NCBI RefSeq assembly: GCF_913055165.1
Contig: NZ_CAJXJS010000028.1
Span: 1-46,068 of the forward strand
DNA from: an uncultured Devosia sp.
Lineage (GTDB): Bacteria > Pseudomonadota > Alphaproteobacteria > Rhizobiales > Devosiaceae
DNA: 46,068 nt
Reading direction: 5' to 3'
A program made the translations under genes and the position numbers. Below, piece by piece: positions 1 to 46,068 of the stretch. Positions within the stretch are counted from its first letter, which is position 1. Each line of letters opens with the position of its first letter. Below the pieces are notes generated by a model. The model was given only the letters and a program-made list of their open reading frames with translations, searched no databases and had not been told where the DNA came from.

Positions 1-290
1 CTTCGCCTTTCACGACGTACTCCGTTCCGTTGCTTTTTGAGCTTTTCCAGCCCCGACTGGAGTTCGACCAGTTCGGCCGGCTGATGGGCTTGCTGTGCAT
101 GATAATTTTCGGTGACGCGGACGATAATGTCCACCACATTCGGCACACAGCCCGAGCATTTCGCGCGACGGTTGAGCTCGGCGTAGACCTTGGCGGGAAC
201 GACAAGCTGCCAGGGATCGGCCCTGAGGAGGTCGAGCACGATGTCCTCGATCTCCCTCGAGGTGATCATATTGCACTGGCAGACAAGCAT
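1..290 (-). CDS. BFD-like [2Fe-2S] protein, C-terminus cut by window edge
   Basis: Read leftward from an ATG at 290, the frame stays open to the window edge and gives 96 residues. The N-terminus carries C-x-C (MLVCQC) and, about 45 residues later, C-x-x-C (KCSGC). This is the four-cysteine pattern of bacterioferritin-associated ferredoxin (Bfd-like) domains, which bind a [2Fe-2S] cluster and in known cases help release iron from bacterioferritin. After the domain comes a charged, probably helical tail (ELQSGLEKLKKQ) that runs off the edge. No strong ribosome site precedes the ATG, but a good promoter lies about 30 bases upstream. The domain call is firm. A specific role in iron release is inferred, because no bacterioferritin gene is visible here. 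Confidence 0.75.
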   Translation of the reverse strand, partial: MLVCQCNMITSREIEDIVLDLLRADPWQLVVPAKVYAELNRRAKCSGCVPNVVDIIVRVTENYHAQQAHQPAELVELQSGLEKLKKQRNGVRRERR

Positions 291-322
291 GGCGGGGCCA
301 TATCAGGTTCTCAACGGGCGGG

Positions 323-351
323 AATAAACCGCTGCCATTGTTGAATGTCAA
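323..351 (-). promoter_or_regulatory. Sigma-70 type promoter for the BFD-like gene
   Basis: On the minus strand a TTGACA hexamer (351-346) is followed after exactly 17 bases by TTTATT (328-323). The predicted start of transcription is about 25 bases ahead of the ATG at 290. Confidence 0.6.
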
Positions 352-353
352 CG

Positions 354-1088
354 TCATAAATTGCCGCGGGGCGGATCAGTCCGGTCACGATTGACGGCGG
401 CGCCGGGGTTCTGCCGCAGCCGCGCGGCAATCACGGCAGCCGAGGCAGCAGTGCGGTGGGCCGAGGAAAAGAACTCCCGATGGGCCAGCACCAGTACGGT
501 GACCAGGCAGACCGCAACGGCCAGCCACTCGGAAACGAACCAGGCGACGGTGGAAACAGAAAAATAGTAGGCGCGGATGCCGGAATTGAAATTGCGGGCG
601 CCCAGCCCGTTCATCTGGGTGATGGCGTCGATTTCCTCATCGGTGGTGACCCGGTCATGATCGAGGGCACCGAGCATGATGCAGAAGTGGTTGAACTGGC
701 GGAGCGACAGGGTGAAGGCGAAGAAGGCCAGGACGAACATGGCCAGCATGACGCCAAGGTGGATCTGCACATCGAGCACGGAATAGGTGCGCTCCAGCGA
801 GAGGGATTCGAGCGCTTCCATCAGCGTGGTGAGTTGGCCAAAAACCGCGAAGACCGCCAGCACCAGCAGCACCGAGGTGGAGGCCAGAAAGCTCACCGAG
901 CCCATGATATTGCCCGAGAGAATGGCATCGAACGGGCTTTCGCGGCGCGTGGCATTGGCCACCCAGCGGCGGCGCTGCATGTTCATGATGACCGAGAGGG
1001 ACGGGCGGGCCCGCTCGATCAGCGGCACGATGATGTTATAGGCCAGATAGGCCAGGAGCGGGAAAACCGAGGTGAAGAGGGTGGTCAA
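354..1088 (-). CDS. DUF599 family integral membrane protein
   Basis: A 244-residue inner-membrane protein of the DUF599 family, function unknown. It has a first hydrophobic segment at the N-terminus, the cytoplasmic signature with MNMQRRRW, the NIMGSVSFLAST segment, then three further membrane helices separated by FTLSLRQFNHF and a short polar loop. I chose a TTG start at 1088. The only upstream ATG (1190) lies inside the terminator of the neighbouring reductase gene, whereas the TTG is preceded by GGAG at eight bases and gives the normal family length. The C-terminal 30 residues are polar and rich in Arg and Asn. It follows the aldo/keto reductase on the same strand but is separated from it by a strong terminator, so it is probably transcribed on its own. 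Confidence 0.8.
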   Translation of the reverse strand: MTTLFTSVFPLLAYLAYNIIVPLIERARPSLSVIMNMQRRRWVANATRRESPFDAILSGNIMGSVSFLASTSVLLVLAVFAVFGQLTTLMEALESLSLERTYSVLDVQIHLGVMLAMFVLAFFAFTLSLRQFNHFCIMLGALDHDRVTTDEEIDAITQMNGLGARNFNSGIRAYYFSVSTVAWFVSEWLAVAVCLVTVLVLAHREFFSSAHRTAASAAVIAARLRQNPGAAVNRDRTDPPRGNL

Positions 1089-1164
1089 GGGGCGCGCTCC
1101 GGCAGTGGGCTTGTCGGGGCCGACTATAGCGCTGCCGGAGGGGCGCACCAGTCCCGGGTCCAAG

Positions 1165-1193
1165 AAAATGGGCCGGACAGGCCGGCCCATTTT
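1165..1193 (-). terminator. Intrinsic terminator after the aldo/keto reductase
   Basis: A perfect 12-bp stem (AAAATGGGCCGG pairing with CCGGCCCATTTT) with a 5-base loop begins seven bases beyond the reductase stop codon. The A/T flanks let it work in both directions. Confidence 0.8.
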
Positions 1194-1199
1194 GCCCGC

Positions 1200-2237
1200 T
1201 CAGATCGGGCGCGGGAAGCGGCGATAGGTGGCGTCGATATCGGCCAGGACGTCGTCGGAGAGGACCAGATCGACGGCGCCGAGCACCTGGGCCAGTTGTT
1301 CGGTGCTGGTGGCGCCGATGATAGTCGAGGTCATGAAGGGGCGGGTGCGGCAGAAGGCGATGGCCATCTGCACCGGGTCGAGCCCGTGGCGCGCGGCGAC
1401 CTCATGATAGGCGTGGGTGGCGGCATCGGAATGTTCGTTCAGGCGCCAGAAGCCCTTCTGGTAATCCTTGCGGCTGCCCTTGGGGGTGGCGCCATTGAAA
1501 TATTTGCCGCTCAACATGCCGCCGGCCAGGGGCGAATAGGCAAGCAGGCCCACGTCCTCGTGATGGCTCAATTCGGCCAGGTCATGATCGAACAGGCGGC
1601 GCAGGAGATTGTATTCATTCTGCACCGAGACCAGGCGCGGCAGGCCGCTTTCCTCGGCGATGCGCAGCCATTTGGCGATGCCCCAGGTGGTCTCGTTGGA
1701 CACGCCGACATGGCGGATCTTGCCCTCGCGGACGAGATTACCCAGGGTTTCGAGCATGTCGGTGAGGTTGGCCAGGACATCGGCCGTGTCCTGGCGGTGC
1801 GGCTGGTAGCGCCAGTAGTTCTCGAAATGGTAGTGGCCGCGGCTGGCCCAGTGGATCTGGTAGAGGTCGACATAGTCGGTCTTGAGGCGTTTGAGGCTGG
1901 CGTCCAGCGCTTCGCGAATGGATGGGCCGTCGGCGCGGCGCCCGCCGCGCAGGAAGCTCGAGCCGCCGCCGCCAATCTTGCTGGCGAGGACCCATTTGTC
2001 GCGGTCCTTATGCTGGGCAAACCAATTGCCGATGATTTCCTCGGTGCGTCCGCTGGTCTGCGGGCTGCCGGGCACGGCGTAGAGCTCGGCGGTGTCCATG
2101 AAATTGATGCCGGCATCACGCGCCATGGCGATCTGGGCATGGCCCTCGGCCTCGGTGTTCTGGCTGCCCCAAGTCATGGTGCCCAGGCAAATATCGGTGA
2201 CCGAAACCTCTGTGCGGCCGAGTTTTTTCATCTTCAT
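1200..2237 (-). CDS. tas: Aldo/keto reductase of the Tas type
   Basis: A 345-residue NADP(H)-dependent aldo/keto reductase, similar along its whole length to E. coli Tas. Expected cytoplasmic (beta/alpha)8 barrel. The catalytic tetrad is visible: Asp and Tyr in NFMDTAELY, Lys in LASKIGG and His in YQIHW. Other family marks are GLGTMTWG-like LGTMTWGSQN at the N-terminus, VGVSNE, and the C-terminal IIGATSTEQL cofactor-binding loop. Its physiological substrate is not known from sequence. The reading starts MKMKKLGRTEV; the third residue is another possible start. It is the last chromosomal gene before the tRNA and island, transcribed away from them, and it ends at a strong terminator. Family assignment is firm; the symbol is by homology. 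Confidence 0.88.
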   Translation of the reverse strand: MKMKKLGRTEVSVTDICLGTMTWGSQNTEAEGHAQIAMARDAGINFMDTAELYAVPGSPQTSGRTEEIIGNWFAQHKDRDKWVLASKIGGGGSSFLRGGRRADGPSIREALDASLKRLKTDYVDLYQIHWASRGHYHFENYWRYQPHRQDTADVLANLTDMLETLGNLVREGKIRHVGVSNETTWGIAKWLRIAEESGLPRLVSVQNEYNLLRRLFDHDLAELSHHEDVGLLAYSPLAGGMLSGKYFNGATPKGSRKDYQKGFWRLNEHSDAATHAYHEVAARHGLDPVQMAIAFCRTRPFMTSTIIGATSTEQLAQVLGAVDLVLSDDVLADIDATYRRFPRPI

Positions 2238-2414
2238 GCGTGCGGATTCCCTGAGCCGGTGTGGTGATTTGGCCGGACCCTAGACCAGCCCGGCCTGGTA
2301 TGGAAGTCGATCAGCGGCAAATGCCGATGAAAGGGTTTTCCACAGGGTGGGCAGGCGATTGGGGCGCGTTTGTGCAGCGGGTTCAAAAAACCGTCACGGA
2401 ATGACCAAGAGGGG

Positions 2415-2443
2415 TTGAGGTCTGCGGTTTCACCCCCTATATA
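2415..2443 (+). promoter_or_regulatory. Promoter of tRNA-fMet
   Basis: TTGAGG (2415-2420), a 17-base spacer and TATATA (2438-2443) form a near-consensus promoter. Transcription would start about 30 bases ahead of the mature tRNA 5' end. Confidence 0.75.
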
Positions 2444-2478
2444 GCCGTCACACCGCGCCGCAAGGCAGCGCTGTTTGA

Positions 2479-4259
<1,781 letters not shown>

Positions 4260-4263
<4 letters not shown>

Positions 4264-4445
4264 GTGTCCCCCTTTTGCGGCCGACTGGCGTCAGGAGACC
4301 GGCTGGCCTCCAGCGCTTCGCGGAAATCACGTTCGGCGGCAATTCGGGCAAGAAGACGAACGAGATCATCCACTCCGTGTGGTACATCATGGCGGGTCGG
4401 CCCGTTCGCATTGCCGTGGTCTTCTCGACCCGCTGTTCTGTCCAT
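4260..4445 (-). CDS. Small protein coupled to the serine recombinase, 61 aa
   Basis: A 61-residue frame ends in TGA that shares ATGA with the recombinase start. Its ATG is preceded by GGAAG at six bases. The middle reads VDDLVRLLARIAAERDF, a plausible amphipathic helix, between a polar N-terminus and a basic tail (SPDASRPQKG). I recognise no named family. Position, ribosome site and stop/start overlap suggest a real gene translated together with the recombinase, perhaps a directionality or control factor. No function is shown by the sequence. Confidence 0.5.
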
Positions 4446-4711
4446 CTTGCACTTCCGTTCTTCGCTTCGGCGTCCTTCCTGCGCGTTGTTTCACACAGGA
4501 AGATATTCCTATAAACTCAAGAGTGATGCAAGTTTTTTCTGCCGGTATTCAGAAATCGACTGATTTGCGCGATCTCATGCTCCGGAATGTGCGGCGAGAA
4601 AGACCGGATCGCCAGAGTGCGTGCGGATGGTCATTACAAGCAAACAGCGTTGCCTGGTCTCGATCCGGTCTTCTATGTTGCTGATATCGCGACGAAACCG
4701 GACGCCGATGG

Positions 4712-5341
4712 ATGGCGGAACTTTCCAAAAAGCCGAGAGCAAAGCGCGCGTCGCGACCGCTGGTTCACGCTGCCAAAATCAGTGAGTACCGGTTTCGCAG
4801 GGTGCTCGGCCACTTTGTACGGGATAGCACTGCGGTGGATGCCGGTAGGGACGTCCGGCTCAGTACCAACAGCGTTGCCGCCATCTATCGCAAGTTGCGG
4901 GTCTTCTTCTTCGAGGTCGGTCTCTTCCTGGATTTCTACTGCGGTGAAGACCCGCTGATCTTCGAGAGCGACAACCCGGTCTTCGAAAAGGCGCTGCTGG
5001 AGTTTCACTTTGCGCGCCTGCGCCGCCATCACGGATTCAGGTCGCCCCTGTCAGAGCCGCCTTACCATTTTGCTGAAAGCTGCTGGCGGTATGACTTTCA
5101 CATCATGATGAACGAGCGCCCCGCCGACAGCGTGCACAGCATGATGGAACGCCATCTGCTCGAAGTCATCCGGCAGTGCGGGCCTATTGGTCTTCCACCC
5201 CGGAACCGGCGTGTGGGGATGGAAAGCGTCATGCGTCAGGCTGACGAACGGATCGACTGGATCAGACGCAACGCCCCCGGCTTCCGTGACGAGAATATCA
5301 GGGACCACCTGAGATCCATCAGGTCGATCAGCCCCGGTTAG
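4712..5341 (+). CDS. Hypothetical protein with transposase-like N-terminal helices
   Basis: A 209-residue frame, divergent from the recombinase. After a basic start (MAELSKKPRAKRASRP) comes ISEYRFRRVLGHFVRDSTA... LSTNSVAAIYRKLRVFF. This resembles the N-terminal helix-turn-helix of IS1595-type transposases, in which a SEYxFRRVL helix precedes a recognition helix. The rest contains FHFARLRRHHGFR, HFAESCWRYDF and a run of helices, but I see no DDE or DDN catalytic set and the length is too short for a full transposase. It may be a domesticated DNA-binding protein or an island accessory protein. No strong ribosome site is visible. The 265 bases to the recombinase side (4446-4711) hold only the divergent start regions. 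Confidence 0.5.
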   Translation: MAELSKKPRAKRASRPLVHAAKISEYRFRRVLGHFVRDSTAVDAGRDVRLSTNSVAAIYRKLRVFFFEVGLFLDFYCGEDPLIFESDNPVFEKALLEFHFARLRRHHGFRSPLSEPPYHFAESCWRYDFHIMMNERPADSVHSMMERHLLEVIRQCGPIGLPPRNRRVGMESVMRQADERIDWIRRNAPGFRDENIRDHLRSIRSISPG

Positions 5342-5568
5342 TCGCTGGCGAATGATAGGGCACTTCGTTTCCGGCGCATCATTCACAACCTCCCGTTTCT
5401 CACGACCGAAACGCGCTCGGCTTCACATTGGGAGACTTGCTGCCGTGGTCGCGCCGTTCAACGCGGCTCGCTTCCGCGCCTTCGGCTTGTGCAGCTCCGC
5501 CCGCGAGGCACGCTGTGCGTGGCGTGTGACCGGACGCTTTTCCCACGACAGCGGACAGTCCCCATGAA

Positions 5569-5587
5569 GCCGGACGCGGTGTCCGGC
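5569..5587 (+). promoter_or_regulatory. Leader hairpin flanked by direct repeats
   Basis: GCCGGAC-gcggt-GTCCGGC is a perfect 7-bp stem, flanked on both sides by ATGAAGC (5564-5570 and 5588-5594). It lies just ahead of the ribosome site of the 82-residue gene and may sit in its leader. The region 5342-5560 otherwise shows no supportable gene. Confidence 0.35.
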
Positions 5588-5609
5588 ATGAAGCAAAACG
5601 GAGACTGAA

Positions 5610-5858
5610 ATGACTGAAGCAAGCACGAACGATAAAACCCGCCCCACTCATACCATCTACAAGGTACTCGGTGATGGCGACACGGCACGATGGATCAAGG
5701 TGGGCGTGGCTTTCCCGCACAGGGATCGCAAGGGGCTGGCGCTGATATTCGATGGTATCCCCGTCGATGGACGCATCGCCCTTCGCGCCAACCGCAAACC
5801 GGAGGAGGCACCAAAGCCGGAGCCCAAGCGTACCCGGAACTCCGAATTCACCCTGTGA
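5610..5858 (+). CDS. Small conserved accessory-element protein, 82 aa
   Basis: An 82-residue soluble protein. The core THTIYKVLGDGDTARWIKVG...GLALIFDGIPVDGRIALR resembles a small family seen on alphaproteobacterial plasmids and integrative elements, in which a predicted beta-strand-rich core begins THTxY and ends GRIxLR. A charged tail (KPEEAPKPEPKRTRN) follows. GGAG at 6 bases precedes the ATG and a clear terminator follows the stop, so this is a single-gene unit. The function is unknown. Confidence 0.72.
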   Translation: MTEASTNDKTRPTHTIYKVLGDGDTARWIKVGVAFPHRDRKGLALIFDGIPVDGRIALRANRKPEEAPKPEPKRTRNSEFTL

Positions 5859-5880
5859 CGTACCAAAACTGATGCTGAAG

Positions 5881-5910
5881 AGCCCCGCTGTATCCGGCGG
5901 GGCTTTTTTT
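5881..5910 (+). terminator. Intrinsic terminator of the 82-aa gene
   Basis: AGCCCCGC / GCGGGGCT, a perfect 8-bp stem with an 8-base loop, followed by seven T residues. Confidence 0.88.
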
Positions 5911-6115
5911 GTGCTGTTCGTTACGAGCGATGGAGATAGGGAACGAGGGAAACGGTCTTAGTAGATTCTGCGGGCATCGCTAGGTGGCTACGTTTGAGTT
6001 GCCAGCGGCTGTAAGAGTTGGAGGCAGGAAGGGAAGATTAGGGCCCTTGGCTGGGCCGGTGCATCAGCAGGTCAGGTATGGGTCAAAATCCTGAAGTCTG
6101 CAGGCCGCAAGATGT

Positions 6116-6132
6116 GTGTGGTAGTACCACAC
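6116..6132. repeat. 17-bp perfect palindrome in the gap before the receiver gene
   Basis: GTGTGGTA-G-TACCACAC lies about 48 bases beyond the stop of the receiver-like gene. A second GC-rich hairpin (GGGGGC/GCCCCC, 6143-6163) lies between them and may end that transcript, though it lacks a T tract. The remaining 5911-6115 shows no gene. Confidence 0.4.
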
Positions 6133-6180
6133 CACTTGGCAAGGGGGCCCGCTACGCGCCCCCGTTGCATCCCCCCGGTA

Positions 6181-7551
6181 CTAGGAGAGTTCAACGATAC
6201 CCGGTCGTGAGATGTAACGTGCAAAGGCCTGTGTGAGCATAGAAATCAACTCGTCCCGCATTCGGAACGCCACAGTCCAGTTGGCGGCTTCATCACGCGT
6301 TGCAGCCATAGTGCAATTTAAGATAGCGGTTATCTTGCCAGCCCGCTTATCAGGCCCAACCAGGAGAAGCGGAGAGTACCAAAGCTGCTCCCCGTCCTTA
6401 GTCTTTTTGCCCTGATGTAGCGTCGCGCCACCTGTCCTAAAACCATCATCGTTTGTGAAGGGCCACTCGATCGCGAGAGCATATAACAATGGTCCTTTGT
6501 TAGGCTGGGCGTGATCGCACGCGGCGCCGATCTGGATCAGCCGAAGGCGTATATTCGGCCACTCCTGTTCGGAAACGCCAAAGAACTTGTCGTCCATCAA
6601 AATGGCTTTTGAGAGCCCAAACTTCTGTTCAAGCGCGGCCTCGGCATCCTCGAACGGAAAATCCACGACAGCTCCAAGGTCGGTCGGTTTTGTCGGAACA
6701 CTACCGGGGGACCGAGCGTGGGAAAGATGAATTGCCGTATTAACCGCGGCTTTCACCTGTATAGTGGCATTCTGATTTCCCGGATTAACAAGCGCATCTC
6801 TCCATTTGTCCCCTGCATTCGCCTCAGGGTCATGTTCAAGTATCCTGTCTGCAAGAATTGGCACCAAAACGCGATTGATTGCAGCACGGGGGTCATCCAG
6901 TGCCTTGTTTATCCCTGCACCCGCTTGAGAAAGCCGATAGAAAACCTTTCCCAACTCCTGCCCGAACCCGTCCGTAACACGCAGATTCTCCGGCACAAGA
7001 TCAACAATTGATCGTAGCACTGCATCGGATGCCGCCATGACGTCAGTTTCCCATGAAAACAAAGCCTTCATCTGGGGGCTTTGCTCAAGCGCCGCCAGGA
7101 TGTCGGCTTTCAGCTTTTCTGCGTTGTGCACGTTGCCATTAAGGTCGATGTAATCGCCTTTCTTGAGTTCCGCAAAAAATACCGGCATCAACAGCGGACT
7201 CACGACGGCCAGCCTTTCCTGTAGAAAAGCTTTTAGAGCGTCCATCTCTGGATCCTCTGCCCATAGAATAAGCCCGTACGGTCCGCTCTGCGGACTGATG
7301 AGCTTTTCAATCACCTCGGCGATGGCAGCAAACGCGCTCTGAGGTCCGCCTCCCATTGTCAATCCAGGGCGGAGGTTTTTGTCCATGAACAGGATACGGA
7401 CGCCTGGAAGTCGTTCCCAATCGCCTATCGTTTCGACGTCGTAAAGTTTGGTGTGACAGTCCAGTCGAAGTTGATCCAATGCGGCTTTTATGCCCGAGAG
7501 ATGTTCCTGCTTGTCATCAACGATCACAAAGCGCGAGCTTAGAAACATCAT
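6181..7551 (-). CDS. Receiver-like protein with large C-terminal domain, partner of the GHKL ATPase
   Basis: A 456-residue protein. The N-terminus has the shape of a response-regulator receiver: RFVIVDDKQEH with paired acidic residues Asp12-Asp13, and ILFMDKNLRPG with Asp57 at the phosphorylation position. The usual Thr position reads LILWAED instead, so the domain is modified. The remaining about 330 residues are not a DNA-binding output domain I recognise. They include VVDFPFEDAEAALEQKFGLSKAILMDDKFFG and ATLHQGKKTKDGEQLWYSPLLLVGP. The start overlaps the stop of the upstream ATPase gene (ATGA), so the two are translated together. I infer a phosphorelay or regulatory pair. The effector activity is unknown. 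Confidence 0.72.
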   Translation of the reverse strand: MMFLSSRFVIVDDKQEHLSGIKAALDQLRLDCHTKLYDVETIGDWERLPGVRILFMDKNLRPGLTMGGGPQSAFAAIAEVIEKLISPQSGPYGLILWAEDPEMDALKAFLQERLAVVSPLLMPVFFAELKKGDYIDLNGNVHNAEKLKADILAALEQSPQMKALFSWETDVMAASDAVLRSIVDLVPENLRVTDGFGQELGKVFYRLSQAGAGINKALDDPRAAINRVLVPILADRILEHDPEANAGDKWRDALVNPGNQNATIQVKAAVNTAIHLSHARSPGSVPTKPTDLGAVVDFPFEDAEAALEQKFGLSKAILMDDKFFGVSEQEWPNIRLRLIQIGAACDHAQPNKGPLLYALAIEWPFTNDDGFRTGGATLHQGKKTKDGEQLWYSPLLLVGPDKRAGKITAILNCTMAATRDEAANWTVAFRMRDELISMLTQAFARYISRPGIVELS

Positions 7552-9710
7552 TGCCCTCCGGCGTTGCCAAAGCGCAGAGCAATAACCGCGCCATCGAATT
7601 CTGTCGGAACATCAACCTCGGACAAATCCGGAAACACCAGTGCGCCATCATTTAGTTCCATGACCATATTCGCATAGTAGAGGCCCATGCCCATGCCTTC
7701 GGGTCTGCGGGAATAGAATGGTCTCACAAGTTCAGACGGCGCGTCCATGAAACCAGGGCCGTTGTCGGCAACTATGATCGCAGGACCGTCAGGAAAATCC
7801 GGCTCGATACTGATGAATATTGCGCGCTGCCCTTCATTGTCCTCGCCTTCCGGCCAACGTGAGCGAAGCCAGAAAATCGCGTTATCTATCAGGTTGGTCA
7901 GTGCTCCCAGCGTCAGGCCAAAGGAGCATGAGACGGTCAATGATGGAAACGAGTCTTCAAGAGGGGGGCATTCCAGCCTGACGCCATGATGCCGAAACCT
8001 TATTAGGCTGAGGTCACGTGCGCGGCGTACAAGATTCCTAAGATCGACAGCCTTTCTATCCTTCTTCCTGAGCAGATCAGAAAAACCGTCCAGTAGACGC
8101 ATCATTTCTCTTACCTGTTCAGTTACTCCTGCAAGTGCCGGGTCTGAACCCAGGTTGTTGTATAGAGAGCGGATCCCCTGTTCTATTTCATGAAACACGA
8201 CGGCCAGACTAGTCCCAGAAATTCCAGCCGTAAGTAGTCGCTCCTTCATGGAGACATATTCATGCTCAATCCTGTCGAGTAACGGATCAATTTGCGCCGA
8301 AAGGTTCTTTTTCTGCGCAAGTGCCCTTATCTCGGCGACTGGCTCCATGATACTGCGAGTTTCTGGATCGTGGACATCGCCAAGCAGTTTTCGGATTTCC
8401 TTACGGTCAACCTCGCGCTCACGTTGCAATGGTTCAATAGCGCCAAGTACTACGCGGCGAAGGCGGGAGTAAGCGGCGTTCTCGACAAACCCCTCGCGGT
8501 TGGACTTTTCGACGAGATCAGTGCTACCTTCCTGCGATAACGAGATGTGTCCAACCACAATATTTCTGCTCAGGCCTTTCGTGGGATTGTTGACGCGCTT
8601 AAGGTCTAGGCCAAGCCAGTCATTGTGTTTTTCACCATAGTCATAAACCCGGATTCCGTCACGGTAGACCCGGATACCGCCGTTTTCGTCGAGAAAATCG
8701 CGGATCAGTTGCGTCTCCCCCATGCGGCTTGAAATTTTTGGCGAGAGGTCGAATACGTAGAACTCACCTGAAACCGGACCTACACCGCGAAGCGTTTCGC
8801 GATCGGCGATGACCTTCTTCAACGTAGTTCCCTCAACCTGGCCGCTGAATAGCGGGTCATCATCGTCTAGTTCCGGGGGCGGAATAAGCAGCCGACCTTT
8901 CTCCTGGATGATTTCGCGCGGTTCGCGCGCAATACCGGGAATTTTCCGAAAACTGTATGTGTAGCGAAACTCTTCGCCGTCAAAGCTGAACTCGAATTTC
9001 CATGGTGCGCGTTTGAGTATTTCTACCGGATCAGGCAGGCGATCGATCCATTGGGGGTAGTCGGGCACCTCAAGCACGGCAACGAAATCGTCCAGTGCTT
9101 CACTGCCAAAAGGTGATGAGATCGATGTCACCTGACGATAGAGCCGTCGAACTTCGCCACGAGTCCAAAATTTCTCACGAAGGTCTGTGACGGTAATTCT
9201 GGTACCCGTGGATTGTCCGGTGAAGATTTCTGGAGTGCGGGTCTGGATGTCGATGGCCGCATCCTCTAGAAATTCGTGGGAAATGATTTGATTCCAGTCG
9301 AGTGTGACAACCACCTCGTCGCGTCCTTGAGCGCGAGTCACCAGCTCAATATTGTTCCCAAGCTTGTGAACAGAAAGACGGCCAAGGCCCTTTGAACCTA
9401 GGGGCAGCCGCCCCTTTCGCGTGCGCTGCTGGAGGCGCAATTCGCGCTCTTTGTGATCGTGCGCAATCACAAGCCAGATATTCTCGATTGTTTCCAGGGA
9501 CATGCCGCTGCCATCGTCCGTAACCTGGATGTATGGTGATGCAGAACCAATCCCGCCGAGTCGCACCTTCACATACGACGCATCCGCGTCGTAGGCGTTT
9601 TTGACCAGCTCAAATACGGCAAGTCTTGGGGTTCCAATAAGCTGGTCACCAAGGTGCTGGAGCAGTCTTGCTCGGGATTTGAAACTGTAGGTTTTTTCTT
9701 TGTCTTCCAT
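7548..9710 (-). CDS. Double GHKL-ATPase histidine-kinase-like protein, 720 aa
   Basis: Soluble protein with two GHKL ATPase modules. Residues about 20-230 are Hsp90/HATPase_c_3-like: AVFELVKNAYDADA (N box), VTDDGSGM (G1, 63-70), and LGSKGLGRLS (G2). The C-terminus is histidine-kinase-like: TNLIDNAIFW (N box, about 608), VADNGPGF (G1, about 650), and GMGMGLYYAN (G2, about 673). Between them is a helical region with VVFHEIEQG near 505, a candidate H box. No membrane segment or sensor domain is seen, so the N-terminal ATPase may itself be the sensing part. It is first in an operon with the receiver-like gene and divergent from the dcm operon, sharing a 233-base intergenic region. GHKL ATPases of the MutL/MORC type are known neighbours of restriction systems; this one is kinase-like instead. 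Confidence 0.82.
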   Translation of the reverse strand: MEDKEKTYSFKSRARLLQHLGDQLIGTPRLAVFELVKNAYDADASYVKVRLGGIGSASPYIQVTDDGSGMSLETIENIWLVIAHDHKERELRLQQRTRKGRLPLGSKGLGRLSVHKLGNNIELVTRAQGRDEVVVTLDWNQIISHEFLEDAAIDIQTRTPEIFTGQSTGTRITVTDLREKFWTRGEVRRLYRQVTSISSPFGSEALDDFVAVLEVPDYPQWIDRLPDPVEILKRAPWKFEFSFDGEEFRYTYSFRKIPGIAREPREIIQEKGRLLIPPPELDDDDPLFSGQVEGTTLKKVIADRETLRGVGPVSGEFYVFDLSPKISSRMGETQLIRDFLDENGGIRVYRDGIRVYDYGEKHNDWLGLDLKRVNNPTKGLSRNIVVGHISLSQEGSTDLVEKSNREGFVENAAYSRLRRVVLGAIEPLQREREVDRKEIRKLLGDVHDPETRSIMEPVAEIRALAQKKNLSAQIDPLLDRIEHEYVSMKERLLTAGISGTSLAVVFHEIEQGIRSLYNNLGSDPALAGVTEQVREMMRLLDGFSDLLRKKDRKAVDLRNLVRRARDLSLIRFRHHGVRLECPPLEDSFPSLTVSCSFGLTLGALTNLIDNAIFWLRSRWPEGEDNEGQRAIFISIEPDFPDGPAIIVADNGPGFMDAPSELVRPFYSRRPEGMGMGLYYANMVMELNDGALVFPDLSEVDVPTEFDGAVIALRFGNAGGQ

Positions 9711-9910
9711 GTGGGCATCAGGTTAGGACAAAAATCTCTCGCACGCCATCGGTTTTGCTTCTTGCGAGCTGAAACATTAGCAAAAACAAAATCTTGCTTG
9801 ATGTAGTGGTCGTGCGGCTCCGTGTTCCAGAGGAGTATCTGCCAACCCGGGTCAGCAGAAATCCTTATTTTGGGCGACTGCCTGTTCTCTTCTTGTTCCG
9901 CAGGCTCGAA

Positions 9911-9927
9911 TCTGACACCATGTCAGA
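9911..9927. promoter_or_regulatory. Palindromic candidate operator upstream of dcm
   Basis: TCTGAC-ACCAT-GTCAGA has two perfect 6-bp arms with a 5-base spacer, ending 16 bases ahead of the preferred dcm start. C5 methylases with an N-terminal HTH (M.SsoII, M.EcoRII) are known to bind next to their own genes and repress them. I infer the same here. Confidence 0.55.
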
Positions 9928-9943
9928 AATCGACCCAGGGGGA

Positions 9944-11227
9944 ATGATGTCCGAATTTTCTGAACTCCGGCAAAAAGCCGGGCTTTCCGTTGCGGAAGCG
10001 GCTGCACATCTCGGCTACACAGAGCGGCAGTGCTACCGCTTCGAAGCAGGAGACGGGGAGCCCCGCAAGGCAGCCATGGAAGTTCTGAAGCTGCTTGTTC
10101 CGGCGAAGCAGGAGAACAGGAAGTCCGAATTCACGTTCATTGACCTTTTCGCTGGAATTGGCGGTCTGCGTCGGGGCTTTGACGCCATTGGCGGCAAGTG
10201 CGTTTTCACAAGCGAATGGGACAAGTTCAGCCAGCAGACCTACCGTGCCAATTATCCCGAAGATGACCACGAGATTGCCGGGGACATCACGAAGATTGAA
10301 GCTGCGGACATACCGGCGCATGACGTTCTGCTCGCCGGGTTTCCATGCCAGCCGTTCTCACTGGCTGGCGTATCCAAGAAGAACTCCCTTGGTCGCGCGC
10401 ATGGTTTCCAGTGCGAAATGCAGGGCACGTTGTTCTTTGATGTGGCGCGCATTCTCCAACACCACAGGCCAAAAGCGTTCCTCCTTGAGAACGTCAAGAA
10501 TCTTAAGAGCCACGATAAAGGCCGCACGTTTGACGTGATCATGAAAACGCTCACTGAAGACCTTGGCTACAAGGTTCAGACGCGCATCGTTGATGCCCGG
10601 CACTGGGTGCCGCAGCATCGCGAGCGTATTTTCATTGTTGGTTTCCGCGAAGACAGCGGCTTTGATTTTGATGACCTGCCAGTCCCGGACAAGGCCTTCG
10701 CGCCGAAGCTTGCATCCATCCTGCATCCCGAGAATGGCTCGGAAGGGGATGATCCCCGCTTCCTTGAAGGGCCGAAGGGAAAAGTTCAGGCGCGCTATAC
10801 GCTCTCCGATCATCTCTGGGGTTACCTCCAGGCTTATGCGGAAAAGCATCGGGCTGCAGGCAACGGCTTTGGCTTTGGTCTTGTCGGTCCCAATGACGTG
10901 GCCCGTACGCTTTCTGCGCGATACCACAAGGACGGCTCGGAAATCCTCATCAGCCAGAAGCGCAAGAACCCGCGCCGTCTGACGCCACGGGAATGTGCGC
11001 GCCTGATGGGGTTTGAACAGGTCGGTGACAAGCCGTTCAGCTTCGTGGTGTCCGATACGCAGGCCTATCGCCAGTTCGGAAACGCCGTTGTCGTGCCGGT
11101 CGTGGCAGCGATCGCGCGCCTTATGGAGCCCCATCTGGTGCAGAAGTCTTCTGGTGCCCCGGCCAAAAAGAAGGTCAGGGCGAGTGTTTCCGCGCAGGCT
11201 CAGGAAAAAGAGAGGGCCGTTGCCTGA
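9944..11227 (+). CDS. dcm: Dcm/M.EcoRII-type DNA cytosine-C5 methyltransferase with N-terminal HTH
   Basis: Methylates cytosine C5, very probably in CCWGG, judging from its close similarity to Dcm/M.EcoRII and its EcoRII endonuclease partner. Residues about 1-50 form a Cro/cI-type HTH ([19 protein letters not shown]). The methylase follows: motif [14 protein letters not shown], motif [22 protein letters not shown] with the catalytic Cys, motif [15 protein letters not shown], motif [19 protein letters not shown], motif [16 protein letters not shown] and motif [13 protein letters not shown] start at ATG 9944 (or 9947) because AGGGGG sits just ahead. In-frame starts at 9794 and 9920 lack a ribosome site, and 9920 lies inside the palindrome. 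The 3' end overlaps vsr by 8 bases. Confidence 0.95.
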
Positions 11228-11693
11228 TATCGTTGACCAGGCAACGCGCAGCCGGATGATGTCCGGCATTCGTGGGAAAAACACGAAGCCGGAGCTCGTC
11301 ATCCGCAAAGGTTTGCATGCAGCAGGATTCCGTTTCCGGCTGCATGCGAAGGATGTTCCAGGCAAGCCTGACATCGTGCTGCCACGCTACCGCGCGGCTA
11401 TTCTGGTCCATGGCTGTTTCTGGCATGGCCACAACTGCCATCTGTTTCGCCTGCCGGGCACCAGACAGGAATTCTGGCAGCAGAAAATCGAAGGCAACAG
11501 GCAGAGGGATACCCGCGTTCGCGACCAGCTGGACGCCACAGGCTGGCGTCACATGACGGTGTGGGAATGTGCGTTTCGTGACAGGCGCGGGCCGGGAGCC
11601 GCAGCGGTCATTTCAGACCTCGCACAGTGGCTTCGCAATCCGGAATCAGGACATGGTGAAATCAGTTCGCTGACGCTGGGGGGCGCCGCATGA
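11220..11693 (+). CDS. vsr: Vsr-type T:G mismatch endonuclease
   Basis: A 157-residue very-short-patch repair nuclease that nicks at T:G mismatches left by deamination of the methylase product. Visible family features are [20 protein letters not shown] at the N-terminus, catalytic Asp in PGKPDIVLP, the [14 protein letters not shown] zinc/active-site block, [13 protein letters not shown], and TVWECAFR. I chose the TTG start at 11220, which gives the same N-terminus and length as E. coli Vsr (156 aa) and has AGAGAGG ahead of it; a longer frame exists upstream inside dcm. Its stop overlaps the EcoRII start by ATGA, so dcm, vsr and the endonuclease are translationally linked. Confidence 0.93.
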
Positions 11694-12919
11694 AACAGGG
11701 GGCATTGTCAGACCACTTCGTCGGTGTCGGCGCCAAGGTATTACGCGGCACGGAAGTAGACCCGCAGGTCTCACACGGACATGAACTGCAGGGTATTACC
11801 CGGTTCCGGAAGTTTCTTGGCGAGAACGCGCAGAACGATGTCTTACCGGTGACCTATGTCTGGCTAAGTGACGAGGAGCCGCCGGTATCCCTGCCACTTT
11901 CTGCGACCTGGTATGACAGTCGCAGGAACGATCCCAACCGCGCTGCCGAATACCGCTTCTACTATCCCGCAGAAGCCGAAGAAGTTGTCTATAGGGCGAG
12001 GGCAGGCGACACGCTGATCCTCTGCCAGCCTGTGTCCGGTCCATTGCTGGCGCTCTTCTGTCCACGGGACAGCTCCATCGAGCAGCAGCTTCTCTGGCTC
12101 TTCGGTCTGGAACATCCGGAAGGCAATCTCCTGCGCGCACGCGACCTGCGCGATGATCCCAGCGAGACCGTGGGCTATATCGCCCGGCAGATACTGGAAT
12201 TCATCGGTGTCGAGGTTATTGCCACCGAAGAAAGCCTGCTTGAACTGATGCTGGCCCGCTTCGGCGAAGCCTTCCCGCCCACAAGAGAACTGTCTGCCTT
12301 CACATGGGAGCACGTCCAGGACATCGACGGACGCGATGACCCCGATGGGGCCATTGTGGCTCTGATGGATCTGGAAGAGCGACTGTTCATGACTCTCGAG
12401 CGTCACCTGGTCGGTAAACGCCTCGAGAACGGGTTCATGAGCGGTGGCAAGCCAGACGTAGATGAGTTTGTCCGGTTCTCCCTGTCCGTCCAGAACCGTC
12501 GCAAGTCACGGGCAGGCTGGGCATTTGGGAATCACGTTGAAGCCATCCTGAAATTGCACAATGTGCGCTTTTGTCGGGAAGCTACCACCGAGAAGAGAGC
12601 CGGCCCTGACTTCCTGTTTCCAGGCGAGGCCGAATACCATGATCCGGCGTGGCCGGACCTTCAGTTGACCATGCTTGCCGCAAAGACGTCATGCAAGGAT
12701 CGCTGGCGGCAGGTTCTGGCCGAGGCCAATCGTATTCGCAACAAGCACCTGCTGACACTTGAACCCGGTATTTCCCTTGCCCAGACCGAGGAAATGCGCC
12801 GGGAGAACCTTCAGCTTGTGCTGCCCACTGGGCTGCATGCAACGTACCGGCCAGAACAGCAGACCCAGCTGATGGGATTTAGTACCTTCATCAATCTGGT
12901 CCGGGACCGGCAGGCATGA
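11690..12919 (+). CDS. ecoRIIR: EcoRII-type type IIE restriction endonuclease
   Basis: A 409-residue homolog of R.EcoRII, which cuts ahead of CCWGG and needs a second site as an allosteric effector. The N-terminal effector DNA-binding domain (about 10-170) includes GITRFRKFLGENAQND and YPAEAEEVVYRARAGD. The C-terminal catalytic domain (about 260-405) includes SRAGWAFGNHVEAIL, GPDFLFPGEAEYHDPAWP, LTMLAAKTSCKDRWRQVL, KHLLTLEPGIS and LQLVLPTGLHATY. The PD...AAK arrangement and the CKDRWRQ segment match the EcoRII nuclease core. It is third in the dcm-vsr operon, and its stop overlaps the start of a 28-codon frame. Family and specificity class are strongly supported by the cognate methylase. Confidence 0.95.
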   Translation: MKQGALSDHFVGVGAKVLRGTEVDPQVSHGHELQGITRFRKFLGENAQNDVLPVTYVWLSDEEPPVSLPLSATWYDSRRNDPNRAAEYRFYYPAEAEEVVYRARAGDTLILCQPVSGPLLALFCPRDSSIEQQLLWLFGLEHPEGNLLRARDLRDDPSETVGYIARQILEFIGVEVIATEESLLELMLARFGEAFPPTRELSAFTWEHVQDIDGRDDPDGAIVALMDLEERLFMTLERHLVGKRLENGFMSGGKPDVDEFVRFSLSVQNRRKSRAGWAFGNHVEAILKLHNVRFCREATTEKRAGPDFLFPGEAEYHDPAWPDLQLTMLAAKTSCKDRWRQVLAEANRIRNKHLLTLEPGISLAQTEEMRRENLQLVLPTGLHATYRPEQQTQLMGFSTFINLVRDRQA

Positions 12920-13002
12920 TCGCCGATGAGCTACCCACAATGGCATTACGGAGACATCTGCGCCCGGGATATGGCGCGGAACGTGTATGTCAGCTGCCAT
13001 GA
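12916..13002 (+). CDS. 28-codon bridging ORF between EcoRII and the small nuclease
   Basis: A 28-codon frame whose ATG overlaps the EcoRII stop (ATGA, 12916-12919) and whose TGA overlaps an in-frame ATG of the next gene (ATGA, 12999-13002). The product (MIADELPTMALRRHLRPGYG... ending QLP) matches nothing I know. It may serve only to carry ribosomes across the gap (translational coupling) rather than to make a working peptide. The exact junctions at both ends make pure chance less likely. Confidence 0.35.
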   Translation: MIADELPTMALRRHLRPGYGAERVCQLP

Positions 13003-13451
13003 CTGCCGTTGATGTCACCGCAGACTGGTATTGGGAGGGCAATGTCGTCCGTGCACTGGCACAGTTTCTGTCAGAATCGGGATGGACAATCACCGGGCTC
13101 GCCGACACGCGCAGCAAAGCGCGCGGTGTCGATCTTGAAGCCACAAAGGCCGGTGAAACTCTGGTGGTAGAGGCGAAGGGTTATCCTTCCAGCCATTACC
13201 GCGATCCAAGAAAGGCTGCTGAAAAGAAATCGACCAATCCAGCGAGCCAAGCACAGCAATGGTATTCGCACGCTCTGCTCAAGGGAATGCGACTTCAGAA
13301 TCTTTACCCGGAAAGCAAGGTCGCTTTGGCCTTCCCCGATTTTCCGAGATATCGAACACTCTACGGTGAGACCGAGGGAGGGTTGCGCCAACTCGGAATA
13401 GGCCTGTTTTTTGTTCGGGAGAATGGAGAGGTCACACCGCTGGACATGTGA
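12987..13451 (+). CDS. PD-(D/E)XK nuclease-like protein appended to the R-M operon
   Basis: A 154-residue protein with a nuclease core: a helix (NVVRALAQFLSESGW), then RGVDLEATKAGETLVVEAKGYPSS, which supplies the Asp and the E-x-K of a PD-(D/E)XK active site, then SQAQQWYSHALLKGMRLQNLYP, VALAFPDFPRYRTL and a C-terminal strand GIGLFFVRENGEV. This resembles small Mrr/VSR-class restriction-like folds rather than a named enzyme. It is the last gene of the dcm-vsr-ecoRII operon. The internal ATG at 12999 is an alternative start. It converges with the 642-aa gene six bases later. Fold assignment is likely; its target (foreign DNA, or an accessory role to EcoRII) is unknown. Confidence 0.72.
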   Translation: MSAAMTAVDVTADWYWEGNVVRALAQFLSESGWTITGLADTRSKARGVDLEATKAGETLVVEAKGYPSSHYRDPRKAAEKKSTNPASQAQQWYSHALLKGMRLQNLYPESKVALAFPDFPRYRTLYGETEGGLRQLGIGLFFVRENGEVTPLDM

Positions 13452-13457
13452 CTGATT

Positions 13458-15386
13458 TTACTGCGCTGATGCTTTCACGCTGATGAATGAAGAGAGCGCA
13501 GCTTCTGCCCGCGACAGTGTCGCCCATAATGCTGGTTCAAGGGCGCAAAGCGCTTCGATCATTCCATGTAAATTGAGGGCCTGCGCCTTTTCCAGATCAC
13601 CAAAAGCCAACTCTGTAACCCATTCACCAAGAAATGCTCGCCACTCCCGGATGTCTTCGAAACCATTCGCAGCGATCAGGCAGATACGGAAAGACTGAAC
13701 GGGATTGATGTTGTCATCGCCCCGCAGGAGAGCAATTCTCGTCAGGACACGCACTTCTCTGGCCAGATCGCGACTTCTGGTCACCGCCGCCACCGTTGCA
13801 AGACCGCTTAGCATCGCGAAATGCTGTCCAGACTCCACATTTTCACGGATGCGGTACTTGGCATTCTTGATGACTTCAGCTGCCTGCTGGGCAAGTTCAA
13901 CAGGCGTGCGGAACACAAGGCAGGTGTTCACCAGCGCGTTGAATGCTGTCTGTTCGAGGGGGCTAACCGACAGGCTTTCACCCACCGCTTCCTGGATTTC
14001 TGCAGGTGCATCGACCATGAGGTCGAGACCGCCCTCCAGGGGGCCGGGGAGATAGGAGAACGGGAATTCGAACTGGTCAACCAGGCTGCCCTTTTCCCTG
14101 GACTTCAGGATCGGTTCCAGCGGTGTCCCGTCAATCGCCGCCGGATTGCGTTCGGCCGCACCGATAATGCGGCTCACCAGTTCTCTCTTCCATTGATGAG
14201 GATTTGCAAAGTCGGGGAGCCATCGCGGTTCTTTTCTTCCATCGATGGAATTCTGCAGATAAAAGGGTGTTCCGCGTCCGGACCTCACCCAGCTTTCCGT
14301 GTCGCCGGCGCGCAGGCCAGCCAGGATGAACTCCCTCTCGATTACTGAAGCCTGTGCGAGTGACGCAAGCCGTCTCCAGTACGGTGGTACGTCACGAAGG
14401 TCTCCTCCATGGGCAACCCCAGCATCTACAAAGACGAACAGGTTCGATAGCAGAAGCAGACGGCCTTCAGGGTCATCTGGATCGTCATCTCTTATCTGCT
14501 CGGCAATCGAAACCAGATCGACGGCCAATGCCGGATATTCCGGCAAATGGCGAAGCCCTAGTTCGAATGCAGACAGCTGCGAAATACGGTCGCCATATGC
14601 TGCGGCCCAATTGACCACACGCTCCAGTACTGCGCGATCAAGACCGTCCGGTAGTGACGGCACGAGACTGGCCTGCGATCCCAACAGCAGTGCCTGTTTC
14701 AGTCCGGCTCCTGCATTCCACTGCAGCAGCTCCGCCACATGTGCTTTCGCGGGACCCGCCGCGAAAGCCGTCACTGTGTCAGCATCTTTTGCAGAGCCTA
14801 CTAGTCGTTCATAGTAGGCCAGACCTCGCGGGACGAGCGTATCCGGGTGCGAGCTTCCATTCGACAGGCCGGAACGGATTCCAAACACATTCTGCGTCGG
14901 TGTTTTCTCCATGTCGTCATGGAGTTGCTCGATATCGTCATAGTCCACAGGGCCAGCGGTCAGAACTGCCCGCCAGTGGTCGAACTCTCGTCCCACAGCC
15001 CTGTTTTCGCTGAACATGCGATCAAGCATGGCTCGCCGGGTGGTATCATCGATTGCAACGAACCACAGTCCTTGCAGTGGTATCTCAAGCTCGCCCTTGA
15101 CCATTACGGGATAGCCCCGGCCAGAGTCCCAGCGGGCTTCCCATTCCGCGCCAGTCTTATCGAGGACCTTCTCCGGTGTTGACCCTTCCCTGAAGACGCG
15201 CCCGACAGCGCCCAGTGTTTCATTCCTGGAGAAGGGGACCGAACTTCCGGGGAAGTTTATGTCGCCGACACTTCGGAGCCCGTTGCGGACCCGGAAGTCG
15301 CGATCATGCAAAAGCTCATCCCGGATTGTCTTCGGGAAATATCGCATAAGCTCGAGCACAATTTCCTGGCCTTCCTCATTCAGCAT
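13458..15386 (-). CDS. Unrecognised 642-aa partner of the hydrolase-PIN protein
   Basis: I cannot place this protein in a family. The N-terminal about 130 residues look alpha/beta (EIVLELMRYFPKTIRDELL; EARWDSGRGYPVMVKGELEIPLQGLWFVAID). From about residue 200 it is dominated by helices, with LGLRHLPEYPALAVDLV, REFILAGLRAGDTESWV, and a C-terminal block of helical pairs (LARE VRVLTRIALLRG; FRICLIAANGFEDIREW). No signal peptide, membrane segment, P-loop or nuclease motif is evident. Its ATG lies upstream of the stop of the giant gene, overlapping it by 11 bases, so it must be co-translated with that gene. This suggests a stoichiometric partner, for example a sensor, inhibitor or scaffold. Confidence 0.65.
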   Translation of the reverse strand: MLNEEGQEIVLELMRYFPKTIRDELLHDRDFRVRNGLRSVGDINFPGSSVPFSRNETLGAVGRVFREGSTPEKVLDKTGAEWEARWDSGRGYPVMVKGELEIPLQGLWFVAIDDTTRRAMLDRMFSENRAVGREFDHWRAVLTAGPVDYDDIEQLHDDMEKTPTQNVFGIRSGLSNGSSHPDTLVPRGLAYYERLVGSAKDADTVTAFAAGPAKAHVAELLQWNAGAGLKQALLLGSQASLVPSLPDGLDRAVLERVVNWAAAYGDRISQLSAFELGLRHLPEYPALAVDLVSIAEQIRDDDPDDPEGRLLLLSNLFVFVDAGVAHGGDLRDVPPYWRRLASLAQASVIEREFILAGLRAGDTESWVRSGRGTPFYLQNSIDGRKEPRWLPDFANPHQWKRELVSRIIGAAERNPAAIDGTPLEPILKSREKGSLVDQFEFPFSYLPGPLEGGLDLMVDAPAEIQEAVGESLSVSPLEQTAFNALVNTCLVFRTPVELAQQAAEVIKNAKYRIRENVESGQHFAMLSGLATVAAVTRSRDLAREVRVLTRIALLRGDDNINPVQSFRICLIAANGFEDIREWRAFLGEWVTELAFGDLEKAQALNLHGMIEALCALEPALWATLSRAEAALSSFISVKASAQ

Positions 15387-18300
15387 CGCTTTCCTCCTCA
15401 GTCAGTCGTCGCGCCAGCTCTTCGATGTAGCTCCTTGTCTGCTCAGTCAGCCATGCCAGTGACGCAGGATCCTCTGACCGCAAGGCCCGCATCAGCGTGT
15501 CTTCCATCCAGGACGAATAGCGCCTCATTGTGTCACCGAACGCACCCAGTGGAATTGACAATGTAAGCCAGCAAAGCATCCGGAACCGATTGGTGATGGC
15601 GTCCCGGTCATTCGCCTGCTCAAAGCTGTGCGACCATCCCTGGAAGTGAATCAGTCCCAGCAGCCAGTCGGATCGGGCCCGTGCGGTCGCATCATCAACC
15701 TCACTATTCCACTGGGCCCTGACGCTTTCGCGAACGCTGGCCAGCAACTGCTCAAACCAGGGCTGGTCCAGGGGGATCTGCAAGGCATTGGTCATTCTCA
15801 GCCTTTCGATACTCTCACGTATCGATCTGAGATGAGCGTTTTCCTGTATCTCTCCATTCTGGATGCTGGCTGCGTTCACGAGCCGGACCAGCTCTTCCTG
15901 CCTGACGGGCATCATCTGGAAACCACCGCGGCGGAGACGGGTTTCTGACTCCGTGCGGTCCGAGGCGCTCAGCGCTCCTGAATTTTCAAGGATTGCCAGC
16001 AGATCGAGGCTGCATCCGATCGGAACGCTACGGCCCTCATGATCGATGTTGGCGTACTTATTCAGCGCCCGGTCATCGACGACCAGAAGATCAACCACGC
16101 CTGCGAGCGCAAAAACGCCAGCGGTCGGATGCCGGCCAATATTCGTCAATGTCAGTTCTTCATCGACCCCCTCGGGACCGACAATGACTCTGCCATCGGC
16201 GATTCCCTGTGCGAGGCTGGCCCTTACGGATTCAATATGCTCAAGGGTCGCATTGGCGTAGGACTCATGTCGTATCAGTGCGTCTACCCGCTCGGCATGG
16301 CCCTCAGAGAAGACGACCCTGTAGCCCGCTGTACCCAATGTTGACAGGAGTTCAAGGTGCTGGAGATATGACACCGCCAGATCATCCAGCAGCAGCGTCG
16401 CGCCAGGCTGTATGGTGGGAGCGTCAGGCCAAGGCAACTCATGAACGCGCAGATAGGAATTGGCACGACTCGCCTCTTCCGGAGTGATGTGCCCCTCCGC
16501 CAGCAGGGCGGTTATCACTTCGCTGCAGCCGCAGACCACATCGCCATAGGCGCTTAGGTCGGCGTTTTCGCGCATCAGTGTCGAAGGACGGTGAACCGGG
16601 CCCGGTCTGACCACCACAGTCTGCCTGCTGTCTTCCGTCCCCAGGCGGGCAGTCTCAAGCATGGCTGCCAGCTCTTCGCCAAATTCATCGACATCATCCA
16701 TGCCCGGCCTGACGACATCGCCCAGAATGGAGTATTCCGGCTGCGCAAGCAGGTTACGAAGCTCATGAGCATGCTGCACCTGTGTAGGCTGATGGAACTG
16801 AACCTTCTGACGCTCATCAAGCAGCCAGGCCAGTGTTGAATGCGGTATCACTGTTCTGCGGAAGCGCTCGAGGACCGTAGAGAGGCGGTCGATGAAGGAC
16901 AATGTCAGAAGTGAAGTAACCTCAAGAGCGATCGTTGTCTGGTCCGGAGTGATGTTGTCCCTTGCAGCGACGGCATTGGCGCTACTCATTCTCCCGCTAT
17001 AGTTCAGGAAAAGACTGCGACGCCGGGGATCTGCCTCGTCCAGGTTTGCAAGGGCCGGGGTCAGCAACATGCTGATTGTTGTGCGATTCAGTCTCCTTGC
17101 TGCAAGGAACAGGGGCATTTCACCTCTGGTGAGCTGTTCCCATACATCACTCTCTTGGCGCTCCCAGTCAGGACGCATGTCCATGAGGTCATCAAGGGAC
17201 ATCCGCTGGATAGGGCCGTCGTGCTGGTCTGTGCCTTCAATCGCCGTCTGCAGCCAGCCTGCGACCGTTTCATCATTTTCCCATCCGCCGGACACGGCAG
17301 CATGGTAGGCAGTTACTAGGACCTCAGGATCTGAGGGTTCTCTTGAGACGGCTTCGCGGATCAGGCTCTGACTTCGTCCCGACCCGATGGCCGCTGCGAT
17401 CTGGCCCGCCCGCAGGAGGTCTGGAGCTGTTCTTTCTTCTTTGTTCGTCCACGCACTTTCGACGAACGTAGCGAGTGCATCCCAGTCGCCTGACGTTATC
17501 GCGATGTTAATGAAAAGGGCTCTGGTATTCTCGTTGTCCTGTGTCGCAAGAAGCGATGCAAGTTCCTGCCGGGCGCGACGCAGTTCGCCCTGCCTGTACA
17601 GTGACCATGCGAGGATTCCCCGCAAAGTCTCCGAGCGTTGCAGGAAGTCGTTATGCTGGTCCAGAAATGCGATAACCGCGGGCCAGTCCTCAGACTCATA
17701 AGCGGCACGGGCATATGCGGTTGCACTTTTCAGGTCGTTCAGGCGCCCAAAAAGCTCGAGTGCATAGGGGGTCAGGCGACGCCATTCGTTCTGCTGTTGC
17801 AGGCGTCCAACGAGAGGCATCAGATCGTCCAGGCTATCACTAACCCGGAACCGCTCTTCGAGAGCGGAAACTGTGTCTTCACCTTGAATCCCTGATAGTT
17901 CAGCTTCAAGGGCACTTATGTCGAGTTCGCTCGCAGACCCACTGGATCGAAGAGCTTCAAGCCGCGTACGGGCTTCGGGGAGCCTGTCGGAGTCTGCAAG
18001 CGCCCGGATTTCGAAAGCGGATACGGCTGCGGCACTGACCACCCGTCCGAGACGTTCCCGGTTGTTGTCGATGAAATCTGCAACAGCGCCTTTGTCTTCA
18101 TCCCCCATCGCCAGCATGAAGCGCGCCATAAGGGCGTCGTTGGATGTGTCGCCTTCAGTAGACTCCACAACGGAGATGGCCTGATCGATGGCCGTTCTGT
18201 TCAGCGGCAGACCAAACTGGATGGCCATGGGAACGAGATGAACCATAACACCGGGGTCAGACATGCTTCGGGTCAGCTGTTGACGCGCTGCCATGGCTCC

Positions 18301-19980
18301 TTCCGGGTCACGCAGTGCCAGCCAGAGTGCAAAGTCTTCCGCTCCCCGACGTGCGTGCTCGCATCCAAGTTCGCCGGCTGCCCGCGCTACAGCTGAAAAA
18401 GCTTCCCGGGCCTGTCTGCGGTGCTCCAGAGAATCTGCATCCTCCTTCAGAGGGAATTGCGCCCAGTCAAAAGGAACATGGTCAATCAGCATGTCCTGTT
18501 TCTCAGCGGGAACTGCTGCCAGCATATGTGCCGTGGCCACGACATGCTGCAAAGGTGGGGAGTAATCCATATCTTCGACTGTTATGCGCTCTGCGTGTTC
18601 TAGCGCACGTGGGATATCGAGAGCCGCAATCAGGCGGCCCATATGGACAAACTTCCCGTCAGCATCCAGGTCATCAAACCGGAGGTCAGACTCATCGAGC
18701 CACAAGACCGTCTGCTCCGGTTCCAGATTTAAGGTAGCGACCAGGTATCTTGCAGAATGGCCCTGTGGGGTGTTGATCGAAGAAAGGCTTTCGATTGCAC
18801 CGGCTTTGTCCCCTCGTGCCGAGGCAATGAACGCACTCGCGATCAGAATTTCATCGCTGCTGGCGAGTCTCCGCGCTTCGCCCAACAGACGGTCGGCCTC
18901 ATTCACATCGATAGTCGACAGTATGCGTGAACTCCACGCAAGGGCGCTGGCTCGCGTCGCGGCAGAGCTATCCTGAAGTTCACCTTCAAGAATGTCACGT
19001 GCGAGCTGGCGGGCGTCTTCCACTGGATCAGAACCAACAAAGCGGCGGGACTTGCGCAGACGCGCAATCCTCTCCTGTGCGGTACGATCAATGATCGGGT
19101 TAAGAATTCTGCGGGCTGACACCGGACCTGAGCGACGAAGAAGCTCATCGAGTTTTTCGTCCATGTTCCCCAGTTGAGAAGCCTGCCGTGCATCCGCATG
19201 CTGACCTGTTGGTGCCTGGAGCACGAAATCCTTCAGAAGGACATACGTATCGGCCTCGCGGTCCGGTGGCTGGACGATTGTGTCATGATTGACATCGAGA
19301 AGAATGAACCTGGCCGGAGATGCCAGTCCAAGATCCGAGCTGTCCGTCTCTACGATTTTTCCCCACACTGTTCTCAGGGTTTCGCCCAGTCCGAGAACGT
19401 CGAGGCGGTGCCGGGTGACGTAGTCTCTGAACCAGGCATTCAGATCCCGCAAATGTGGGTTATTTCTGTTCAGCCCGCGCGTGGCATCGGTAGGTCTGAA
19501 AAGAGCACCGAGACTGACTGCGATCGAGGCCGTTGCAGAACCAAGGTGCGGCGTCGCGATAAACGCGGCTTTTCGTACCCGTCGCTCGAAATCGGCGGTC
19601 CGGGGATTGGTAGAAGACTGCCTTTCCGCGAGACGCAGCATTTCCTTGATGATCACGCCGCCCATACTGTAGCCGACAAGTATGATTTGTCCTCGGCCCA
19701 GTGCCTGTTCGACCAGGAGGCGTTCGAAAATACCAGTAGCACGGTCCTGCGTTGCCATCGCAATGCCGCCGCGCCACTTGACGCGATCGGCGGGGTAACC
19801 AATGCTCCAGACAGCAACGTCTGGCAGCTCTTCTTCGAGCCATGCGGGCCAGAACTCTGCTTCAGAACCCTCACCGGAGATCCATGTGTCTTCGACATCT
19901 CCTTTGAGCCCATGAATGAATATCACGTGAGTATTCACGTGTTCGAGCGTGGTTGTTGAAGGTCTCTTGATCTTGACCAA
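15376..19980 (-). CDS. Giant alpha/beta-hydrolase - helical repeat - PIN-like fusion protein
   Basis: About 1,534 residues. The N-terminal about 240 form a lipase/esterase-like hydrolase of the DUF676/SERAC1 kind: VIFIHGLKGD (oxyanion region), ILVGYSMGGVIIKEM (nucleophile Ser in G-x-S-x-G), FIATPHLGSATASI, and LLDVNHDTIVQP (candidate catalytic His). About 300-1000 are TPR-like helical repeats. Then come TIALEVTSLLTLSFIDRL...TVIPHSTL (about 1018), GATLLLDDLAVSYLQHLELL (about 1198) and VVDLLVVDDRALNKY (about 1302), which resemble the acidic elements of PIN nucleases of the TPR-GreAB-C-PIN class; the first acid is Glu. No P-loop is seen. I chose TTG 19980 because AAAGGAGG (19991-19998) precedes it by ten bases; GTG 20034 is the longer alternative. 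It heads a two-gene operon. A defence role is inference. Confidence 0.75.
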   Translation of the reverse strand: MVKIKRPSTTTLEHVNTHVIFIHGLKGDVEDTWISGEGSEAEFWPAWLEEELPDVAVWSIGYPADRVKWRGGIAMATQDRATGIFERLLVEQALGRGQIILVGYSMGGVIIKEMLRLAERQSSTNPRTADFERRVRKAAFIATPHLGSATASIAVSLGALFRPTDATRGLNRNNPHLRDLNAWFRDYVTRHRLDVLGLGETLRTVWGKIVETDSSDLGLASPARFILLDVNHDTIVQPPDREADTYVLLKDFVLQAPTGQHADARQASQLGNMDEKLDELLRRSGPVSARRILNPIIDRTAQERIARLRKSRRFVGSDPVEDARQLARDILEGELQDSSAATRASALAWSSRILSTIDVNEADRLLGEARRLASSDEILIASAFIASARGDKAGAIESLSSINTPQGHSARYLVATLNLEPEQTVLWLDESDLRFDDLDADGKFVHMGRLIAALDIPRALEHAERITVEDMDYSPPLQHVVATAHMLAAVPAEKQDMLIDHVPFDWAQFPLKEDADSLEHRRQAREAFSAVARAAGELGCEHARRGAEDFALWLALRDPEGAMAARQQLTRSMSDPGVMVHLVPMAIQFGLPLNRTAIDQAISVVESTEGDTSNDALMARFMLAMGDEDKGAVADFIDNNRERLGRVVSAAAVSAFEIRALADSDRLPEARTRLEALRSSGSASELDISALEAELSGIQGEDTVSALEERFRVSDSLDDLMPLVGRLQQQNEWRRLTPYALELFGRLNDLKSATAYARAAYESEDWPAVIAFLDQHNDFLQRSETLRGILAWSLYRQGELRRARQELASLLATQDNENTRALFINIAITSGDWDALATFVESAWTNKEERTAPDLLRAGQIAAAIGSGRSQSLIREAVSREPSDPEVLVTAYHAAVSGGWENDETVAGWLQTAIEGTDQHDGPIQRMSLDDLMDMRPDWERQESDVWEQLTRGEMPLFLAARRLNRTTISMLLTPALANLDEADPRRRSLFLNYSGRMSSANAVAARDNITPDQTTIALEVTSLLTLSFIDRLSTVLERFRRTVIPHSTLAWLLDERQKVQFHQPTQVQHAHELRNLLAQPEYSILGDVVRPGMDDVDEFGEELAAMLETARLGTEDSRQTVVVRPGPVHRPSTLMRENADLSAYGDVVCGCSEVITALLAEGHITPEEASRANSYLRVHELPWPDAPTIQPGATLLLDDLAVSYLQHLELLSTLGTAGYRVVFSEGHAERVDALIRHESYANATLEHIESVRASLAQGIADGRVIVGPEGVDEELTLTNIGRHPTAGVFALAGVVDLLVVDDRALNKYANIDHEGRSVPIGCSLDLLAILENSGALSASDRTESETRLRRGGFQMMPVRQEELVRLVNAASIQNGEIQENAHLRSIRESIERLRMTNALQIPLDQPWFEQLLASVRESVRAQWNSEVDDATARARSDWLLGLIHFQGWSHSFEQANDRDAITNRFRMLCWLTLSIPLGAFGDTMRRYSSWMEDTLMRALRSEDPASLAWLTEQTRSYIEELARRLTEEESDAE

Positions 19981-20289
19981 AACCGGGTAGCCTCCTTTCA
20001 AGCCATAGTAGACAGAAGGGACGCCGCGAACCACGCGAAATTCTCATTAACTCACTGGGAAAGACGGGATTTACATATTCTGAAACGCGAGCCTTTAAGG
20101 GTCGAGGCGAAGTGCGTGTTTACCCGTCAGCCTGAAACAAAGCGATTTAGCCTGGGGCGCATCCTTACGGACCGGGCTGTCGTGAACGGAGCCGGTTGAC
20201 CGTCTCCGCCATCCGGCATCCATCCCTTGCGCTGGAGTCTTTTTCGCGCGTCGACACGCACTGGTCTCCCGGGGCGCCGCCCCCGCGAC

Positions 20290-20400
20290 GATCAAGGGTG
20301 TCCCCGGTCTTCCTGCCGTGCAGACCGGGCGATCCCCCTCCCTTGATCCCCGCACCCCCGGTCTCGCCGACGGGCAGGGTTTCAGGGGGACCTGAACCCT
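20290..20400 (+). other. Highly structured intergenic segment, possible small RNA or DNA element
   Basis: The gap from 19981 to 20429 holds no supportable gene but contains nested inverted repeats. GATCAAGGG (20290-20298) pairs with CCCTTGATC (20340-20348). Inside it CCCGGTC (20303-20309) pairs with GACCGGG (20323-20329). A further hairpin (AGGGTTTCAGG with CCTGAACCCT, one bulge, 20376-20400) is followed by a pyrimidine-rich run. On the plus strand the arrangement looks like a structured transcript ending in a terminator. It could equally be a recombination or replication site. Confidence 0.4.
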
Positions 20401-20429
20401 TTCTCCATTCCTTTTCTTTCAGTCACTCC

Positions 20430-21296
20430 CTACAGCTTCGGGGCACCCGCGCCCTGTGACCTCTGGCCCGCCGCCAGTTCCTGCAACTCCCTTTGCGCCG
20501 CATTATCCCGCGCATTGGCAGACTCGAACCGCGCGGCATCAATCACGAACATCTTCATCGAGCCCACAATATCCGGGTTGTTGCGGCCATTCTCATAGCC
20601 GGGGCCAATTTCGATCCGCAGATACACATCACACCGGTCCTGCGGGTTGTAGACATTGAGATTGTTCTCGGCCGCCCGGAAGGTCAGCTGGCGCAATGTG
20701 TTGAGGTCATGGCCGTTGCGGGGCTGGAAGGTGCGCAATGCATTCAGGGACGGGCAAATCACGCCATCGCCGGTTTTTGCCGCGCCATCGAGGAATCCAT
20801 ACTCAATCACCCGCGCAGAATTCTCCCGGAATTCTCCACTGTCGCTGCCCGGCGGTCCGTATTTGTCGATGATGGCCTGTAGTGTGGCGTCAGCATTCGG
20901 ATACTCGCTGCCATAGCGCACATCCCGGAACAGCGTGACCAGCTGGTTGCCACTGCCATTGGTCGAGAACACCGCGTAGACATCATCATAGGTCTCGGTG
21001 CGCATCATGCCGCTCGGTCCAATGCCAAGAATGAACGGCGTATCGGCAAACTCCAGCGAGGCTTCCACCACATAGGGCGGATTGGCACCCTGCGCTGCGT
21101 AGAATTCCTGTGCAGTTGCGAAGGCTTCGTCGGCAGGCTGGCCGGGATAGAACCCGGCCACATCCATCGTCTGTCCATCCGGCAGACCGACACCAATGTC
21201 CATCACCTCCACACTCACAGGAAACACGGGCTGGGCAAGGGCAGAGGGCGCAGCCCCCATCATCACCGCAAGCGCGGCGGATCGTACAAGCTTCAT
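20430..21296 (-). CDS. Exported hypothetical protein, 288 aa
   Basis: A 288-residue protein with a clear signal peptide (MKLVRSAALAVMMGAAPSALA, cleavage after ALA near residue 21). The mature part begins QPVFPVSVEVMDIGVGLP and includes DVAGFYPGQPADEAFATAQEF, DVYAVFSTNGSGNQLVTLFRDV and YGFLDGAAKTGDGVICPSLNAL. The C-terminus is polar (NAAQRELQELAAGQRS). I do not recognise a family. GGGAG precedes the ATG by about eight bases. It lies 12 bases after the lipoprotein gene, so the two are one unit. An envelope role in the host of the island is likely, but nothing shows what it does. Confidence 0.7.
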   Translation of the reverse strand: MKLVRSAALAVMMGAAPSALAQPVFPVSVEVMDIGVGLPDGQTMDVAGFYPGQPADEAFATAQEFYAAQGANPPYVVEASLEFADTPFILGIGPSGMMRTETYDDVYAVFSTNGSGNQLVTLFRDVRYGSEYPNADATLQAIIDKYGPPGSDSGEFRENSARVIEYGFLDGAAKTGDGVICPSLNALRTFQPRNGHDLNTLRQLTFRAAENNLNVYNPQDRCDVYLRIEIGPGYENGRNNPDIVGSMKMFVIDAARFESANARDNAAQRELQELAAGQRSQGAGAPKL

Positions 21297-21308
21297 CGTC
21301 TCTCTCCC

Positions 21309-21647
21309 TTACCGCACCTGTTCCATCTGCCAGCCATCGGCATTGAAAAACCGGGCCTTGCTCCACTGGCCGGTCTGGCGCTGGCCGCCCACCGTGGCGT
21401 TCACCCGGAAATCGCAGACAAAGCCGGGCTGGTTCTGCGCCTCCATGCAGCTGCCTTTCTCCACTTCCGATGCGTCGAGCATCTGGCTTGCCGTCACGCT
21501 GGCCCCGCCCGTCTGAGCCAGCATCTGCATCTGGGCCATCACCATCTGGTTGTTGCGGATGGCCTGCTTCATGTCATTGCCGCCCGGTTCCCCGGAGCAG
21601 GCAGCCAAGGTGACGGCCACGCCCGCAATCAGCGCGGCGCGCATCAT
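21309..21647 (-). CDS. Small putative lipoprotein, 112 aa
   Basis: Signal peptide type II: MMRAALIAGVAVTLAAC, with Cys17 as the lipid attachment site, followed by SGEPGG. The mature part has MKQAIRNNQMVMAQMQMLAQ (helix), then SCMEAQNQPGFVCDFRVNATVGG, with a cysteine pair likely to form a disulfide in the periplasm, and ends SKARFFNADGWQMEQVR. I start at ATG 21647 because AGGA lies six bases ahead; an in-frame TTG at 21665 lacks this. It is upstream of, and probably co-transcribed with, the exported 288-residue gene. The family is unknown, although small disulfide-bearing lipoproteins of this size are common in envelope stress or entry-exclusion-like roles. Confidence 0.68.
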   Translation of the reverse strand: MMRAALIAGVAVTLAACSGEPGGNDMKQAIRNNQMVMAQMQMLAQTGGASVTASQMLDASEVEKGSCMEAQNQPGFVCDFRVNATVGGQRQTGQWSKARFFNADGWQMEQVR

Positions 21648-21690
21648 CAGAATTCCTGTGTTCAAAGATTGTCTCCCTCAAAGACGAAAA

Positions 21691-21715
21691 CGCGGAAGCC
21701 GTTAAAGCTTCCGCG
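21691..21715 (-). terminator. Intrinsic terminator of the 53-aa gene
   Basis: CGCGGAAGC / GCTTCCGCG, a perfect 9-bp stem with a 7-base loop, followed on the minus strand by TTTTCGTCTTT. Confidence 0.75.
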
Positions 21716-21732
21716 CGCGTGATGCTTTGCCG

Positions 21733-21894
21733 TTACCGGCGTTCCTGTTGCTGCTGGCGTTGCCGCTCGATCTCGGAATTGATGATCTCAGCGGTGCGAT
21801 AATCTCCCACCTGGTGCGGCTCGACCTTCTGAAGGTTCGGGTTCTGCTGGAACTGCTCCTGGACGTTCCGGCGGGTGGCTTCTTCGTGCGACAT
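21733..21894 (-). CDS. Small hydrophilic hypothetical protein, 53 aa
   Basis: A 53-residue, glutamine- and glutamate-rich soluble protein: MSHEEATRRNVQEQFQQNP, then HQVGDYRTAEIINSEIERQ and a QQQQERR tail. It is probably mostly helical. I use ATG 21894 because GGGAG stands six bases upstream; a longer frame from 21927 lacks a ribosome site. It has its own terminator 18 bases after the stop, so it is a single-gene unit. The family is unknown. Confidence 0.6.
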   Translation of the reverse strand: MSHEEATRRNVQEQFQQNPNLQKVEPHQVGDYRTAEIINSEIERQRQQQQERR

Positions 21895-21951
21895 GACTTT
21901 CTCCCAGTGCGCATGAATACGGGTCACCGGAAGGGCATCAGGAAGCGTCAG

Positions 21952-22107
21952 ACAGAATGTCCTATTCTGTTTAAGCTCCTGATTTAGCTTTGAATCTTAT
22001 TGTTGACTCAATCCCGTGCTGTTATCTTCCAATCGGAAGGCGGTCCGGAACCTGTTGTAATCTGCGGGTTGCAGCGGTGAAGGCGGAAGCCCGAACAGAA
22101 TAGGACA
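21952..22107. repeat. Palindrome plus 13-bp inverted repeats upstream of the tyrosine recombinase
   Basis: ACAGAAT-gtcct-ATTCTGT (21952-21970) is a perfect palindrome. Its right part, TGTCCTATTCTGT (21958-21970), recurs inverted as ACAGAATAGGACA at 22095-22107. The pair brackets about 125 bases in front of the recombinase gene. It is a candidate recombinase or regulator binding site. Confidence 0.45.
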
Positions 22108-22152
22108 GAGTGTCGTGTATTCCCGGTGGCGAGGACGCCGGAAACAGACGAC

Positions 22153-22782
22153 ATGAGCCTGCGTTTTACCCCACAACCATCACTCCGCGCCCCGGATGGC
22201 AGGCGCAAATATCTCACGCCCGATGAGCGGCAACGCTTCATTGAAACGGCCTGGACATGGCCTGATCCATCAGTCGGGACGCTATGCCTGCTGCTGGCTT
22301 ATTCCGGCTGCAGAATCTCCGAAGCACTGGCGCTGGCAGCAGCGGGCATTGATCACGGGGAGCGCTGCATCGCGTTCCGCTCCCTCAAGAAGCGCGGTGC
22401 TGTCGTCATCCGCACCGTGCCACTGCCGGATGATGTGATTGCGCGGTTTCTGGTGATGATACCTTCTGGTGACGCACGTCTCTGGCCCATCTCCCGCAGT
22501 ACCGCCTGGCAGCGGATAAAGTCCGTCATGCAGGCCGCTGGCATCGGGCAGGGCATTCACGCCACGCCCAAGGGCCTTCGGCATGGTTTTGGCATCCACG
22601 CCATCCGAAGTGGCGTCCCCCTCAATCTCGTCCAGCGCTGGCTCGGTCATGCCGATATCGCCACAACGGCCATCTACACGGATGCGCTGGGCGCGGAGGA
22701 ACGGGAATTCGCGGGCAGGATGTGGGGCGAATCTCAGTCGATCAGATCGGAGTCACTGTCCGATCCGGGTCCAGCCCCGTAG
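22153..22782 (+). CDS. Catalytic-domain-only tyrosine recombinase, 209 aa
   Basis: Phage-integrase/Xer-type site-specific recombinase made almost entirely of the catalytic domain. Active-site segments: Arg in YSGCRISEAL (about residue 53), LRHGFG with the second Arg and His (about 142; the usual first His of this motif is Lys), LGHADIATTAIYTD with the second His and nucleophile Tyr (about 174). The core-binding SAM-like N-terminal domain of full integrases is missing; only about 25 residues precede LTPDERQRFIE. I use ATG 22153; a GTG at 22126 is possible. It converges with and overlaps the 117-aa gene by 49 bases. It could resolve dimers or move the element, or be an accessory to the serine recombinase. 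Confidence 0.87.
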   Translation: MSLRFTPQPSLRAPDGRRKYLTPDERQRFIETAWTWPDPSVGTLCLLLAYSGCRISEALALAAAGIDHGERCIAFRSLKKRGAVVIRTVPLPDDVIARFLVMIPSGDARLWPISRSTAWQRIKSVMQAAGIGQGIHATPKGLRHGFGIHAIRSGVPLNLVQRWLGHADIATTAIYTDALGAEEREFAGRMWGESQSIRSESLSDPGPAP

Positions 22783-23087
22783 TACCGGGCGGCATTCCTC
22801 ATCGCCTCGGACTTCCCGTTGTTCGCTTTCATCTCCAGGAGCGCATTGCTCAGGCCCACCGCAATCCGGCGTGCCTCTCCCTCATGCAGTTCCCCGCCAA
22901 CATTCACGGCCATGCCATCATTCATCACTAGACGGACGCCGCGTACCCATTGAAGGGAACTGGCCGTCGGATTGGGACCGACCTCGATCGTGTTGATATC
23001 CGTCTGCCGGTATTCAAGAGTCCGCGCATCCGGCTTTTTTGGAATGCCAGCGGGAACACTGATCGAGCCATCCTGTTCAAACACCAC
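22734..23087 (-). CDS. Hypothetical protein, 117 aa, third in the coupling-protein operon
   Basis: A GTG-started frame (23087, or GTG 23084): MVFEQDGSISVPAGIPKKPD, then RQTDINTIEVGPNP, LQWVRGVRLVMNDGMAVNVGGE and a helical end LSNALLEMKANNGKSEAMRNAARYYG. It is soluble with no known family. It lies in the same frame as the upstream 85-aa gene, nine sense codons after that gene's TAG, and has no clear ribosome site of its own, so translation may depend on the gene before. Its 3' 49 bases overlap the tyrosine recombinase gene on the other strand. Confidence 0.55.
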   Translation of the reverse strand: MVFEQDGSISVPAGIPKKPDARTLEYRQTDINTIEVGPNPTASSLQWVRGVRLVMNDGMAVNVGGELHEGEARRIAVGLSNALLEMKANNGKSEAMRNAARYYGAGPGSDSDSDLID

Positions 23088-23114
23088 CGAACGCTGTGGC
23101 AGCGCCCCGAAAAC

Positions 23115-23372
23115 CTATCTGGCAAAGAACAGCGCAAATCCCCCGAAGGCAAGGGCACCAAAAACGCCAATCCCGCCAGCGCCTCCGGCAGCTGCCATCA
23201 GACTGGCGAGCGCTGCCAGCAGCGCCAGGACAAACATGACGCCCATCAGAACCCCGTTGGTGCCACCGCGTATGCCCGCAGACTCTGTCCAGCGCATGCC
23301 CGCTTTCTGCAGCTTTCCCGCCGCATCAGCCTCACGGATTGGCTCACAGCTGAAAGTCCTGCTCATGCTCAT
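23115..23372 (-). CDS. Small two-helix membrane protein, 85 aa
   Basis: After a polar start (MSMSRTFSCEPIREADAAGKL) there are two adjacent hydrophobic helices: GVLMGVMFVLALLAALASLM and GGIGVFGALAFGGFALFF, split by AAAGGAG. The start overlaps the coupling-protein stop by ATGA. It may anchor or assist the coupling protein, which itself has no membrane segments. This is inference from position only. Confidence 0.6.
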   Translation of the reverse strand: MSMSRTFSCEPIREADAAGKLQKAGMRWTESAGIRGGTNGVLMGVMFVLALLAALASLMAAAGGAGGIGVFGALAFGGFALFFAR

Positions 23373-24802
23373 GCACCTTCCGTGTCTGGTTTGAGGCGTT
23401 CAAGGAAAAGGGGCGGACGCCCCGGTGACAGGATCAGCTGCCGACCCGTTTCACGGGCAAGGAAATATCCGACCTCGGCAGCATCCAGCAGCGGCACCGT
23501 CCGGAACTGGGTGCGCTCGCCGGTATCGCCACGCTGCTGGCCGCTCTCACCCACAGTATCGAAGCGGGTCTCCAGAATGGTGGTCTGGCCAATCAGCTTT
23601 GAAAGATACTCCGTTGTGGTCGCATCGACATTGGACCAGGCTTGGAGAATCCCGGCATTGCCCAGGAACGTCTCCCAGGAATTCGGATAATGGGTCTTGA
23701 GCTGCGTAAGGTCCTGCAGCACCACCCACAGCTTGCAGCCCATGCCTGCCATAAAGCCCGCGGCGGTCTCGATAGAGCGCAGATTGCCAAGCGCTGCAAA
23801 CTCTTCCAGTACCAGCCAGATCGGCAATGCTCCGGCCCGCAACCCTCTCACCGGCTTCTGTTCAATAGCCGTAATGGTCAGGTTGATCATCAGCCGCAGC
23901 CACTTTGCATGCGTGGCAAGTCGGGACGCCGGCAGCACCAGGTAGACTGTCATCGGCTTCTCGCTGAGCGACGACAGGTAGAAATCATGCCCGTCCGAAA
24001 CATGCGTGACATCATCCAGAGGCCAGGTCTGCTCGTTCGCGGTCGACATGATCGACTGAAGTTCACGGGATGGCTGTCCGTTTTCCAGCTTGGCACGAAA
24101 CGCCCGACCGGTATTGGCGACAATACCATCAAAGACGTCGTTTCCTGCCATGTCCTCGATCAGGCCAATCAGTTCCTCCGTATCGGACGAGAGATATTCG
24201 CGCAGCTTCCCGAGCCTGGCCTCCAGTGGGTCCTCCAGCAGATGCAGCACCAGCCCACGGATGAAGTTGCGCGCAGCGTCTGTCCAGTGCGTCTCACTAT
24301 TGCCGACATGCACGATCAGAGCATCCGCAATCAGTGCGGCATTGGCAGGCTTGAGGTGATCCGGTGCCTCTGTCAGCTCACTGAATGGATTGTACGATGA
24401 GCAGAATTCCCGGCATTTCTCCGAGGTGATCCTGAATGGATCCAGAATATGAACGTCACCAAAGCGCCTGCGCGCATGCGCCGTGGTCTCCGCAAGTTCT
24501 CCCTTGGGATCAATAACAACGACCGATCCGGGATAGCGCCTGAGATTTGGCACCAGTACCGTGCTGGACTTTCCTGCACGTGTGCCTGCGATGGTGACAA
24601 TATGGCGGTCGTCACCCGAGCCCGCCGGAAAACCTTCTGCATCCGGATCGCCGATTTCCCGGCCTTCATGAGAGCCGAGCAGAATCTTTCGCCCCGAATA
24701 GTCCCATCGCGCGCTGAGCTTTGAGGCATTGCCCCAGCGCCGGTCAGGCGCAGTCTCACCAGCATCAGGACCAAATCCGCGTGGCGGGAATTGCTGTGCC
24801 AT
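23369..24802 (-). CDS. TraG/VirD4-type coupling ATPase lacking membrane anchor
   Basis: A 477-residue type IV coupling protein that would bring the relaxase-DNA complex to a conjugation channel. Walker A is IAGTRAGKSST (about 72), followed by VIDPKGELAETTAHARR. Walker B is WLVLEEFAALG (about 334), and KLWVVLQDLTQLKTHY and AWSNVDATTTEYLSKLIG follow, as in the TraG/TraD/VirD4 family. Family members normally begin with two membrane helices; this one starts directly with a soluble PDRRWGNASKLSARW segment, so it is of the short, soluble type. GGGGGA precedes the ATG. It forms an operon with the two-helix membrane protein and the 117-aa protein. No VirB/Trb channel genes are in the island. Confidence 0.9.
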   Translation of the reverse strand: MAQQFPPRGFGPDAGETAPDRRWGNASKLSARWDYSGRKILLGSHEGREIGDPDAEGFPAGSGDDRHIVTIAGTRAGKSSTVLVPNLRRYPGSVVVIDPKGELAETTAHARRRFGDVHILDPFRITSEKCREFCSSYNPFSELTEAPDHLKPANAALIADALIVHVGNSETHWTDAARNFIRGLVLHLLEDPLEARLGKLREYLSSDTEELIGLIEDMAGNDVFDGIVANTGRAFRAKLENGQPSRELQSIMSTANEQTWPLDDVTHVSDGHDFYLSSLSEKPMTVYLVLPASRLATHAKWLRLMINLTITAIEQKPVRGLRAGALPIWLVLEEFAALGNLRSIETAAGFMAGMGCKLWVVLQDLTQLKTHYPNSWETFLGNAGILQAWSNVDATTTEYLSKLIGQTTILETRFDTVGESGQQRGDTGERTQFRTVPLLDAAEVGYFLARETGRQLILSPGRPPLFLERLKPDTEGA

Positions 24803-24938
24803 ACAGAATGTCCCCCGGATGAATGGCGGTATCTAGTTGGCAAATATCAGGGGGGCGTCAAGACTGTTGTGCCGCAGGACTGGCGAAGAAACGCCCTGAG
24901 TGAAACTGAAATTGATCATGAGGGTTGCAGTCGACCCT

Positions 24939-25538
24939 CTATTCTACCGGAGGGCGTGTGCCTGCCGAGAGACTGCGGTTGGCAACAACGGCCAGCAACT
25001 GCCCGTCATCGCGCAACTCCCCGGCCTCGAACCGTTCAATTGTTTTGAAAATCGCTTCATTCCACCGGGTGATGCTGGCGTCGCGCGCACGCAATCCAAG
25101 CTCGCATGCCCGTGTGATGATCGGCCCGCACAGCTCACCCGGGAACAGGGTGCCCACGTAGGATCGCGCTATTTCCAGCAGTTCCTCACGTGCCTGCCGT
25201 GTCGCAATGCTCATGGCGGTCATTTCGGTGAACCGGCTCACCGGGTCACCGCCAGCGCTGTGAATATGGCCGCTGAAACTGGGGCGACCAGGCTTGCCAA
25301 AGTAATTGTCCCTGGAGGCCGTATACGCGCCTGTTGTCCATGTGCGCACATTGTCTTCTTCGTAGCCGTATTCGAGGTACGTCACGATCATTTTCAGCGA
25401 GACATAAAGAAGCTGGTCGGCGATCAGAAGGTCGGGGACACCATTGCGTGCCGCACGCTCGATACTGTCCTGAATGTCTTCGCCCAGTTTTTTGTACGCG
25501 GCTTTGAATTCCGCCTTATGATCGTATTTTTCCGCCAT
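24939..25538 (-). CDS. Hypothetical soluble protein, 199 aa
   Basis: A 199-residue, probably helical protein: MAEKYDHKAEFKAAYKKLGEDIQDSIER, LLYVSLKMIVTYLEYGYEEDN, SRFTEMTAMSIATRQAREELLEIARSYVGTLFPGE and WNEAIFKTIERFEAGELRDDGQLL. No family is recognised. GAGG lies four bases ahead of the ATG. Only 20 bases separate it from the divergent 186-aa gene, so the two start regions overlap and the genes may be co-regulated. Its place between relaxase and coupling protein suggests a mobilization accessory role, unproven. Confidence 0.62.
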   Translation of the reverse strand: MAEKYDHKAEFKAAYKKLGEDIQDSIERAARNGVPDLLIADQLLYVSLKMIVTYLEYGYEEDNVRTWTTGAYTASRDNYFGKPGRPSFSGHIHSAGGDPVSRFTEMTAMSIATRQAREELLEIARSYVGTLFPGELCGPIITRACELGLRARDASITRWNEAIFKTIERFEAGELRDDGQLLAVVANRSLSAGTRPPVE

Positions 25539-25558
25539 GTTTCCTCGCAGGTGCCACT

Positions 25559-26119
25559 ATGACGGACCTCAAAGAAAACTTCAATAAAATCAGTATTATG
25601 GACGACAGGACCGCCGTTGAGACTGGTCTGAAAAAACTCAATGATCCGGAGAAACTGTGGATATACCGGACGTTCGAACACCAATGCGCGCAGGAAAGGG
25701 CCGGGAAAGAGAAGACGCTTGAACGCGAGCGTCTCGACCGCATTACGGCATTTGCAAATCAGCATACGGACAGGCAGGCGCTGGAGCATGGTACGGTCCG
25801 GGAGAAGCGGATTCACAAAGAAGAAGTCGAAGCCATGATGAAGAGGGGAAGGGAAACGAAAACCGCCCTCGAAGAGGTCACTCCGGCAAGCCCACGGGAA
25901 AACCTGATCGTTCTGGGGGCCAAAGAAACCAGTCGTTTCGAGAAGCAGAAAATGAAGCGGCTGGACGAGACCCAGATGAAAGACAGGCGAAAGCTGGTCG
26001 AAAATCTGATGACGCTCGACAATGGCCGGGCCTATGACGGTGTTACCCGCAAGCCGGATCACTGGGGCAAGGATGGAAAATCCCTGAAACAGGAATTCAA
26101 CCAAAGCCGATCCCGCTAG
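25559..26119 (+). CDS. Highly charged coiled-coil-like protein, 186 aa
   Basis: A 186-residue protein rich in Lys, Arg and Glu. Segments such as EHQCAQERAGKEKTLERERL, REKRIHKEEVEAMMKRGRE and SRFEKQKMKRLDETQMKDRR suggest long helices or coiled coil. AGG at eight bases precedes the ATG. Its stop TAG and the relaxase stop on the other strand share one CTAG (26116-26119). The antisense frame over most of this gene is open too, but the composition, ribosome site and spacing favour the plus strand. Function unknown. Confidence 0.6.
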   Translation: MTDLKENFNKISIMDDRTAVETGLKKLNDPEKLWIYRTFEHQCAQERAGKEKTLERERLDRITAFANQHTDRQALEHGTVREKRIHKEEVEAMMKRGRETKTALEEVTPASPRENLIVLGAKETSRFEKQKMKRLDETQMKDRRKLVENLMTLDNGRAYDGVTRKPDHWGKDGKSLKQEFNQSRSR

Positions 26120-27375
26120 AGGGACGGTCCACGCTCAAATTCGCTTCCGCGCTGCCTGCCGGGCGTGCGAGCGTCGATCAGACGGGCAATCTGGCACGCT
26201 ATATTGACCATGACTTTCTGATGCCGTGCCCGCAGCTGCGCGATGTTGCTCTGCAGGGAACGCCGCGCCGCCAGCTGATGATGCATCATTGCCTCGCGCT
26301 CAAGATGATCACGCCGCTTGCAGGCTTCTGCGTCACGCTCGTTTTCCCGACGCATCCGTGCCGATCTGCCTGTCAGAAAATCCAGCAGGGCGGCAAGACC
26401 CCGGCGGAAGCGGCTTTGACGCTCTGCGGTCTCCCGCCTGCGCCGCAGGTCCTGAGCCATCTTCAGATCCTGTCGGTCCTGCCGTTGTGCAAGAACCTGT
26501 GCGCGGTATTGGTCCAGTAACGGCTTAAGGCGTCGGGCGTGCTTCTGCTCCGTCTCCTCCAGCATGGACCGGACACGCTCGCCGAGCAGCCTCTGTACCC
26601 TGGCCGTGGTCTCTTCAACACCGGCAAGCTGATCAGGAGGCCCCAGCCGGGCGGTGACGTCCTTTGTTTTCAGGCCCGCAAACCGTGCGACCGGAAAAAC
26701 CTCTCCATTCAGGTCGACCGCGACATGCCCGCGCCGGTCCCCTCTGGCAATGTAATATCCATGCTCCTCTAGCGCCGAGCGGAAGCTGGCGAGGTTGTCA
26801 GACCGCTCCCATGCCCGCCGGAAGATCAGCTTGATTTCACGCGGATCCAGACCCAGACGCTGTGTCTGTTGCCATTCCGCAAGTGTGAAGTTCAGCGGAT
26901 TCCTCCAGAACCGTGACTGGTATCCCTCAGGCAACTCCCAGCCGTGATCAAGAAAGAGGTCGCGCGAGAGCTGGTTCAGTCTGGACTTGTAGAAGGGCAG
27001 GTTGATCGCCTTCATGGTTTCCGCGTCAATACGGCTCCAGACGGCATGCAGATGCCGTCTGCCATTCTTCTCATGGATGACAAGGGCGCGCGGCTGATCC
27101 TCCAGCCCGAGAGTCTTTTCGGCCCGCTCCACTGCCAGCAGCAGGTCATCAAGGCTCGCCTTCGCATCCTTGGGTGGGTTGAAGCTCAGTGAAAACAGAA
27201 ACTGCTGGCATTTCGTCCCAAGAGAAACCGCATGCGCCTCATCAAACGCATCGCGCAGATTGCTGCCCGTGAACCCGCGCAGTTCATGCACGGTCACATG
27301 GTCGTTCTCAAAAGAATTCATCAGGTGGCGTGCCAGACTGGCAGCGCCACCCCGCTGGGAGCCGACAAGGATCAT
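26116..27375 (-). CDS. Relaxase (MobA/VirD2-like nuclease domain), 419 aa
   Basis: Nicks the transfer origin and leads the strand during mobilization. The three-histidine metal site is clear: VIHEKNGRRHLHAVW, with His101, His108 and His110. Other family features are MILVGSQRGGAASLARHLMN at the start, VHELRGF, TKCQQFLFSLSFNPP, FTLAEWQQ and YIARGDRRGHVAVDL. Residues about 270-400 are an Arg/Glu-rich coiled-coil tail. There is no tyrosine in the first 128 residues, so the usual N-terminal Tyr nucleophile is absent, and His17 or His30 are the obvious alternatives. It lies two bases after mobC and is transcribed with it. The best-known relatives are alphaproteobacterial mobilization relaxases. Confidence 0.87.
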   Translation of the reverse strand: MILVGSQRGGAASLARHLMNSFENDHVTVHELRGFTGSNLRDAFDEAHAVSLGTKCQQFLFSLSFNPPKDAKASLDDLLLAVERAEKTLGLEDQPRALVIHEKNGRRHLHAVWSRIDAETMKAINLPFYKSRLNQLSRDLFLDHGWELPEGYQSRFWRNPLNFTLAEWQQTQRLGLDPREIKLIFRRAWERSDNLASFRSALEEHGYYIARGDRRGHVAVDLNGEVFPVARFAGLKTKDVTARLGPPDQLAGVEETTARVQRLLGERVRSMLEETEQKHARRLKPLLDQYRAQVLAQRQDRQDLKMAQDLRRRRETAERQSRFRRGLAALLDFLTGRSARMRRENERDAEACKRRDHLEREAMMHHQLAARRSLQSNIAQLRARHQKVMVNIACQIARLIDARTPGRQRGSEFERGPSL

Positions 27376-27377
27376 GA

Positions 27378-27740
27378 CTATCCCCGCTTGCCCATGGCCT
27401 TCATGAGGGCGTCGTGCATCAGGCGGATATCGTCGCAGGCCTGAATGATGCGGGACAAAGTCTCGTCATCCAGGCCTATGCTCCCGGACCTTGCGGCAGA
27501 CGCCAGGTCCGCCACGTTACTCGCAATTCTGCTTCGACCCATGACGGCGACAAGCTGGGCCAGCAGACGCCGGTCATGTCCGGTACGCGCGGGCAGGACC
27601 TTGGGTGGATTGTCACTGAACAGCACACCTTTGACATATGCGCCCAGAGGGCGTGTCCCGGCACGTGCCGCCAGGTGGGCACGCTCTTCAGGTGACAGGC
27701 GAATGGACAGGGGTGATGGCCGTCTCAAGGAGTGGGACAT
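27378..27740 (-). CDS. mobC: MobC-like relaxosome accessory protein, 120 aa
   Basis: A 120-residue protein with a ribbon-helix-helix-like N-terminus (PLSIRLSPEERAHLAARAGTRPLGAYVKGVLF) followed by a helical part (DRRLLAQLVAVMGRSRIASNVADLASAARSG) typical of MobC accessory proteins. These bind the transfer origin and help the relaxase open it. It is immediately upstream of the relaxase and only 73 bases from the right core repeat, a space that contains an origin-like hairpin. In the excised circle its start would be overlapped by the extended recombinase frame. Confidence 0.8.
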   Translation of the reverse strand: MSHSLRRPSPLSIRLSPEERAHLAARAGTRPLGAYVKGVLFSDNPPKVLPARTGHDRRLLAQLVAVMGRSRIASNVADLASAARSGSIGLDDETLSRIIQACDDIRLMHDALMKAMGKRG

Positions 27741-27763
27741 GGCTGATTCCCTGACTTACGGCG

Positions 27764-27778
27764 GACATCGAAGATGTC
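27764..27778. other. Candidate transfer origin (oriT) hairpin
   Basis: GACATC-GAA-GATGTC, a perfect 6-bp inverted repeat, lies in the 73-base gap between mobC and the right core repeat. The ATCGAAGAT centre recalls the CTCGAAGAG centre of the IncQ/RSF1010 origin hairpin. AAAAGCGCAATAAAGC follows it. Two AAGCTCT repeats (27791 and 27800) lie between it and the core. The nick site cannot be placed. Confidence 0.45.
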
Positions 27779-27813
27779 AAAAGCGCAATAAAGCTCTCTA
27801 AGCTCTGGGCGAA

Positions 27814-27825
27814 CTCCCGCAACCA
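27814..27825. repeat. attR: right 12-bp core repeat of the island
   Basis: CTCCCGCAACCA, identical to the tRNA 3' end at 2544-2555. It is followed directly by chromosome-like sequence with a terminator. Confidence 0.85.
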
Positions 27826-27828
27826 AAG

Positions 27829-27869
27829 AACCCCAGTAACTCAGCCGAGTTGCTGGGGTTTTCCTTTTT
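27829..27869 (+). terminator. Native tRNA-fMet terminator, displaced by the island
   Basis: AACCCCAGTAACTC / GAGTTGCTGGGGTT is a 14-bp stem with one T-G pair and a 4-base loop, followed by TTCCTTTTT. No plus-strand gene precedes it within the island end. On an uninterrupted chromosome it would start four bases after the tRNA CCA. Confidence 0.85.
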
Positions 27870-27968
27870 GGAATGTGCCTATCCAAAATCTACAAGCTGT
27901 TCGGCCGACCAGTACCCCCACCCTGCTCGACTCAACGAACTTAGCGAAGGGCTAAGTCCTATCTCGCT

Positions 27969-27989
27969 TCCCTCCCCACGGGGGAGGGA
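27969..27989. repeat. GC-rich palindrome (REP-like)
   Basis: TCCCTCCCC-acg-GGGGAGGGA, 9-bp perfect arms, between the island and the methionine-synthase-like gene. It belongs to the same compositional family as the palindromes near 38.65, 40.8, 40.9, 41.3 and 44.0 kb. Confidence 0.6.
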
Positions 27990-28037
27990 GGACAGGAGCC
28001 GAGGTGTCGGCAATCCAAAAATGGTGCTGGTGCGCTT

Positions 28038-29159
28038 TTACACCCCGCCCCATATGGCTTCGGCGGTCTTGACGACGAGGTCGAGCTTGCGGCGCTGGTC
28101 GTCCATGGTCAGGTCATTGCCTTCTTCGGTTGAGGCGAAGCCGCATTGCGGGGCGATGCCGAGCTGGTCGAGATCGGCATATTTGGATGCCGCATCGAAT
28201 TTGCGCTTCAAATCATCGAGGTCTTCGAGCTCGGGCGTCTTGGTGGTGATGAAGCCGGGCAGGACGCGCTTGGTGCCCTTGGGCAGGAGGCGCAGGGGTT
28301 CGAGCCCGCCGGCGCGATCGGTGTCGTATTCCATGAAATAGATATCGACATCGGTCTGGTTGAAAATGGCGTCGGCCGCCGGGTCATAGGCGCCTTCGGC
28401 CACCCAGGTGGATTTGAAATTGCCGCGGCACATATGCATGCCGATCAGCATGTCCTCGGGCCGGTCGACGATGGCGTCATGCATCATCTTGGCATAGCGC
28501 CCGATCAGCCAATCGGGGTCCTCGCCCCTGGCCTTGCGCTCGGCGCGGATTTTCGGATCGCAGAGATAGGCAAAGAAGATGTCATCCATCTGCAGATAGC
28601 GGCAGCCGGCATCGTAGAAAGCCTTGACGGCATCCTTGTAGGTGGCGGTGATAGCCTCGAAATAGGCCTCGGCATCGTGCTTGTATTCATTAACGGCGAT
28701 GTCGTCATCGGCAATGCGGAAATGGATGGCGCTGGGGCCGGGGATGGAGATCTTCGGGGTCACCTTGGTGTTGGCGGCGACGAACTTGAAGTGCTCGAGC
28801 ATGGGGTGATCGGCGGGGAAGCTGAGCTTATCAGTGATCACCGGCACGTCCTGCTTGGTGTGGACGCCATGAAACTGAATGCCGCCGCCCTCGCGCTCGA
28901 TGATGTCGAGGCCGTTGAGCATGCCCATGAAGTCGAAATGCCACCAGGCGCGGCGGAATTCGCCATCGGTGACAGCCTTGAGGCCGGCATCTTCCTGCAT
29001 GCGGATGACATCGCGGATGGCCTCATCCTCGATGGCCTTGAGCTCATCGGCGCCCAGCGTCTTGTCTTCAAAGCGCGCCTTGCGGGCCTTCTTGATGCTG
29101 TCGGGACGCAAAAAAGAGCCGACGACATCGGCATGGTAGGGCGGCTTCGAAACGGCCAT
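28038..29159 (-). CDS. Cobalamin-independent methionine synthase-like protein (core MetE type)
   Basis: A 373-residue protein matching the catalytic C-terminal half of MetE and the short YxjG/YxjH-type proteins. It would transfer a methyl group to a thiol such as homocysteine. N-terminus YHADVVGSFLRPDSIKKAR; DGEFRRAWWHFDFM; CRYLQMDDIFFAYLCD; metal ligands probably in IGMHMCRGNFKSTW (His, Cys), the Glu in YFMEYDTDRAGG, and Cys in IAPQCGFAST. GAGGAGGAA lies six bases ahead of ATG 29159; the frame is open upstream but without such a site. It is divergent from vanA, sharing a 128-base control region. Whether it works in methionine synthesis or in methyl use linked to vanillate breakdown is not settled by sequence. 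Confidence 0.87.
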   Translation of the reverse strand: MAVSKPPYHADVVGSFLRPDSIKKARKARFEDKTLGADELKAIEDEAIRDVIRMQEDAGLKAVTDGEFRRAWWHFDFMGMLNGLDIIEREGGGIQFHGVHTKQDVPVITDKLSFPADHPMLEHFKFVAANTKVTPKISIPGPSAIHFRIADDDIAVNEYKHDAEAYFEAITATYKDAVKAFYDAGCRYLQMDDIFFAYLCDPKIRAERKARGEDPDWLIGRYAKMMHDAIVDRPEDMLIGMHMCRGNFKSTWVAEGAYDPAADAIFNQTDVDIYFMEYDTDRAGGLEPLRLLPKGTKRVLPGFITTKTPELEDLDDLKRKFDAASKYADLDQLGIAPQCGFASTEEGNDLTMDDQRRKLDLVVKTAEAIWGGV

Positions 29160-29229
29160 GGGGATTCCTCCTCGGTTCCTGGTCGGGGCGAAGTCTTGGC
29201 GGTTCGTCCAAAGTTTGGCAATCGCCTTC

Positions 29230-29256
29230 TTGATTTTTGTATACAATTGGTATTCA
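29230..29256 (+). promoter_or_regulatory. vanA promoter with palindromic operator
   Basis: TTGATT (29230-29235) and TATTCA (29251-29256) are placed as -35 and -10. Between them is the perfect palindrome TTGTATACAA (29237-29246), the kind of site bound by GntR/FadR-type repressors such as the VanR encoded in this operon. GGAGGAGG precedes the vanA ATG. Confidence 0.55.
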
Positions 29257-29287
29257 TTGAAGCGGACGCTGGAGGAGGAACCAGACA

Positions 29288-30334
29288 ATGGGCGAGCCCA
29301 CATTTCCGCTGAACACCTGGTATGCGATTGCCTGGGATGTCGAGGTGAAGCGCGACTTGCTGGCGCGTACCATCTGCAATAAGCCCGTTGTTCTCTATAG
29401 AAAGCAGGATGGAACGGCGGTTGCGCTGGCCGATGCCTGCTGGCACCGGTTGCTGCCGCTCTCAATGGGCGAGCTCTATGGCGATAATGTCATTTGCGGA
29501 TATCACGGTCTGGAATTCGACGATACCGGCCGATGTGTATACATGCCGTCGCAGGACACCATAAATCCATCCGCCTGCGTCAAGTCCTACCCATTGGTGG
29601 AAAAACATCGCTTCATCTGGCTGTGGATGGGCGATCCGGCGCTGGCCGACCCGGCCCTGGTGCCTGATCTGCATTGGAACCAGGATCCCGAATGGGCCGC
29701 AGACGGCAAATATATCCACGCCAAATGCGACTATCGCCTGGTGGTCGACAACCTCATGGATTTGACGCACGAAACCTATGTGCATGGCTCGTCCATCGGC
29801 AATCGCGCGGTGGCCGAAGCGCCATTCGAGGCTACGCACACTGACACGACGGCGACCATTACCCGTTGGATGATCGATATCGATGCGCCCCCGTTCTGGC
29901 GCGGGCAGTTGGGCAAGCCGGGCAATGTTGATCGCTGGCAGATCATCAATTTCCAGGCGCCCTCGACCATTGCCATCGATGTGGGCGTGGCGCCCACCGG
30001 CACGGGTGCGCCCGAGGGTGATCGCAGCCAGGGCGTCAATGGCTTTGTGCTCAACACCATGACGCCGGAAACCGACAAGTCCTGCCACTATTTCTGGGCC
30101 TTTGCGCGCAATTACAAGCTCGACGAGCAGGCGCGCACACATGAATTGCGCGAGGGGGTTTCCTCCATCTTCCGTGAGGATGAGCGCATTCTCGAAGCCC
30201 AGCAGAAGGCGATCGACGATAATCCGGACCATGTCATCTACAATCTCAATATCGATGCCGGCTCGATGTGGGCGCGGCGGCTGATCGACCGGATGATCGC
30301 GGAGGAAAACGCGATGCAGACGGCGGCGGAGTGA
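29288..30334 (+). CDS. vanA: Vanillate O-demethylase oxygenase subunit
   Basis: A 348-residue Rieske non-haem iron oxygenase that oxidatively demethylates vanillate to protocatechuate, releasing formaldehyde. Start MGEPTFPLNTWYAIAW is typical of VanA. The Rieske [2Fe-2S] ligands are in ACWHRLLPLS and CGYHGLEFD. The mononuclear iron site is DNLMDLTHETYVHGSS, with two His and a following acidic residue. The end has the usual ERILEAQQKAI helix. The Rieske CxH block reads CWHRLLPLS where many homologs have CPHR, a substitution also seen in VanA-like enzymes. It is first of vanA-vanR-vanB. Other methoxyaromatic acids are possible substrates. Confidence 0.9.
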   Translation: MGEPTFPLNTWYAIAWDVEVKRDLLARTICNKPVVLYRKQDGTAVALADACWHRLLPLSMGELYGDNVICGYHGLEFDDTGRCVYMPSQDTINPSACVKSYPLVEKHRFIWLWMGDPALADPALVPDLHWNQDPEWAADGKYIHAKCDYRLVVDNLMDLTHETYVHGSSIGNRAVAEAPFEATHTDTTATITRWMIDIDAPPFWRGQLGKPGNVDRWQIINFQAPSTIAIDVGVAPTGTGAPEGDRSQGVNGFVLNTMTPETDKSCHYFWAFARNYKLDEQARTHELREGVSSIFREDERILEAQQKAIDDNPDHVIYNLNIDAGSMWARRLIDRMIAEENAMQTAAE

Positions 30335-30339
30335 GCGGG

Positions 30340-31065
30340 ATGTCGCAGCGGGCTGCACAATCACAGCGCGCCCTGATGGGGGTGCGCGACCTGATCGTAT
30401 CGGGCGAGATCCGGGCCGGCAGCCGGCTATCGGAACTGGCTCTGGTCGAGCGGCTGGGCATTTCGCGGACGCCGTTGCGCGCGGCGCTGGCCCAGCTGGG
30501 GCAGGAGGGGCTGGTGGAGGCCATTCCCTCGGGCGGTTATGCGGTGCGCAGCTTTTCGCGCGAGGAAGTGATCGATGCGATCGAGTTGCGCGGGACCCTG
30601 GAAGGACTGGCGCTGCGGTTGGGGGCCGAACGCGGGGTTCCGCCGGCGCGCATGAGCGAGTTGCAGCGTTTGCTGGATGGGCTCGACGAGGCCCTGCGCG
30701 GCGACGTCGAGGACATGGATTTCGACCGTTATGTCGACCTCAATGCCAGCTTCCATGAAAAGCTCTGGGGGCTGGCCAGCCAGACGATCAGGCGGGAAAT
30801 CGAGCGGGTGACGAGCCTGCCTTTTGCCTCGCCCAGCGCCTTTCTCGACAAGCAGGCCGGTGTGGTTGAATTCCGGCGCTCACTATATGGCGCCCAGACC
30901 CAGCACCGGGCCATGGTCGAGGCCATCGCCCTGCGCGAAGGGGGCCGCGCCGAGGCGCTGGCACGCGAGCACGCACGGCTGGCGCGGCAGAATTTGGAAT
31001 TCGTGCTCGATCAGGATCGCAGTCTCATTCGCCGGGTGCCGGCTTTGTCATTGGTAGTGGGGTAA
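30340..31065 (+). CDS. vanR: GntR/FadR-family regulator, VanR-like
   Basis: A 241-residue transcriptional repressor: N-terminal winged helix (RDLIVSGEIRAGSRLSELAL, VERLGISRTPLRAALAQLGQ, GLVEAIPSGGYAVRSFS) and a C-terminal FCD ligand-binding domain (VIDAIELRGTLEGLALRLGA; DLNASFHEKLWGLA; QHRAMVEAIALREG). The Asp/His positions that bind metal or ligand in FCD domains are present. I use ATG 30340, five bases after the vanA stop with GGAG upstream. It lies between vanA and vanB, so it would regulate its own operon, probably through the palindrome in the vanA promoter with vanillate as inducer (inference). Confidence 0.85.
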   Translation: MSQRAAQSQRALMGVRDLIVSGEIRAGSRLSELALVERLGISRTPLRAALAQLGQEGLVEAIPSGGYAVRSFSREEVIDAIELRGTLEGLALRLGAERGVPPARMSELQRLLDGLDEALRGDVEDMDFDRYVDLNASFHEKLWGLASQTIRREIERVTSLPFASPSAFLDKQAGVVEFRRSLYGAQTQHRAMVEAIALREGGRAEALAREHARLARQNLEFVLDQDRSLIRRVPALSLVVG

Positions 31066-31069
31066 GCTC

Positions 31070-32038
31070 ATGCGCAACCGAGTGGAGTGGCGGGATGCGA
31101 AGGTAGCGGAGATCCGGCAGATTGCCGAGGATGTCCGCTATATCGGCTTTGCCGTGGATGGGGCCGTGCCACGGTTCGACGCGGGCTCGCATAGCAATTT
31201 CAGGGTGGAGATCGGGGGAGAGGCGGCCAATCGCACCTATACCGTGATCCCGGCGCCACAGGGACAGATCGCAGTGGCGGTCAAGCTCCATCCGCAGAGC
31301 CGGGGCGGGTCGCGCTATATGTGGAGCCTTGAGGAAGGGCAGGACGTGCGCCTGACCCTGCCGGAAAACCGGTTTGAACTGAGCTGGCGGGCCGGGCATT
31401 ATCTGCTGCTGGCCGGGGGCATTGGCATCACCCCGATCTATGGCATGGCCAAGGCGCTGGTGGCGCGGGGCGCTTCGGTGCGGGTGGTCTATGGCGCCCG
31501 CTCTCGTGGGCTGATGGCCTTTGCCGACGAGCTGGAGGCGCTCTTGGGTGACCGGCTGGTGCTGCGCGACAATTCGCTGGGCCAGCATGTCGATCTGGAT
31601 GCCGAATTCGCGGCGCTGCCGGCCGATGCGGAATGCTATCTCTGTGGTCCCATCGGCATGCTGGAAGCGGCGAAAGCGGCCTGGGCGGCCGCGGGGCGGC
31701 CGGTGAGCCGGTTGCGCTATGAGGTATTCGGCGATAGCGGGCTGTTTGCGGAAAAGCCGTTCACGGTTGAAGTGCTTAATCGCGGCGTCACCGTGCCGGT
31801 GCGCACGGACCAGACCCTGCTCGATGCGCTGATGGGGGCGGGCGTGGAGATGATCCATGATTGCCGGCGCGGGGAGTGCGGCCTATGCGCAGTGCAGGTG
31901 ATGGGCGATGGGGTGCAGATCGACCATCGCGACGTGTTCTTCAGCGCCGAGGAAAAAGCGGAGGGGCACAAGATGTGCGCCTGCGTCTCCCGGCTGACCG
32001 AAGGGCATGCGGTGATCGATGTGGGGTATCGGAACTAG
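31070..32038 (+). CDS. vanB: Vanillate O-demethylase reductase subunit
   Basis: A 322-residue flavin reductase that passes electrons from NAD(P)H to the VanA Rieske centre. N-terminal FMN-binding barrel (FDAGSHSNFRVEIGGEAANRTYTV), nucleotide domain (LLLAGGIGITPIYGMAKAL; ECYLCGPIGML), and a C-terminal plant-type [2Fe-2S] ferredoxin with DCRRGECGLCAVQVMGD and a later MCACVS cysteine. The order FMN-NAD-2Fe2S is that of phthalate dioxygenase reductase and VanB. It starts four bases after vanR, so it depends on the vanA promoter. Its stop is three bases from the convergent serine dehydratase stop. Confidence 0.9.
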   Translation: MRNRVEWRDAKVAEIRQIAEDVRYIGFAVDGAVPRFDAGSHSNFRVEIGGEAANRTYTVIPAPQGQIAVAVKLHPQSRGGSRYMWSLEEGQDVRLTLPENRFELSWRAGHYLLLAGGIGITPIYGMAKALVARGASVRVVYGARSRGLMAFADELEALLGDRLVLRDNSLGQHVDLDAEFAALPADAECYLCGPIGMLEAAKAAWAAAGRPVSRLRYEVFGDSGLFAEKPFTVEVLNRGVTVPVRTDQTLLDALMGAGVEMIHDCRRGECGLCAVQVMGDGVQIDHRDVFFSAEEKAEGHKMCACVSRLTEGHAVIDVGYRN

Positions 32039-32041
32039 CCT

Positions 32042-33436
32042 TCAACACGCCACGACGTTGACCGCGAGACCGCCAAGGCTGGTTTCCTTGTATTTCTCGC
32101 TCATGTCATGGCCGGTCTGGCGCATGGTTTCGACGCAGGCGTCGAGCGGCACGGCATGGGTGCCGTCGCCCTTCAAGGCCAGCGAGGCTGCAGTGACAGC
32201 CTTGACGGCGCCGAAGGCATTGCGCTCGATGCAGGGGATCTGCACCAGGCCGCCCACCGGGTCGCAGGTCATGCCCAGATGGTGTTCAAGGGCGATTTCG
32301 GCGGCGTTTTCCACCTGTTCGGGCGTGCCGCCCATGATGGCGCAGAGGCCGGCCGCAGCCATGGCGGAGGCCGAACCCACTTCGCCCTGGCAACCGACTT
32401 CGGCGCCGGAGATCGAGGCGCGATGCTTGATGATGCCGCCAATGGCGGCGGCGGTGAGCAGGAAATCGCGAATAGCGGCGTCGCCAGTGCCGGCGTTGAA
32501 CTGGGTGGCGTAGCGCAGCACGGCCGGGATGACGCCGGCCGCGCCATTGGTGGGCGCGGTGACGACACGGCCGCCGGCGGCATTCTCCTCATTGACCGCC
32601 ATGGCAAAGACGCTGAGCCAGTCATTGGCCATCAACGGATCTATCTCGTTGCGCTGCCATTTGTCCCTGAGCTGGTCGTGAATGGCGGCGGCGCGGCGCT
32701 TGACCTTGAGGCCGCCGGGCAATTCGCCGCGCTGGTCGAGACCGCGATCGATGCAGCCGGACATGGTCTGCCAGATGGTGTCCAACTGGCGGTCGAGCGT
32801 CGTACGGGCGAGGCGGGCTTCCTCATTGGCGCGCTTCATGGCGGCGATGGAGAGGCCGGAGCGCCTTGCCATGTCGAGCATTTCGGCCGCATCGGCAAAG
32901 GGCCAGGGCACGTCGGCATCGGCGGGAGAGGCCTGGCGCACGGCCTCCAGCTCTTCGGAGGTGACCACGAAGCCGCCGCCGATGGAATAATAGACCCGGC
33001 GCAGGAGGAGTTGGCCGTCACTGTCGTAAGCGCAGAATTGCAGGCCATTGGGGTGACCGGGCAGGGGCGTCTGCTTGTCGAGCACCAGGTCGACCGCGGG
33101 GCGGAAGCGATAGCTGTCATGGCCAGGCGGGGTGACCCGGCCGGTGTCGCGGATGGTCGCGATGATCGCATCCATGGCGTCCGGATCGACCGTTTTAGGG
33201 TCCTCGCCGGCCAGGCCCAGAATGACGGCGCGATCACTGCCATGGCCGATACCGGTAAAGGCCAGCGAGCCATGCAGGCTGGCAGTGATGGCGGCGGGGC
33301 GGGCGCGGGCGGCGCGTGGCCAGGTGCCAGCGGCAAGGTCGTCAAGGAAGCGGCGGGCAGCGGTCATCGGTCCCATGGTGTGGGAGCTGGAGGGGCCAAT
33401 GCCGATCTTGAACACATCGAAGACTGATAGAAACAT
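32042..33436 (-). CDS. sdaA: L-serine ammonia-lyase (single-chain, iron-sulfur)
   Basis: A 464-residue L-serine dehydratase converting serine to pyruvate and ammonia, with an oxygen-sensitive [4Fe-4S] cluster. N-terminus [20 protein letters not shown] is the family signature. [47 protein letters not shown] and [19 protein letters not shown] follow, with cysteines in SGCIDRG, AIMGG-adjacent and the CDPVGG...PCIER segments as cluster candidates. It is full length for the one-polypeptide type and is transcribed alone, convergent with vanB. Confidence 0.92.
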
Positions 33437-33578
33437 AGCCCATCATAACCGGTGCACATCGCCGTGCAATCGGGGTTGGGGCGATGATTGTTCCGGAATG
33501 GTCAACAGTGCGTGGCCCGGTCCAAGCATTGCCGCGGGCGGAGAAACGGCCAATATCGGCGGCAAAAGGAGTGTTGCG

Positions 33579-34169
33579 ATGTCCTCTTACCAGTTTCGCG
33601 CCGATCCGGTGGCCGACGCCACCGATCCGGTGATCTTCCTGTTTCACGGCACGGGCGGCGACGAGAACCAGTTCTTCGAACTGGCCGGCCAATTGCTGCC
33701 CGGGGTGCGGCGGGTGGCGCCGCGCGGCGATGTCAGCGAGCATGGGGCGCTGCGTTATTTCCGGCGGACGGGCGAAGGCGTCTATGACATGGACGATCTG
33801 GCCCGGCGTACCGAGGCGATGACGGCCTTTGTGCGGAAGGAAGCGGGTTCAGCATCGCGCGTGATCGGCTTGGGTTATTCCAATGGTGCCAATATCCTGG
33901 CGTCGGTGCAGTTTGCAGCGCCTGATCTGTTCGACACCGCGATTTTGATGCATCCGCTCATCCCCTTCTCGCCAGCCGCGGCGGATTTCAGCGGCCGTCA
34001 GGTGCTGATCACGGCCGGGCGGCGCGATCCGATCGCGCCGGCGGGAGCTACCCAGGCGCTGGCCGATTATTTCGAGGCCAACGGGGCCGCCACCAGACTG
34101 GCCTGGCACGAGGGTGGCCACGAACTGCGCCAGGAGGAGTTGACGGCAGTGCAGCAATTGCTCAAGTGA
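33579..34169 (+). CDS. Phospholipase/carboxylesterase-type alpha/beta hydrolase
   Basis: A 196-residue small serine esterase of the phospholipase/carboxylesterase (YpfH-like) family. IFLFHGTGGDENQF is the oxyanion region, LGYSNGANIL carries the nucleophile Ser in G-x-S-x-G, TAGRRDPIAP the Asp, and WHEGGHELRQEE the His. I use ATG 33579 because AAGGAG precedes it; the frame runs far upstream, but there it is only antisense to the serine dehydratase gene. The substrate is unknown. It is a single-gene unit divergent from the serine dehydratase gene. Confidence 0.87.
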   Translation: MSSYQFRADPVADATDPVIFLFHGTGGDENQFFELAGQLLPGVRRVAPRGDVSEHGALRYFRRTGEGVYDMDDLARRTEAMTAFVRKEAGSASRVIGLGYSNGANILASVQFAAPDLFDTAILMHPLIPFSPAAADFSGRQVLITAGRRDPIAPAGATQALADYFEANGAATRLAWHEGGHELRQEELTAVQQLLK

Positions 34170-34300
34170 GACACAGACTTGCCAAAGCGTTAACAGCTTC
34201 TTGAGGCGTTTGCGGGCACAGTTCACCCGTTTGTTCATTTGCGGACGAGGCGGTCATCTTCAGCTTCTGGCGCGCCATAGCCGATACACTCTCGCTCAGG

Positions 34301-36001
34301 GTGCTGGTTTTCGTGCTGCTCGGCTTTGCCGCAGTGGCCGTGCCGGCATTTTTTGCGTTCAACTGGGTGGTCAATTCCACGGTCATCCAGCTCGGTACGC
34401 TATTTGCCGAAAAGCAGGTGCTTTATGACCGGCATCGCGGCCTGGGGGCGCTGGTGCGAGAGGTCTCGCTGGCGGAAACGCTGGCGGGCAGCCAGGCCAT
34501 CCGCGACTGGGCATTGAACGAGGATGACCCGATGCTGAAGCGGCGGGGCATTGCCGAACTGGAGCATTTTCGCCAGAGCTTTGCGGACCACTCCTACTTT
34601 TTCGTCATCGACGCCTCAGGCAATTACTATTTCAACGACGCGGCCAATGCCTATGCCGGCGACCAGCTACGCTATGCGGTGGACGCCGACAATCCGCGGG
34701 ATGCCTGGTATTTCTCGACCAAGGCGCTGGGCGAAGGGTGTCACCTCAATGTCGACAATGACGCCAATCTCAGGGTGACCAAGGTCTGGATGAATTGCGT
34801 GATCCGCGAGGGGCGCAATGTGCTGGGCGTGCTGGGCACGGGGATCGACCTCAGCGATTTCATCCAGGAAGTGGTGAACGTGCCGCAGCGCGGTGTCACC
34901 TCGATGTTCGTGGACCGGCGGGGCCAGGTGCAGGCGCATCGCGACGAGAACCTGGTCAATCTGGCCAGCCTTTCGGCCTCGATGCAGGCCAAGCGCACCG
35001 TCTTCTCGATGGTCGACAGCGAGGCCGACAGGACGACGCTGCAACAGCTGCTGGAAAGCGTGACCGATGGCGAGGCGCTGGCGCAGTCGGCCTTCGTGAC
35101 CATTGCGGGCAAGCAGACGCTGGTGGGTGTCGGCTATCTCGATCGGCTGGGCTGGTACAATGTGACACTGATGGATCTGGACGCGATCATTGATCGGCGC
35201 CTGTTCCTGCCGATCGGGCTGTTGCTGGTGGCGGTGATGGTGCTGGTGACGGCGCTGGCCATGGTTGTCTTCAAGCGGGCAGTGCTGGACCGGGTGACGA
35301 GGCTGGAAAGCGTGGTGCGCAGTGCCCGGGGCGGCGACTATGCGCCAGCGCTCACCATGGGCGCCGGCCGGCAGGACGAAATCGGCCGGTTGGCGGCGAG
35401 CCTGACGGAAATGGCCGCGGCAGTGGAAGACAACAGGCGCCTGCTTGAAGCGCGGGTGCGCGAGCGTACCCGGGAGCTGGAGCAGCTTGCTTCCAAGGAT
35501 GGGCAGACCGGTATTCTGAACCGGCGTGGCTTTGCGGCGGCGCATGCGGAGGCCCGCGAGGCCGGATCCTATGGGCTGCTGCTGGTCGATATCGACCGCT
35601 TCAAGGCGATCAATGACCGGCATGGCCATGCCGCCGGAGATGCGGTGGTGATCGAGGTGGCGGGGCGGATCGGCCGCGCCATCAGGCCGCGGGATTGCTG
35701 CGCGCGCTGGGGTGGCGACGAATTCATCGTGCTGGTCCCAGAATGCAGTGCCGAGCGGCTGCGCGCCGTCGCGCACGCGGTGATGCTGGCCATCGACGAA
35801 AACCCCGTCACCGCCCCGCAGGGCAAGGCCATCGCGGTGAGTGTCAGCGTCGGGGCGTGCCTGGCCGAAGCGGGCGATAGCCTCGATGTCGCCGTCGACA
35901 TGGCCGATACCGCGCTCTATATGGCCAAGGAGCGTGGGCGGAACATGGTGGTGGTGTTCGATGCGGAATTATCCATGGGACCGCGCAGCGCACGTGGTTA
36001 G
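34301..36001 (+). CDS. Membrane diguanylate cyclase with dCache-like sensor
   Basis: A 566-residue enzyme that makes cyclic di-GMP. An N-terminal membrane helix (LVFVLLGFAAVAVPAFFAF), a periplasmic sensor of about 250 residues with a dCache look (YFFVIDASGNYYFND; DAWYFSTKA; GVLGTGIDLSDFI), a second membrane helix (FLPIGLLLVAVMVLVTALAM), HAMP-like linker and coiled coil, then GGDEF: DGQTGILNRRGF, VDIDRFKAINDRHGHAAGD, intact RWGGDEF, and RPRD five residues before it, a product-inhibition site. GTG 34301 leaves almost nothing ahead of the first helix. The frame extends upstream with EAVIFSFWRAIADTLSLR but has no ATG, GTG or TTG. ATC at 34256, with GAGG ahead, is the only sensible earlier start. 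Confidence 0.88.
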   Translation: MLVFVLLGFAAVAVPAFFAFNWVVNSTVIQLGTLFAEKQVLYDRHRGLGALVREVSLAETLAGSQAIRDWALNEDDPMLKRRGIAELEHFRQSFADHSYFFVIDASGNYYFNDAANAYAGDQLRYAVDADNPRDAWYFSTKALGEGCHLNVDNDANLRVTKVWMNCVIREGRNVLGVLGTGIDLSDFIQEVVNVPQRGVTSMFVDRRGQVQAHRDENLVNLASLSASMQAKRTVFSMVDSEADRTTLQQLLESVTDGEALAQSAFVTIAGKQTLVGVGYLDRLGWYNVTLMDLDAIIDRRLFLPIGLLLVAVMVLVTALAMVVFKRAVLDRVTRLESVVRSARGGDYAPALTMGAGRQDEIGRLAASLTEMAAAVEDNRRLLEARVRERTRELEQLASKDGQTGILNRRGFAAAHAEAREAGSYGLLLVDIDRFKAINDRHGHAAGDAVVIEVAGRIGRAIRPRDCCARWGGDEFIVLVPECSAERLRAVAHAVMLAIDENPVTAPQGKAIAVSVSVGACLAEAGDSLDVAVDMADTALYMAKERGRNMVVVFDAELSMGPRSARG

Positions 36002-36075
36002 GCGCTGCCCGGGGCTGGTGACGCGCGGCCGATGAGCAGCTATCGTGTGCCAGGCCAGGGTCCAGGGGGTCGAAG

Positions 36076-37119
36076 ATGAACCGCTTTCTGCCAGTTTTTC
36101 TGCTGCTGATCTGGGCGCTGCCGCAGGGTGCGCATGCTGCCAGTTTCGACTGCGCCAAAGCGGCGACGCCATTCGAGCGCGCCATCTGCGACGATCCCGA
36201 ACTTTCCAGGGCCGATGAGCGATTGGCCAAGACCTATGCCACGGCCATTGGCGGGTTGTCCGACGCCGCACTGGCCGAATTGCGCAGCAGCCAGCGGGCG
36301 TGGCTCGACTACGCCCAGCGCGCCTGCACGCGCACGGCGGAGCCCTTGACCCAGGGGAGCTATGACGAGCGGGGCCTGTTCTGTCTCAAGGATGTCTTTG
36401 CCAGCCGCAGCCACGTGCTGGAGATGAGCCGCATGATCGAGGGGCTCCGGGTTTATCCGCATTCCCGCTATGCAGCCGCACCCGACCCCTATGAGGCGGA
36501 CAATCCCGATTCCAACTGGCCGGTGGCGCAGCACGAGCTGGCGCTGGTGCAGATCGACAGCGACGAGGCTTTCGCCGAAAGCTTCAATGCGCTCGTGGAA
36601 GCCGAGGGGCAGAAAATGGCCAGTGTGTTCGCCGGCCAGGGCGGACCCGAAGACATGTCTGATGACAGCTCGAGCGATTCAACCAATTCGATTGGTGTCC
36701 ACGAAATTACGGATAATCGTCTGTCGCTGGTGGTGAATACCTATTGGTACGGACATGGCGCCGCACATGGCAACTACACCATCACCTATCTGCATTTCCT
36801 CAAGGAAGAGGGACGTTGGCTCGAGGCAGGCGACATCTTCGCGGGCAAGGGCTGGCAAAAGACACTGGTGCAATTGGTGAGCGAGGCGGCCATGGCCGAG
36901 CATGGTGATGCACTCTGGCCCGACAGCCTCGACGGCCTGAACGAAGTGGTCACCGACCCCGCTCGCTGGGATGTCTCCGACCCCTATGGACTGGTGGTGC
37001 AATTCCAGCCCTATGAAATTTCGGCCTATGCCTATGGGGCGCCCACGGCCCGCGTCAGCTGGGAGGCGCTGCAGCCCATCCTGGCGGAGACTGCCGACCG
37101 ATATCGCTACGGATATTAG
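36076..37119 (+). CDS. Exported LprI-like / DUF3298 protein, 347 aa
   Basis: Signal peptide MNRFLPVFLLLIWALPQGAHA with cleavage after AHA. The mature N-terminus matches the LprI/DUF1311 (lysozyme-inhibitor-like) domain: FDCAKAATPFERAICDDPELSRADERLAKTY, RAWLDYAQRAC, and a later Cys in GLFCLKD, four cysteines for two disulfides. The second half is DUF3298/RsiV-like: RLSLVVNTYWYGHGAAHGNY, WLEAGDIFAGKGW, VQFQPYEISAYAYG. The combination suggests a periplasmic protein that binds lysozyme-like enzymes or cell-wall ligands; this is by family only. AGGGGG lies ahead of the ATG. It stands alone between the cyclase and a convergent GNAT gene. Confidence 0.82.
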   Translation: MNRFLPVFLLLIWALPQGAHAASFDCAKAATPFERAICDDPELSRADERLAKTYATAIGGLSDAALAELRSSQRAWLDYAQRACTRTAEPLTQGSYDERGLFCLKDVFASRSHVLEMSRMIEGLRVYPHSRYAAAPDPYEADNPDSNWPVAQHELALVQIDSDEAFAESFNALVEAEGQKMASVFAGQGGPEDMSDDSSSDSTNSIGVHEITDNRLSLVVNTYWYGHGAAHGNYTITYLHFLKEEGRWLEAGDIFAGKGWQKTLVQLVSEAAMAEHGDALWPDSLDGLNEVVTDPARWDVSDPYGLVVQFQPYEISAYAYGAPTARVSWEALQPILAETADRYRYGY

Positions 37120-37140
37120 GGGCTTTCCGAGCAGAACTGG

Positions 37141-37437
37141 CTAGGCCAGGAGATCACGCCATTCAGGATGGCGGCGAAACTGGACGACCACATAGGGACA
37201 GACGGGGGTGATCTTGAACCCCTGATCCCGGGCGTCCGCCACCGAGGCCTTGACCAGCCGCAGCGCGATGCCGCGACCCTCGAACTCTGGGGGCACCCCT
37301 GTGTGATCGATGATCATGGGGCCATCGCCGGACCGGGAATAGGTCATTTCGGCCTCGGCGCCGGGTGCGAGCCTGATGAAATAGCGGCCGCGGGTCGGCC
37401 CCCGCTCGTGGTGGATGGTATAGTCGCCATCACTCAT
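37141..37437 (-). CDS. Short GNAT-like acetyltransferase, 98 aa
   Basis: A 98-residue member of the compact GNAT group (YjdJ/COG2388). RYFIRLAPGAEAEMTYSRSGDGPMIIDHTGVPPEFEGRGIALRLV holds the strand pair and the acetyl-CoA loop (GRGIALRL in place of Q/R-x-x-G-x-G/A), and ITPVCPYVVVQFRRHPEW the C-terminal part. Homologs of this size are seen across bacteria with unknown acceptor. It follows the TPR gene by 23 bases and is probably in the same transcript. Confidence 0.82.
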   Translation of the reverse strand: MSDGDYTIHHERGPTRGRYFIRLAPGAEAEMTYSRSGDGPMIIDHTGVPPEFEGRGIALRLVKASVADARDQGFKITPVCPYVVVQFRRHPEWRDLLA

Positions 37438-37460
37438 GGTCTTGCCTATTCTTGAAAGGG

Positions 37461-38030
37461 TTAGCTGCGGATGGGCGGATCGCCCAGCTCGGGAAAGAGC
37501 ATACGCTCGGGCAGGAAGGGGTGAATGTCCAGGGCGGCACGAATGGCCTCAAGCGCTTCATCGCGTTTGCCCTGGGTGTAGTAGATGAGGGCCCGACCGG
37601 CCATAGCCCCGAAATGACGCGGCTCACGCGCCAGCGTTTCCACGATGTCGGCCAGGGATTTGTCATAGGCCCCGTTCAGAAAATGGGCGGTGGCCCGCAT
37701 GTTCCAGCCTTCGGCGTAATCGGGATAATCGGCAATCAGCGCGTCGATCAGCGGAATCTGGCTGGCCGGACCGGCAAAGCCGCCGGACGTCATGATTTCC
37801 GTGACGCGCGCGTCGAGCTCGGGATCGTCCGGGTGGATCCAGATTTGCCAGATTTCGTCGGCGATCGCTCGGGCCGCCTCTGCGTCGGTGGCCGCGGAAA
37901 GGCGCGAGAACAGGATTTCCAGGCGTGTTGCCTGTTCGGCGCTTTGGCCAAAAGGCTGCGCCAAGCCGGGGGCAGTTGGCGCCGCGGCCAGCAGCATTGC
38001 CGTCAAAACCAGGCGGAGCAGTGCTTTCAT
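37461..38030 (-). CDS. Exported TPR protein, 189 aa
   Basis: MKALLRLVLTAMLLAAAPTAPGLAQ is a signal peptide with cleavage after LAQ or nearby. The mature protein has helices ATRLEILFSRLSAATDAEAARAIADEIW, then TPR-like repeats: DYAEGWNMRATAHFLNGAYDKSLADIVETLAREPRHFGAMAGRALIYYTQGKRDEALEAI (two units, positions about 105-165). It would be a periplasmic protein-protein interaction factor of unknown partner. I use ATG 38030, the start of the signal peptide; a start at 38069 adds only a polar segment. Confidence 0.78.
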   Translation of the reverse strand: MKALLRLVLTAMLLAAAPTAPGLAQPFGQSAEQATRLEILFSRLSAATDAEAARAIADEIWQIWIHPDDPELDARVTEIMTSGGFAGPASQIPLIDALIADYPDYAEGWNMRATAHFLNGAYDKSLADIVETLAREPRHFGAMAGRALIYYTQGKRDEALEAIRAALDIHPFLPERMLFPELGDPPIRS

Positions 38031-38148
38031 CGCGCATGGAAGTCTGGCCTTTTCGACGGGATGGGGCAAGTGCGTTCACAGGCGGTTGACAGGGACGGCA
38101 GGGGCGGGGTCGTCTGGCGGGGCAGATTTGTACGAGGTTGCTTCACCC

Positions 38149-38547
38149 ATGAGTGAATTGCTCTATCACATGATTTCCTCCGGCCCGCGTCCGGTGGCGC
38201 CGTTCAGCCATGCGGTCGAGACCGATGGTTTCGTCTTTGTCACCGGGCAGATGCCGACGGACCCGGCAGCACCCGACGCGCCACTGCCCGAGGGCATTGA
38301 GGCGCAGACACGGCGGGTGATGGATAATCTGCAGATCGTGCTGGGTGGGATCGGGCTGGGGCTCGAGCATGTGACGATGGCGCGGATCTATCTCACCCAG
38401 TTCGAGCGAGACTACGGGGCGCTCAATGCGCTGTGGCCGAGCTTCTTCGAACCGGGAAAGCTGCCGGCGCGCACCACGATCGGGGTCACGGCGTTGGCGG
38501 TGGGGGCACGGGTGGAGATTGACCTGATTGCGAAGCGGCCGGGGTGA
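38149..38547 (+). CDS. RidA-family protein, 132 aa
   Basis: A RidA/YjgF/UK114 enamine/imine deaminase-type protein. HMISSGPRPVAPFSHAVETDGFVFVTGQMPTDP is the conserved first half, with GIEAQTRRVMDNLQIVLGGIGLGLEHVTMARIYLTQFERDYGALN and the end RTTIGVTALAVGARVEIDLIA. The conserved Arg (PARTTIGV) that binds the carboxylate in RidA is present, and Glu in VEIDLIA is the usual active-site acid. Members clear reactive enamines from PLP enzymes such as serine dehydratase, one of which lies 5 kb away. I use ATG 38149; the frame upstream is antisense to the TPR gene. Confidence 0.87.
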   Translation: MSELLYHMISSGPRPVAPFSHAVETDGFVFVTGQMPTDPAAPDAPLPEGIEAQTRRVMDNLQIVLGGIGLGLEHVTMARIYLTQFERDYGALNALWPSFFEPGKLPARTTIGVTALAVGARVEIDLIAKRPG

Positions 38548-38647
38548 GTGGGGTTCTGACTCCCCACCTTAGCTTGCTTCCCTGCAGTCGAACCTGTGGG
38601 CGCCCCCTCCGAGCTTCGCTAAGGCCCTGCGGGCCAAGCTCCGCTTG

Positions 38648-38668
38648 CCTCCCCCGTCAAGGGGGAGG
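38648..38668. repeat. GC-rich palindrome (REP-like) downstream of the RidA-like gene
   Basis: CCTCCCCC-gtcaa-GGGGGAGG, 8-bp perfect arms. The gap 38548-38776 has this element and no gene. Confidence 0.6.
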
Positions 38669-38776
38669 TGTGGCAGCCAGTGTGTTGATGGGCTGGGCCA
38701 TTCACGCATAGCGCTCATGGCCTTCTCGCCTCAAATCGCTCCACTGGTGCGATTTGCCCTTCGGGACGGCTCGAAG

Positions 38777-39844
38777 CTAGTCACCCTTGCGGCTGAGTTC
38801 GATCATCCGTTCGACTGCGAGGCGCGCGGGGGCGATGATGTCGTCGGGGATGGTGACTTCCTCGGTCATGGTGTGCAGTGACCAGAGGACGTTTTCGAGA
38901 TTGATCCGCTTCATATGCGGGCAGATGTTGCAGCCGCGCAGGAAATCGACGCCGGTGGTTTCGCTGGCCACATTGTCGGACATGGAGCATTCGGTGACCA
39001 TGACGACGCGCGGCGGCTTGGTGGACTTGACCCAGTCGATCATGGCGGCGGTGGAACCGGCAAAGTCGACCGCGTCGATCACTTCGGGCGGGCATTCCGG
39101 ATGGGCGATGATCTTGGCCGTGGGATAGGCATGGCGCAGCTCGGAAATATCCTCGGCGGTGAAGGTCTCATGCACTTCGCAGGCGCCGGCCCAGGTGATG
39201 ATCTTCTTGTGCGTCTTCTTGGCCGTGTTCTGCGCCAGATATTGATCGGGGATCATGATGACGGTGTCGCCCTCGACCCTGTTGACGATGTCGAGGGCGT
39301 TCGAAGAGGTGCAGCACACATCGGTCACCGCCTTCACGGCAGCAGACGTATTCACATAGGTGACGACCGGGGCGTCCGGATATTGGGCGCGCATGGCCAT
39401 GACGTCCTGGGCGGTGATGCTCTCGCTGAGTGAGCAACCGGCGCGGCTGTCGGGGATGAGGACGGTCTTTTCCGGATTGAGCAGCTTGGAGGTCTCGGCC
39501 ATGAAGTGCACGCCGCACTGGACGATGACCGACTGGGTGACCTTGGTGGCCTCCACGGCCAGCTGCAGGCTGTCGCCCACCACATCGGCGACGCCGTGAT
39601 AGATCTGCGGCGTCTGGTAGTTATGGGCGAGAATGACGGCGTCCTTCTCCTTCTTGAGCCGGTTGATCTGGAAAATCAGCGGCGCATAGAAAGGCCATTC
39701 GATCTCGGGGATCTTGTCCTTGACGCGATCAAAGACCTTGTCGGTGGCGCGCTCGACGGCCTTGGAGAATTTGAGGTCGAAACTGTCGGCCAGAATGGCG
39801 CGGGCCTCGGTGAGCGGGGTCACCGCATTGATCATCTGCACCAT
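38777..39844 (-). CDS. nadA: Quinolinate synthase A
   Basis: A 355-residue enzyme condensing iminoaspartate with dihydroxyacetone phosphate to quinolinate in NAD synthesis. It uses a [4Fe-4S] cluster on three Cys. Visible: [98 protein letters not shown], and [16 protein letters not shown] near the end. I use ATG 39844 because GGGAGG lies six bases ahead; a longer frame to 39892 has no such site. nadB and nadC are not in the window. It is transcribed alone. Confidence 0.93.
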
Positions 39845-39982
39845 TTCGAGCCTCCCGGTGTCGCCTTCGGGAGTGGGCAGCCTAATGGGCATGCCCTGAC
39901 GCTCGATAGGACGATGGTTTCGCGCGCCCGGCGCGCGCGAGGCGGAACCTAGGTATTTTTGGCTTTCATTTCAATGAATCGT

Positions 39983-40008
39983 CTTGCAGGAAATGCTTGC
40001 AGGAAATG
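39983..40008. repeat. 13-bp tandem duplication upstream of eda
   Basis: CTTGCAGGAAATG occurs twice in direct succession, exactly, about 50 bases ahead of the eda start. A GC hairpin (CGCGCGCC/GGCGCGCG, 39921-39937) lies between it and nadA. Confidence 0.65.
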
Positions 40009-40060
40009 CACCATCCGCCTAACCCTCACACCACCTTCCTTGCCACCAAGAGACAAAGCC

Positions 40061-40696
40061 ATGCCGCAGGACGCCAACGCCATCCGCTCCATTCTTTCGC
40101 TTGCCCCGGTGGTGCCGGTTATCATCCTGGACGATGTGAGCCAGGCCAGACCCCTGGCCGAAGCGCTGGTGGCGGGCGGACTGCCGGTGCTTGAGGTGAC
40201 ACTGCGCACCCCCAACGCCCTCAAGGTCATGGAAGAAATGGCCAAGGTGAGCGGCGCCATCGTTGGCTCGGGCACGGTGCGCAACGGTGCGCATATGAAG
40301 CAGAGCGTGGACGCGGGCTGCCGCTTCATGGTGTCGCCGGGGGCTTCGCCGCGCCTGCTCGATGCCGCCGAGGACGTCGCCATTCCGCTGCTGCCCGGCA
40401 TCGGCACGCCGACCGAGGCGATGACGGCGGCCGAGCGCGGCTACAGCTTCTTGAAATTCTTCCCGGCTGAGGCGCTGGGTGGTGCACCGGTGCTCAAGGC
40501 CTTCGCCTCGCCGCTGCCGGACATCACCTTCTGCCCGACCGGCGGCATCGACCCCGCCAAGGCCAAGACCTATCTTGGCCTGCCCAATGTGATCTGTGTG
40601 GGTGGTTCATGGATCATGCCCGCCGACGCACTGGCGAGCGGGGATTTTGCGCGGATCGAAGCGCTGGCAAAGGAAGCGAGTGCGCTGAGGGGGTAG
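40061..40696 (+). CDS. eda: KDPG/KHG aldolase (Entner-Doudoroff)
   Basis: A 211-residue class I aldolase cleaving 2-keto-3-deoxy-6-phosphogluconate to pyruvate and glyceraldehyde-3-phosphate. VVPVIILDDVSQARPLAEALVAGGLPVLEVTLRTPNAL holds the catalytic Glu, GSGTVRNG follows, LLPGIGTPTEAM comes next, FLKFFPAEALGG has the Schiff-base Lys, and FCPTGGIDPAKAKTYLGLPNV is the phosphate loop. I use ATG 40061 with AAGAGA ahead; the frame is open further upstream, but those codons do not resemble the family. Partner genes (edd, zwf) are not nearby. Confidence 0.93.
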   Translation: MPQDANAIRSILSLAPVVPVIILDDVSQARPLAEALVAGGLPVLEVTLRTPNALKVMEEMAKVSGAIVGSGTVRNGAHMKQSVDAGCRFMVSPGASPRLLDAAEDVAIPLLPGIGTPTEAMTAAERGYSFLKFFPAEALGGAPVLKAFASPLPDITFCPTGGIDPAKAKTYLGLPNVICVGGSWIMPADALASGDFARIEALAKEASALRG

Positions 40697-40801
40697 GGGG
40701 CGGAGGCCAAGTACAATCCTGCTATTGTGCAGGCTCCAAGTGATAAGGCCCGTCATCCCCCCTCCCTAGTTCCGCTAGGGGCTATTCGCCCCAGCTGCAC
40801 T

Positions 40802-40824
40802 ACCCTCCCCGCGAGGAGGAGGGT
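40802..40824. repeat. GC-rich palindrome (REP-like) between eda and the DUF559 gene
   Basis: ACCCTCC ... GGAGGGT, 7-bp arms around a GC-rich centre, related in sequence to the 36-bp inverted repeats that follow. Confidence 0.5.
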
Positions 40825-40865
40825 GGCGGTGGTTGTCGCGATGTCCCGCAAGTGGCACGATGCGG

Positions 40866-40901
40866 CACCCTCCCCCTTGCGGGGAGGGTTGGGGAGGGGG
40901 A
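40866..40901. repeat. Left copy of 36-bp inverted repeat flanking the DUF559 gene
   Basis: This segment is the exact reverse complement of 41260-41295. Each copy is itself palindromic (ACCCTCCCC...GGGGAGGGT). The DUF559 GTG start lies two bases after it. Confidence 0.85.
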
Positions 40902-40903
40902 CG

Positions 40904-41332
40904 GTGAGCAAGGAGCTTCGGCGAAAACTCAGGCGCGAGCCGAGCGCGGTCGAGCGCCGTTTTTGGCGCCTGATTCACCCGCTTCGCGTCAATGGCTGGC
41001 ATTTTCGCAAGCAAGTTGAGTTGGGACCCTACTACGTGGATTTCGCCTGTCTTCATGCAGGACTTGTCATAGAAATCGACGGAGTCAGCCACGACAGTCC
41101 AGCCGCCCGGCTCAATGACGAAACCCGGGATGACTATCTGACCGGCCGCGGTTTCTATGTGCTTCGAATTTCCAATGCTGACGTCCTCCAAAGGCCTGAG
41201 GGAGTGTACACTCTCGTTGTTTCTACCCTCGAACGTCGCGCCGGCAATCATCGCGCGGCTCCCCCTCCCCAACCCTCCCCGCAAGGGGGAGGGTGTCTGG
41301 CCGGTGACCGTGGTGAGGGCAAGGTCCGATGA
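40904..41332 (+). CDS. DUF559 endonuclease-like protein in a palindrome-flanked cassette
   Basis: A 142-residue protein with a Vsr-like restriction-endonuclease fold typical of DUF559: LRREPSAVERRFWRLIHPLRVNGWHFRKQVELGPYYVDFACLHAGLVIEIDG, where the Asp (VDF) and E-x-D (EID) are the candidate active-site acids, then TRDDYLTGRGFYVLRISNADV. The last 25 residues (PPPQPSPQGGG...) are translated from the right inverted repeat. GTG 40904 follows the left repeat with GAGGGGG ahead; ATG 40841 is an in-frame alternative that would translate the left repeat as well. The stop overlaps the modA start by ATGA. DUF559 genes are often associated with such repeats; the activity is unproven. Confidence 0.78.
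   Translation: MSKELRRKLRREPSAVERRFWRLIHPLRVNGWHFRKQVELGPYYVDFACLHAGLVIEIDGVSHDSPAARLNDETRDDYLTGRGFYVLRISNADVLQRPEGVYTLVVSTLERRAGNHRAAPPPQPSPQGGGCLAGDRGEGKVR
41260..41295. repeat. Right copy of 36-bp inverted repeat flanking the DUF559 gene
   Basis: Exact reverse complement of 40866-40901. It lies inside the 3' coding end of the DUF559 gene, about 35 bases ahead of modA. Confidence 0.85.
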
Positions 41333-42057
41333 ATCGCCTCATCCTTGCTGTCCTCGGGCTGTCGGCAACCGCCCTGCCAGCCTTGGCCGAAACTGCCCAT
41401 GTGGCGGTGGCTGCCAATTTCACGGTGGCGGCCGAGGAATTGGCCGCGGTGTTCGCAGCCGAGAGCGGGCATGACCTGATCCTGAGCTTTGGCGCGACCG
41501 GTGGGCTCTATACCCAGATCACCCAGGCGGCACCCTTCGACGTGTTCCTGGCAGCCGATACGGCGCGGCCGGAACGGGCGATTGCCGAGGGGTTCGGTGT
41601 GGCTGGCTCGTTCTTCGTTTACGCTGAAGGACAATTGGCGCTCTATGCGCCGGGACGCGATGTGAGCGGCGGCGAAGCGGCGCTCGAGGGTGACTTCGAA
41701 AAGCTCGCCATTGCCGATCCTGGTGCGGCGCCCTATGGCGCGGCAGCGGTCGAGGCGCTGACCGCGCTGGGACTCTATGATGCCATAGGGCCAAAATTGG
41801 TCATGGGCGAGAATATCTCCCAGACGCTGCAGTTCATCGAAAGCGGCAATGCCGAAATGGGTTTCGTGGCGGCAAGCCAGGTTCTGGGCAAACCGGACGT
41901 GTGGCTGGTGCCGACCGAGTTGCATGCGCCGATTGCGCAAGGGGCGGTGTTGCTCAAGCAGGGTGCGGACAATGCGGCTGCGGTCGGGTTCCTGGACTTC
42001 TTGCGCAGCGACAAGGCGGTGGCCGTGATCGAGGCGGCGGGTTACGCTGTCCCCTGA
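41329..42057 (+). CDS. modA: Molybdate-type ABC transporter periplasmic binding protein
   Basis: A 242-residue binding protein. Signal peptide MNRLILAVLGLSATALPALA. The mature part is ModA-like: VAVAANFTVAAEELAAVFAAESGHDLILSFGATGGLYTQITQAAPFDVFLAADTARPE (first oxyanion-binding loops with Ser/Ala/Thr), LAIADPGAAPYGAAAVEAL, and ENISQTLQFIESGNAEMGFVAASQ. It would capture molybdate or tungstate and deliver it to ModB. The ATG overlaps the stop of the DUF559 gene, and its own stop overlaps the modB start (TGATG), so all three can be translated from one message. Confidence 0.9.
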   Translation: MNRLILAVLGLSATALPALAETAHVAVAANFTVAAEELAAVFAAESGHDLILSFGATGGLYTQITQAAPFDVFLAADTARPERAIAEGFGVAGSFFVYAEGQLALYAPGRDVSGGEAALEGDFEKLAIADPGAAPYGAAAVEALTALGLYDAIGPKLVMGENISQTLQFIESGNAEMGFVAASQVLGKPDVWLVPTELHAPIAQGAVLLKQGADNAAAVGFLDFLRSDKAVAVIEAAGYAVP

Positions 42058-42728
42058 TGGACCTTGCCCCAATTTTCTCTCCGATCCTCCTGACCCTTGC
42101 CCTGGCGCTGTGCGTCACGCTGATCCTTGTCGTGATCGCGACGCCTTTGAGCTGGTGGCTGGCGCGGGGGCGGGGCGGCGGACGGGACGTCGTGGGGGCG
42201 ATGGTGACGCTACCGCTGGTGCTGCCGCCGACGGTGCTGGGCTTCTACCTGCTGCTGGCGCTGGGGCCGAACGGACCAGGCGGCGCCATTGCCGGCCTGT
42301 GGGGCGCACGGACGCTGGCCTTTTCCTTTGCCGGCCTAGTCATCGGCGGGGTTGTGGCCTCGTTGCCCTTCATGGTGCAGCCCTTGCGCAATGCCTTTGC
42401 CGCCATCGAGACAGAGGTGCTGGAGGCGGCCGACACGCTGGGCGCATCGCATATCCAGAGGTTCTGGCGCGTCGTGCTGCCGCTGGCGCGGCCGGGCTAT
42501 ATCGTCGGGACGATCATGAGCTTTGCCCACACGATGGGCGAATTCGGCGTGGTGCTGATGATCGGTGGCAATATTCCGGGCCAGACCAAGGTCCTCTCGA
42601 TTGCCATCTATGACTTTGTCGAGCGGCTCGAATGGGACAAGGCCCATGTTCTGGCCGGCGGCATGGTGGTCTTCGGGTTCCTCGTGATCTTTGCGACGCT
42701 TGTCGTGGGGCGGAACAGGCAGACCTAA
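42057..42728 (+). CDS. modB: Molybdate-type ABC transporter permease
   Basis: A 223-residue inner-membrane permease with five to six helices (ILLTLALALCVTLILVVIATPLSWWLA; AMVTLPLVLPPTVLGFYLLLAL; FSFAGLVIGGVVASLPFMV; final VLAGGMVVFGFLVIFATLVV). The EAA loop that contacts the ATPase is EAADTLGASHIQRFWRVVLPLARPGYI, followed by MSFAHTMGEFGVVLMIGGNIPGQT, typical of ModB. The modC ATPase gene expected next is absent; the following gene is lldD-like. The permease sequence is intact, so the ATPase must come from elsewhere or the transporter is inactive. Confidence 0.9.
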   Translation: MDLAPIFSPILLTLALALCVTLILVVIATPLSWWLARGRGGGRDVVGAMVTLPLVLPPTVLGFYLLLALGPNGPGGAIAGLWGARTLAFSFAGLVIGGVVASLPFMVQPLRNAFAAIETEVLEAADTLGASHIQRFWRVVLPLARPGYIVGTIMSFAHTMGEFGVVLMIGGNIPGQTKVLSIAIYDFVERLEWDKAHVLAGGMVVFGFLVIFATLVVGRNRQT

Positions 42729-42734
42729 GTCACA

Positions 42735-42753
42735 TTGACTGCTAACATGTTAG
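42735..42753 (+). promoter_or_regulatory. Promoter region and palindromic operator of the lldD-like gene
   Basis: TTGACT (42735-42740) is a good -35. The perfect 12-bp palindrome CTAACATGTTAG (42742-42753) begins one base later and fills most of the spacer, the classic place for a repressor. The -10 at about 42758 is weak, as expected for a controlled promoter. Confidence 0.5.
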
Positions 42754-42792
42754 TTGCTAGGGCAGGCTGGAGATCACGCCGGAGCGCCCAAA

Positions 42793-43974
42793 ATGTCCGC
42801 CATCGACAAGGTCCTGACTGTTGACGAGATGAAGCGGCTGGCGCATCGCCGGGTGCCGAAAATGTTCTTCGAATATGCCGATAGCGGGTCGTATACCGAG
42901 AGCACCTATCGGGAGAACGAGAGCGATTTTCAAAAGATCAAGCTCAACCAGAAAGTGGCGGTGAACCTTGAGGGGCGCAACCTCAAGGTCAAGATGCTGG
43001 GCCAGGAGATCGCCATGCCGGTGGCGATTGCGCCAGCGGCGACAGGCGGCATGCAGGTGGCCGATGGCGAGATCAAGGCGGCCAAGGCGGCGGAAAAGTT
43101 CGGCATTCCCTTTTCGCTCTCAACCATGAGTGTGTGCTCGATCGAGGATATTGCCGAGAACACGACGGCGCCCTTCTGGTTCCAGCTCTATGTGATGCGC
43201 GACCGCGACTTCATCAACCGGCTGATCGACCGGGCCAAGGCGGCCAAGTGCTCGGCGCTGGTGCTGACCATGGATTTGCAGATCCTGGGGCAGCGGCACC
43301 GCGACATCAAGAACGGGCTCTCGACGCCGCCCAAGTTCACGCCCTATTCGATCTGGCAGATGATGCAGCACCCGCTCTGGTGCCTGCGCATGCTGGGCAC
43401 CAGGCGGCACACGTTCCGCAATATTGTGGGCCACGTCGGCGGGGACCATGACTTGGCCTCGCTTTCGGCCTGGACGGCTTCGCAATTCGACCCGACGCTC
43501 AATTGGGGCGATGTCAAATGGATCAAGGAGCGCTTCGGCGGGCCGGTGATTGTCAAGGGCGTGCTGGATGCCGACGATGCGCAGGCGGCGGTGGACAATG
43601 GCGCTGATGCGATTGTCGTTTCCAACCATGGCGGGCGGCAGCTCGACGGGGCGCCCTCGACCATTCGGGTGTTGCCCGAGATCGTGGATCGGGTGGGGCA
43701 CAAGACCGAGGTCTATCTCGATAGCGGCATTCGCAGCGGGCAGGACGTGATCAAGGCGCTAACCTATGGGGCGAAATCAACCTTTATCGGCCGGCCCATG
43801 CTGTATGGCCTTGGAGCAGGCGGCGAAGCGGGTGTGACCCGCGTGCTCGAGATCATGCGCAAGGAACTCGATACCACCATGGCGCTCTGCGGCGAGCGCG
43901 ACATACTCAATGTCGGGCTGCACAATATCTATTCGAACGACATTCCGCCGCGGAACGCACCGAAGCGAGGGTGA
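42793..43974 (+). CDS. lldD: FMN-dependent alpha-hydroxy-acid dehydrogenase, LldD-like
   Basis: A 393-residue member of the L-lactate dehydrogenase/glycolate oxidase family, oxidising an alpha-hydroxy acid such as L-lactate to the keto acid and passing electrons to the respiratory chain. MFFEYADSGSYTESTYREN, MPVAIAPAATGGMQ, FWFQLYVMRDR (flavin site), VLTMDLQILGQRHRDIKNG, VIVKGVLDADDAQAAVDNGADAIVVSNHGGRQLDGAPS (Lys, catalytic His, substrate Arg), and LDSGIRSGQDVIKAL, FIGRPMLYGLGAGGE. GGAG lies ahead of ATG 42793. A palindromic promoter precedes it. Lactate is the most likely substrate, but mandelate-type acids cannot be excluded. Confidence 0.88.
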   Translation: MSAIDKVLTVDEMKRLAHRRVPKMFFEYADSGSYTESTYRENESDFQKIKLNQKVAVNLEGRNLKVKMLGQEIAMPVAIAPAATGGMQVADGEIKAAKAAEKFGIPFSLSTMSVCSIEDIAENTTAPFWFQLYVMRDRDFINRLIDRAKAAKCSALVLTMDLQILGQRHRDIKNGLSTPPKFTPYSIWQMMQHPLWCLRMLGTRRHTFRNIVGHVGGDHDLASLSAWTASQFDPTLNWGDVKWIKERFGGPVIVKGVLDADDAQAAVDNGADAIVVSNHGGRQLDGAPSTIRVLPEIVDRVGHKTEVYLDSGIRSGQDVIKALTYGAKSTFIGRPMLYGLGAGGEAGVTRVLEIMRKELDTTMALCGERDILNVGLHNIYSNDIPPRNAPKRG

Positions 43975-43984
43975 AGGCAAGGCT

Positions 43985-44004
43985 CTCTCCCCTCAAAGGG
44001 AGAG
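43985..44004. repeat. Palindrome between convergent lldD-like and anti-sigma genes
   Basis: CTCTCCC ... GGGAGAG, 7-bp arms, between the two stop codons. It is a REP-like element that could end transcription from both sides. Confidence 0.5.
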
Positions 44005-44007
44005 GTG

Positions 44008-44811
44008 TCAGAGTTCGCGATAGACCGGCGCGGGTGCTGCTGCCGGGGTGAGTTGCGAAAAAACGCTATCTGCCAGGGCCTGAAGGGCATCGACCGGCTG
44101 GGGCCCCACAATGGTACAGGTGATGATGGCATTGGCCCAATAAAGGGCGTTGTCACTGCCGAACCGGACGAGTTCGAGATTGGGGCCGTCAACGCCCGTC
44201 TTGGGCGTGATATAGAGCGTCACCCGTTGGCCGGTGTCATCTTCATACATCAGCTGGGCTGCGCGACCGCCGGGAATGGCCGGGGCGGGCAGCAGGCGTC
44301 CACCGAGGAAGCTGAACCCGGCCGTGGCGAGGTCGGGCATGGCCAGTCCGGTTCCGAGCCGGTTGGACAGCCAGCTCGAGAGATGGTCGGTTTCTTCGCC
44401 TGCAACCTCCACGGCGTGGCGGCCCTCAGCTACGAATACGGTATGGGCGCTGACCGCGTCGGCGATCAGGCGATTGTACAGTGCCAGATTGTCGGCCCAG
44501 GGACGCAGCAGCCAGCCGGCGGCCATGCCGATGCCCAGGACACCCACAATCATGGCGGCGCGGGCCAGGCCCTGCCAGCGGCGGCGCTGGGCGGCGAGGG
44601 CCAGGCGATGAGGGCTAAGGCGCGAGGGCACCGGCTCGGTCGCGGCCGGGCCATAAAGCGTGCGGATGGCGTCAGCCTGTCGCTGCATCAGCGCGGCCTC
44701 GGTCGCGGCTTCCGGATCGGTGGCCAGCTGGCGCTCTATTTCGGCACGATCGTCCGGGCCGAGCTGGTTGTCGAGATAGGCCATCAAGCTGTCGCGATCG
44801 ATCTCACTCAT
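44008..44811 (-). CDS. Anti-sigma factor of the adjacent ECF sigma factor
   Basis: A 267-residue membrane protein. Cytoplasmic N-terminus (DRDSLMAYLDNQLGPDDRAEIERQLATDPEAATEAALMQRQ) is the typical anti-sigma helical bundle but lacks the His-x3-Cys-x2-Cys zinc motif. One membrane helix (AAMIVGVLGIGMAAGWLL, about 90-107) leads to a periplasmic part of about 160 residues (SAHTVFVAEGRHAVEVAGEE; LPAPAIPGGRAAQLMYEDDTGQRVTLYITP), as in RskA/ChrR-like anti-sigma proteins. It overlaps the sigma gene by ATGA. It would hold the sigma factor at the membrane until an envelope signal arrives. Confidence 0.85.
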   Translation of the reverse strand: MSEIDRDSLMAYLDNQLGPDDRAEIERQLATDPEAATEAALMQRQADAIRTLYGPAATEPVPSRLSPHRLALAAQRRRWQGLARAAMIVGVLGIGMAAGWLLRPWADNLALYNRLIADAVSAHTVFVAEGRHAVEVAGEETDHLSSWLSNRLGTGLAMPDLATAGFSFLGGRLLPAPAIPGGRAAQLMYEDDTGQRVTLYITPKTGVDGPNLELVRFGSDNALYWANAIITCTIVGPQPVDALQALADSVFSQLTPAAAPAPVYREL

Positions 44812-45314
44812 TTGACGGTCCTCAGATGCGGCTCATGGGTCGCTCCGGTCAGCTGGCGCAGGGCGGAGCGGGCGCGGCCCAGCCGGCTCATCAAAGTGCC
44901 GAGCGGAATTTGCAGAATGGCCGCCGCCTCGGCATAGGGCGTCCCTTCCAGGGTCACAAGCAGCAGCGCCTCCTTCTGGTCGAGGGGCAGGGTATCGATG
45001 GCGCGGGCGATCTCGTTCAGCGCCATATGGGCCGGCTGCGGCGCCGGCGTGCCCAATTCGGGCAAGGTGTCCATGTCCACGGTCGGGCCATGGCGGCGCT
45101 CGGTGCGCAGGGCGTTGCGGTGCAGATTGGTCAGGATGGTGAAGAGCCAGGGGCGCACCGGCCCGCCGGAGCGAAACAGCCCACGGCGGGAGATGGCACG
45201 CTCCAGGCAATCCTGCACCAGGTCATCGGCGCGGTCGATATTGCGGGTGAGCGCGCGGGCGTAGCGGCGCAAGGCCGGTACATTGGCTTCGAGCTCATCG
45301 AGAAAATCGACCAC
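44808..45314 (-). CDS. ECF-type sigma-70 factor
   Basis: A 168-residue extracytoplasmic-function sigma factor. Region 2: LRRYARALTRNIDRADDLVQDCLERAISRRGLF...VRPWLFTILTNLHRNALR. Region 4: AIDTLPLDQKEALLLVTLEGTPYAEAAAILQIPLGTLMSRLGRARSALRQL, with a complete HTH. No extra C-terminal domain. Middle gene of exported protein - sigma - anti-sigma, 28 bases after the exported protein gene and overlapping the anti-sigma start. Such clusters usually regulate their own promoter in response to oxidative or envelope stress. Confidence 0.92.
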   Translation of the reverse strand: MVDFLDELEANVPALRRYARALTRNIDRADDLVQDCLERAISRRGLFRSGGPVRPWLFTILTNLHRNALRTERRHGPTVDMDTLPELGTPAPQPAHMALNEIARAIDTLPLDQKEALLLVTLEGTPYAEAAAILQIPLGTLMSRLGRARSALRQLTGATHEPHLRTVK

Positions 45315-45342
45315 GCCTATTGTTCCTATGCGTCAGCCAGGA

Positions 45343-45735
45343 TTATTCAACGGCAAGATGCCAGACGCCACCGACGCCGTCACCCGTGGTGTCGCCGGGG
45401 TTCATGTCGTTGACCCAGTAATAGAGCGGCATGGACTTGTAGGCCCACATCTTGGTGCCGTCGGTGCGCTCGACAATCGAGAAGTCGCCTTCGGCCATGG
45501 CGGCATCATCGGCAAATAGCGGCGGCCAGTTGGCGGCGCAGCTGTCGTAGCAATTGGAGACGCCGGGCTCGTCCTTGTCGAAGATATAGAGCGTCATGCC
45601 ATTGGCATCGGTGAGCACCATCTGGCCACCAATGTCGGTCGACATGACGGTACCACCGAGATATTCGGCGGAAAGTGCAGGGGTGGCGAGCAGGGCCAGG
45701 GCTGTTGCGCCAGCCAGAAGCGAACGGAAATGCAT
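45343..45735 (-). CDS. Exported Yx(FWY)xxD-motif protein, 130 aa
   Basis: Signal peptide MHFRSLLAGATALALLATPALSA. The mature protein belongs to the COG4315 family of secreted repeats: ANGMTLYIFDKDEPGVSNCYDSCAANWPPLFAD is the characteristic LYxFDKD...CxxxCxxxWPP segment, with KMWAYKSMPLYYWVNDMNPGDTTGDGVGGVWHLA as the second half. The two Cys may form a disulfide. Function unknown; members are often linked to ECF sigma operons, as here. I use ATG 45735 with GGAAGG upstream; the longer frame to 45801 has no signal sequence at its start. Confidence 0.83.
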   Translation of the reverse strand: MHFRSLLAGATALALLATPALSAEYLGGTVMSTDIGGQMVLTDANGMTLYIFDKDEPGVSNCYDSCAANWPPLFADDAAMAEGDFSIVERTDGTKMWAYKSMPLYYWVNDMNPGDTTGDGVGGVWHLAVE

Positions 45736-45968
45736 GGGATTGTCCTTCCTGTTGCGAGGCCGGACAGCGGCCTCCAGAACCACAAACACCGCCCGCCGCA
45801 ATTTAATCCCGACGCCGCAGATTTTTTTCGTGGCCGGTCGCGCTACCCAGTTTTACGGGGTGCGGATCGCTTTGTCGGCTCCACCGGTGCGCTGGCCATT
45901 GAAATGGCACCAGTTGCCGTCCTATCGGTCCTGGGTCCGCCGGGAAAGAGCGGGCAGGGAGGGTTTGA

Positions 45969-46068
45969 ATGCAGATATTGGTGGCGTTCACGCGCCTGAT
46001 CAGCGGGTTGAACTGGCTTGTTGGTCAGGTTTTGTCGTGGCTGGCCTTGGGGTGTGTTCTGGTGTGCT
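45969..46068 (+). CDS. TRAP transporter small permease (DctQ-like), C-terminus cut by window edge
   Basis: The frame from ATG 45969 stays open to the window end (33 residues). It begins MQILVAFTRLISGLNWLVGQ and continues with a hydrophobic helix, SWLALGCVLVC, the usual beginning of DctQ-type small subunits of tripartite dicarboxylate-type transporters (RxIDxLNxxxGxxxSWLxLxMVLxC). GGGAGGG lies ahead of the ATG. The short length limits certainty; the large permease and binding protein would be expected beyond the edge or nearby. Confidence 0.6.
   Translation, partial: MQILVAFTRLISGLNWLVGQVLSWLALGCVLVC

What the first reader, a model, noticed from the sequence alone, without database searches (positions are those of the whole stretch)
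15376..19980. Hydrolase - helical repeat - PIN-like giant protein with an unknown 642-aa partner: candidate undescribed defence system
One polypeptide of about 1,534 residues combines a lipase-like N-terminus (G-x-S-x-G and His present), a long TPR-like middle and C-terminal PIN-like elements, in an island otherwise loaded with restriction and kinase-like cargo. The partner gene overlaps by 11 bases. Two potential effectors (lipid or ester hydrolysis and RNA cleavage) around a repeat scaffold, without a P-loop, differs from the NLR/Avs-type arrangement. PIN modules linked to TPR proteins are known in predicted counter-invader systems (TPR-GreAB-C-PIN), but I do not know this three-part fusion with this partner.
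Basis: partly seen in the sequence, partly recalled or inferred. Interest (0 to 1): 0.9.

Follow-up and report, generated by a model that had tools for sequence, protein, structure and literature searches.

The report
Split lipase–PIN–Gre-like defence pair
Two overlapping genes on a mobile DNA island encode what in relatives is a single giant protein, in which a predicted lipase-like enzyme is attached to a scaffold with a predicted RNA-cutting domain; the pair is likely a little-known variant of a bacterial immune system that, as far as found here, has only been predicted.

Summary
A frame of 1,552 codons (1,534 from the likely start at 19980) joins an α/β-hydrolase, a TPR scaffold, an HTH and a tandem PIN region, and overlaps a 642-aa gene by 11 bases.

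The "unknown partner" is the other half of the same unit. In 54 of 56 genome loci it lies directly downstream (46) or is fused in frame (8); the other two end at a contig edge. Relatives of the partner carry Pfam's Permuted_GreAB-C domain, though this partner itself does not match it.

The pair is a split version of a sister type of the predicted TPR–GreA/B-C–PIN conflict system (Kaur et al. 2021, PMC8195603). The N-terminal part is exchangeable (hydrolase, HNH-like, SMEK, PNP, metallophosphatase or short), with at least 13 changes on a quick tree. Hydrolase Ser/Glu/His are identical in 17 of 17 loci; PIN2 keeps four acids in 56 of 58 rows; PIN1 lacks the DDR acids and is likely inactive.

The operon sits in a 25.3-kb integrative element at tRNA-Met; relatives lie beside defence genes. 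Function is predicted, not shown. New variant of a known kind.

The parts
15376..20034 (-). Gene A, effector-TPR-HTH-double-PIN protein; likely translation start at 19980 (1,534 aa)
19210..19926 (-). N-terminal alpha/beta-hydrolase (residues 37-275); S123, E218, H250 identical in 17 of 17 hydrolase-type loci (own included; L007 and L008 are near-copies)
   Evidence: Pfam DUF676 residues 37-177; PADLOC DUF626_VIII residues 37-275; alignment
17200..19017 (-). TPR/helical repeat scaffold (about residues 340-945)
   Evidence: for residues 760-945; residues 340-760 only by weak Pfam matches here and TPR matches in relatives, over the cut-off in L054
16990..17196 (-). HTH_upst_double_PIN (PF24407; residues 947-1015)
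16423..16944 (-). PIN1 (about residues 1031-1204), likely inactive duplicate: acids at 1038 and 1074, none where PIN2 has DDR
   Evidence: PF20698 matches below its cut-off at the same position in L015, L054, L057, P0177
15955..16422 (-). PIN2 (about residues 1205-1360; PF20698 at 1215-1329): D1217, D1320, D1321, D1344; likely RNase
15379..15954 (-). C-terminal, mostly helical region of gene A (residues 1361-1552)
15376..15386 (-). 11-base gene overlap, probable translational coupling (46 of 46 split loci have both genes on one strand, distance -134 to +109 bases)
13458..15386 (-). Gene B, 642 aa: small beta-rich domain then helical repeats
15051..15275 (-). Permuted-GreAB-C-like domain of gene B (residues 38-112), assigned only through relatives
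   Evidence: not confirmed by my own profile test
2479..2555 (+). tRNA-Met, left edge of the integrative element that carries the operon
2556..27825 (.). Integrative element: in two sibling genomes the bases right after the tRNA match the window from 27826 on (96-98% over 43-46 bases)

Best explanation
The two genes encode the two halves of one unit (effector-TPR-HTH-double-PIN plus a predicted Gre-like half), in which an exchangeable alpha/beta-hydrolase is likely a cell-killing effector that would be released when the rest of the complex senses transcription hijacked by a phage. Shown: the two halves go together (adjacent or fused), the N-terminal position is swappable, the hydrolase catalytic residues and the PIN2 acids are conserved, PIN1 lacks the DDR acids, and the operon rides a mobile element with restriction genes. 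Inferred: the two proteins form a complex; the Gre-like half docks on RNA polymerase or its transcript; PIN2 cuts RNA there; a change passed through the TPR scaffold activates the hydrolase, which would attack membrane lipid or another ester and stop or kill the infected cell.
For: A and B are fused in 8 and adjacent on the same strand in 46 of 56 genome loci; in the other 2 the contig ends 63-267 bases after A. Relatives of B carry PF24388 Permuted_GreAB-C (44 of 120 listed by precomputed labels; of ten re-scanned, nine of them picked for that label, nine match, six over the cut-off). Among 51 readable N-termini (own included): 17 hydrolase, 7 HNH_2-like (5 over the cut-off), 3 SMEK, 1 PNP, 1 metallophosphatase, 1 weak Mrr (E 0.025), 3 of one unassigned type, 10 short, 8 unassigned; at least 13 changes among the assigned classes on the core tree, 'short' counted as a class. 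Hydrolase S123/E218/H250 17 of 17. PIN2 four acids 56 of 58. Neighbours: 111 PADLOC families hit at 1e-10 in 149 neighbours against 6 in 146 control genes. Sporadic: 3 of 75 genomes of the genus, the other two copies 38-39% identical to this one. Kaur et al. 2021 (PMC8195603, section 7 read) predict RNAP association and effector release for the related system.
Against: No experiment exists here. Gene B itself does not match PF24388 at E <= 1, and its residues 38-112 show no profile similarity to 30 genuine GreA/GreB C-domains, single or tandem-duplicated (scores 10.6 and 10.3; controls up to 13.0), so RNA-polymerase docking is weakly founded. The structure searches gave no PIN match because TPR hits filled the lists. 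Neither PIN profile matches a VapC-type set, and the PIN1-PIN2 comparison has a modest hhalign probability (15%, 58%) despite its score. The hydrolase substrate is unknown.
Confidence: 0.5

Rival explanations
1. Defence system of the same architecture, but triggered by something other than transcription complexes: B and the HTH/PIN core would bind phage RNA or a phage protein directly, and PIN2 is a sensor-processing rather than a killing nuclease; the hydrolase is still the effector.
For: The GreAB-C relation of this B is not confirmed by my profile test; B is mostly helical repeat; the N-terminal part is exchangeable.
Against: Pfam classifies the domain in B's relatives as GreAB-C; B is kept, fused or adjacent, in 54 of 56 loci, which fits either reading.
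Confidence: 0.3
2. Toxin-antitoxin-like pair: A is a toxic PIN/hydrolase protein and B a neutralising partner, kept mainly to stabilise the mobile element.
For: Two overlapping genes on an integrative element with relaxase and coupling-protein genes; PIN domains are typical toxins (general knowledge).
Against: In 8 of 56 loci A and B are one frame, unusual for a labile antitoxin; B is large and follows A; N-terminal parts are swapped while B stays.
Confidence: 0.12
3. Housekeeping RNA-processing or stress-response protein of the host, not defence.
For: Some neighbours are housekeeping genes (for example ThiC and ribonucleotide reductase, once each).
Against: 3 of 75 genomes of the genus carry the core and 4 of 299 of a phylum sample carry PF24407; it lies inside a 25-kb insertion missing at the same site in two siblings; PADLOC enrichment of neighbours.
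Confidence: 0.05

Closest known systems
TPR-GreA/B-C-PIN conflict system (Kaur et al. 2021, eLife, PMC8195603; section 7 read, passages)
   Same: TPR core, PIN of family PF20698, Gre-like domain in the relatives, variable N-terminal effector
   Different: In the paper the order is TPR, GreA/B-C, PIN, mostly as standalone genes. Here it is TPR, HTH, PIN, PIN, then the Gre-like domain in a second gene. Section 7 does not name alpha/beta-hydrolase among the effectors of this system, but it names only some of the 13; figure 2K and the source data were not seen.
Pfam PF24407 (HTH_upst_double_PIN) and PF24388 (Permuted_GreAB-C)
   Same: Gene A matches PF24407 with 81.7 bits; relatives of B match PF24388
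   Different: Domain entries, known here by name only; I found no description of the two-gene operon or its effectors in print (searches; open-licence papers only)
PADLOC DUF626_VIII
   Same: Hydrolase residues 37-275, E 2.1e-19
   Different: No reverse transcriptase family among the window ORFs scanned. That this model stands for the type VIII retron effector is recalled; a search did not confirm it.
DS-3 and DS-5 PIN systems (DefensePredictor, PMC13092281; passages seen)
   Same: PIN RNase needed for phage defence; [quoted passage not shown]
   Different: The passages describe no TPR-hydrolase fusion; homology not tested

Membership tests
TPR-GreA/B-C-PIN system (Kaur et al. 2021) | TPR repeats in the constant core | tested here: met
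TPR-GreA/B-C-PIN system (Kaur et al. 2021) | PIN domain of the system (PF20698) | tested here: met
   30.1 bits, cut-off 27.8, residues 1215-1329
TPR-GreA/B-C-PIN system (Kaur et al. 2021) | GreA/B-C domain | tested here: inconclusive
   Relatives of B match PF24388; own B does not; profile test against GreA-C negative
TPR-GreA/B-C-PIN system (Kaur et al. 2021) | Order TPR, GreA/B-C, PIN on one polypeptide | tested here: not met
   Order is TPR, HTH, PIN, PIN, Gre-like; the last is in a second gene here and after the PINs in the fused relatives P0142 and P0177
TPR-GreA/B-C-PIN system (Kaur et al. 2021) | Standalone gene (said of most members) | tested here: not met
   Gene B lies next to A here and in 46 of 56 loci
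TPR-GreA/B-C-PIN system (Kaur et al. 2021) | Variable N-terminal effector | tested here: met
Double-PIN / permuted-GreAB-C type (PF24407 + PF24388) | HTH directly before two PIN domains | tested here: met
   PF24407 81.7 bits and PF20698 at PIN2. PIN1 is weaker: PF20698 at the PIN1 position only below the cut-off and only in relatives; PIN1-PIN2 profile score 25.9-29.6 over 140-144 columns against controls up to 14.6, probability 15-58%
Double-PIN / permuted-GreAB-C type (PF24407 + PF24388) | Permuted GreAB-C, fused or adjacent | tested here: inconclusive
   B adjacent or fused in 54 of 56, but own B is below Pfam detection
NLR/Avs (STAND NTPase) systems | P-loop NTPase domain | tested here: not met
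   No NTPase family in either protein at E <= 1
Type VIII retron (feature recalled) | Reverse transcriptase gene next to the hydrolase | tested here: not met
   None among 18 other window ORFs scanned, the nearest sizeable neighbours on both sides included; small ORFs were not scanned
Any antiphage defence system | Lowers phage plating | not testable with these tools
   needs an experiment

The most novel reading that the evidence does not exclude
A two-protein sensor of the transcribing RNA polymerase, built from a permuted Gre-like domain and a pseudo-PIN/active-PIN pair, that switches on an interchangeable lipase to destroy the membrane of phage-infected cells: transcription surveillance wired to membrane killing.
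Probability: 0.2. Interest if true: 0.85.

Novelty: new variant of a known kind. Interest (0 to 1): 0.5.

Why it matters
In the papers I could search I found no experimental test of the TPR-GreA/B-C-PIN systems. This operon gives a compact, separable test case: two genes, a hydrolase with a clear Ser/Glu/His set, one likely active and one likely dead PIN, and natural relatives whose N-terminal part has changed at least 13 times on the tree. It lets one ask directly whether bacteria watch transcription itself as a sign of infection, and whether a single sensor can drive unrelated killing enzymes.

Tried and rejected
No PIN entry was listed for the A model, which excludes nothing.

VapC comparison: PIN1 and PIN2 profiles do not match 25 VapC-type PINs from relatives. 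The first run was faulty for the VapC rows because loci on the minus strand had not been turned; those rows are discarded, its PIN1-PIN2 row (a different alignment setting) is not affected.

GreA test: residues 38-112 of B against 30 GreA/GreB C-domains, single and tandem, gave no signal over controls. A profile of those 30 found no hit at E <= 10 in A, B, the L125 fragment or the 185 fetched homologues (no positive control was run in that call). The PIN2 profile hits the PIN1 position in 12 of 64 proteins with an HTH hit, but only with chance-level scores.

PF24388 scans of genomes gave nothing; the model is short and the tool says this does not show absence. Viral contigs and phages: no relative. 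Promoter scan uninformative. No 14-base repeat of the tRNA region was found elsewhere in the window.

"Retron effector", "NLR-like" and plain toxin-antitoxin readings were considered and ranked lower.

Neighbour test limits: 149 of 279 neighbours (nearest first, open-ended ones dropped) were scanned; the control is 146 genes from 20 stretches of two genomes of the window's genus, not matched to the loci's taxa; the PADLOC counts are families (only the first 25 of 111 were listed), not independent genes.

Dropped rows: six loci (L016, L025, L028, L043, L054, L056) were left out of the effector count because the alignment to the core began too late or A was incomplete. Twenty N-termini were scanned with Pfam one by one besides the own one; the other class members were assigned by clustering. 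L045 and L049 cluster with the HNH/SMEK group but were not scanned and are counted as unassigned. Alignment A1 uses 57 of the 65 proteins plus the query fragment. The tree is a quick one with 17 of 47 inner branches open.

Full report
Observation. The giant ORF (15376-20034, minus strand) and the 642-aa ORF (13458-15386) are real and overlap by 11 bases. Homologue starts favour 19980 as the start of the first. Pfam gives DUF676 hydrolase, HTH_upst_double_PIN and PIN-TPR-GreABC in that order, all over their cut-offs, and no NTPase. An AlphaFold model of residues 760-1552 (58-row alignment, pLDDT 89.3) shows TPR-like helices followed by two successive alpha/beta regions with a PIN-like order of strands and helices, then a helical tail. 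The partner model (80 rows, pLDDT 89.9) has a small beta-rich domain (strands between 72 and 103) and is otherwise helical.

The partner. The partner alone has no Pfam match at E <= 1. A search found 191 proteins; 44 of the 120 listed carry PF24388, Permuted_GreAB-C, as a precomputed label. Re-scanning ten of them, nine chosen because labelled, gave the match in nine at about residues 48-100, six over the cut-off. Comparing the partner with the 65 proteins found with the giant core showed five of 2,011-2,075 aa with nearly the whole partner directly C-terminal of the core, and four more with weaker or partial matches. In 56 genome loci found with the core alignment, the partner is adjacent on the same strand in 46 and fused in 8 (in L026 the contig ends inside it; in L048 and L055 only part of it aligns); two loci end at a contig edge. 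Fusion state changes at least six times on the core tree. The two genes are therefore two halves of one functional unit.

The two PINs. Profiles of the two alpha/beta regions resemble each other over 140-144 columns (score 25.9, 29.6; the highest of six control pairs was 14.6), though the hhalign probability is only 15% and 58%. PF20698 matches the second position best in gene A, L032 and P0142; it matches the first position, below its cut-off, in L054, L057 and P0177, and both positions in L015. In PIN2, D1217, D1320, D1321 and D1344 are all acidic in 56 of 58 rows, and D1320-D1321-R1322 are invariant. In PIN1 an acid at 1038 is kept in 58 of 58 and E1074 is E in 53 of 58, but the residues aligned with DDR are R1143-P1144-G1145 (R in 51 of 58), with no conserved acid. 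I infer one likely active and one likely inactive PIN.

The effector. Among 51 loci with a readable N-terminus (own included), 17 have the hydrolase; others have HNH_2-like (7, five over the cut-off), SMEK (3), nucleoside-phosphorylase (1), metallophosphatase (1) or weakly Mrr-like (1) domains, an unassigned type shared by 3, other unassigned domains (8), or only a short leader (10). The tree of the cores needs at least 13 changes among the assigned classes (quick tree, 17 of 47 inner branches open; the labels are still more clustered than in shuffles). In the hydrolase class S123 of the G-x-S-x-G, E218 and H250 are identical in 17 of 17, so the enzyme is likely active; that E218 is the triad acid is inferred. 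PADLOC's only match is DUF626_VIII.

Setting. The operon lies in an integrative element. A tRNA-Met (2479-2555) is followed by a serine recombinase, a GHKL-ATPase protein, a Dcm-Vsr-EcoRII-type set, the operon, an integrase, a coupling protein and a relaxase. Eight sibling copies of the tRNA site were compared. In two (L167, L168) the 43-46 bases right after the tRNA match the window from 27826 on at 96-98%, and the window's right-flank gene (28038-29465) follows within 0.4-0.9 kb at 93-94% protein identity: the element spans 2556-27825, 25,270 bases. In L170 another right-flank gene of the window follows, in L169 another serine recombinase, and in L171-L174 nothing like the window. The island has 52-61% G+C per kilobase; from 30,001 on the whole kilobases have 61-67%. 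The genus is inferred to be Devosia: the same-genus match G003 lies on a contig of the same length (262,171 bases) as L046 (Devosia sp.), and G596 on one nearly as long as that of L027 (Devosia rhodophyticola). Only 3 of 75 genomes of the genus carry the core, the other two 38-39% identical to this one, and 4 of 299 genomes of a phylum sample (own included) carry PF24407. Five plasmid records hold relatives; an Agrobacterium fabrum conjugative plasmid has a two-gene operon beside an integrase, a type I restriction gene and a SIR2 gene.

Neighbours. Of 149 nearest neighbours scanned (of 279), PADLOC families at E <= 1e-10 numbered 111; those listed include SduA (Shedu, recalled), HmaC, AbiEii, type I and IV restriction enzymes and type II methylases. 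146 control genes gave 6 families. Pfam on the same neighbours shows 6 phage integrases and also single housekeeping genes. The control is not matched in taxonomy and the counts are families, so this is strong but rough.

Relation to what is known. Kaur et al. 2021 describe a predicted system with a constant core of TPR, GreA/B-C and PIN and 13 kinds of N-terminal effector, mostly standalone genes, and propose that it acts on RNA polymerase hijacked by viruses (section read). L125, from a genome in the phylum of a cyanobacterium, matches PF20698 with 96 bits in a single PIN after TPRs, with only a weak HTH match and no GreA family hit (800 residues of a longer frame). The window's type differs in domain order, in a tandem PIN, and in the Gre-like domain lying after the PINs and in the second gene. 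Two giant cyanobacterial plasmid proteins of 2,125-2,130 aa seem to have this same order on one chain (PF24407 over cut-off, PIN and GreAB-C matches below it). So it works like, and is homologous in its PIN to, the published system, but is a sister variant rather than a plain member.

Limits. The Gre-like nature of this B rests on Pfam matches of relatives and was not confirmed by my profile test against genuine GreA domains. PIN fold evidence is from profiles, acids and predicted secondary structure. RNA polymerase sensing, RNA cutting, lipid hydrolysis and phage defence are all untested. The hydrolase subtype and the two-gene form were not found in the papers I could search; the figure and source data of the 2021 paper, which may show them, were not available.

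Noticed in passing
window 2479-27825: Integrative mobilisable element of 25,270 bases in tRNA-Met; empty site seen in L167 and L168, another serine recombinase at the same tRNA in L169, so the site looks like an integration hotspot.
   Followed up: partly
window 6181-9710: Two-gene unit: 720-aa protein with two GHKL/HATPase regions (weak BbrUII-family similarity, NCBIfam) and a 456-aa protein without a Pfam family; candidate further defence pair.
   Followed up: no
window 9794-12919: Dcm-type methylase, Vsr and an EcoRII-C restriction enzyme in a row.
   Followed up: no
window 12987-13451: 154-aa protein with weak UPF0102/Hjc similarity (nuclease-like), convergent with the operon.
   Followed up: no
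L006, L009, L019, L024, L037, L038, L051: Members with only about 41-87 residues before the core, similar to each other there, instead of an effector domain; perhaps they recruit a separate effector.
   Followed up: no
L012 and L029: Sister cores, one with the hydrolase (L029) and one with almost no N-terminus (L012): effector loss or exchange.
   Followed up: no
L017, L026, L053: Unassigned 310-aa N-terminal type shared by three loci and nested among hydrolase types; no Pfam family over its cut-off (only L017 scanned).
   Followed up: partly
L027:12238-12348: In Devosia rhodophyticola gene A ends early relative to the alignment and B follows 109 bases later; possibly a decayed copy.
   Followed up: no
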